Positions 1 through 26,932 of a DNA stretch of 26,932 bases are shown piece after piece. The notes below the pieces were generated by a model. The model was not told the origin of the DNA. It did not search any database and worked only from the letters and a program-made list of their open reading frames with translations. A program made the translations under genes and the position numbers. The DNA comes from a virus. Numbering within the stretch: the first letter of the stretch is position 1; every line of letters begins with the position of its first letter. The stretch covers positions 1 to 26,932 of the IMG/VR virus record IMGVR_UViG_3300037101_000175, one strand, 5' to 3'.

Positions 1-183
1 TCGGGCTCGGGCTCGGGCGCGGGCCAGGGCTGGGGCACGGGCTGGGGCTCGGGCGGGGGCTGGGGCTCGGGCAGGGGCGCGGGCCAGGGCGAGGGCGAGG
101 GCTGGGGCGAGGGCGAGGGCTGGGGCTCGGGCTCGGGCGAGGGCTCGGGCTGGGGCTCGGGCGCGGGAGGCGACAATAAATGA
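1..183 (+). CDS. C-terminal end of Gly-X dipeptide-repeat protein (partial)
   Basis: The first 60 codons of frame 1 are open and end in TGA at 181-183; the 5' end lies outside the window. The visible protein is 28 consecutive X-Gly dipeptides followed by AGGDNK. X is mostly Ser, Trp, Glu, Ala or Gln, with six Trp. At DNA level this is a hexamer repeat NNGGGC in which only the first two or three bases vary. The stop overlaps the ATG of the helicase gene (ATGA), so the two are probably translationally coupled in the replication operon. I do not recognise the upstream domain. Low-complexity Gly-X tails occur at the C-termini of various phage hypothetical proteins, but their function is unknown to me. 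Confidence 0.75.
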   Translation, partial: SGSGSGAGQGWGTGWGSGGGWGSGRGAGQGEGEGWGEGEGWGSGSGEGSGWGSGAGGDNK

Positions 184-1889
184 GGCTGGATTTTCTCTCC
201 ATGCTCGACGGGGGCGGCATATTCGTCGCGGAATGTTCGTTCCATGATCGGGCGATCCCCAAAGAGGCAGGGTTCCGGTGGGACCCGGCAGCCAGGAGGT
301 GGTGGTCATCCGACGCGAGGGTTGCCGCGACACTGGCGAAATACTCCGCGACACCAGCCGCCCGCGAGGCCCTTGCCCGCGCCGGGGAGCGCAGTCTGGC
401 TGCGGCGCTGGAGAGCGCTGCGACCGATGCAAAACTCGATATCCCCACGCCGCCGGGCCTGGCGTTGCTCCCCTACCAGCGCGCAGGGGTGGCCTACGCG
501 CTCAAGCGTCCTGCGACGCTGATCGCCGACGAGATGGGTCTGGGGAAAACGGTGCAGGCTATTGGAGTCGCGAATTGTGTAGAGGACCTGCGCCGAGTGC
601 TGATTGTCTGCCCCGCGTCGCTGCGACTCAACTGGCAGCGGGAGTGGACCAAGTGGACCACCCACAGGGCGCGGCCTGTGGTTGTTACGGACACCTGGCA
701 CGCCTCGATCGGCGGTTCGGACCTGATGCTGCCGATCGACGGACTGGTCGTCGTCGTCGTCAGCTACGACGGGTTGCGCAAGCACAAGAAGCAGATCGAC
801 GTCGTATCCTGGGATTTGCTGATCCTCGACGAGGTGCATCAATGCAACAACCTGCAGACCGTCCGAACGCGTCAAGTATTCGGCTACCAGAAGCAGGGCC
901 ATAAGGATTATCACCGGCCATTGACGGCAAGGCGCCGGCTGGCGCTGACAGGGACGCCCATCACCAACCGGGCTGCGGACTTATGGCCTCTCGTCAAGAG
1001 CTACGATCCGACGGGCCTGGGCGCCAAGCGCGATGACTTCTGGCACCGCTACGTGTATCCCGTGATGGCGCCCGCCAATCTTGCGGGCAGGGACGCGAGC
1101 GACTATATTCGAAACACCGAGGCGCACCGGTTGCGGGAATTGCATGACCGCCTACGCGCGTCGATCATGGTCCGCAGGCTGAAGGCAGACGTGCTGACCG
1201 AATTGCCGCCAAAGAGGCGACAGATGGTGCTGCTCGACAGCCCAGCCGCCGCAGCCCTGGTCGGCAAGGAGCAGCGTTTTTTAGCCAGAAAACGGGCCGA
1301 ATTGGAGGCGCTGAGGATCGAGGGCGCAGCATCTAAGTTGGCGCACTGGAAGGGCTGCCTGTTCGAGGAGACGAGCAGGATTCGCCACGAATCAGCCGTC
1401 GCCAAAATCCCTGCCGCAATCGAGCATATCTATGAAGTGCTTGAGAACGTCAACAAGGTTGTGGTTTTCGCCCATCACCACGACGTCATCGACGCCCTCA
1501 TGCATGCGCTGCCGGCCGCGATCAAGCTGGACGGACGCATGGCGCCGCAAGATCGTCAGGCCGCGGTCGACCGCTTCCAGGCCGATCCGAAAATCCGCGT
1601 GTTTGTCGGCTCGATCAAGGCTGCAGGTGTCGGTCTGACTTTGACCGCCGCCAGCGTGGTCCTATTTGTGGAGCTCGATTGGACGCCGGCAGCCATGGTA
1701 CAGGCCGAGGACCGGCTGCACCGGATCGGCCAGATGTCGTCGGTCCTCGTCCACCACCTGGTGATTGACGGCTCGATCGACCAGAGGATGAGCCAGGTGC
1801 TGATCGCCAAGGCCGATATCATCGGCCAGGTGCTCGACGGCACGACGCCGGCCGACGATGGCAGTGTGATCGACTCTGTGCTCAAATGA
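180..1889 (+). CDS. SNF2-family DNA helicase/translocase
   Basis: Superfamily 2 ATPase of the SNF2 type, 569 aa, expected to translocate on DNA during replication or recombination. Lobe 1 has Walker A DEMGLGKT at residues 117-124, the DEAH-box variant DEVH at 217-220 and motif III LTGTP at 256-260. Lobe 2 has the motif V region VGSIKAAGVGLTLT and motif VI AEDRLHRIGQ, typical of SMARCAL1-like and phage SNF2 enzymes. Residues of about 20-45 (IPKEAGFRWDPAARRWW) look like the short N-terminal module often fused to such phage helicases. The ATG overlaps the preceding stop and follows GGGAGG, which supports this start. It is the first complete gene of the rightward replication operon. The family call is firm; the exact role is inferred. 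Confidence 0.95.
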   Translation: MRLDFLSMLDGGGIFVAECSFHDRAIPKEAGFRWDPAARRWWSSDARVAATLAKYSATPAAREALARAGERSLAAALESAATDAKLDIPTPPGLALLPYQRAGVAYALKRPATLIADEMGLGKTVQAIGVANCVEDLRRVLIVCPASLRLNWQREWTKWTTHRARPVVVTDTWHASIGGSDLMLPIDGLVVVVVSYDGLRKHKKQIDVVSWDLLILDEVHQCNNLQTVRTRQVFGYQKQGHKDYHRPLTARRRLALTGTPITNRAADLWPLVKSYDPTGLGAKRDDFWHRYVYPVMAPANLAGRDASDYIRNTEAHRLRELHDRLRASIMVRRLKADVLTELPPKRRQMVLLDSPAAAALVGKEQRFLARKRAELEALRIEGAASKLAHWKGCLFEETSRIRHESAVAKIPAAIEHIYEVLENVNKVVVFAHHHDVIDALMHALPAAIKLDGRMAPQDRQAAVDRFQADPKIRVFVGSIKAAGVGLTLTAASVVLFVELDWTPAAMVQAEDRLHRIGQMSSVLVHHLVIDGSIDQRMSQVLIAKADIIGQVLDGTTPADDGSVIDSVLK

Positions 1890-1896
1890 CGCTTGA

Positions 1897-2014
1897 TCTT
1901 TATCTTAATCCATAAGATAAGGGTGGGGAGGGGCGGCCGGTTTGGCCGCCGATCAATCCAGTCTCCTCCTGCTGGAATGCCGCCCCTCCAGTTTTTCCGG
2001 GGCGCGAGGGGGGG
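1897..2014 (+). promoter_or_regulatory. Structured leader before the primase gene
   Basis: Intergenic region with nested inverted repeats. An AT-rich palindrome TTATCTTA/TAAGATAA (1900-1907 and 1913-1920, 5-nt loop) lies just after the helicase gene. It is followed by an 11-bp perfect inverted repeat GGAGGGGCGGC / GCCGCCCCTCC (1927-1937 and 1979-1989). Two smaller hairpins lie inside: GGCGGCC/GGCCGCC (1932-1938 and 1944-1950) and TCCAG/CTGGA (1957-1961 and 1972-1976). The CCCCTCC arm could alternatively pair with the purine-rich ribosome binding site at about 2006-2014. It could be an operator plus attenuator or a translational switch. No T-tract follows, so a classical terminator is unlikely. 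Confidence 0.45.
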
Positions 2015-2019
2015 CTATC

Positions 2020-3003
2020 ATGGGAAAATATTCTGATTCGCAAATTGACGCGGCGCGCGGTTCCGTCGTTCTGAGCGCCCTGGTGGCGCCGGTGACGGCG
2101 CTGAAGCGATCCGGCCGAAATCTGGTTGGGCTCTGCCCGTTCCACGCCGAGAGGACGCCGAGCTTCTTTGTCGACGACGAGCGCGGATCGTATCATTGCT
2201 TCGGCTGCGGCGCCCGTGGCGACGCCATCGAGTTTGTCATGCAGATGCAGAGTCTAGATTTCCCCGGTGCCATGGCGTGGCTCGGCAGCAGGGCGCCGTT
2301 CGACGACGGCGTCCGCCTGGTGCCGCGGGCCGTGCGCCCCGTCGACGCGTCGCTGGTGGCTGCGATTCGGGCCAAAGAGATTGCCGCGGGGCGGGCCTGG
2401 GGGCGGGTGATCCCGATTTCGGGGACGCCAGCCCAACACTATCTCCACAGCCGCGGGATTCTGAACCTGCGATCGGTCTCCGACATCGGGTTCTCCCCGA
2501 CCGAATATTGTCATGTCGTCCGTGGCGAGCGCCCGGCGCTGGTCGCTATCATGCGCAACGCAGCCTCGGCGCCGACCGCGCTCCAGTACATTTTCCTCGA
2601 GGGAGACGGATCGTCGGTGCGTGACGAGCGCGGACGTCGGGTCAAGCGCACGCGGGGCTCGATGCAGTCCGGCGCCGTCCGCCTGGCCGATCCTCTGGAG
2701 ACGCTGGGACTGGCCGGATCGGTCGAAGACGCGCTGTCGGTAATGGCGCTGTTCTCCCTCCCCTGCTGGGCCACCTGTGGTGAATCTAGGCTGTCGCGCG
2801 TGGCTATCCCGGCGATGGTGCGGAATCTCATTATCTACGCCGACAACGACGCGGCGGGCTGGAGCGAGGCGAACAAGGCCGCCGAGGCGCACCGTGACCT
2901 CGCGGTCACCATCATCGCGCCGGTGGGCCACAAGGACTGGAACGACGCGCTGCAGGCGGAAAGCACAGACAGCCAGGTCACGCACCGGGAGATGGTGCCA
3001 TGA
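2020..3003 (+). CDS. DNA primase (CHC2 zinc finger + Toprim)
   Basis: Putative primase, 327 aa, synthesising RNA primers for phage DNA replication. The N-terminal CHC2 zinc finger has C39, H42, C60 and C63 in CPFH...HCFGC. The C-terminal Toprim part has the conserved Glu in AGSVEDALSV and the metal-binding DND at residues 275-277 (YADNDAAG). The middle is diverged. A longer reading frame opens at 1942. I prefer the ATG at 2020 because it follows GCGAGGGGGGG and begins where homology-like sequence (MGKYSDSQID) begins, whereas 1942-2019 falls in the structured leader. Its stop overlaps the next ATG. It sits between the helicase and the RepA-like ATPase/SSB genes, consistent with a phage replisome. 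Confidence 0.93.
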   Translation: MGKYSDSQIDAARGSVVLSALVAPVTALKRSGRNLVGLCPFHAERTPSFFVDDERGSYHCFGCGARGDAIEFVMQMQSLDFPGAMAWLGSRAPFDDGVRLVPRAVRPVDASLVAAIRAKEIAAGRAWGRVIPISGTPAQHYLHSRGILNLRSVSDIGFSPTEYCHVVRGERPALVAIMRNAASAPTALQYIFLEGDGSSVRDERGRRVKRTRGSMQSGAVRLADPLETLGLAGSVEDALSVMALFSLPCWATCGESRLSRVAIPAMVRNLIIYADNDAAGWSEANKAAEAHRDLAVTIIAPVGHKDWNDALQAESTDSQVTHREMVP

Positions 3004-3320
3004 GCATGTCGTTGGAGGAGCGCCACCAAGCGATCGTAGCGGCTTACGAGGCGGGCGAGAAGGTCAACGCGATTGAGGCAATGTTCGGCGTCACCTGCGG
3101 CGCCATCTATCACGTCATCCGAAAGTTCCGCGTCCCGCTCCGCCAGCGCCACGCGGATCGGCCGAAGCGTGTAAACGCGGCGAGGCTGGCTGCTGCCGTC
3201 GGTGCCTACCGGGCGGGTGAGCGCACGGCTGACATCGTCACCCGGCACGGAATGGGGGTTTGCGCCCTTTATCGGGCCCTGCGCAAAGAGGGAGTCCCAT
3301 TACGCCATGGACGCCATTGA
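3000..3320 (+). CDS. Small protein with two tandem helix-turn-helix motifs
   Basis: A 106-aa basic protein that starts at the ATGA overlap with the primase stop; a second Met codon at 3006 is a possible start. It contains two diverged copies of the same unit. Residues of about 8-42 include AIVAAYEAGEKVNAIEAMFG and IYHVIRKFRVPLR. Residues of about 62-104 include AAAVGAYRAGERTADIVTRHG and LYRALRKEGVPLR. Each resembles the HTH of resolvases or transposase-like HTH proteins, with the helix pattern IEAMFGVTCGAIYHVIRK. It probably binds DNA as an internally pseudosymmetric monomer. Role unknown: a replication accessory or regulator of the early operon are both possible. Confidence 0.8.
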   Translation: MSMSLEERHQAIVAAYEAGEKVNAIEAMFGVTCGAIYHVIRKFRVPLRQRHADRPKRVNAARLAAAVGAYRAGERTADIVTRHGMGVCALYRALRKEGVPLRHGRH

Positions 3321-3480
3321 CCGAAATCCGGCGAATGAAATTCGCGTGCTGGAGAATCTCGTGGCGCACCACCATCGGCGCACCGATGACCCGGATGACG
3401 CTGCAGCGGCCATTGCCGCGTGCCTGGAGGAGATTGAATATTGGCGGAATTGGCGTCCGAAGAAGGGAAGGGGGAGGTGA
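3307..3480 (+). CDS. Small hypothetical protein, 57 aa
   Basis: ORF beginning MDAIDRNPANEIRVLENLV, overlapping the 3' end of the double-HTH gene by 14 bases, with GAGGGAG some 13 bases upstream of the ATG. The sequence is acidic in the middle (RRTDDPDDAAAAI) and ends in a basic tail (RPKKGRGR). It is probably largely helical. Its stop overlaps the next ATG at 3480, matching the tight overlaps of this operon. I do not recognise a family. The reading frame extends upstream to 3202 but that part overlaps the HTH gene and lacks a good ribosome binding site. Confidence 0.6.
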   Translation: MDAIDRNPANEIRVLENLVAHHHRRTDDPDDAAAAIAACLEEIEYWRNWRPKKGRGR

Positions 3481-3599
3481 TGGATCACGAAAATGCCTGG
3501 ATGTGGACTGTCGTATTTCTGGTGATTGTGGTTCTCGCCGCCGGCTGGGCGATCATCGACCCGGACCACGACCACCTAGACCCGGAGGACGGCGAATGA
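3480..3599 (+). CDS. Very small single-span membrane protein, 39 aa
   Basis: A 39-codon ORF starting MDHENAWMWTVVFLVIVVLA and ending in an Asp/His-rich tail DPDHDHLDPEDGE. The ATG overlaps the stop of the preceding small gene and follows GGGGGAGG; the TGA at 3597-3599 overlaps the ATG of the ATPase gene. One hydrophobic segment (residues of about 8-25, WTVVFLVIVVLAAGWAII) should span the membrane once, leaving an acidic C-terminal tail. Small membrane proteins in early phage operons are common but of varied function. The tight overlaps on both sides are the main evidence that it is translated. Confidence 0.6.
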   Translation: MDHENAWMWTVVFLVIVVLAAGWAIIDPDHDHLDPEDGE

Positions 3600-4495
3600 G
3601 CGCCGTTGCCCACGGCAAGTGGGAACAGTCGCGGACGACGGGCTCACCCTCGGCCTTCCGGCCCTTCTGCCCTGGCGGCTGGGAGGGTAAGCGGGCTCCC
3701 GGCTACGACTGGTTGGTCGACGGATGTTTTTTGAAGGGGACCGTCGCGATGCTGTCGGGCGATGGCGGCCTCGGCAAGAGTCTGCTGATGCAGCAGCTCT
3801 GCACCGCAGCAGCGACAGGCCAGGAGTGGCTCGGCCTGGCGACACAACGGTGCCGCACCTTTGCCCTATTTTGTGAGGACGACGTGGGGGAGCTGCACCG
3901 GCGCCAAGAGAAAATCAACAAGCACTACGGCGTAGCAGGCGGGGAGCTGGAGGACGTGCTCTACGCCAGCCGGGCCGGCGAGGACTCGGTGTTGATGCGC
4001 TTCCCAAAATGGGGGCAGGACGGTGAGACAACGGCGCTCTACACGCAGCTTACGCATTCCTGTCGCGATCTGGGGGCGCAACTGATCGTCGTCGATACCC
4101 TGGCAGACACTTTCGCCGGCAACGAGGTCGACCGCAACCAGCCGCGGACTTTCGTCCGGGCTCTGCGCCGGCTGGCGATCGAACTGCAGGCCTGTGTCAT
4201 CCTCACCCAGCACCCGAGCATGATGGGGATGCAGAGCGGCACCGGGTCCTCGGGCAGCACCGGATGGAATAACTCGGTGCGGTCGCGCCTGTATTTGACC
4301 AGCCCGAAGCCCAACCGCGACGGCGATATCGAGGATCGTAACGTGCGGTGGCTGAAGACGATGAAAGCAAACCACGGCCAAACGGGAGGGAAGCTGAAGT
4401 TGAGGTGGCTCGACGGGGTGTTCGTCCGAGACGACATCAAACCGCCGACGGTCGACTGGACGTCGCCGCAGATGGATATGGAGTGGAGAGAATGA
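3596..4495 (+). CDS. RepA-like RecA-fold ATPase (putative replicative helicase)
   Basis: AAA_25/RepA-type hexameric ATPase, 299 aa, probably the helicase or helicase loader of the phage replisome. Walker A is GDGGLGKS at residues 55-62. Walker B is LIVVDT at 163-168 with D167. A conserved TQHPS (204-208) and the Gly/Ser-rich loop with GSTGWNNSVRSRLYL follow, as in RepA-like plasmid and phage ATPases. The frame is open upstream to 3260, but the ATG at 3596 follows GGAGGACGGCGA and overlaps the preceding stop, so it is preferred. The 3' end overlaps the SSB start (ATGA). Placement after primase and before SSB supports a replication role. Confidence 0.9.
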   Translation: MSAVAHGKWEQSRTTGSPSAFRPFCPGGWEGKRAPGYDWLVDGCFLKGTVAMLSGDGGLGKSLLMQQLCTAAATGQEWLGLATQRCRTFALFCEDDVGELHRRQEKINKHYGVAGGELEDVLYASRAGEDSVLMRFPKWGQDGETTALYTQLTHSCRDLGAQLIVVDTLADTFAGNEVDRNQPRTFVRALRRLAIELQACVILTQHPSMMGMQSGTGSSGSTGWNNSVRSRLYLTSPKPNRDGDIEDRNVRWLKTMKANHGQTGGKLKLRWLDGVFVRDDIKPPTVDWTSPQMDMEWRE

Positions 4496-4893
4496 ACAAC
4501 CTAACAATCGCAGGGATACTTGGCCGCGACGCGGAGACGAAGACCACCAACAACGGCAAGGATTACACCAAGTTTTCTGTCGCGGTCAAAGACGGCTGGG
4601 GCGAGAACGAAAAGACGCTATGGGTTGACTGCACCATGTGGGGGGACCGCGGCGCCAAGCTGGCGCAGTACCTGACCAAAGGGTTAAAGATTACGGCCTC
4701 GGGACGAGCGGGAGTCAACGTCTGGTCGGCAAAGGATAGCGGAGAAGCCAAGGGGAGTCTCACCCTGTCCATCGACCAGGTGACCTTGCAGAGCGGACGG
4801 AAGGACGATGGGGATTCGGGGGAGAGGCAGCAGAAAAAATCGTTCAAGTCGAACAGCAACGATTTCGACTTGGACGACGAAATCCCCTTTTAA
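4492..4893 (+). CDS. ssb: Single-stranded DNA-binding protein
   Basis: A 133-aa SSB. The N-terminal OB fold begins MNNLTIAGILGRDAETK and includes KFSVAVKD and the aromatic strand TLWVDCTMWGDRGAKLAQYL, the usual SSB core. A short flexible linker rich in Lys, Gln and Ser is followed by the acidic tip DLDDEIPF, which recruits partner proteins in the SSB family. It coats ssDNA during replication and would also serve the YqaJ/ERF recombination pair encoded downstream. The ATG at 4492 overlaps the ATPase stop and has GGAGAG just upstream. Its TAA at 4891-4893 shares bases with the stop of the convergent DUF1064 gene, so the two operons meet back to back with no spacer. Confidence 0.97.
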   Translation: MNNLTIAGILGRDAETKTTNNGKDYTKFSVAVKDGWGENEKTLWVDCTMWGDRGAKLAQYLTKGLKITASGRAGVNVWSAKDSGEAKGSLTLSIDQVTLQSGRKDDGDSGERQQKKSFKSNSNDFDLDDEIPF

Positions 4894-5246
4894 CCAATGA
4901 TGGTGACGCGGACGCCGTGGATTGCCTCCACGAGCGCCCGCTTCAGCCGGCTGACGTCGGTGTCCATACCTTTGACGTCCTCGACGACCATGGCGCCGCC
5001 CGCATCGAGATAGCTGAAGTCCGCCAAGTATTTGACCGCTCGCCCATTGGGGAATCCTTCTGATCGAATCTTCACCGGCCTTCCCTCGATCACGATGGGG
5101 AAGGCCGGCTGCGTTTTCATGTCGCTGATTCGGCCGGAACGCTCCAACATCCGCAGCTCGCTGTAGCGGCGCGCCTCGGCTTTGCTGGCAAAGCGAAGGC
5201 CGTCGACCACAGTGGCGACGGCCTTGTATTTGTGCGGCCTGCTCAT
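4890..5246 (-). CDS. DUF1064 family protein (PD-(D/E)XK nuclease-like)
   Basis: A 118-aa phage protein matching the DUF1064 pattern. The start HKYKAVATVVDGLRFASKAE is followed by ARRYSELRMLERSGRISD, then YLADFSYLD and VVEDVKGMDT, and ends in a short basic/hydrophobic segment. The arrangement E24, D76, E89/D90 and K92 fits the endonuclease-like fold proposed for this family. Members are frequent in phage early regions and are thought to be nucleases or Holliday-junction resolvase-like, but the activity is not proven. Its ATG overlaps the stop of the preceding gene (ATGA). It is the last gene of the leftward HTH operon and converges on SSB with overlapping stop codons. Confidence 0.9.
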   Translation of the reverse strand: MSRPHKYKAVATVVDGLRFASKAEARRYSELRMLERSGRISDMKTQPAFPIVIEGRPVKIRSEGFPNGRAVKYLADFSYLDAGGAMVVEDVKGMDTDVSRLKRALVEAIHGVRVTIIG

Positions 5247-5590
5247 ACGCCTTCCCCCGACAGCGCGTCAAGGAAGTTCGATTGCTCACCCAGATTGAGC
5301 GCGGCGAACGTCTCACGCAAGCAATCCTGCAGCATATCCCTGTCGTCGGTCTCCAGCTTGTAAAAGCGGCGGGCAATATTGAAGTCGGTGACTTTCATCC
5401 CGAGGCTGCCCTTGATGCACGTGTTCTTCAGCGTCGACTTCGCGGCCTGAAGCTCCTTGATGGTGTCGTCGATCCGGTCAAGCTCAGCCATTGTCGACCG
5501 GATGATCTCTGCTCGCCCCTGCATGTTGTGCTGCGGGGAAACTGGCTCGAACTCATCCTTCCCCTTGCCTGCCCTCGGCTTGCTGCTCAT
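5243..5590 (-). CDS. Helical DNA-binding-like protein (GapR-reminiscent)
   Basis: A 115-aa protein: a charged N-terminal tail (MSSKPRAGKGKDEFEP), then a predicted coiled coil (AELDRIDDTIKELQAAKSTL), then a conserved-looking segment (KGSLGMKVTDFNIARRFYKL) and an acidic helical end. The pattern of a coiled coil followed by a G-x-x-V-x-x-x-x-R segment recalls GapR/DUF2312 proteins of alphaproteobacteria, but I cannot confirm that relationship. The ATG at 5590 follows AGGAG and overlaps the stop of the HTH gene. The frame is open upstream to 5845, but that part lies over the HTH gene in another frame. It lies in a three-gene operon with a regulator and a nuclease-like protein. Confidence 0.75.
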   Translation of the reverse strand: MSSKPRAGKGKDEFEPVSPQHNMQGRAEIIRSTMAELDRIDDTIKELQAAKSTLKNTCIKGSLGMKVTDFNIARRFYKLETDDRDMLQDCLRETFAALNLGEQSNFLDALSGEGV

Positions 5591-5811
5591 GTGTTGCTCT
5601 CCTGACTTATTTTCCACTCGATCAACTGGTTGATGGTCACCTCCCCCGCGGTGCAGAACTCGATTGTGCGAAGTGTCGATATTCGCGGGTCGACTCGGCC
5701 TGAGATGATCCCGTACAAATTCGACTGCGACATTTTGGCTCGCAGCGCAAAGGCGACGATTGATTCGTCGTGATCGTCGAGCCAGCGTCCGAGGGGGTTG
5801 TCGGTATTCAT
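5587..5811 (-). CDS. Cro/CI-like helix-turn-helix regulator
   Basis: A 74-aa DNA-binding protein with an XRE-type HTH at residues of about 17-45 (VAFALRAKMSQSNLYGIISG), followed by RVDPRISTLRTIEF, the usual recognition region of small phage repressors. It is transcribed away from the recombination operon and probably controls the divergent promoter region at 5812-5910. Start choice is uncertain. ATG at 5811 has no clear ribosome binding site, and TTG at 5841 would add ten residues and has only a weak AAGAAG upstream. Leaderless translation, as known for lambda cI, is a possibility. Its stop overlaps the next gene's ATG. Confidence 0.82.
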   Translation of the reverse strand: MNTDNPLGRWLDDHDESIVAFALRAKMSQSNLYGIISGRVDPRISTLRTIEFCTAGEVTINQLIEWKISQESNT

Positions 5812-5853
5812 GGTTGGGAGGATAGCAGAATTTTTTGCCAAACAATAATCTTC

Positions 5854-5898
5854 TTGCGGTCGGCTGGAGCCCCGTGTAATTTTGGATTAACGTAATTT
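5854..5898 (+). promoter_or_regulatory. Candidate rightward promoter with operator-like direct repeat
   Basis: A sigma70-like promoter can be read as TTGCGG (5854-5859), a 17-bp spacer and TAATTT (5877-5882), upstream of the gene at 5911. A 7-bp direct repeat GTAATTT lies at 5876-5882 and 5892-5898, covering the -10 box and the start region. That is where a repressor such as the divergently encoded HTH protein could act. The 99-bp divergent gap is otherwise unremarkable. This is pattern matching only. Confidence 0.4.
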
Positions 5899-5910
5899 CA
5901 GGGGGCGGCC

Positions 5911-6189
5911 ATGGTGCAGAGTATGGCGAAAATCCTCGCAGAGGCGGAAGAGCGCTTCATGGCGCGGAAGCACGAGACGATCCCGGCATCGTTTGCGACG
6001 GTCACTTTGGGGGGGGCTTATGGGGCCTTGATCGGCGGCCCGTACATGAGCCTGGACGATGCACTTGTCGACATCGAGCTCATCCCCGGTGATCCCGATT
6101 TCGGGGCCTACTACGGGACGATCCACATCGCCGCAGATGGCGATCTGACGTGGCTCGATCTGCGGCCCGAGTCGGAGGAAGCGAAATGA
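5911..6189 (+). CDS. Hypothetical protein, first gene of recombination operon
   Basis: A 92-aa acidic protein, MVQSMAKILAEAEERF..., with a central Gly-rich turn segment (TLGGAYGALIGGPYMSLDDA) and an acidic end. The ATG follows AGGGGGCGGCC; an internal ATG at 5923 is a possible alternative. No known domain is recognised. Its TGA overlaps the ATG of the YqaJ gene, so it is coupled to the exonuclease and is probably a small accessory early protein. The composition has no signal peptide or membrane span, suggesting a cytoplasmic location. Confidence 0.75.
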   Translation: MVQSMAKILAEAEERFMARKHETIPASFATVTLGGAYGALIGGPYMSLDDALVDIELIPGDPDFGAYYGTIHIAADGDLTWLDLRPESEEAK

Positions 6190-6989
6190 CGGCGCTTCTT
6201 GCACCTCATCCGCCGGAGTGGCATGCGGCCCGCCGGATGGGCATCGGCGGCAGCGACGCGGCTGCGATCGTCTCCGGCGATTGGCTCCGGCTGTGGCGGG
6301 AAAAGACCGGGCGCGCCGAGCCCGAGGATCTGTCGGGCAATTTCGCGGTGCAGCTCGGCACCGTCACCGAGGCGCTGAACCTGGCCTGGTACGAGCGGGT
6401 GATGATTCGCACCGTCAGCCGCCAGGGCGAGCAATGCGTCGCTGCCGACCACCCGTTTCTGCGCTGCACCCTGGACGGCTGGGACGCCGTCGACTGCTGC
6501 GTGATCCAGGCCAAGCATGTCAACGGCTTCGCCAAGATCGATGAGGTGGTCTCCCGCTACACCGCTCAGGTGAGCCACGAGATGATCGTCACCGGTGCGC
6601 CGAAAGCCATCCTGTCCGTGATCGTCGGGACCAACGCCCCGGTTTACGAGCGGGTTGACCTGGACGAGTGGTGGGCTTCCGACTATATCGGCCTTTGCCG
6701 CGATTTTTGGCGCCACGTCGAAAACGACGAGGAGCCGGTGCAGGGTGCACCGCTGGCGCCGCCGCCGAAGATCGAGAAGTTCCGCACGGTCTCGTTCGAG
6801 GGGAACAGCAACTGGGCAGCCTATGCCGCCGACTGGATCGATAACCGCGATTCGGCCAAGGCATTCGAGAAGGCCGCAAAAGAGATTAAATGCGCGGTCG
6901 AGGCAGACGTCGGCCTCGCGACAGGCCATGGCATCACGGTGTCCCGGAACAAGGCGGGCGCCCTATCCATATCCATCAAAAAGGTGTGA
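6186..6989 (+). CDS. YqaJ-type viral recombinase exonuclease
   Basis: A 267-aa protein of the lambda-exonuclease/YqaJ family (PD-(D/E)XK fold), expected to resect dsDNA ends and feed the ERF annealing protein encoded just downstream. Visible motifs are RMGIGGSDAAAI at residues 17-28, E62 in the helix after VQLGTVTEALN, D97 in CTLDGWD, and IQAKHVN with K110. The residue two before the catalytic Lys is Gln (Q108), where Glu is usual. The start at 6186 is set by the ATGA overlap with the previous gene; the frame opens 12 codons earlier. The C-terminal third (KIEKFRTVSFEG onward) is a helical extension. Confidence 0.88.
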   Translation: MTALLAPHPPEWHAARRMGIGGSDAAAIVSGDWLRLWREKTGRAEPEDLSGNFAVQLGTVTEALNLAWYERVMIRTVSRQGEQCVAADHPFLRCTLDGWDAVDCCVIQAKHVNGFAKIDEVVSRYTAQVSHEMIVTGAPKAILSVIVGTNAPVYERVDLDEWWASDYIGLCRDFWRHVENDEEPVQGAPLAPPPKIEKFRTVSFEGNSNWAAYAADWIDNRDSAKAFEKAAKEIKCAVEADVGLATGHGITVSRNKAGALSISIKKV

Positions 6990-6991
6990 AG

Positions 6992-7255
6992 ATGAAAATT
7001 AACCTGGGAAGTGAAGAGATCTCAGACGCAGTGCGGTTCTGGCTGGAGAGCAAGGTCGCGAATTTCGGCGAGTACATCATCACCGACATCGACGTTCCGT
7101 CGAAGTACTCGGCGTACAAAGAGGTCGAGGTGACTCTGGAACGCCGCAAGCTGGTGCCCATCGACCCTCGGGATATTCTGGCAGCCAAGCCCTGCCCCGT
7201 GGCGACGGCCGACGACGTTGCGCAATCCATGCTGGAGCACATCGACCATGAGTGA
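6992..7255 (+). CDS. Hypothetical protein between YqaJ and ERF genes
   Basis: An 87-aa protein starting MKINLGSEEISDAVRFWLES, with AAGGTG just upstream of the ATG at 6992. The frame is open from 6890 but earlier starts would sit inside the YqaJ gene. It has mixed alpha/beta character with a central strand-like part (YIITDIDVPSKYSAYKEVEV) and no recognised domain. It is sandwiched between the exonuclease and the annealing protein and overlaps the ERF start by eight bases, so it is probably a small accessory of the recombination module. Confidence 0.75.
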   Translation: MKINLGSEEISDAVRFWLESKVANFGEYIITDIDVPSKYSAYKEVEVTLERRKLVPIDPRDILAAKPCPVATADDVAQSMLEHIDHE

Positions 7256-8033
7256 TCGTGTCGACCCGGTCACCGGAGAGGTTGCAATCCGCGTCCTGGT
7301 GATGGCTCCAGCCCTCGCCGCGGCGATCGTCGCAGTGAAAAAGGGGGTGAAGCAGCTCGGCTATGACGAGGTCAACAAGTTTGCCGGCTACAAGTACGTC
7401 AGCGTCGACAAGTTCTACGACTCCATCTGCCCGCTGATGGCAGCCGCCGGCCTGTTCGTGGTGCTGGACGAGGTTCGGGCCGAGGTGCACCAGCATGGCG
7501 CTGCGGCAAAGGATTCGTCTTGGCTCCACGCCGACTACCAGCTCTATCTCTGCCATGAGTCCGGTGCGATGTTCGGGCCGCTGAATCGCTCAATCATGGT
7601 TCCGGCTAGCGGTCCCCAGGCCTTCGGATCGGCGCAGAGCTACCTGGAGAAACAATTCCTTCGCGCCCTATTCAAAATCCCCACCGGCGAGAAGGACGAG
7701 GTCGACTCGCTCAACAAGGCGGACCTGCCCCAGGGAGGCGCTAGGAAGGCCGCTGGCGCCCGAAACGCCCCGCCCACCTCCGATGGGGCGGCAGGCTCCA
7801 CCGCCAGCCACGAGCCCCAGGACGACGCCAAGGCAGCAGCCCGGATCGTTTTCGAGCGTCTGCGCAAGGCCATCCAGGAGGCGGAGACGCCCGAGGCGAT
7901 CGAGGCCGTGCTGCAGGCAACACCTGCGGACTGGGAGGACCTGAAGGCAGTCGCGCCCGAAGGCTACAATCGGCTGACGATCGGTGCCACCAAGCGAATC
8001 GAAGCGCTGATGGCGAAGGGGGACGCACCATGA
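7248..8033 (+). CDS. ERF family single-strand annealing protein
   Basis: A 261-aa recombinase of the ERF type. The N-terminal core (residues of about 18-145) contains KFAGYKYVSVDKFYDSICPL, the segment LFVVLDEVRAEV, and GPQAFGSAQSYLEKQFLRAL, which match the ERF fold. A low-complexity linker (about 150-190, rich in Ala, Gly, Pro and Ser) leads to a helical C-terminal tail, as usual for the family. It anneals complementary ssDNA produced by the YqaJ-type exonuclease encoded upstream, giving a two-component recombination system for replication or genome circularisation. The ATG at 7248 is preferred over the frame opening at 7218. The stop overlaps the next ATG (ATGA). Confidence 0.88.
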   Translation: MSDRVDPVTGEVAIRVLVMAPALAAAIVAVKKGVKQLGYDEVNKFAGYKYVSVDKFYDSICPLMAAAGLFVVLDEVRAEVHQHGAAAKDSSWLHADYQLYLCHESGAMFGPLNRSIMVPASGPQAFGSAQSYLEKQFLRALFKIPTGEKDEVDSLNKADLPQGGARKAAGARNAPPTSDGAAGSTASHEPQDDAKAAARIVFERLRKAIQEAETPEAIEAVLQATPADWEDLKAVAPEGYNRLTIGATKRIEALMAKGDAP

Positions 8034-8842
8034 TCTGGGGCTGGGACGCCGACTTCACCGCGTTTACACGCCCTCCCGTCTCGCTGCCCGGCGGCATGCA
8101 CGCCTGCCTGCCGGCGTGGAGAACGTCCGTCCAGCCGCTGTTCGCAGCGGGGCGGAAGGGGGCAGCCCTGATGGTGATCGCCTCCTTCGCCGCGCCGTTG
8201 ATGGCCCTGGTCGGGGGCGTGGGCGCCGTCGTCTCGGTGACTGGCGTCGGGAGTACCGCAGCCCTGCGCGCGGCTGCCAGCGTGTGGGGCGATTTCGAAG
8301 CCCTCGCTTTTGTCGGACCCACGAGGGCGAAGATAGAGAAGTTGGAGGGATTTCTTCACCTGCCGGTGATCTGTTCGCTGCTGCGCTGCTGCCCGGCGAT
8401 GGAGGCCGCGGAATTCTGCGAGGGCCTGGTGCTCCCCATGGGAGCATGGGCGAGGAGGACACTCGTGCTGACAAGGTCGGAGAGGCCGGTCTTTCCCGTA
8501 ATGTGGCCGATCTCGGACGCCCCTGGGGTCGAGGTCCCCTTCGGCCGGCGCCTGTCGGCACTTGAGACGGCCGACGTCGACGGCGCGGTTGCCGGCGCCG
8601 GGGCGGCGGGCGCCGCCTACCTCGACTATCTGGTCGATCCTACTGTAATCGCGTGGTGCCGCAAGATGCTGGTGAGGCGCTACGCAGAGCTCCATGACGC
8701 TGGTTCCCAGACCGAGCCTCATGCCCTACGGGCGCTGGCTGCTCTGTCCGTGGCTGCGATGATCGTATGCCAGCTCGATATCATCGCATTCGACTATTTG
8801 GCGCTGACGACGTGGGCAAAAGAGAAGGTGCTGAAGCGTTAG
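8030..8842 (+). CDS. P-loop ATPase-like protein with lost Walker motifs (DUF927-like)
   Basis: A 270-aa protein coupled to the ERF gene by an ATGA overlap. Its layout follows DUF927-type phage and plasmid ATPases: a hydrophobic segment (ALMVIASFAAPLMALVGG), then a strand and loop where Walker A should be, then RAAASVWG, then a segment ending HLPVI. At the P-loop (residues 71-79) it reads TGVGSTAAL, with no GK[ST], and after HLPV (110-113) it reads ICSLL where Asp-Glu is expected. The protein therefore seems to be a full-length but catalytically dead relative. The relationship is my pattern reading. It ends in TAG, sharing bases with the stop of the convergent gene. Confidence 0.6.
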   Translation: MIWGWDADFTAFTRPPVSLPGGMHACLPAWRTSVQPLFAAGRKGAALMVIASFAAPLMALVGGVGAVVSVTGVGSTAALRAAASVWGDFEALAFVGPTRAKIEKLEGFLHLPVICSLLRCCPAMEAAEFCEGLVLPMGAWARRTLVLTRSERPVFPVMWPISDAPGVEVPFGRRLSALETADVDGAVAGAGAAGAAYLDYLVDPTVIAWCRKMLVRRYAELHDAGSQTEPHALRALAALSVAAMIVCQLDIIAFDYLALTTWAKEKVLKR

Positions 8843-9105
8843 GCGCCGGCTGCCTTGATCGCGGCCAGCAGCTCGCCCATGCGGTCGTGTGTCTTCGACT
8901 TCAGTTTGCCCTCGTCGACCCGCGCGGTCGTCCCCAGAACCGAGGAAATCACCTCCTTCTGGAGGGTGAGAAGGCGGAAGTATTCCGAGTTGTTCAGGGC
9001 CCGGGCGCCGTCCGTCCCCAGTGCCTCGGGGTCGATACGCAGGATGGCGAGCGCCCGGTCGAGCGCCAGAGTGAGTGCCCCGGCGAGCTGTTCGGACTGG
9101 CTCAG
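8839..9105 (-). CDS. Small packaging-like helical protein without a normal start codon
   Basis: The frame encodes about 88 aa (SQSEQLAGALTLALDRALAI ... GELLAAIKAAGA). It includes LTLQKEVISSVLGTTARVDE, a pattern I associate with small helical phage proteins next to terminase or structural genes. No ATG, GTG or TTG precedes this part of the frame near the end of the PurD-like gene. A CTG at 9103-9105 lies directly at that gene's TGA. The alternative is a -1 slip on GGGG just before that stop, which would fuse it to the PurD-like protein. It is the last leftward gene and converges on the + strand gene with stop codons sharing bases. The terminase small subunit is a possible but unproven identity. 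Confidence 0.6.
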   Translation of the reverse strand: MSQSEQLAGALTLALDRALAILRIDPEALGTDGARALNNSEYFRLLTLQKEVISSVLGTTARVDEGKLKSKTHDRMGELLAAIKAAGA

Positions 9106-10421
9106 TAGATCATCCCCGCCGCGAACCCGTGGGCCTGAAGCTTCGGCAACTGCTTCGCCAGCCGGGCTCCGATGTCCGTCCGATACATCGGACTGTTCGG
9201 AATGGCGATCTGGTCGAGGACGCGATAGGCGCGGCGGCGGGATTCTGTCACCGTCTCCCCCACTCCCATTGCCACCAGAACATAGTCCCCCGCCGTCACC
9301 AGGCATGGCGCCGTCTCCACCTTGCCGCCGATGTCCTGCGGCGCCGTCCCCCTCGACACCTCGCACAGGGATACGAGAGACATATCGATCCGGGTCGAAG
9401 TAATGATCGGGATCCCGCAAACCTCTTTCCGCGTGATGTGGGAGTACGGATAGTCCGGGATCGACATCACCACTCCCGTTGATACCGAGTTTAGCGAGGG
9501 CGGCGTTGCGTGCTGCCCGAGCGCGAGGTCTGCCAGCCATTCTGCGTGGTCTCCTGTAATGAGCGACTGCTGAATATTGAAGGTCGGCCAGCCCGGCCGC
9601 ATGGTGAACTCCAGAGGCCACGGCGTGCCGTCGTCGTCGACGATGCAGTTGACGTCGACATAGCCGGTGTGGCCGGTGCTGACCAAACAGTCCTCCAGCG
9701 GCGCCAGAACCTGGTCCGCCAGCTTCGACTTGCCGACATTGCGGATGACGGTACCTTGTTCTCCTGTCGCCACCCCCTTTTCGCCGTTCATTAGCTTCTT
9801 GAATTCCCAGTTTTCGCACCAGCCTGCTGCGAAGCCGGCCGGCCCGATCCAGCCGCCGACCGCCATCTCGGTCCCGCCGATGAATTCCTGAAGAAGGAAC
9901 GGCCCCTTGTGCCGGCGCCCCTTCTTCCAGCGCTCCAGCATATAGACCATGTCGGCCGGCCCGGACGCGACGTAGGTCAGGCTCTTGTCGGGCTCATCGC
10001 CGCATGGCTTGGAGACGAAGCGGCGGTTCTCCCGCTTCACGTAGGCGATGGCGTCGTCGTAGCGTTTAAACTCCTGCGAGGGCGCCACGGCGATACCGTG
10101 CTTTGCCAGCACCTTCATGCCGTGGCCGCGATCGAGTTCCAACCGCGCCGAGTCCGTGGTGGCGGAAATGACCGCGATGTCGGGGTTCATCCGCCGCCAT
10201 GCGTCGATCTCGGCGATGTAGCGGGTGTTGTCGGGCAGGAAGACCAGGTCGGCCCACTTCATCCATGTCGTCCACTCGCTGACGATCTCGACCAGGCCCT
10301 TGCCGATCTGGTCTGTGCGCGTGGTCTGGGGGATGTAGTGCTTTACCCTGTGGCCGTCCGCCAGGCATCGCATGGCGAAGTCGAGGGCGTAGCCACCCTT
10401 GTCGACGATGAGGACTCTCAT
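9102..10421 (-). CDS. PurD-like ATP-grasp ligase
   Basis: A 439-aa protein with the PurD (glycinamide ribonucleotide synthetase) layout. It has an N-terminal Rossmann-like part (MRVLIVDKGGYALDFA), an ATP-grasp domain with FVSKPCGDE (K138) and LLQEFIGGTEMAV (E179, E185), and a C-terminal part ending RRRAYRVLDQ...YRTDIGARL, like the PurD C domain. The metal-site motif of PurD (EFNARFGDPE) is here EFTMRPGWPT at 271-280: the Glu and Arg are kept but the metal-binding Asn and the DPE are lost. It may therefore join a different amine and acid. It lies in the late operon after the ejection genes, an odd place for purine synthesis. Confidence 0.85.
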   Translation of the reverse strand: MRVLIVDKGGYALDFAMRCLADGHRVKHYIPQTTRTDQIGKGLVEIVSEWTTWMKWADLVFLPDNTRYIAEIDAWRRMNPDIAVISATTDSARLELDRGHGMKVLAKHGIAVAPSQEFKRYDDAIAYVKRENRRFVSKPCGDEPDKSLTYVASGPADMVYMLERWKKGRRHKGPFLLQEFIGGTEMAVGGWIGPAGFAAGWCENWEFKKLMNGEKGVATGEQGTVIRNVGKSKLADQVLAPLEDCLVSTGHTGYVDVNCIVDDDGTPWPLEFTMRPGWPTFNIQQSLITGDHAEWLADLALGQHATPPSLNSVSTGVVMSIPDYPYSHITRKEVCGIPIITSTRIDMSLVSLCEVSRGTAPQDIGGKVETAPCLVTAGDYVLVAMGVGETVTESRRRAYRVLDQIAIPNSPMYRTDIGARLAKQLPKLQAHGFAAGMIY

Positions 10422-10429
10422 GCGTACCC

Positions 10430-12358
10430 CTATTGACCGAACATGAGGCGTTGCCCCGGCTGCGAGAGCATGAGCTTGCGTGCGCCCATCCGGGCCGCCC
10501 CCGGCGCCGCGCTGGCGACCAGGCCAGGAATGCCGGCCCCGGCGAACCCCGCAAGGCCGCTGGCGCCGGCCATGGCCGCGTCGAGAGCGCTGAGTGACTC
10601 GGGGTGGCCGAAGTCGGACGGGACCTGCATCACCTTCTTGCCGGCCCCGTAGGCGTTGGCGATGGCGCGGAATTCGGGGGGGACGTTCTGCGCCCCCACC
10701 TTCCTGACGATCGCGGCGATGGTGCGCGCCCTCACTTCCCCCGTGGTGTCGTTCAGCGCCCGCTCGACGCTGTCGAGGGTGGCGTAGCGCTGTCGGGCCG
10801 ACCGGATATCCTGGACCATGCCGCCGACGGCCTGGGGACCAAGGCGCTGGGCTTCGCGCAGGCGTTTGATCGTATCGCCTACTTCGCCGCGCAGGCGCTC
10901 GCCGGTGCCGCCGCCGTCACGGACTCCGCCGATCTTCACCAGGCGCTGCTTCATCTGGCGGATTTTGGCCTCGGAGTTCTTCAGCGCTTCGGCCAGCGCT
11001 TCGGCCGGCCCTGGGACGATGTCAGGGATTCGCGCTACGATCGAGCGCTGCGACCCGGGCTGATCGACCAGGCGACGGGAGACAACGGCGCGCTCTTTGT
11101 CGATCGCCTCGAGCAACTGAGCGCGCTCAGTTTGGAGGGATGAAATGTCGGCCTTCAGACGCAGTTCTGCGTTCTGGAGATTGCGTTCCATCATGCTTTC
11201 GATCGCATGGGCTATCTTGCTCTCTGTCTTCGCAAGTGCGCGCACATCGGGGTCTTTCGCCAGCTTGGCCTGCTCGAAGTGCGCCGAAGCGTCGCTACGC
11301 AGGGCCTTCACCCGCCCGGTTGCCTCGGCCGACGTCATCGTCTTGGTGCGGGCGAATTCTTTGACCAGAGCCGCCACCCTTGGCGATGTCGCGGCCGATA
11401 TCGGGAACTTCGCCTGCGCAGACGCCTGGGGGCTGCCGGACGCCCCGATTTCCATCTTGAATTGCGCGTCGGCTGCCGGCCGCAGGGTCGGCATCACCTT
11501 GGCGGGGGCGTCCCACGCCTTGCCCGTCTCGCGCTTGGCCTGCTTGATGACGTCCAGGTCGAGGTGGGTGTCTCGCCCCATCCCAACGCCCTGAGCGGCC
11601 AGGGCATTGGTGGTCGCCTGGTTGGCTGCCGAGGCCTCCTGTTCCGTCTTGACCTTGCCGCCGAGGCCCTGCGCCACCTTGGCGGCAATCCCCTCGTCCT
11701 TCGTGGCAGTCCGGGGCGGGAAGACGTAGCCCGCCGCGCGGCTTTCCGCGATGCCAGGGCGAAGTTCCCGCCGGTTCAGCGCCGAGACGCGCTGAGCATC
11801 GGCAAGCTCGGCCTGAGCAAGCGGTTCGATGGCCCGCCCAGCCGCCTTGGCAGCCCCGGGCAAGCCAGGAACTGCCATTGGGGCAGCCTGTTCCGCCAAG
11901 TTGGCGCCGGCGCCACCGAAGACAGAGATGAAGGCGCGGTGATTGCGCTGATCGGGGGTGTCGTAGGGCATGGCCTGAACGTGCTCGGCCAGCGACCGGC
12001 GCAGAGGGTCGCCCACCAGCGCCTGAGATGTGCCCGAGGCCGGGCTTCCAGCCATCTGGAGGCCGCCCATCCCAATGCCGAGAAGCCCCTTGCTGACGTT
12101 GCCTGCCCTGACGTCCTGAATTCCGCCGGACGCGGCAGCCTTGCCCTCGCCCCACTGGGCTGCGATGTCTTTGCCGACATCGCCCAACCCGCCCTTGGGT
12201 GGCAGCTTGGACTCCGGCGCTGGCGGAGCGGCTGCCGGGGCAGCGTCCCACTCAGACTTCCATGCGCCATTGGCCTTGGCCTTGGCGACGAAATCGGCCT
12301 TTGGCATCCCGTCCGGGACACCCTTGACCACAGTTCCATCCGGCATCCTCACGTTCAT
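10430..12358 (-). CDS. Large internal virion/ejection protein (gp16-like position)
   Basis: A 642-aa Ala/Gly-rich, largely helical protein. It begins MNVRMPDGTVVKGVPDGMPK, a short module seen at the N-terminus of many large phage virion proteins. Long coiled-coil stretches follow (about 385-560), and a Gly/Ala-rich hydrophobic part near the C-terminus (GASGLAGFAGAGIPGLVASA) could insert into a membrane. Order and size mirror T7 gp16 after gp14/gp15-like genes, so a role in DNA ejection is inferred. The frame is open to 12817, but the ATG at 12358, five bases after the stop of the preceding gene, is the sensible start. It terminates with TAG. Confidence 0.75.
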   Translation of the reverse strand: MNVRMPDGTVVKGVPDGMPKADFVAKAKANGAWKSEWDAAPAAAPPAPESKLPPKGGLGDVGKDIAAQWGEGKAAASGGIQDVRAGNVSKGLLGIGMGGLQMAGSPASGTSQALVGDPLRRSLAEHVQAMPYDTPDQRNHRAFISVFGGAGANLAEQAAPMAVPGLPGAAKAAGRAIEPLAQAELADAQRVSALNRRELRPGIAESRAAGYVFPPRTATKDEGIAAKVAQGLGGKVKTEQEASAANQATTNALAAQGVGMGRDTHLDLDVIKQAKRETGKAWDAPAKVMPTLRPAADAQFKMEIGASGSPQASAQAKFPISAATSPRVAALVKEFARTKTMTSAEATGRVKALRSDASAHFEQAKLAKDPDVRALAKTESKIAHAIESMMERNLQNAELRLKADISSLQTERAQLLEAIDKERAVVSRRLVDQPGSQRSIVARIPDIVPGPAEALAEALKNSEAKIRQMKQRLVKIGGVRDGGGTGERLRGEVGDTIKRLREAQRLGPQAVGGMVQDIRSARQRYATLDSVERALNDTTGEVRARTIAAIVRKVGAQNVPPEFRAIANAYGAGKKVMQVPSDFGHPESLSALDAAMAGASGLAGFAGAGIPGLVASAAPGAARMGARKLMLSQPGQRLMFGQ

Positions 12359-12362
12359 GGGA

Positions 12363-13886
12363 TCAGTTCCAACTGCTGAAATCGACTGTCTTCTCGCCAC
12401 CGCCTTGCTTCGGCCCTGTAGCACCGCCGCCCTCCGTGCCGCCGCTCGATCCGCCCGACCACAGGCCCTTGATTTGATCCGTCGTCTCGTTGATCGCATC
12501 GTCCGTTGCTCTGACCCGAACGCCAATGGCCGTTCGGGCCGAGTCGATCGACTTCTTTGCCTGAGCATACGAGCTATTCGGTTCGAAGAACGCTTTCCAC
12601 TCCTCGCGGTCCAGCAAGGTGCCTCCCGAGCCCCCGCCAGTCGCCGACGACGACAGCTTGGCGAGTTCGCCGCCGAGTTCCTGACCGAACAGTTCTCGCC
12701 CCTGGTTTGCAACCTGCCCGGTTTCCTGTTTCCACCGGCTGACGAGTTGAGCGAGTCTCGGATAATTGGGCTTGCTGCTCGCCTGCTGCGCGTCGATCTC
12801 CATCTGAAGCTGTTCAAGGTTCCCGAGCGCCGTCTTCTCGAAGCCCGAAACCTTGCCCTTCATGATCATTTGCTGGGTGCGTAGCTTGTTGAGTTCGACT
12901 GCCATCTCTCGCTTCTGCGATACTTCCAGAGGCGTCATCTCGGGATGTTCCGCCGCGGCAGCAGCGTTGCCTTTTGCCCTCGCATCCTTGCCCATGCCGA
13001 GGGATTCCCCTCCCATGTAGACGGCCGCGGCATTCTTGCTGAGGTCCTCCCCACCGCCGCGCCCACCGCCCGGGGTCTTGTTGTCGAACTCGCGCACCCG
13101 CTCCGCGACGTTGGCCACGGCCGCGCCGGCGCGGGCGTCTGTCGCATAGCGCTGGGTCGCGTCGCGCTGGCCTGCGATGTCGCGCTTGGTGGCGTCCCCC
13201 TGGTTTGCGACGTCGACGCGGGTCTGGTTGTTTCCCAGGGCGTTCATCCTCGACACGATGGCGCGGTCGAAGGCGGACAAGCCCGCCTGCCCCATCTTGG
13301 CCGTCTCCACCCGCTGCATGGCGAACCCGTTCGCAGTCTGCGGGTCTGCCCCCTTCGATCCGGCAAAGGACATGGCCTCGTCGTAGACCTTCTGAAGATC
13401 GGGCGGGGACATGGTGTCACCCTGCGGCATTGCCTGGGGCTGCTGCTGAGGCTGCGGCGCACCGCCGGCGCCTGCGAACGCCCCGATGCCGCCCTGTGGC
13501 TCCTGAGACACCGGCCCCATCTGCTGCGGTCCACGCTGCGCCTGCGGCAGGCCCATCGGCCGCGGCTGGGCGCCCGGCATCATCGACATCTGCTGTTGAG
13601 GTGGAGCCATCGGGCGTGACGTCGGCCCCTGTTGCTGCGGGAACCCGCCGCCGATCGCGCCCGGCCCGCCCCCCATCTGCTGCGGCATGCCCATGCCCTG
13701 GGCGCGCTGCATGCCGAGCTGAGCAATACCCTGCTGCTGCTGCTGCAGGCGCGCCCGCTCCGCCGATTTCTCCTCCTCGGCCTTGATCTGGAGCTTGTAT
13801 TCCTGCATCGCCAACTGCTGGCGCCGCTGCTGCTGGTAGCCCTGAGCCATATAGCCGAGGTCGCCGAGTCCCTGCATGAAACGCAT
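12363..13886 (-). CDS. Gln/Met-rich internal virion protein (gp15-like position)
   Basis: A 507-aa protein. The N-terminus (MRFMQGLGDLGYMAQGYQQQ) is followed by a low-complexity Gln/Met/Gly/Pro region (about 45-165), a helical middle with KRDIAGQRDATQRYATDARA, and coiled coil (about 310-400). The C-terminal tail is Gly/Ser-rich. There is no enzyme motif. It lies between two other long virion-type proteins and is preceded by GGAGGG upstream of its ATG. By position it corresponds to the T7 gp15 ejection protein, but sequence similarity cannot be judged here. Confidence 0.75.
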   Translation of the reverse strand: MRFMQGLGDLGYMAQGYQQQRRQQLAMQEYKLQIKAEEEKSAERARLQQQQQGIAQLGMQRAQGMGMPQQMGGGPGAIGGGFPQQQGPTSRPMAPPQQQMSMMPGAQPRPMGLPQAQRGPQQMGPVSQEPQGGIGAFAGAGGAPQPQQQPQAMPQGDTMSPPDLQKVYDEAMSFAGSKGADPQTANGFAMQRVETAKMGQAGLSAFDRAIVSRMNALGNNQTRVDVANQGDATKRDIAGQRDATQRYATDARAGAAVANVAERVREFDNKTPGGGRGGGEDLSKNAAAVYMGGESLGMGKDARAKGNAAAAAEHPEMTPLEVSQKREMAVELNKLRTQQMIMKGKVSGFEKTALGNLEQLQMEIDAQQASSKPNYPRLAQLVSRWKQETGQVANQGRELFGQELGGELAKLSSSATGGGSGGTLLDREEWKAFFEPNSSYAQAKKSIDSARTAIGVRVRATDDAINETTDQIKGLWSGGSSGGTEGGGATGPKQGGGEKTVDFSSWN

Positions 13887-13899
13887 AATCAGCCCTCCA

Positions 13900-14955
13900 T
13901 TACATCGCCAGCCCCACTAGCGGCGTCGTGGCGCTTGCGCCACCGCCGGCACTGAGCGCCCCACTGAGGTCCGAAGCACTTGAGAGGACGTCTGTTCCCC
14001 CCGCAAAGAGTCCGGGGATCGACGAGAACAGGCTGCCTATCCCAGCGCCCCCCGACACCATGCCGCCGAGAGAGCCAATCCCGCTCATCATCCCCTGGGT
14101 CGCCTGCTGGTCCGCCTGCCATGCCTGCATGTTCTGCTGATAGGCGGCGTTGACAGCCGAGTCATAGCTCGACGAGGCGCTCTGGCCGAGGTTCATGTAT
14201 TGCCCCGCCGCCTGCATCCCCGACAAGTCGGGCTGGAGGTTGGCAGAGCCTGCCGTGCCTGCTGCGCCGATGGTCGAAATGTCCGTGGTCAACGGCGCGT
14301 TGTAACCCGCATAGGCCAGGGACCCGGCGCCGACTGCGCCCGTCACGGCCTGGTTTGCCATGTTGCCCGCCGCGGTGAAGTCGGTCCCGGCCTGATTCAT
14401 GAGCGTGTTGTAGGTGCCGGCCGCCGTCTGCTCCCGGCCCAACTGCTGGTTTTGCCAGTTGCTGTTGAAGTCCATGGCAGCCTGGTTCTCGCCGCCGGCC
14501 GCGTAGGGAGAGCCCGAAACACCGTTCTGCGCCGCGATGGCGTTCTGCTGCTGTTGCATCTGCTGATACTGCGAGTTGTAGAGCGTCTGCTGTGGGTCGA
14601 AGCCCTGGTTCAGGGCCTGGTTGGCGTAGGGGATGGCTGCCTGCCCCTGCTGATAGAGCGCCTGTGATCCGCCGACCTGTTCCGGAATGCCGACTTGGGT
14701 GGCGATCTGCTGCCCCGCCTGCGCCCCCTGGAGCACCTGGCCGGCGTATGGGTTGCTCACCACCCCTTGCGCGGCCGTGGCAGCCTGAGGTGCCATGGTG
14801 GCAAAAGTCTGTGCCGCCGGCTGGTAGCTCGACATCATCGTTTGGTAGGATTGGTCAAACCCCTGCTGGTCGGTCGGGATGTAGTTGGGCTGCCCACCGT
14901 AGCTCTGAGGGGTCGGCTGCATCGGGGCGCTGCCGCCACCACCACCATCACTCAT
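13900..14955 (-). CDS. Gln/Ala/Gly-rich internal virion protein (gp14-like position)
   Basis: A 351-aa protein starting MSDGGGGGSAPMQPTPQSYG, rich in Gln, Ala, Gly, Asn and Tyr, with repeated YQQ/NQ motifs. A glycine-rich hydrophobic C-terminal segment (MMSGIGSLGGMVSGGAGIGS) could associate with membranes. T7 gp14 is likewise a membrane-active ejection protein, and the gene follows the gp13-like GNAT gene as in T7. The start has GGAGG at a good distance. It ends 13 bases before the next gene's ATG. Function inferred from position. Confidence 0.72.
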   Translation of the reverse strand: MSDGGGGGSAPMQPTPQSYGGQPNYIPTDQQGFDQSYQTMMSSYQPAAQTFATMAPQAATAAQGVVSNPYAGQVLQGAQAGQQIATQVGIPEQVGGSQALYQQGQAAIPYANQALNQGFDPQQTLYNSQYQQMQQQQNAIAAQNGVSGSPYAAGGENQAAMDFNSNWQNQQLGREQTAAGTYNTLMNQAGTDFTAAGNMANQAVTGAVGAGSLAYAGYNAPLTTDISTIGAAGTAGSANLQPDLSGMQAAGQYMNLGQSASSSYDSAVNAAYQQNMQAWQADQQATQGMMSGIGSLGGMVSGGAGIGSLFSSIPGLFAGGTDVLSSASDLSGALSAGGGASATTPLVGLAM

Positions 14956-14958
14956 GGC

Positions 14959-15426
14959 CTATCCCTCCAGAAATCCACGAAACACCCGCTCGCTCGACGT
15001 CAATCCCAGGCGGGCGAGAAGCGACGCCACCCTCCCGTTCTTGAACGTTTCTTTCTCCCGCACCTGCACCACGCAGGGACGCGGCAGCGCAGCAACCGCC
15101 GCCTCGAGGAAGCGGAAGCCGTTTAAACCCCGCCTCTCATCCGGCGCCAACCAGTACGCAGCCTCGTCGGCGAAGAGGGTCGTTCGGCACCGGGCCGGAC
15201 GATAGAGGTACCACTGAACGTATCCGACCAGAACGCCACAACGTCTAGCCGTGAAGGTGCGGAATATCCCTGCCCGCTCTCGGGCAAGGTAGTCGCTGAC
15301 GTCGACGTCAAGCGGCACCAGATCCTGGTCGAGGGCGATTTCCGCATAGTGCAGCGTCGCCAAGTCGAGGATGCCGCTGGCAACGAGAGCCCCGACCTTC
15401 TCCCAGGCGAAGACGAGGCCGCTCAT
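14959..15426 (-). CDS. GNAT-fold virion protein (T7 gp13-like)
   Basis: A 155-aa protein starting MSGLVFAWEKVGALVASGIL. It has the GNAT acetyltransferase layout: a central strand VLVGYVQWYLY, the acetyl-CoA loop APDERRGLNGFRFLEAA (RRGLNG at 98-103), then VVQVREKETFKNGRVASLLARLG. Phage homologues of this type sit at the gp13 position before internal virion proteins. Whether they acetylate anything is not known. The ATG at 15426 overlaps the preceding stop (TGATG) and follows GAGAGG; the open frame to 15855 is spurious. It opens the run of ejection-type genes. Confidence 0.85.
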   Translation of the reverse strand: MSGLVFAWEKVGALVASGILDLATLHYAEIALDQDLVPLDVDVSDYLARERAGIFRTFTARRCGVLVGYVQWYLYRPARCRTTLFADEAAYWLAPDERRGLNGFRFLEAAVAALPRPCVVQVREKETFKNGRVASLLARLGLTSSERVFRGFLEG

Positions 15427-15575
15427 CACGCCTCTCGCGGCCCCGGCGCCGAGCGCTCGGGAGGCTTCGAGCGCTCGGTGCCGCTGTTCACGCTGCCGCC
15501 TTTCGGCTTCATGCTGGCGTCGACGGCGGCGGGGGAGTGGGTGGTCAAGCCCTCGTGCAGTGTACCCTTTGCCAT
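15426..15575 (-). CDS. Small basic/proline-rich phage protein, 49 aa
   Basis: A 49-codon ORF, MAKGTLHEGLTTHSPAAVDA..., ending PPERSAPGPREA. The ATG follows AGGAG at a good distance, and the TGA overlaps the ATG of the GNAT gene (TGATG). It is low-complexity and rich in Ser, Pro, Gly and charged residues, so probably unstructured. Similar small genes precede the gp13-like gene in other podoviruses and some are minor virion or tail-assembly proteins; that identity is a guess here. Its start lies close to the phased repeat array at 15667-15774, which may regulate it. Confidence 0.65.
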   Translation of the reverse strand: MAKGTLHEGLTTHSPAAVDASMKPKGGSVNSGTERSKPPERSAPGPREA

Positions 15576-15614
15576 GGAGGTTCTCCTGGTGAGATGTGTT
15601 TTCGTGCCACGAAT

Positions 15615-15950
15615 CTACACCGAACCGGGCGGATTGGGAACTCCGAGGCTCTGGTGCAGACTGGACGCGACAAACGGGACAGGGCGGGACAAATCCGTGT
15701 TTGTCCCGTTTGTCCCGTTTGTCGAGATTTGTCGAAATTTGTCGGAATTGTCGAGATTTGTCCCGCTTATCGCGTCGGGCAGGCAGACGTGGACCAGGCT
15801 CTGCCCCCACACTGGGATCAACGCCAGCCAGGCTGCCGCGCCAGATGCCGACCACGAGGCGGGGATTGCCGCAACGCCACAGGTGGCGATAATCCCGGCC
15901 CCCAGGGCGACTTGCGAACTTTTCTCCGCCAAGCGGTCAGCCAGCCACAT
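15615..15950 (-). CDS. Small two-span membrane protein of the lysis cassette
   Basis: A 111-aa ORF starting MWLADRLAEKSSQVALGAGI. Hydrophobic segments at residues of about 13-30 and 36-56 (SASGAAAWLALIPVWGQSLV) give two predicted membrane spans, as in small holins. The ATG follows GGGGGTGG and overlaps the peptidase gene by 14 bases. The C-terminal half (about 59-95) is encoded by the phased repeat array and reads as Thr/Asn/Asp-rich sequence, so this part may not be under protein-level selection. It could be a second holin or antiholin; the XhlA-like protein upstream is another holin candidate. Confidence 0.6.
   Translation of the reverse strand: MWLADRLAEKSSQVALGAGIIATCGVAAIPASWSASGAAAWLALIPVWGQSLVHVCLPDAISGTNLDNSDKFRQISTNGTNGTNTDLSRPVPFVASSLHQSLGVPNPPGSV
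15667..15774. repeat. Helically phased TTTGTC repeat array with inverted copies
   Basis: On the + strand, copies of TTTGTC followed by CCG or GRR start at 15700, 15709, 15718, 15728, 15738, 15747 (ATTGTC) and 15757, with a weaker one at 15766. The spacing is 9-10 bp, about one helical turn. Inverted copies (CGACAAA, CGGGAC, CGGGACAAA) lie at 15667-15693, so CGGGACAAA (15685-15693) and TTTGTCCCG (15700-15708) form a perfect 9-bp hairpin. The mixed 9/10 spacing breaks the reading frame, which argues against a protein repeat and for a DNA- or RNA-level element. Confidence 0.75.
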
Positions 15951-16443
15951 CGACCACCCCCGCGAAGGCGCTGCATAGGATCAGCAGTTGCTCGGGAGTG
16001 ACGATGCGCCACGGCCGAGCCAGCTTGTGGGCGAAGAAGGCGGGATCGGGCTGGGTCAGCATGCCGGTCGCCAGGCCCGAACAGATGAACTTGCCCTCCG
16101 TCGACCAATTCTTACCGACCGCAATCCCCTCGATCGCCTCGGTGTCGTAGCGGCTTCCCTCCTGCGAGAGAGCCCATGCATAGGCCTCATCGGCACACGC
16201 CTCCGATACCGGCAGGGTCACCAGCTTGCGCCCGACCATCCCACACGTCCGGCCGTAGTCGTGCGGCCGGACCTGAACGCCTGCCGACTTGCCGCCGAGG
16301 CCAGCCTCGTGCTGGGCGCCGAGTAGGCTGCCATCGTCGAGCACGATGTCGACGTGTCCAACGTTGCCCTGGGTGCCCCAGTTGATGAGCCGCCCCCACC
16401 CCGCGGTGAAGGAGCAGAATTGCAGGGTGATGATCGCGTTCAT
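15937..16443 (-). CDS. Papain-like (NlpC/P60 or YiiX type) peptidase
   Basis: A 168-aa protein with a permuted papain-like layout. The N-terminal part has an early His in NVGHVDIVLDDGSLLGAQ (H30), and the likely catalytic Cys is C121 in KFICSGLATGML. Between them is EGSRYDTEAI. Such proteins cut peptide bonds in cell-wall peptides or modify other substrates. Its ATG overlaps the lysozyme stop (ATGA), so it is part of the lysis cassette and may assist host wall breakdown or act from the virion during entry. There is no signal peptide. Exact family membership is uncertain. Confidence 0.7.
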   Translation of the reverse strand: MNAIITLQFCSFTAGWGRLINWGTQGNVGHVDIVLDDGSLLGAQHEAGLGGKSAGVQVRPHDYGRTCGMVGRKLVTLPVSEACADEAYAWALSQEGSRYDTEAIEGIAVGKNWSTEGKFICSGLATGMLTQPDPAFFAHKLARPWRIVTPEQLLILCSAFAGVVDVAG

Positions 16444-16877
16444 TTATCGAATCCTTCGGGCCAATTTCCGGTCAGCAGCATAATCGCTGCGGCAGAAGCG
16501 CGGGCGGGCACCTGGTGGGCGTAGGCCGAGGCCATGACTGCCGCGTCGGCGGCTGCCCAATTCCCGTCGCGGACAGCATCGAGCATGACATTGAATCCCC
16601 CCAGCCCGGCCATACCTAATTCGAAGGCCATGTCTGCCAGAGCCGCGCGCCGCACGACGTCGACCACAGGCCAGGTCGAGCCGACCAGCCGGAGCGCGTG
16701 GAGAACGGCGTCGGCGTAGTCCTCGAAAAACTGCATATTTGCCTGGGTTTGCGTCCAGGTCAGACCTTCTCGAACGTCGGGTCCGTTGTGCCCCCAACCG
16801 ATGACCCAACCGCGGCTGTCGCGCGCGGCGGTCAGGCGGCAGCCTTCACGCATCATGGAGTAGGTCGATCCGTTCAT
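16440..16877 (-). CDS. GH24-type phage lysozyme (endolysin)
   Basis: A 145-aa protein resembling T4-type (GH24) lysozymes, which cleave the peptidoglycan glycan strand. The catalytic region begins MNGSTYSMMREGCRLTAARD, placing E11 and D20 exactly as in T4 lysozyme, and continues GWVIGWGHNG. The Thr that completes the usual triad (T4 T26) is replaced, the loop reading SRGWVIG. The rest is helical with ALADMAFELGMAGLGGFNVM, matching the family's helical lobe. No signal peptide, so export depends on a holin, and a holin-like gene directly precedes it. Start and stop both overlap neighbours by four bases. Confidence 0.85.
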   Translation of the reverse strand: MNGSTYSMMREGCRLTAARDSRGWVIGWGHNGPDVREGLTWTQTQANMQFFEDYADAVLHALRLVGSTWPVVDVVRRAALADMAFELGMAGLGGFNVMLDAVRDGNWAAADAAVMASAYAHQVPARASAAAIMLLTGNWPEGFDK

Positions 16878-17116
16878 TTGTGCAGGAATCCCTTGGCTGC
16901 TTCGATGACGAAGACCGCGGCGCCCGACATCAACACCCCGATCGTCGCGGCAGTCCCCTTGGCCTTGGCGATCTCAACGGAATGCTCGTTGGCCCGACGA
17001 AACAGCTCCTCGATCTCTTCGCCCTGGTGGACGGTGCGGTCGAGGGCGACCTTGACGTCAGCGTGATAGCCGCAGAGGCGGTCGTACAGGTCAGTCAGGG
17101 AGCGCTCGGGCATCAT
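16874..17116 (-). CDS. XhlA-like holin candidate
   Basis: An 80-aa protein: MMPERSLTDLYDRL, then a coiled-coil region (residues of about 20-50) and one hydrophobic C-terminal segment at about 55-74 (AATIGVLMSGAAVFVIEAA) with a short basic end. This layout of coiled coil plus one membrane span matches the hemolysin XhlA-type proteins found in phage lysis cassettes. Directly downstream is the lysozyme, with a four-base overlap. It probably permeabilises the inner membrane or regulates lysis timing. The ATG at 17116 overlaps the preceding stop. Confidence 0.75.
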   Translation of the reverse strand: MMPERSLTDLYDRLCGYHADVKVALDRTVHQGEEIEELFRRANEHSVEIAKAKGTAATIGVLMSGAAVFVIEAAKGFLHK

Positions 17117-17274
17117 TTCCCTACCGGGTCTGGGGTGTTGCCAGCGGAAAGCCAGTCTGCGTAGGCGCGCGAGTCGGATGTCAGCTGCCCAACGGGAACC
17201 GACATATTGCCTGCCCGGCGGATCACCCAGGCGGGGTCAGCGGTCAGGACGTAGGCTGCGAGAGTGGCTATCAT
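17113..17274 (-). CDS. Small tail-fibre-associated protein, 53 aa
   Basis: A 53-aa protein MIATLAAYVLTADPAWVIRR ending AYADWLSAGNTPDPVGK. The Y-x-x-W-L-x-x-G-N-T-P ending is typical of small proteins and of C-terminal tags encoded beside phage tail fibres. It follows the large Gly-rich adhesin gene by 11 bases and has GGAG upstream of its ATG. A role in fibre assembly or attachment is inferred from that motif and position. Its stop overlaps the holin start. Confidence 0.7.
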   Translation of the reverse strand: MIATLAAYVLTADPAWVIRRAGNMSVPVGQLTSDSRAYADWLSAGNTPDPVGK

Positions 17275-17285
17275 GGGGGCTCCGA

Positions 17286-19358
17286 TCAGGGGTCGGCGGA
17301 GAGGATAAGGGGCTGGAATGCACCCGACGTCTGGGAGCAAACCAGGTTGTTCGGTGTGGTGCCGCCAATGCCGAAGCCGCTGCCGCCGCCGGTCACGCTC
17401 GGGGTGGCTCGCATGTGCAGCGATAGGCAATTCGATGTTGCCGCGGGAACAAACACGTAGGCGGCCACGGCCGTTCTCTGCGCCTCGTACAGGTCGAGAG
17501 CGTAAGGGGGGAAGTTGGTCGGAACCGCAGCGCCGGATGGCAGGATCGAGACGCCGGAGAATGCCACCCAATCATTTGCCCCGGCCGTCCCAGTTGGCAA
17601 GACTCCGAAGAGCACTCCAATTTCCTGGACGAGCGGGCCGAAGGTGCCGCTGAAGGTGTATTGACTCCAGCCCGCCGACAGGGCCGGAGCGGCCGAAATG
17701 ACGCTGGTCGCGTTGGTCCATGCGCCTTTGAGGAGCGCCGTAGCGCCTTCGTCTTTGCCGCTGCCGCTGACAACCTTGACAGTCAGCAGGCTTCCTGCGG
17801 CAGAGTACCCGCCGCCGGCCCTGGCCCAAAAGGACAGGGTGGCGCCGCTATTCTGGTAACGCACCGCGTCACTGCTGAGTACAGTCTGGCCGAAATATTC
17901 CATGTCCGCGATGGCGTTGCCGCTGGGCCGCTGGAAGACAGCGGAGGTGCCGTAGCCAATGGGGGCATCGGTCTCCTGGTAGAGGATGAGGTTGGCCGCG
18001 GTCTGTTCCGTTCCAACAAACCAGCGGTCGAGGGTGAAGGTGGGGGAATAGACGGATGGAGTCCACGTGATGACGATGAACCCCTGGACGCCGGCCCCGG
18101 CAGTGCCGCTCTCGGTGCCACCGCCGCCGGCGCCATAGGCGCCGCCCTGGCCGCCTCCGCCACCACCACCGCCGCCGCCGCCGCCGCCGCCCGAGCCTAG
18201 TGAGATACCTGACGTCGTTGTGAAATCTGGACCCCCATTCCCGCCCAGGCCGCCACCGCCGCCCGATCCGCCACCGCCGCCGCCGCCGCCCATTGCGCCA
18301 GGGGCGCCATTCGTTCCGGCCCCGCCAGCACCAGAGCCCGAGCCCGCCGCATTGTTGCCGCCGGAACCGCCCGTGGTCGTGACACCAGCGCTGCCGGCGC
18401 TGCCGCCGCCCGATCCGCCGCCGCCGCCGCCGGTACTGAAAGCATTAGGCTCCGCAGCGCCGCCCGCGCCGCCGGGGCCCTGCGGGCCGGCCGCGCCGCC
18501 GCCGCCGCCACCGCCGTAATTGCTGCTCCCGCCGCCGCTGCCGTTGCCGCCGGCCCCACCGGAGTAAGTCGTGGTGCCACTTGACGCAGCAGATGAGCCG
18601 CCAGCGCCGCCCGAGGCGCCCGAGGCTGTCGAGCCGCCCGCGGCAGCCACTACGGTTGAGGATGGTACCCCAGAATAGGACGTCGCGTTGGCGAAGGAAT
18701 AGCCGGCCGACGCACCTGGCGCGCCGCCAGCCGCGATGGTGTAGGCCATGGTGCCGCTGAGAGTGACATTGTTGCGGCAGGCGAAGGCTCCGCCACCACC
18801 ACCGCCGCCGCCGCCGGTGACGGCTTGGCCGCCGGCCCCAGTCCCGACAACGCATATGGTGTTGCTGCCGTTGTTCCAGTTGCTAGGCACGTTCCACGTG
18901 TTGGCCCCCGTCGCCCCCAGAACGATCGTCGTCGCCGCAGCGGAGTTGATGTTGGAGAAGTAGGTCCCGCGCTGCGCAACCTGGAATGTGCCGTTATCGA
19001 TCGCCTGCTTGTAGGTCGGCACGTTACCGAGGTAGCTCGGGTCGATCGTTCCAGACGAACTCGACAGCGGGACGGTCGCTGACGACGACACGACAGACAG
19101 CGGCGCCGACGTCCGCGTCCATACCGCTGTCGAGGTTGTCCCCGTCGTCGTGCAGGTGAACATCTGCGAATCGACGGTATCCCACGCCATATCCGGCGGC
19201 GATTGGCCGACCGTCGCCGTGTAGCAGGCGAGGTTCCCGTTGGGATTCCCAGCAAAGGAAAAGATATTGGGGCTGGCTGGATTGCTGCCTGCCAGCACCA
19301 CGCCGGGCTGGCCGAGAGCCAGGACAAGCGCGAGGAACGAGCGGAAGAAGCGGTTCAC
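17286..19358 (-). CDS. Gly-rich tail fibre/adhesin with signal peptide
   Basis: A 690-aa protein. The N-terminus MNRFFRSFLALVLALGQPGV then VLAG looks like a Sec signal peptide. A virion-type region follows with two Cys (ACYTATVGQ and MFTCTTTG). Then comes a long Gly-rich domain (about 170-430) with runs of up to 14 Gly and the exit motif GFIVITWTP, recalling polyglycine-helix adhesins such as phage S16 gp38. A beta-sandwich, CBM-like domain (about 440-620; FTLDRWFVGTEQ ... LSFWARAGGG) should bind sugar, and a C-terminal cap ends SADP. It probably recognises the host surface. The signal peptide is unusual for a tail fibre. Confidence 0.88.
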   Translation of the reverse strand: MNRFFRSFLALVLALGQPGVVLAGSNPASPNIFSFAGNPNGNLACYTATVGQSPPDMAWDTVDSQMFTCTTTGTTSTAVWTRTSAPLSVVSSSATVPLSSSSGTIDPSYLGNVPTYKQAIDNGTFQVAQRGTYFSNINSAAATTIVLGATGANTWNVPSNWNNGSNTICVVGTGAGGQAVTGGGGGGGGGAFACRNNVTLSGTMAYTIAAGGAPGASAGYSFANATSYSGVPSSTVVAAAGGSTASGASGGAGGSSAASSGTTTYSGGAGGNGSGGGSSNYGGGGGGGAAGPQGPGGAGGAAEPNAFSTGGGGGGSGGGSAGSAGVTTTGGSGGNNAAGSGSGAGGAGTNGAPGAMGGGGGGGGSGGGGGLGGNGGPDFTTTSGISLGSGGGGGGGGGGGGGGQGGAYGAGGGGTESGTAGAGVQGFIVITWTPSVYSPTFTLDRWFVGTEQTAANLILYQETDAPIGYGTSAVFQRPSGNAIADMEYFGQTVLSSDAVRYQNSGATLSFWARAGGGYSAAGSLLTVKVVSGSGKDEGATALLKGAWTNATSVISAAPALSAGWSQYTFSGTFGPLVQEIGVLFGVLPTGTAGANDWVAFSGVSILPSGAAVPTNFPPYALDLYEAQRTAVAAYVFVPAATSNCLSLHMRATPSVTGGGSGFGIGGTTPNNLVCSQTSGAFQPLILSADP

Positions 19359-19370
19359 GGCGGAGTCCCC

Positions 19371-19667
19371 CTATGCGATCGTCATGGGCTGGGCAGGAGC
19401 CACCCACGCTCCGCCGCCCTGGCCGACCGCCAGTGCCGTGTCGAGGGCGTCGACGTACTGGGCCATCGCCTCGGCGAAGGCGGTGAAGGCCGCCGTGGTT
19501 GGGAAGACGTGGACGGCGCCGCCGCTGTCCCTCCACCCCCGCGAAGCCTGCCCGTTGGTGAAGGTGCCCTTGGTGGCGATGGCGTAGGGCGTCGGCATGG
19601 TGTCCGCCGCCGCCGGCACAGCCGCGAGAAGGAGGGCCGCCAGCCCCCATTGGACCATCGTGCGCAT
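19371..19667 (-). CDS. Small exported protein with signal peptide
   Basis: A 98-aa protein. MRTMVQWGLAALLLAAVPAA with AD following is a classical Sec signal peptide, with cleavage expected after A21. The mature part (about 77 aa) contains TKGTFTNGQASRGWRDSGGA and a helical segment, AAFTAFAEAMAQYVDALDTA. No known domain is recognised. GGAGG precedes the ATG. It lies 12 bases upstream of the Gly-rich adhesin gene and shares its orientation, so the two are likely co-expressed. It could be a virion component carried with the adhesin, or a periplasmic protein acting on the infected host. Confidence 0.75.
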   Translation of the reverse strand: MRTMVQWGLAALLLAAVPAAADTMPTPYAIATKGTFTNGQASRGWRDSGGAVHVFPTTAAFTAFAEAMAQYVDALDTALAVGQGGGAWVAPAQPMTIA

Positions 19668-19732
19668 CCCCGTTCCTCCATCATCGCCATAGGACTATAT
19701 TCCCCCTATACCACGACAGGGGCAATGCATCC
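19668..19732. promoter_or_regulatory. Divergent promoter region of the adhesin and O-antigen-ligase genes
   Basis: A 65-bp gap between two divergent start codons. It is unusually AT-rich for this genome and contains TATATT (19696-19701) and TATACC (19707-19712) on the + strand, and TATAGT (from 19699 to 19694) on the - strand, each usable as a -10 box. No convincing -35 box was seen for either direction. The position makes it a likely promoter region for the rightward gene, and possibly an extra promoter for the leftward adhesin genes. Confidence 0.35.
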
Positions 19733-20899
19733 ATGATTGTGCGCCGTATCGGCCTGCTCGCCCTCTTTCTCACCCTCCTGGTGCCTCTGCTTATCACCCC
19801 AGGCCTGCAATGGCCGTTCATCACCGGGAAGGCGTTTTTCTTCCGCGCCATGGTCTGCGTCGCAGCGCTGGCGTCTTTCGCGTCTCCAGCTCCCCGGAAC
19901 GGTCGGCCGCTCAATGCCCTGTTGACCGTGCTGTTGCCCGTGTCTCTGATCGCCGACATCGGCGCCGCAGATTTCAGACTCGCCCTGGCCGGAAATCTGG
20001 AGAGAATGGACGGGTTTACCGGCCTGCTGTCCCTGGCGCTGTATGCCATGGCGCTATCCCGCCTTCTCGTCACGCCAGCCCTGCGCCGCGGGTATCTGGC
20101 GGGATGGTGCGTGGTCAGCCTCGCCGTCGCGGCAGTGTCTTTCTTTCAGGTCACCCACATCACAGATCGTCCATGGTCAACGCTGGGGAACGCCGACTAC
20201 CTCGGCGGATATCTGGCGCTGTCGGCCCTGCTCGCCGCTCACCTCGCCGGCCGCTGGAGAGCCTGGTGGGGAGTCTTCGCAATCGACGTCGCGGCCCTGC
20301 TCACCACCAACGTTCTCGCCCCGGCTGTCGGGTTGGCGGCGGGCCTGGTGGTGATCGGCTGGAGGCAGAACCGGAGGGCCTTGGTCGATGTCGTGGCAAT
20401 TCTGCCGTTGCTCTGCGCCGGGGCTTACCAGGTTGATGCCGTCGCCCGCTCACCTTGGGTCGATCACGTCGCCCGCAAGCTGGCGGGCAGCGACCTGCGC
20501 CCGTTGATCTGGACGCGCACGCTCGACGCCATCGCCATGCGGCCGGTGCTCGGCTGGGGGCATGAGGGGTTGACCAAAGCGCCGACTGCTCTGGTGATCG
20601 AAACCGGCAAGCCGCTCGACCGTGCTCACAACCTGGTTTTGGATTGGCTGGTCGAGGCCGGCATCATCGGCCTGCTCGCCCACACCATCGTCATCCGGCG
20701 TATGTGGCAAGAAAATGAAGGCCAACCATGGCTTCTGGCGATGATCGCCGCATGGCTGGCCTTGGGGATGTTCAGCTTCGACACGCTGTCGGTGTCGATG
20801 CCGATTTACGCGATCATCGGGTTATCAGAATACCGGGATGTACTGGGCCGTACCGGTGTTGCTGCCGACGACCAGACACATCTTGGCGCCGGAGATTGA
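19733..20899 (+). CDS. O-antigen ligase/polymerase-like membrane protein (Wzy_C family)
   Basis: A 388-aa polytopic membrane protein, about ten predicted spans. It begins MIVRRIGLLALFLTLLVPLL. Family-typical motifs are GNADYLGGYLAL, RPVLGWGHEGL and DRAHNLVLDWLVEAGIIGLL (about 295-315), as in WaaL/Wzy/PglL-type enzymes that transfer or polymerise undecaprenyl-linked sugars at the periplasmic face. It is the only rightward gene in the late region, so it looks like a cargo (moron) gene. Likely roles are changing host O-antigen, or glycosylating exported proteins. Its last 75 bases overlap the 3' end of the convergent gene at 20825. Confidence 0.87.
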   Translation: MIVRRIGLLALFLTLLVPLLITPGLQWPFITGKAFFFRAMVCVAALASFASPAPRNGRPLNALLTVLLPVSLIADIGAADFRLALAGNLERMDGFTGLLSLALYAMALSRLLVTPALRRGYLAGWCVVSLAVAAVSFFQVTHITDRPWSTLGNADYLGGYLALSALLAAHLAGRWRAWWGVFAIDVAALLTTNVLAPAVGLAAGLVVIGWRQNRRALVDVVAILPLLCAGAYQVDAVARSPWVDHVARKLAGSDLRPLIWTRTLDAIAMRPVLGWGHEGLTKAPTALVIETGKPLDRAHNLVLDWLVEAGIIGLLAHTIVIRRMWQENEGQPWLLAMIAAWLALGMFSFDTLSVSMPIYAIIGLSEYRDVLGRTGVAADDQTHLGAGD

Positions 20900-21202
20900 G
20901 CCGCAGCTCGAACCTGACGCAGTGAACTCGCTGGAGTTGGGAAACCAGATGGTGTTTCCGTTCGCACTGCCCGATCCCGGGATCATCAGCACATTGGCAA
21001 CGGTGCCTGTGCCGGCCGGCGCCAAGTTGGAATTGATCGACTAGATCAGGGCGTTGATCATGGTGATCGGATCTGACGCCAAGCCCGCCGTACTGGCATA
21101 GGGGATCGTCGCGGCCTCGATCTGGGGGACGACGAGAGCGAACCCGAAGATGCCGGCGCAGAAAGCGGCCCCCGACACGAACTTCTTCAGCAAATTCTTC
21201 AT
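20825..21202 (-). pseudogene. Exported adhesin-like protein interrupted by an amber codon
   Basis: One reading frame of 125 codons plus stop, with a TAG at codon 54 (21041-21043). Codons 1-53 start MKNLLKKFVSGAAFCAGIFG, a Sec-type signal peptide ending near PQIEA, followed by ATIPYASTAGLASDPITMIN and ALI. After TAG the frame stays open for 71 codons (SINSNLAPAGTGTVANVLMI ... AQYIPVF), in virion-like style with two Cys. ALI-Q-SIN would be natural, so a CAG-to-TAG change is the simplest origin. The ATG has the strong site GGAGGAGG. It is either a broken gene or subject to read-through. I treat both parts as one gene because no second start with a binding site is visible. Confidence 0.7.
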
Positions 21203-21220
21203 AAGAACCTCCTCCGTGGG

Positions 21221-21655
21221 CTACGCGCGCCACCATTGGGTGCCAAGATACACGAAATCCTGAGAGTCGCCATTGCTGCGCAGTACGACGCCGGTCGAGC
21301 CGTTGGTCAGGTCGATCTGCGACCCGTCGACGGTGACCACAGTGCATGGGTAGGGCTGGAAGCCATAGGCGAGGGCCGAGCCATCCTTGACGGTCACCCA
21401 TTGCTGTTGGGTCGGCAGAGACGGCAACCTGTACGTGGTCGGAGACGCGCTGGTGTTGACGACGATCACCAGTCCGTCTGTCAGAGCAGCCCCCGACACG
21501 GGGCCGCCACCTGCCACAGACCGTCCGGGGCGAGTCAGTGGCGATAGCTGGATGTTGTTGACAAAGGCGACGATGGCGGCAAAGTTGGCCATGACCTGAG
21601 TGGCGTCCACCACGTTGCCGTTCTGCAAATTGAAGGGTAGGACGATGCCGGCCAT
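21221..21655 (-). CDS. Small virion/tail protein
   Basis: A 144-aa protein starting MAGIVLPFNLQNGNVVDATQ, continuing VMANFAAIVAFVNNIQ, a start motif seen in phage tail or fibre-adaptor proteins. The middle and end are beta-rich (LVIVVNTSASPTTYRLPSLP and GVVLRSNGDSQDFVYLGTQW), as expected for a virion appendage. It follows the large tail protein by three bases and precedes the signal-peptide adhesin gene, so it probably connects tail and fibre. No signal peptide. Not recognised beyond this. Confidence 0.75.
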   Translation of the reverse strand: MAGIVLPFNLQNGNVVDATQVMANFAAIVAFVNNIQLSPLTRPGRSVAGGGPVSGAALTDGLVIVVNTSASPTTYRLPSLPTQQQWVTVKDGSALAYGFQPYPCTVVTVDGSQIDLTNGSTGVVLRSNGDSQDFVYLGTQWWRA

Positions 21656-21658
21656 GGT

Positions 21659-23530
21659 TCACCCCTGTTGCGCGGTCTGGTAGCCCAAGGGCTTGTAGGC
21701 CGCATAGACATTACCGAGGATCATTCCCGCCGTTGACGTCCCGGTCAATTGCAAGCTCATCTGCTTGAACTGGATCGGCTTCGACCAATATATCGGCCTC
21801 TGAACCACCTTTGGGGCTGTGCTCCCCCAAAATCCCTCCCCCCAGAGGAACGTCCCCCAGATGTAGAGCGACACGCCCGTGGCAGTGATCGTCGGTGTGT
21901 CGAGCACCGCCCCGATTTCGTTGCGCGCGGAGACCTGGATTGTCTGGGCGTTTTGCAGGCAGCACATCACCGTCGCCTGCACCATCACGTTCTCCGCCTC
22001 GGCGAATCCGTCGGGAAGCAAGGTTGTGGAGAATTCCCAGGTCAGGGCCAAGCCGTTCTCGACCAGGGAGTCTGCAGGCCCCGGCGTGGAATTGCTCTGC
22101 CATAGCTGCCCCGGAATGCCGTAGGGCGCGATGATGAAGCCGTTGCCGGCCGACCCTTGCCACGGTTGGATAAGGCTGGCGGGAAAGGTGTGAGCTCCGC
22201 TCCATACCTTGCGCGACAGGTGATACCAATATTCTTCGTGCGGCTGGTTCTGAGCGCCGCCGTTCTGAACCGAGGCCCGGTAGGTGTCGCCGTTGAAAGC
22301 GGCGCAAATGCGGCTGGGGAAAACCGCTTCGAGGAAGCCGAGGCTGACGCCCTGGCCGTCGGCGCCGATCGGCGGGGTGATATTCCCCCCCTGGTCGATC
22401 ATCCGCAGTCCGTCAGATGCGACGAAGACGAGGCCCTTGTTGGTATTGACGATGGAATTCGGCGCGATGGTCCCCTGGCCGGTGCCGACGGAATTGACTG
22501 CGAGGGCGCCGGCCGAGCCCGCCGACGCAGAGAAGTCTCCGGTTATCATCACCATCTGCGATGCGCCCTGGAAGGCGATTAGCGTCTGGAGCACGCCGCC
22601 GGTGGTCTGGTAGACCGGCAGGCCACCGAAGGCCGTGTCGGGCAGCCCATTGCTGTTGGTCAGAGCCTGCCCGGCGTTGGTGATCTGGGTGGCATTGCCC
22701 GAGTCGCTGAACTGCCGCCCGTTGGCGACGGCAAACCAGGCCCGGCCGGTGAAGTTTTTCACTGCCACGGGGATCGACACCAGGGCATTGCCGTTGGTGT
22801 TGCCTGCCCCCCACTGCGGCGCAGCCGTCGTGCCGCCGTACACCGTCAAGATCACCCCTGCGTGGCTGCCCGTGGCTGCTGCCGACAGGGTGGCGGAGAG
22901 GCCATTGACCGCGATCGCCGTGATCGTGGTGCCGGCGGGGATGTCGCCGGCCGATGACGAAATCGCCATGCCGATGTTCCACCCAGCCTGAAGGGCGTTG
23001 AACGACAGGGACGTCAGCGCATTGGTGCCGTTGGTCGCGCCCGTGATCGAGGATGAGGTGAAGCCGGAGATATCGAGCCAGCCGAAAAAATTGCTGCCGC
23101 TGCTGAAGCCAGGGTGTGTAAACACCACGCGGTTTCCGACCACGTCACAGGTCGGCGGCACCCAGTCCCCGGCCGTCGACAGAGACGCCGGCAAATTGCC
23201 CGCCGTCACCCCGCTGATAGAGAGGAACGTGTTGGTGGCGATGTTGTAGGCGAAGGGCTGACTCCGGCTGGCGTAGGCGCCCGAGGCGATCAAGCCATAG
23301 GCGATGTTGCCGACCACCCTGAGACACTCGATTTCCCCTGGCGAGTTGAAGCCGGGGAAGGTGGTCAGGACGAAGGACGCTGGGCGCGGCACCCACATCT
23401 GCGGGTTGTTCGGCGCCGGGATCAGGTTGGACAGCGACTCCATGGCACCGGGAAACAGGTTGGTGCCGTCGACACCGTCCGTCAGCCCCTTCGGCCGCAC
23501 CGAAATCGTCTTGAATCCGCGAATCGCCAT
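21659..23530 (-). CDS. Large tail protein (nozzle or stabilisation type)
   Basis: A 623-aa beta-rich protein. It starts MAIRGFKTISVRPKGLTDGV, then AMESLSNLIPAPNNPQMWVP, a layout typical of podoviral proteins that form the tail tube end or stabilise packaged DNA. Repeated patterns of WFAVANGRQF, MVMITGDFSAS and GLVFVASDGLRMIDQ look like propeller blades. An inserted module at about 180-228 (GWNIGMAISSSAGDIPAGTT and continuation) is also found in the protein at 25427-25960. The gene follows the tail adapter gene by one base. The role is inferred from order: capsid, adapter, then this. Confidence 0.78.
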   Translation of the reverse strand: MAIRGFKTISVRPKGLTDGVDGTNLFPGAMESLSNLIPAPNNPQMWVPRPASFVLTTFPGFNSPGEIECLRVVGNIAYGLIASGAYASRSQPFAYNIATNTFLSISGVTAGNLPASLSTAGDWVPPTCDVVGNRVVFTHPGFSSGSNFFGWLDISGFTSSSITGATNGTNALTSLSFNALQAGWNIGMAISSSAGDIPAGTTITAIAVNGLSATLSAAATGSHAGVILTVYGGTTAAPQWGAGNTNGNALVSIPVAVKNFTGRAWFAVANGRQFSDSGNATQITNAGQALTNSNGLPDTAFGGLPVYQTTGGVLQTLIAFQGASQMVMITGDFSASAGSAGALAVNSVGTGQGTIAPNSIVNTNKGLVFVASDGLRMIDQGGNITPPIGADGQGVSLGFLEAVFPSRICAAFNGDTYRASVQNGGAQNQPHEEYWYHLSRKVWSGAHTFPASLIQPWQGSAGNGFIIAPYGIPGQLWQSNSTPGPADSLVENGLALTWEFSTTLLPDGFAEAENVMVQATVMCCLQNAQTIQVSARNEIGAVLDTPTITATGVSLYIWGTFLWGEGFWGSTAPKVVQRPIYWSKPIQFKQMSLQLTGTSTAGMILGNVYAAYKPLGYQTAQQG

Positions 23531-23531
23531 G

Positions 23532-24293
23532 TCACCAGCCGACCACTTTGGTGTTCCGCAGGTTCGTGAAGTTGGAACCGAAGCGGCGGCGATCTAAAGT
23601 GACACGCTTCGAGCGCGTCTCGGGATTGTCAAGCATCGGCATTAGGCGCCTAAGGATACCCTGCGCCCCCATGTCGCCCTTGCCGAGAAATTCCGCCGCG
23701 CGAGGATCGTTGGCGATCTTCATTAGCTCGCCTGCCAGCCGCGTATAGAGATAGGTTGAAGAGGGGAACCACGGCTGCGCGGTCGACGTCTCGGGGGCGA
23801 CCGTGGCTGCTGGCTGCGCCTTGTACCGGACATAGACGGTGTAGGTGCCGCTCGGCGGCGGGTAGACGAACAGGTTCGGCACGCCCCCCGTCCCCAGCGG
23901 CGCCATGTCGACCGCGTACCAGTAGGGATAGGACTGAACGCCGGCCTGCTGCACCGTCATGTCGAACTCAGCCAAGTCGAGAGCGATCAGGGGATAGGGG
24001 ACGCCGAGGAGGGTCCAGAAGACATCCCCGGCATCCGCGCGCAAGAAGGTGGCAGGAAGGGGGTACGGCCCGCTGCCCGGCTGGAGCTGGGTGGACAGCG
24101 GGCCGCTCGCTGCGACCAACCCCGGATTGAAGTGGAAGCTGGTGAACCCCTCTGTGGCGTCGAAGTCATAAGTCTGGGCAACCTCTTCCAGGATGGCATT
24201 GAAAATCTGCCCGGCCTGCGCCGTAAATCCCTGGGTGTTCGCCATTTGACAGGCGAGGGTGACCAACTGCGTGAATGTCAGAACAGCAGCCAC
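23532..24293 (-). CDS. Tail adapter protein (T7 gp11-like position)
   Basis: A 253-aa protein that begins at GTG (24293), giving (V/M)AAVLTFTQLVTLACQMA and NTQGF. The preceding bases GAAGGGTAGG form a plausible ribosome binding site. The frame extends to 24362, but that would overlap the upstream gene. The N-terminal helix and the following LEEVAQTYDFDATEGFTSFH pattern, a beta part with GTYTVYVRYKAQP, and a C-terminal helical part (YTRLAGELMKIANDPRAAEF) match the tail adapter that links portal and nozzle in podoviruses. Placement directly before the large tail protein supports this. Confidence 0.78.
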   Translation of the reverse strand: MAAVLTFTQLVTLACQMANTQGFTAQAGQIFNAILEEVAQTYDFDATEGFTSFHFNPGLVAASGPLSTQLQPGSGPYPLPATFLRADAGDVFWTLLGVPYPLIALDLAEFDMTVQQAGVQSYPYWYAVDMAPLGTGGVPNLFVYPPPSGTYTVYVRYKAQPAATVAPETSTAQPWFPSSTYLYTRLAGELMKIANDPRAAEFLGKGDMGAQGILRRLMPMLDNPETRSKRVTLDRRRFGSNFTNLRNTKVVGW

Positions 24294-24312
24294 CCCGCAC
24301 CTACCCTTCAGG

Positions 24313-24882
24313 TCAGCCGACGAGACTCCGTCGGCGGGTGATTTCCGTCGCCAGGCGAGCAATCTCCGCCTGGCGACGCTCGATCGAAATGGCGAGATTT
24401 TTCACCGCGGCATCGCGCTCAGCATCGGCCTTGTCGATCTCGGCCTTTATTTTGGCCTTTGCCTGGACGAACCGGTTGAGATTGGCAGCGACATGGCCGC
24501 GAGGCTCGAAAACGCCGTCGCGCCCGCTGGCGCGGAACTCCTCATAGGCGACAGCGTGCGTCGTGGTGTGTTGCGCCTCGATCTCGCTGTATTCCACCGC
24601 GCGCTCGGCCTGGCGCTTGACGTGGCTGGCCTCAACCACCTTGCGGTCCTCGTCGTACTGGGCGAGTTCCGACTCCATCTTGGTCAACTGCTCCTGAAGA
24701 TCGGGCAGCTCGGCCTGGGCAGCTTGGCGCTCGGCCATCAGCACCAGGCCGTCGACCAGGCCGCTGCCGGCCGCGCCGATGTCCCCTTGGGGAAAGAAGG
24801 TCTGAAAGCGGACCTGCCCGCCGCCGGCCAGCGTCTTGATGACGTCGACGCCAACTGCTGCCGTCTGGATTGCGGCGCTCAT
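24313..24882 (-). CDS. Coiled-coil virion-region protein
   Basis: A 189-aa protein starting MSAAIQTAAVGVDVIKTLAG, followed by a Gly-containing segment, then heavily charged heptad-like sequence (QEQLTKMESELAQYDEDRKV and on to the end). Nearly the whole C-terminal two thirds is predicted coiled coil. No enzymatic motif. Its ATG overlaps the stop of the gene before it (ATGA). It sits between the capsid-proximal genes and the tail adapter, where head-completion or head-tail joining proteins would be expected. Not recognised. Confidence 0.75.
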   Translation of the reverse strand: MSAAIQTAAVGVDVIKTLAGGGQVRFQTFFPQGDIGAAGSGLVDGLVLMAERQAAQAELPDLQEQLTKMESELAQYDEDRKVVEASHVKRQAERAVEYSEIEAQHTTTHAVAYEEFRASGRDGVFEPRGHVAANLNRFVQAKAKIKAEIDKADAERDAAVKNLAISIERRQAEIARLATEITRRRSLVG

Positions 24883-25406
24883 GCTGCTGCTCCCTTCGGC
24901 AGGTTCGTCGACCCGCGCGGGCTGATTTTGGTCAGGTGCTGGCGACGGTAGGAGTCGGTCGGAACTTTGCCGTCGAACTCACGACGCTGGTGGTTCCAGC
25001 AATTCTGCTGCTGCTCCATCAGAGACGCGGCAACATGCCGCGGCATATCATAGGTGCGGCCGTGCCAGTAGGGCTGGCCGTTGACGGTGATGTTCGGGGC
25101 GAACTCGGGCAGGTCGATGGTGCAAGCGACGATCTCGTCCATTTCGTTGCCGACGATCATCCCATCGGAGTGCTTCAGCGCCTCCAGTTCCTGCTCCTCG
25201 ACGGCCTTCAGCGCGTCTTTGCGGCGTTCTGCCGCGAGACGCGTGCGGGCTTTCTCGCGGGCCGCCAGCACCTCGTCGTTGGTCAGGATGGGGTGCAGGC
25301 GCTCCACCGGCGCCTCCGCGACAAGCTGGGAGTTCGCGGCAGCCGAGTCGTCGACGTCAGCGACCGGTGGAACAGGCTTTTTCGGGATCGGGATCGGGAT
25401 AGACAT
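24879..25406 (-). CDS. Conserved virion-region protein
   Basis: A 175-aa protein. The N-terminus is Pro/Ile-rich (MSIPIPIPKKPVPPVADVDD). A charged helical middle follows (LAAREKARTRLAAERRKDAL). Then comes a compact domain, VACTIDLPEFAPNITVNGQP with YWHGRTYDMPRHVAASLMEQ, whose pattern I have seen in proteins encoded near the capsid gene of short-tailed phages. The function is not known to me. It is probably a minor structural or scaffold-type component. Its stop overlaps the coiled-coil gene's start. Confidence 0.72.
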   Translation of the reverse strand: MSIPIPIPKKPVPPVADVDDSAAANSQLVAEAPVERLHPILTNDEVLAAREKARTRLAAERRKDALKAVEEQELEALKHSDGMIVGNEMDEIVACTIDLPEFAPNITVNGQPYWHGRTYDMPRHVAASLMEQQQNCWNHQRREFDGKVPTDSYRRQHLTKISPRGSTNLPKGAAA

Positions 25407-25426
25407 TTGCGAACTCCGTTTCAGGT

Positions 25427-25960
25427 TCAGGAATGCGTCCAGGTGCCGGCCGTGATCGTCTGGCCGGCGTTGGTGCCCGTGGCAGCGGCCGACATGGTGA
25501 TGGTCAGGCCGTTGCTGCTTATGGCCGTGATGGTGGTCGCGGCGGGGATGTCGTTCTGGGCAGCGGCCAGCACCATGCCGATGGTCCAGCCGGCCGTGAT
25601 CGCGCTGGTGGTCACCGTCAGGGTTTTGCTGGTGGCAGTGGACCCGGTCAGAGTCAGAGTCTTCGGGAGAACGTTCCCGGACACCACGATCGGCCAGCCG
25701 CTGGGGTCGACCATGATCCAGTCGCCCGGCAGCAGCTTGATCTTCCCACGCCCGCCCGGCAGGGTCAGAACTCCTGCTCCGACGTCGAGCCCGCTCAGGG
25801 AGGTGCTATTCGACCGGATGTTGCCCTGGTCATTGACGATAGCCAGGGCGATGGTGGCGAGGTCGGCCGCAGACGCCCCCGAGCCATAGCCGGGGAGGTA
25901 TTGGAGGGCGTTGGTGTAGCTGTTGGTTGCCGCGGTGCCCGCCGTCTTGATGTTGCTCAT
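25427..25960 (-). CDS. Virion protein with a module shared with the large tail protein
   Basis: A 177-aa protein starting MSNIKTAGTAATNSYTNALQ. The central part has GAGVLTLPGGRGKIKLLPGD. The C-terminal domain (about 122-170) reads GWTIGMVLAAAQNDIPAATT then ITAISSNGLTITMSAAATG. It clearly matches residues of about 180-228 of the large tail protein and probably forms a small beta domain. A TTG six bases upstream is less likely than the ATG at 25960. It lies near the capsid gene and may decorate the capsid; this is inferred. Confidence 0.75.
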   Translation of the reverse strand: MSNIKTAGTAATNSYTNALQYLPGYGSGASAADLATIALAIVNDQGNIRSNSTSLSGLDVGAGVLTLPGGRGKIKLLPGDWIMVDPSGWPIVVSGNVLPKTLTLTGSTATSKTLTVTTSAITAGWTIGMVLAAAQNDIPAATTITAISSNGLTITMSAAATGTNAGQTITAGTWTHS

Positions 25961-25962
25961 AA

Positions 25963-26214
25963 TCAACCGCCGCCGCTGGCGAAGCCCTGGATTTGGGCGA
26001 GATTCGCATTGAGCAGCGCAGCCATGTTGGTGCCGAACGTGGCGCAGGCCGTGGTGATGTTGGCAGACGTCGGCGCGTCAGCCCCAGGCACCGCGACGGC
26101 ATTGCCGGGCACCAGCAAGGTCGACGCCTGGATCTGCTGCGCCGAGGCAACGGACATCGGGCCGCAACCGTCACCCACCCACTTGAGTCGGACTTCCCCG
26201 TCGAGGACATACAT
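25963..26214 (-). CDS. Small capsid-proximal protein, 83 aa
   Basis: An 83-aa protein MYVLDGEVRLKWVGDGCGPM, with a C-terminal part AALLNANLAQIQGFASGGG. The ATG at 26214 follows GGAG at a proper distance; the TTG at 26232 in the same frame is less convincing. It is the first gene after the major capsid gene. Such small proteins with a beta-rich start and helical end may be capsid decoration or head-completion proteins, but I do not recognise a family. Confidence 0.72.
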   Translation of the reverse strand: MYVLDGEVRLKWVGDGCGPMSVASAQQIQASTLLVPGNAVAVPGADAPTSANITTACATFGTNMAALLNANLAQIQGFASGGG

Positions 26215-26244
26215 TTCAGTTCTCCAATCCAAGAATTTCGGACA

Positions 26245-26263
26245 GGGGAGGGTGCCCCCCCCC
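26245..26263 (-). promoter_or_regulatory. Poly-G stem-loop after the major capsid gene
   Basis: On the transcribed (-) strand a run of ten G (26264 to 26255) is followed by CACCCTCCCC, able to fold into a stem of eight pairs with one G-U wobble and a 3-nt loop, ten bases after the capsid stop. No T-tract follows. It may reduce downstream transcription or protect the capsid mRNA 3' end. Poly-G this long is also prone to slippage and sequencing error. Confidence 0.35.
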
Positions 26264-26272
26264 CTACCGGGT

Positions 26273-26932
26273 TCAGCCGAAGGTCGCTGTGTAAGCGGAC
26301 ACGCTCTCGATCCGCGCCATGAACTGGACGTTGAGGAGAATCGTTCCGTAGAAGGTTTTCCAGCCGATGATGCGCTGCTGATTGAGCGGATCGCTCTTGT
26401 CCGCGTCCTTCAGGTACGACCACTCGACGTCCTTCAGCTTGACCTGGCCGTAAGCGCCGCGGCCGATAACGTAGGTCGGATACACGGTCAGACCCGTGGC
26501 GGGGCTGGCGGGCGGGGTCTGCGCCATGCCGGTGCCAGTGATCGTCACCGCCGTATTCGGCGGGATTTGCGTCGCCTGGCCGGCGAGCGGGCCGTTGACG
26601 GGGCCCGATGCGCACAGGCCGAGATTGGTCGGGCTGTTGGTGGTGCCGACGTAGATGTTGAAGGTGTAGCCGACCGTGTTGGGCGTGGTGACGGTGATGC
26701 CGCCGTTGGCCGCGTTCATGACGATCGCGGCCGGCGCGGCGCCGCCGTAAATCCTGCTCTCGTACTGGTTCTGCGTGTCGACGCCGGTAACCAGGATGTA
26801 TTGGCTCGCCGCGCTGAAGCTGCCGGCGTTGGCGGCATAGTTTCCGACGATGGCCGCGTATCCGGTCCACGACGGCACCATGTTGGACTTGCAGAAGCGG
26901 ATGCCGGACCACTCGCCCGCCTCGTAATTGTA
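26273..26932 (-). CDS. Major capsid protein, N4 gp56-type (5' end outside window)
   Basis: The frame is open to the window edge; 219 C-terminal residues are visible, starting YNYEAGEWSGIRFCKSNMVP. This motif, and the end VYPTYVIGRGAYGQVKLKDV ... SDPLNQQRIIGWKTFYGTIL ... ARIESVSAY, match the C-terminal part of N4 gp56-family (HK97-fold) major capsid proteins. An apparent start at 26881 is internal and should be ignored. A beta-rich insertion (about 75-125 of the visible part: NGGITVTTPNTVGYTFNIYV) resembles a surface domain. It is the first gene of the visible late operon; portal and terminase should lie outside the window to the right. Confidence 0.9.
   Translation of the reverse strand, partial: YNYEAGEWSGIRFCKSNMVPSWTGYAAIVGNYAANAGSFSAASQYILVTGVDTQNQYESRIYGGAAPAAIVMNAANGGITVTTPNTVGYTFNIYVGTTNSPTNLGLCASGPVNGPLAGQATQIPPNTAVTITGTGMAQTPPASPATGLTVYPTYVIGRGAYGQVKLKDVEWSYLKDADKSDPLNQQRIIGWKTFYGTILLNVQFMARIESVSAYTATFG

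Follow-up and report, generated by a model that had tools for sequence, protein, structure and literature searches.

The window, by which we mean the entire 26,932-nucleotide stretch of viral DNA analysed here, carries a gene for a PurD-like ATP-grasp enzyme, and this gene is a near-core but dispensable late gene of an uncultured short-tailed phage lineage. Automatic annotation would name it purD and take it for an auxiliary metabolic gene that boosts purine supply, but the evidence says otherwise. With about even confidence we favour the reading that it encodes an active ATP-grasp carboxylate-amine ligase that would not make GAR, would be produced late, and would probably act on a small-molecule or otherwise conserved substrate of the host. 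What is new here is the phage branch, and its near-core late role, of an enzyme family that has barely been noted.

The gene is an open reading frame on the minus strand with an ATG start and no internal stop. Its position, and those of the motifs discussed below, are as follows.

9102..10421, minus strand: PurD-paralogue ATP-grasp enzyme of 439 residues (open reading frame, family and PDB matches, model, fold search)
9582..9611, minus strand: codons for EFTMRPGWPT (residues 271-280), counterpart of EFNxRxGDPE in PurD
9750..9815, minus strand: codons for ENWEFKKLMNGEKGVATGEQGT (residues 203-224), counterpart of SQDHKRxxDxDxGPNTGGMGA in PurD; Asp212 of the Aquifex enzyme is Glu206 here
10380..10403, minus strand: codons for residues 7-14, at the position of the G.GGREHA motif of PurD, which is absent here (no GARS_N match)

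Profile searches placed the protein near PurD and outside its accepted limits. The match to TIGR00877 scored 58.7 bits (E 4e-16), far below the cut-off of 288 bits, and in Pfam the GARS_C (1.5e-7) and GARS_A (1e-3) domains were found just below and below their gathering thresholds, respectively, with no match to GARS_N. A PHROG search of the enzyme gave no match, and the significant sequence matches in the PDB were PurDs only. The AlphaFold model, built from 51 window and phage-locus sequences (pLDDT 92, pTM 0.91), is well ordered and without disordered tails, and apart from about 15 C-terminal residues it has no extension beyond the PurD fold. Model and fold search place the protein in the ATP-grasp fold; PurD structures fill the first 13 places of the structural search (Z 31-36, 377-396 residues), the best reaching a Z of 35.8 over 393 residues with the GARS_C domain included. 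The next structural families are PurK and biotin carboxylase (Z about 24), and a BFVD search returned no close viral structure. The preliminary description had held that the fold and the C-terminal domain follow PurD, and both the match of the model to the whole PurD fold and the detection of GARS_C bear this out.

The active site was mapped by profile alignment to Aquifex PurD (chain 2yw2), in which ATP is contacted by Lys103, Lys143, Glu185, Glu192 and Lys214 (PMC8880213, PubMed 35207568), Mg by Glu100 and Lys214, and glycine by Asp212, Arg287 and Glu292 (PMC8880213). Kept in the window enzyme are Glu100 (E95), the second conserved P-loop lysine (K138/K146, the region to which Lys143 maps), Glu192 (E185), Lys214 (K208) and Arg287 (R275), while Lys103 and Glu185 are conservatively changed to R98 and Q178. 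Both glycine-site acids are replaced, Asp212 by E206 and Glu292 by T280, leaving R275 as the one glycine contact of three that is kept. The substitutions were then compared in a set of 12 phage, 8 prophage and 22 cellular members of the paralogue clade and 13 PurDs. Position 280 in the clade is T, L, A, I or H and never E; the metal-site Asn285 has become T273 in all 42 paralogues, and the N-terminal GGREHA motif, fixed in the 13 PurDs, is missing from every one of the 42. The Prosite pattern PS00184, R[LF]GDPEx (as quoted in PMC3261824), does not match RPGWPTF in the window protein, its D and E being absent in all paralogues tested. In contrast to these changes, the ATP-site lysines and metal-site acids (K138, K146, K208, E95, E185 and E271) are fixed or nearly fixed.

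The altered motif that drew attention to the gene, EFTMRPGWPT where PurD has EFN.RFGDPE, is thus present as described. The 56 non-redundant phage members all have E271, T273, R275, G277, W278 and P279, and K138, K146, E185, E206, K208 and E221 show no variation. Judged by this conservation, the change is a family signature beyond chance. The loss of the Asn and of DPE is not peculiar to the window phage and marks the whole paralogue clade, cells included. That it signals a changed substrate, as had also been suggested, appears likely, given that residues which bind glycine in PurD are changed (roles from PMC8880213).

As far as the alignment tells, most of the nucleotide and metal site is preserved, together with the Arg binding the carboxylate that is phosphorylated, and we infer that GGREHA serves PurD as the holder of phosphoribosylamine. 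Since the nucleotide and metal site and the Arg are kept while the glycine-site acids are changed, the simplest reading would be that the chemistry is retained and that both the acid and the amine are new. The change of the metal-site Asn could weaken catalysis, which counts against this reading, and a catalytically dead PurD-fold protein with a structural or regulatory role would accommodate both the lost Asn and the late structural context of the gene. However, PurK and PurT are functional although their E-x-N metal site has no Asn; loss of the Asn alone therefore does not mean inactivity. Moreover, E95, K138, K146, E185, K208, E271, R275 and the glycine-rich GxATGE loop vary little or not at all from phage to archaea, a degree of conservation that a scaffold would not need, and we regard a dead enzyme as very improbable.

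The enzyme has at least 579 relatives in IMG/VR. dN/dS is 0.02-0.08 among close relatives and reaches 0.4 in distant pairs, in which dS is near-saturated. The full-length relative MW202796 (43.8 kb, circular, from Manatee Spring) carries the enzyme at 47% identity, the gene being unannotated there. A search of 50,697 phage records gave no match other than MW202796 and host purD-like sequences; the latter were set aside as apparent host purD on mislabelled or unannotated records, as judged by identity and annotation only. Prophage copies (38-56% identity) were found in the genome collection in Paraburkholderia, Glaciimonas and others, and full-length cellular copies (30-34% identity) in Micrarchaeota and other DPANN archaea, haloarchaea, Patescibacteria, Woeseia, Parvularcula and Ekhidna. 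In 12 of 15 genomes with a paralogue or prophage copy, a TIGR00877 match above the cut-off lies at another place.

A tree of 55 proteins sets PurD apart from the paralogues with 100/100 support and joins the cellular copies in one group (97/93), with the phage and prophage copies beside them. R98, Q178, E206, E221, T224 and T273 are fixed in the phage, prophage and cellular members alike and absent in the 13 PurDs; the window protein has all six. The cellular paralogue is patchy, occurring in 47 of 116 Halobacteria, 8 of 145 genomes in the phylum of G022 and 1 of 200 in that of G024, and yet its copies are very alike across domains (mean column identity 68%), which suggests that it has spread horizontally.

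A 2011 survey of archaeal purine genes concluded that two "extra PurD" proteins of haloarchaea are not GAR synthetases, having noted that they possess neither the Asp of GDPE nor the metal site nor the motif at the N-terminus (PMC3261824). From that description and our matches in Halobacteria, these proteins, rrnAC0307 and Hlac_1553, probably belong to the cellular paralogue group. No neighbour gene was common to the approximately 55 cellular copies compared, nor, beyond close relatives, to 20 haloarchaeal loci, and no phage genes lie beside the cellular copies with the same active-site signature. Some haloarchaeal copies appear to serve as integration sites (L256 and L257 in G065; also G041 and G064). 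In G065 the N-terminal half (bases 1-650) adjoins an intact copy and the C-terminal half (bases 646-1307) lies about 76 kb away, the halves overlapping by 5 bp within the EHK motif, as if a large element had inserted and brought a replacement copy. Another genome, G304 of the G022 phylum, has two copies of the cellular paralogue in tandem (contig C3, 252255-254939).

That the enzyme is an ordinary PurD, making GAR and boosting purine supply, is suggested by the fact that PurD is the nearest named family in every library. However, the score against TIGR00877 is far too low, the glycine-binding acids, the metal-site Asn and GGREHA are all changed and fixed in the changed state, and the tree keeps the PurD clade apart; placement inside PurD with the same substitutions was not found, in agreement with the earlier view that this is not an ordinary PurD. 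Expression in a late operon follows DNA synthesis, and two haloarchaeal members were not considered GAR synthetases (PMC3261824). As had been noted, no other purine gene is nearby, and none is annotated in MW202796. We therefore find a GAR-forming enzyme hardly credible.

The surroundings of the gene in the window are as follows.

8839..9105, minus strand: small open reading frame directly downstream of the enzyme, the last before the convergent early genes (weak phrog_11401 match)
10430..12358, minus strand: large upstream open reading frame, probable internal virion or ejection protein (position and gene order compared with relatives; no family match); its start is placed at Met 154 of an open reading frame listed as 10430-12817
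12363..13886, minus strand: virion-type open reading frame, probable internal virion protein (gene order; no family match)
13900..14955, minus strand: virion structural protein-like open reading frame (phrog_8003, E 2.6e-4; homologues at the same place in relatives)
14959..15657, minus strand: GNAT-like open reading frame heading the internal-virion cassette, start uncertain; 24% identical over 128 residues (E 1.6e-8) to an MW202796 protein annotated as N-acetyltransferase
21659..23530, minus strand: tail stabilization-like protein of the same late operon (homologues at the same place in relatives)
26273..26932, minus strand: C-terminal part of the major head protein, running off the end of the window (phrog_1357, E 2.3e-14; 63% identical to the MCP of G009)

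The capsid C-terminus, an SU10-like adaptor, the stabilization-like protein, a lysozyme and the virion-type open reading frames all lie on the strand of the enzyme, confirming the late structural operon of the preliminary description. The gene order of this operon in relatives is terL, portal, capsid, adaptor, stabilization protein, fibre, GNAT-like protein, two to three virion-type proteins and last the enzyme, after which come the early genes on the opposite strand. Of 86 loci in which a long open reading frame precedes the enzyme, 59 have a 4-bp overlap between its stop and the enzyme start; in the window there is an 8-bp gap. As a query, the stabilization protein matched near-identical contigs only. 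The early genes of the window (180-8033, plus strand) include a SNF2-type helicase, a DnaG-like primase, an AAA ATPase, an SSB, a YqaJ-type exonuclease and an ERF recombinase, with no purine gene among those named. An O-antigen ligase domain protein (19733-20899, plus strand; Pfam Wzy_C, E 1.3e-13), encoded on the opposite strand in the tail-fibre region, could alter host LPS.

All 15 long contigs (41.9-46.8 kb) that were picked by their capsid protein alone carry the enzyme, as do 15 of 18 selected through a distant portal or capsid. Of the three without it, G163 (44.9 kb) and G165 (43.8 kb) are near-full-length, and in both (L475-L480) the gene is cleanly missing between the large virion open reading frame and the next small gene. 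The enzyme is thus not strictly essential for the virion type, since these two do without it. The pair offers a natural comparison for the role of the enzyme.

The position of the gene raises the question of whether the substrate is a protein, with the enzyme attaching a small molecule or an amino acid to a protein of the virion, the upstream internal virion protein being the likeliest. The gene is the last of the ejection cassette, coupled in most loci to the large upstream open reading frame in lytic phages and prophages; amide-ligase genes are known from podophage structural regions (Pa11virus TC6, PMC6209634; OM43 phages, PMC10580990); and a YGG[TPSG] tail ends the large late open reading frame in about 15 lineages. 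The strictly late position beside ejection-type genes fits such a target at least as naturally as it fits the reading we favour. However, no region is common to the upstream proteins, BLASTP shows no relationship for several of them, the cellular copies have no such partner, and the upstream protein of G163 and G165, which lack the enzyme, is 38% identical to that of the enzyme-bearing L121. The codons of the tail, TAY GGN GGN, lie a few bases ahead of the next start and resemble a Shine-Dalgarno sequence in frame; the upstream protein of the window has no such tail. We consider a protein ligase unlikely, with an appreciable chance nonetheless.

The YGG endings themselves (L032, L035, L049, L051, L062, L070, L071, L102, L120 and others) were set aside as a substrate, being a likely in-frame ribosome-binding site that the window does not have; GGT and GGC codon variants leave a protein-level signal possible. 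Co-variation of the enzyme with one upstream domain was likewise not found, G163 and G165 sharing a C-terminal module with L121.

Alternatively, the location beside the ejection genes could reflect co-packaging, the enzyme being ejected and acting early in the next host, in counter-defence or in metabolism. Translation coupled to internal-virion-type genes and a well-ordered model without disordered tails are consistent with this. On the other hand, no packaging signal is known, PADLOC gave no defence-related match, and the short C-terminal extension is the sole addition to the PurD fold. We judge a packaged enzyme improbable.

A conserved, cell-derived substrate fits best. The window and MW202796 enzymes are 47% identical, whereas their MCP, TerL, portal, stabilization protein and upstream open reading frames are without a BLASTP match, and in enzyme-bearing phages the upstream protein can be anything from about 500 to 1960 residues long, many of these proteins being unrelated by BLASTP. 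A single virion protein serving as target would be expected to be recognisable in every phage with the enzyme, which is not the case. Because the phage enzymes stay about 50% identical while their operon partners diverge beyond recognition, a small-molecule substrate derived from the cell seems probable, and because phage genes are absent around cellular copies bearing the same active-site signature, the substrate would be conserved and not partner-specific. Of the targets proposed earlier, a virion protein is so far unsupported: the enzyme is conserved, the virion-type proteins upstream of it have become unrecognisable between phages, and a search for a conserved target tail gave none. A role in DNA nucleosides finds no support, a cytosine methyltransferase being the sole base-modification gene annotated in MW202796 and expression being late. 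A literature search found nothing specific.

By analogy with PurD, our preferred ligase would use ATP to phosphorylate a carboxylate, and attack of an amine on the resulting acyl phosphate would yield an amide. The acid would not be glycine and the amine probably not phosphoribosylamine. Made late and translated together with a large internal-virion-type gene, the enzyme would probably have as its substrate a host-cell small molecule or some other conserved molecule of the host, and its product may serve virion assembly, DNA ejection or late host manipulation. Catalytic activity, the small-molecule substrate and the role are what we infer from these comparisons. More tentatively, and with some doubt, we suggest that the paralogue common to archaea, ultra-small bacteria and podophages makes an amide metabolite or adduct not described before, which phages need late, for assembly or DNA ejection. 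An orphan enzyme found in cells across domains, noted before merely as not PurD (PMC3261824), here belongs to the near-core late genes of a phage lineage widespread in the environment, and the identity of its substrate would give the family a reaction and test amide-ligase chemistry in virion assembly, ejection or late host manipulation.

Among known systems, PurD (TIGR00877; PDB 2qk4, 2xcl, 2yw2, 1gso) shares with the window enzyme the complete three-part fold, most ATP and Mg residues and the carboxylate-binding Arg; the window enzyme differs in its approximately 20% identity, in Glu for Asp212, Thr for Glu292 and Thr for Asn285, in the lost GGREHA, and in its place in a phage late operon. 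PurK, PurT and biotin carboxylase share the ATP-grasp core (Z about 24) but match its structure more weakly, at 10-14% identity. Closer are the haloarchaeal "extra PurD" proteins (PMC3261824) and their DPANN, Patescibacteria, Woeseia, Parvularcula and Ekhidna relatives, which match at full length and have in common with it the six diagnostic residues, an aromatic residue at 278 and no Glu at 280; these cellular copies, the sister clade to the phage and prophage copies, are stand-alone genes with EFTxRFGYPT and NFEHKK, whereas the window enzyme has EFTMRPGWPT and NWEFKK. Finally, podophages carry amidoligase, ATP-grasp and glutamine amidotransferase genes (Pa11virus TC6, PMC6209634; OM43 phages, PMC10580990; phiEco32, as cited there), and their amide-bond-forming enzymes have been proposed to modify the cell wall and exclude superinfection (PMC6209634, PMC10580990). 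These enzymes belong to families other than that of the window enzyme (PF12224 and others), but all are of the amide-bond-forming type, as is predicted for the window enzyme, and all occur in short-tailed phages.
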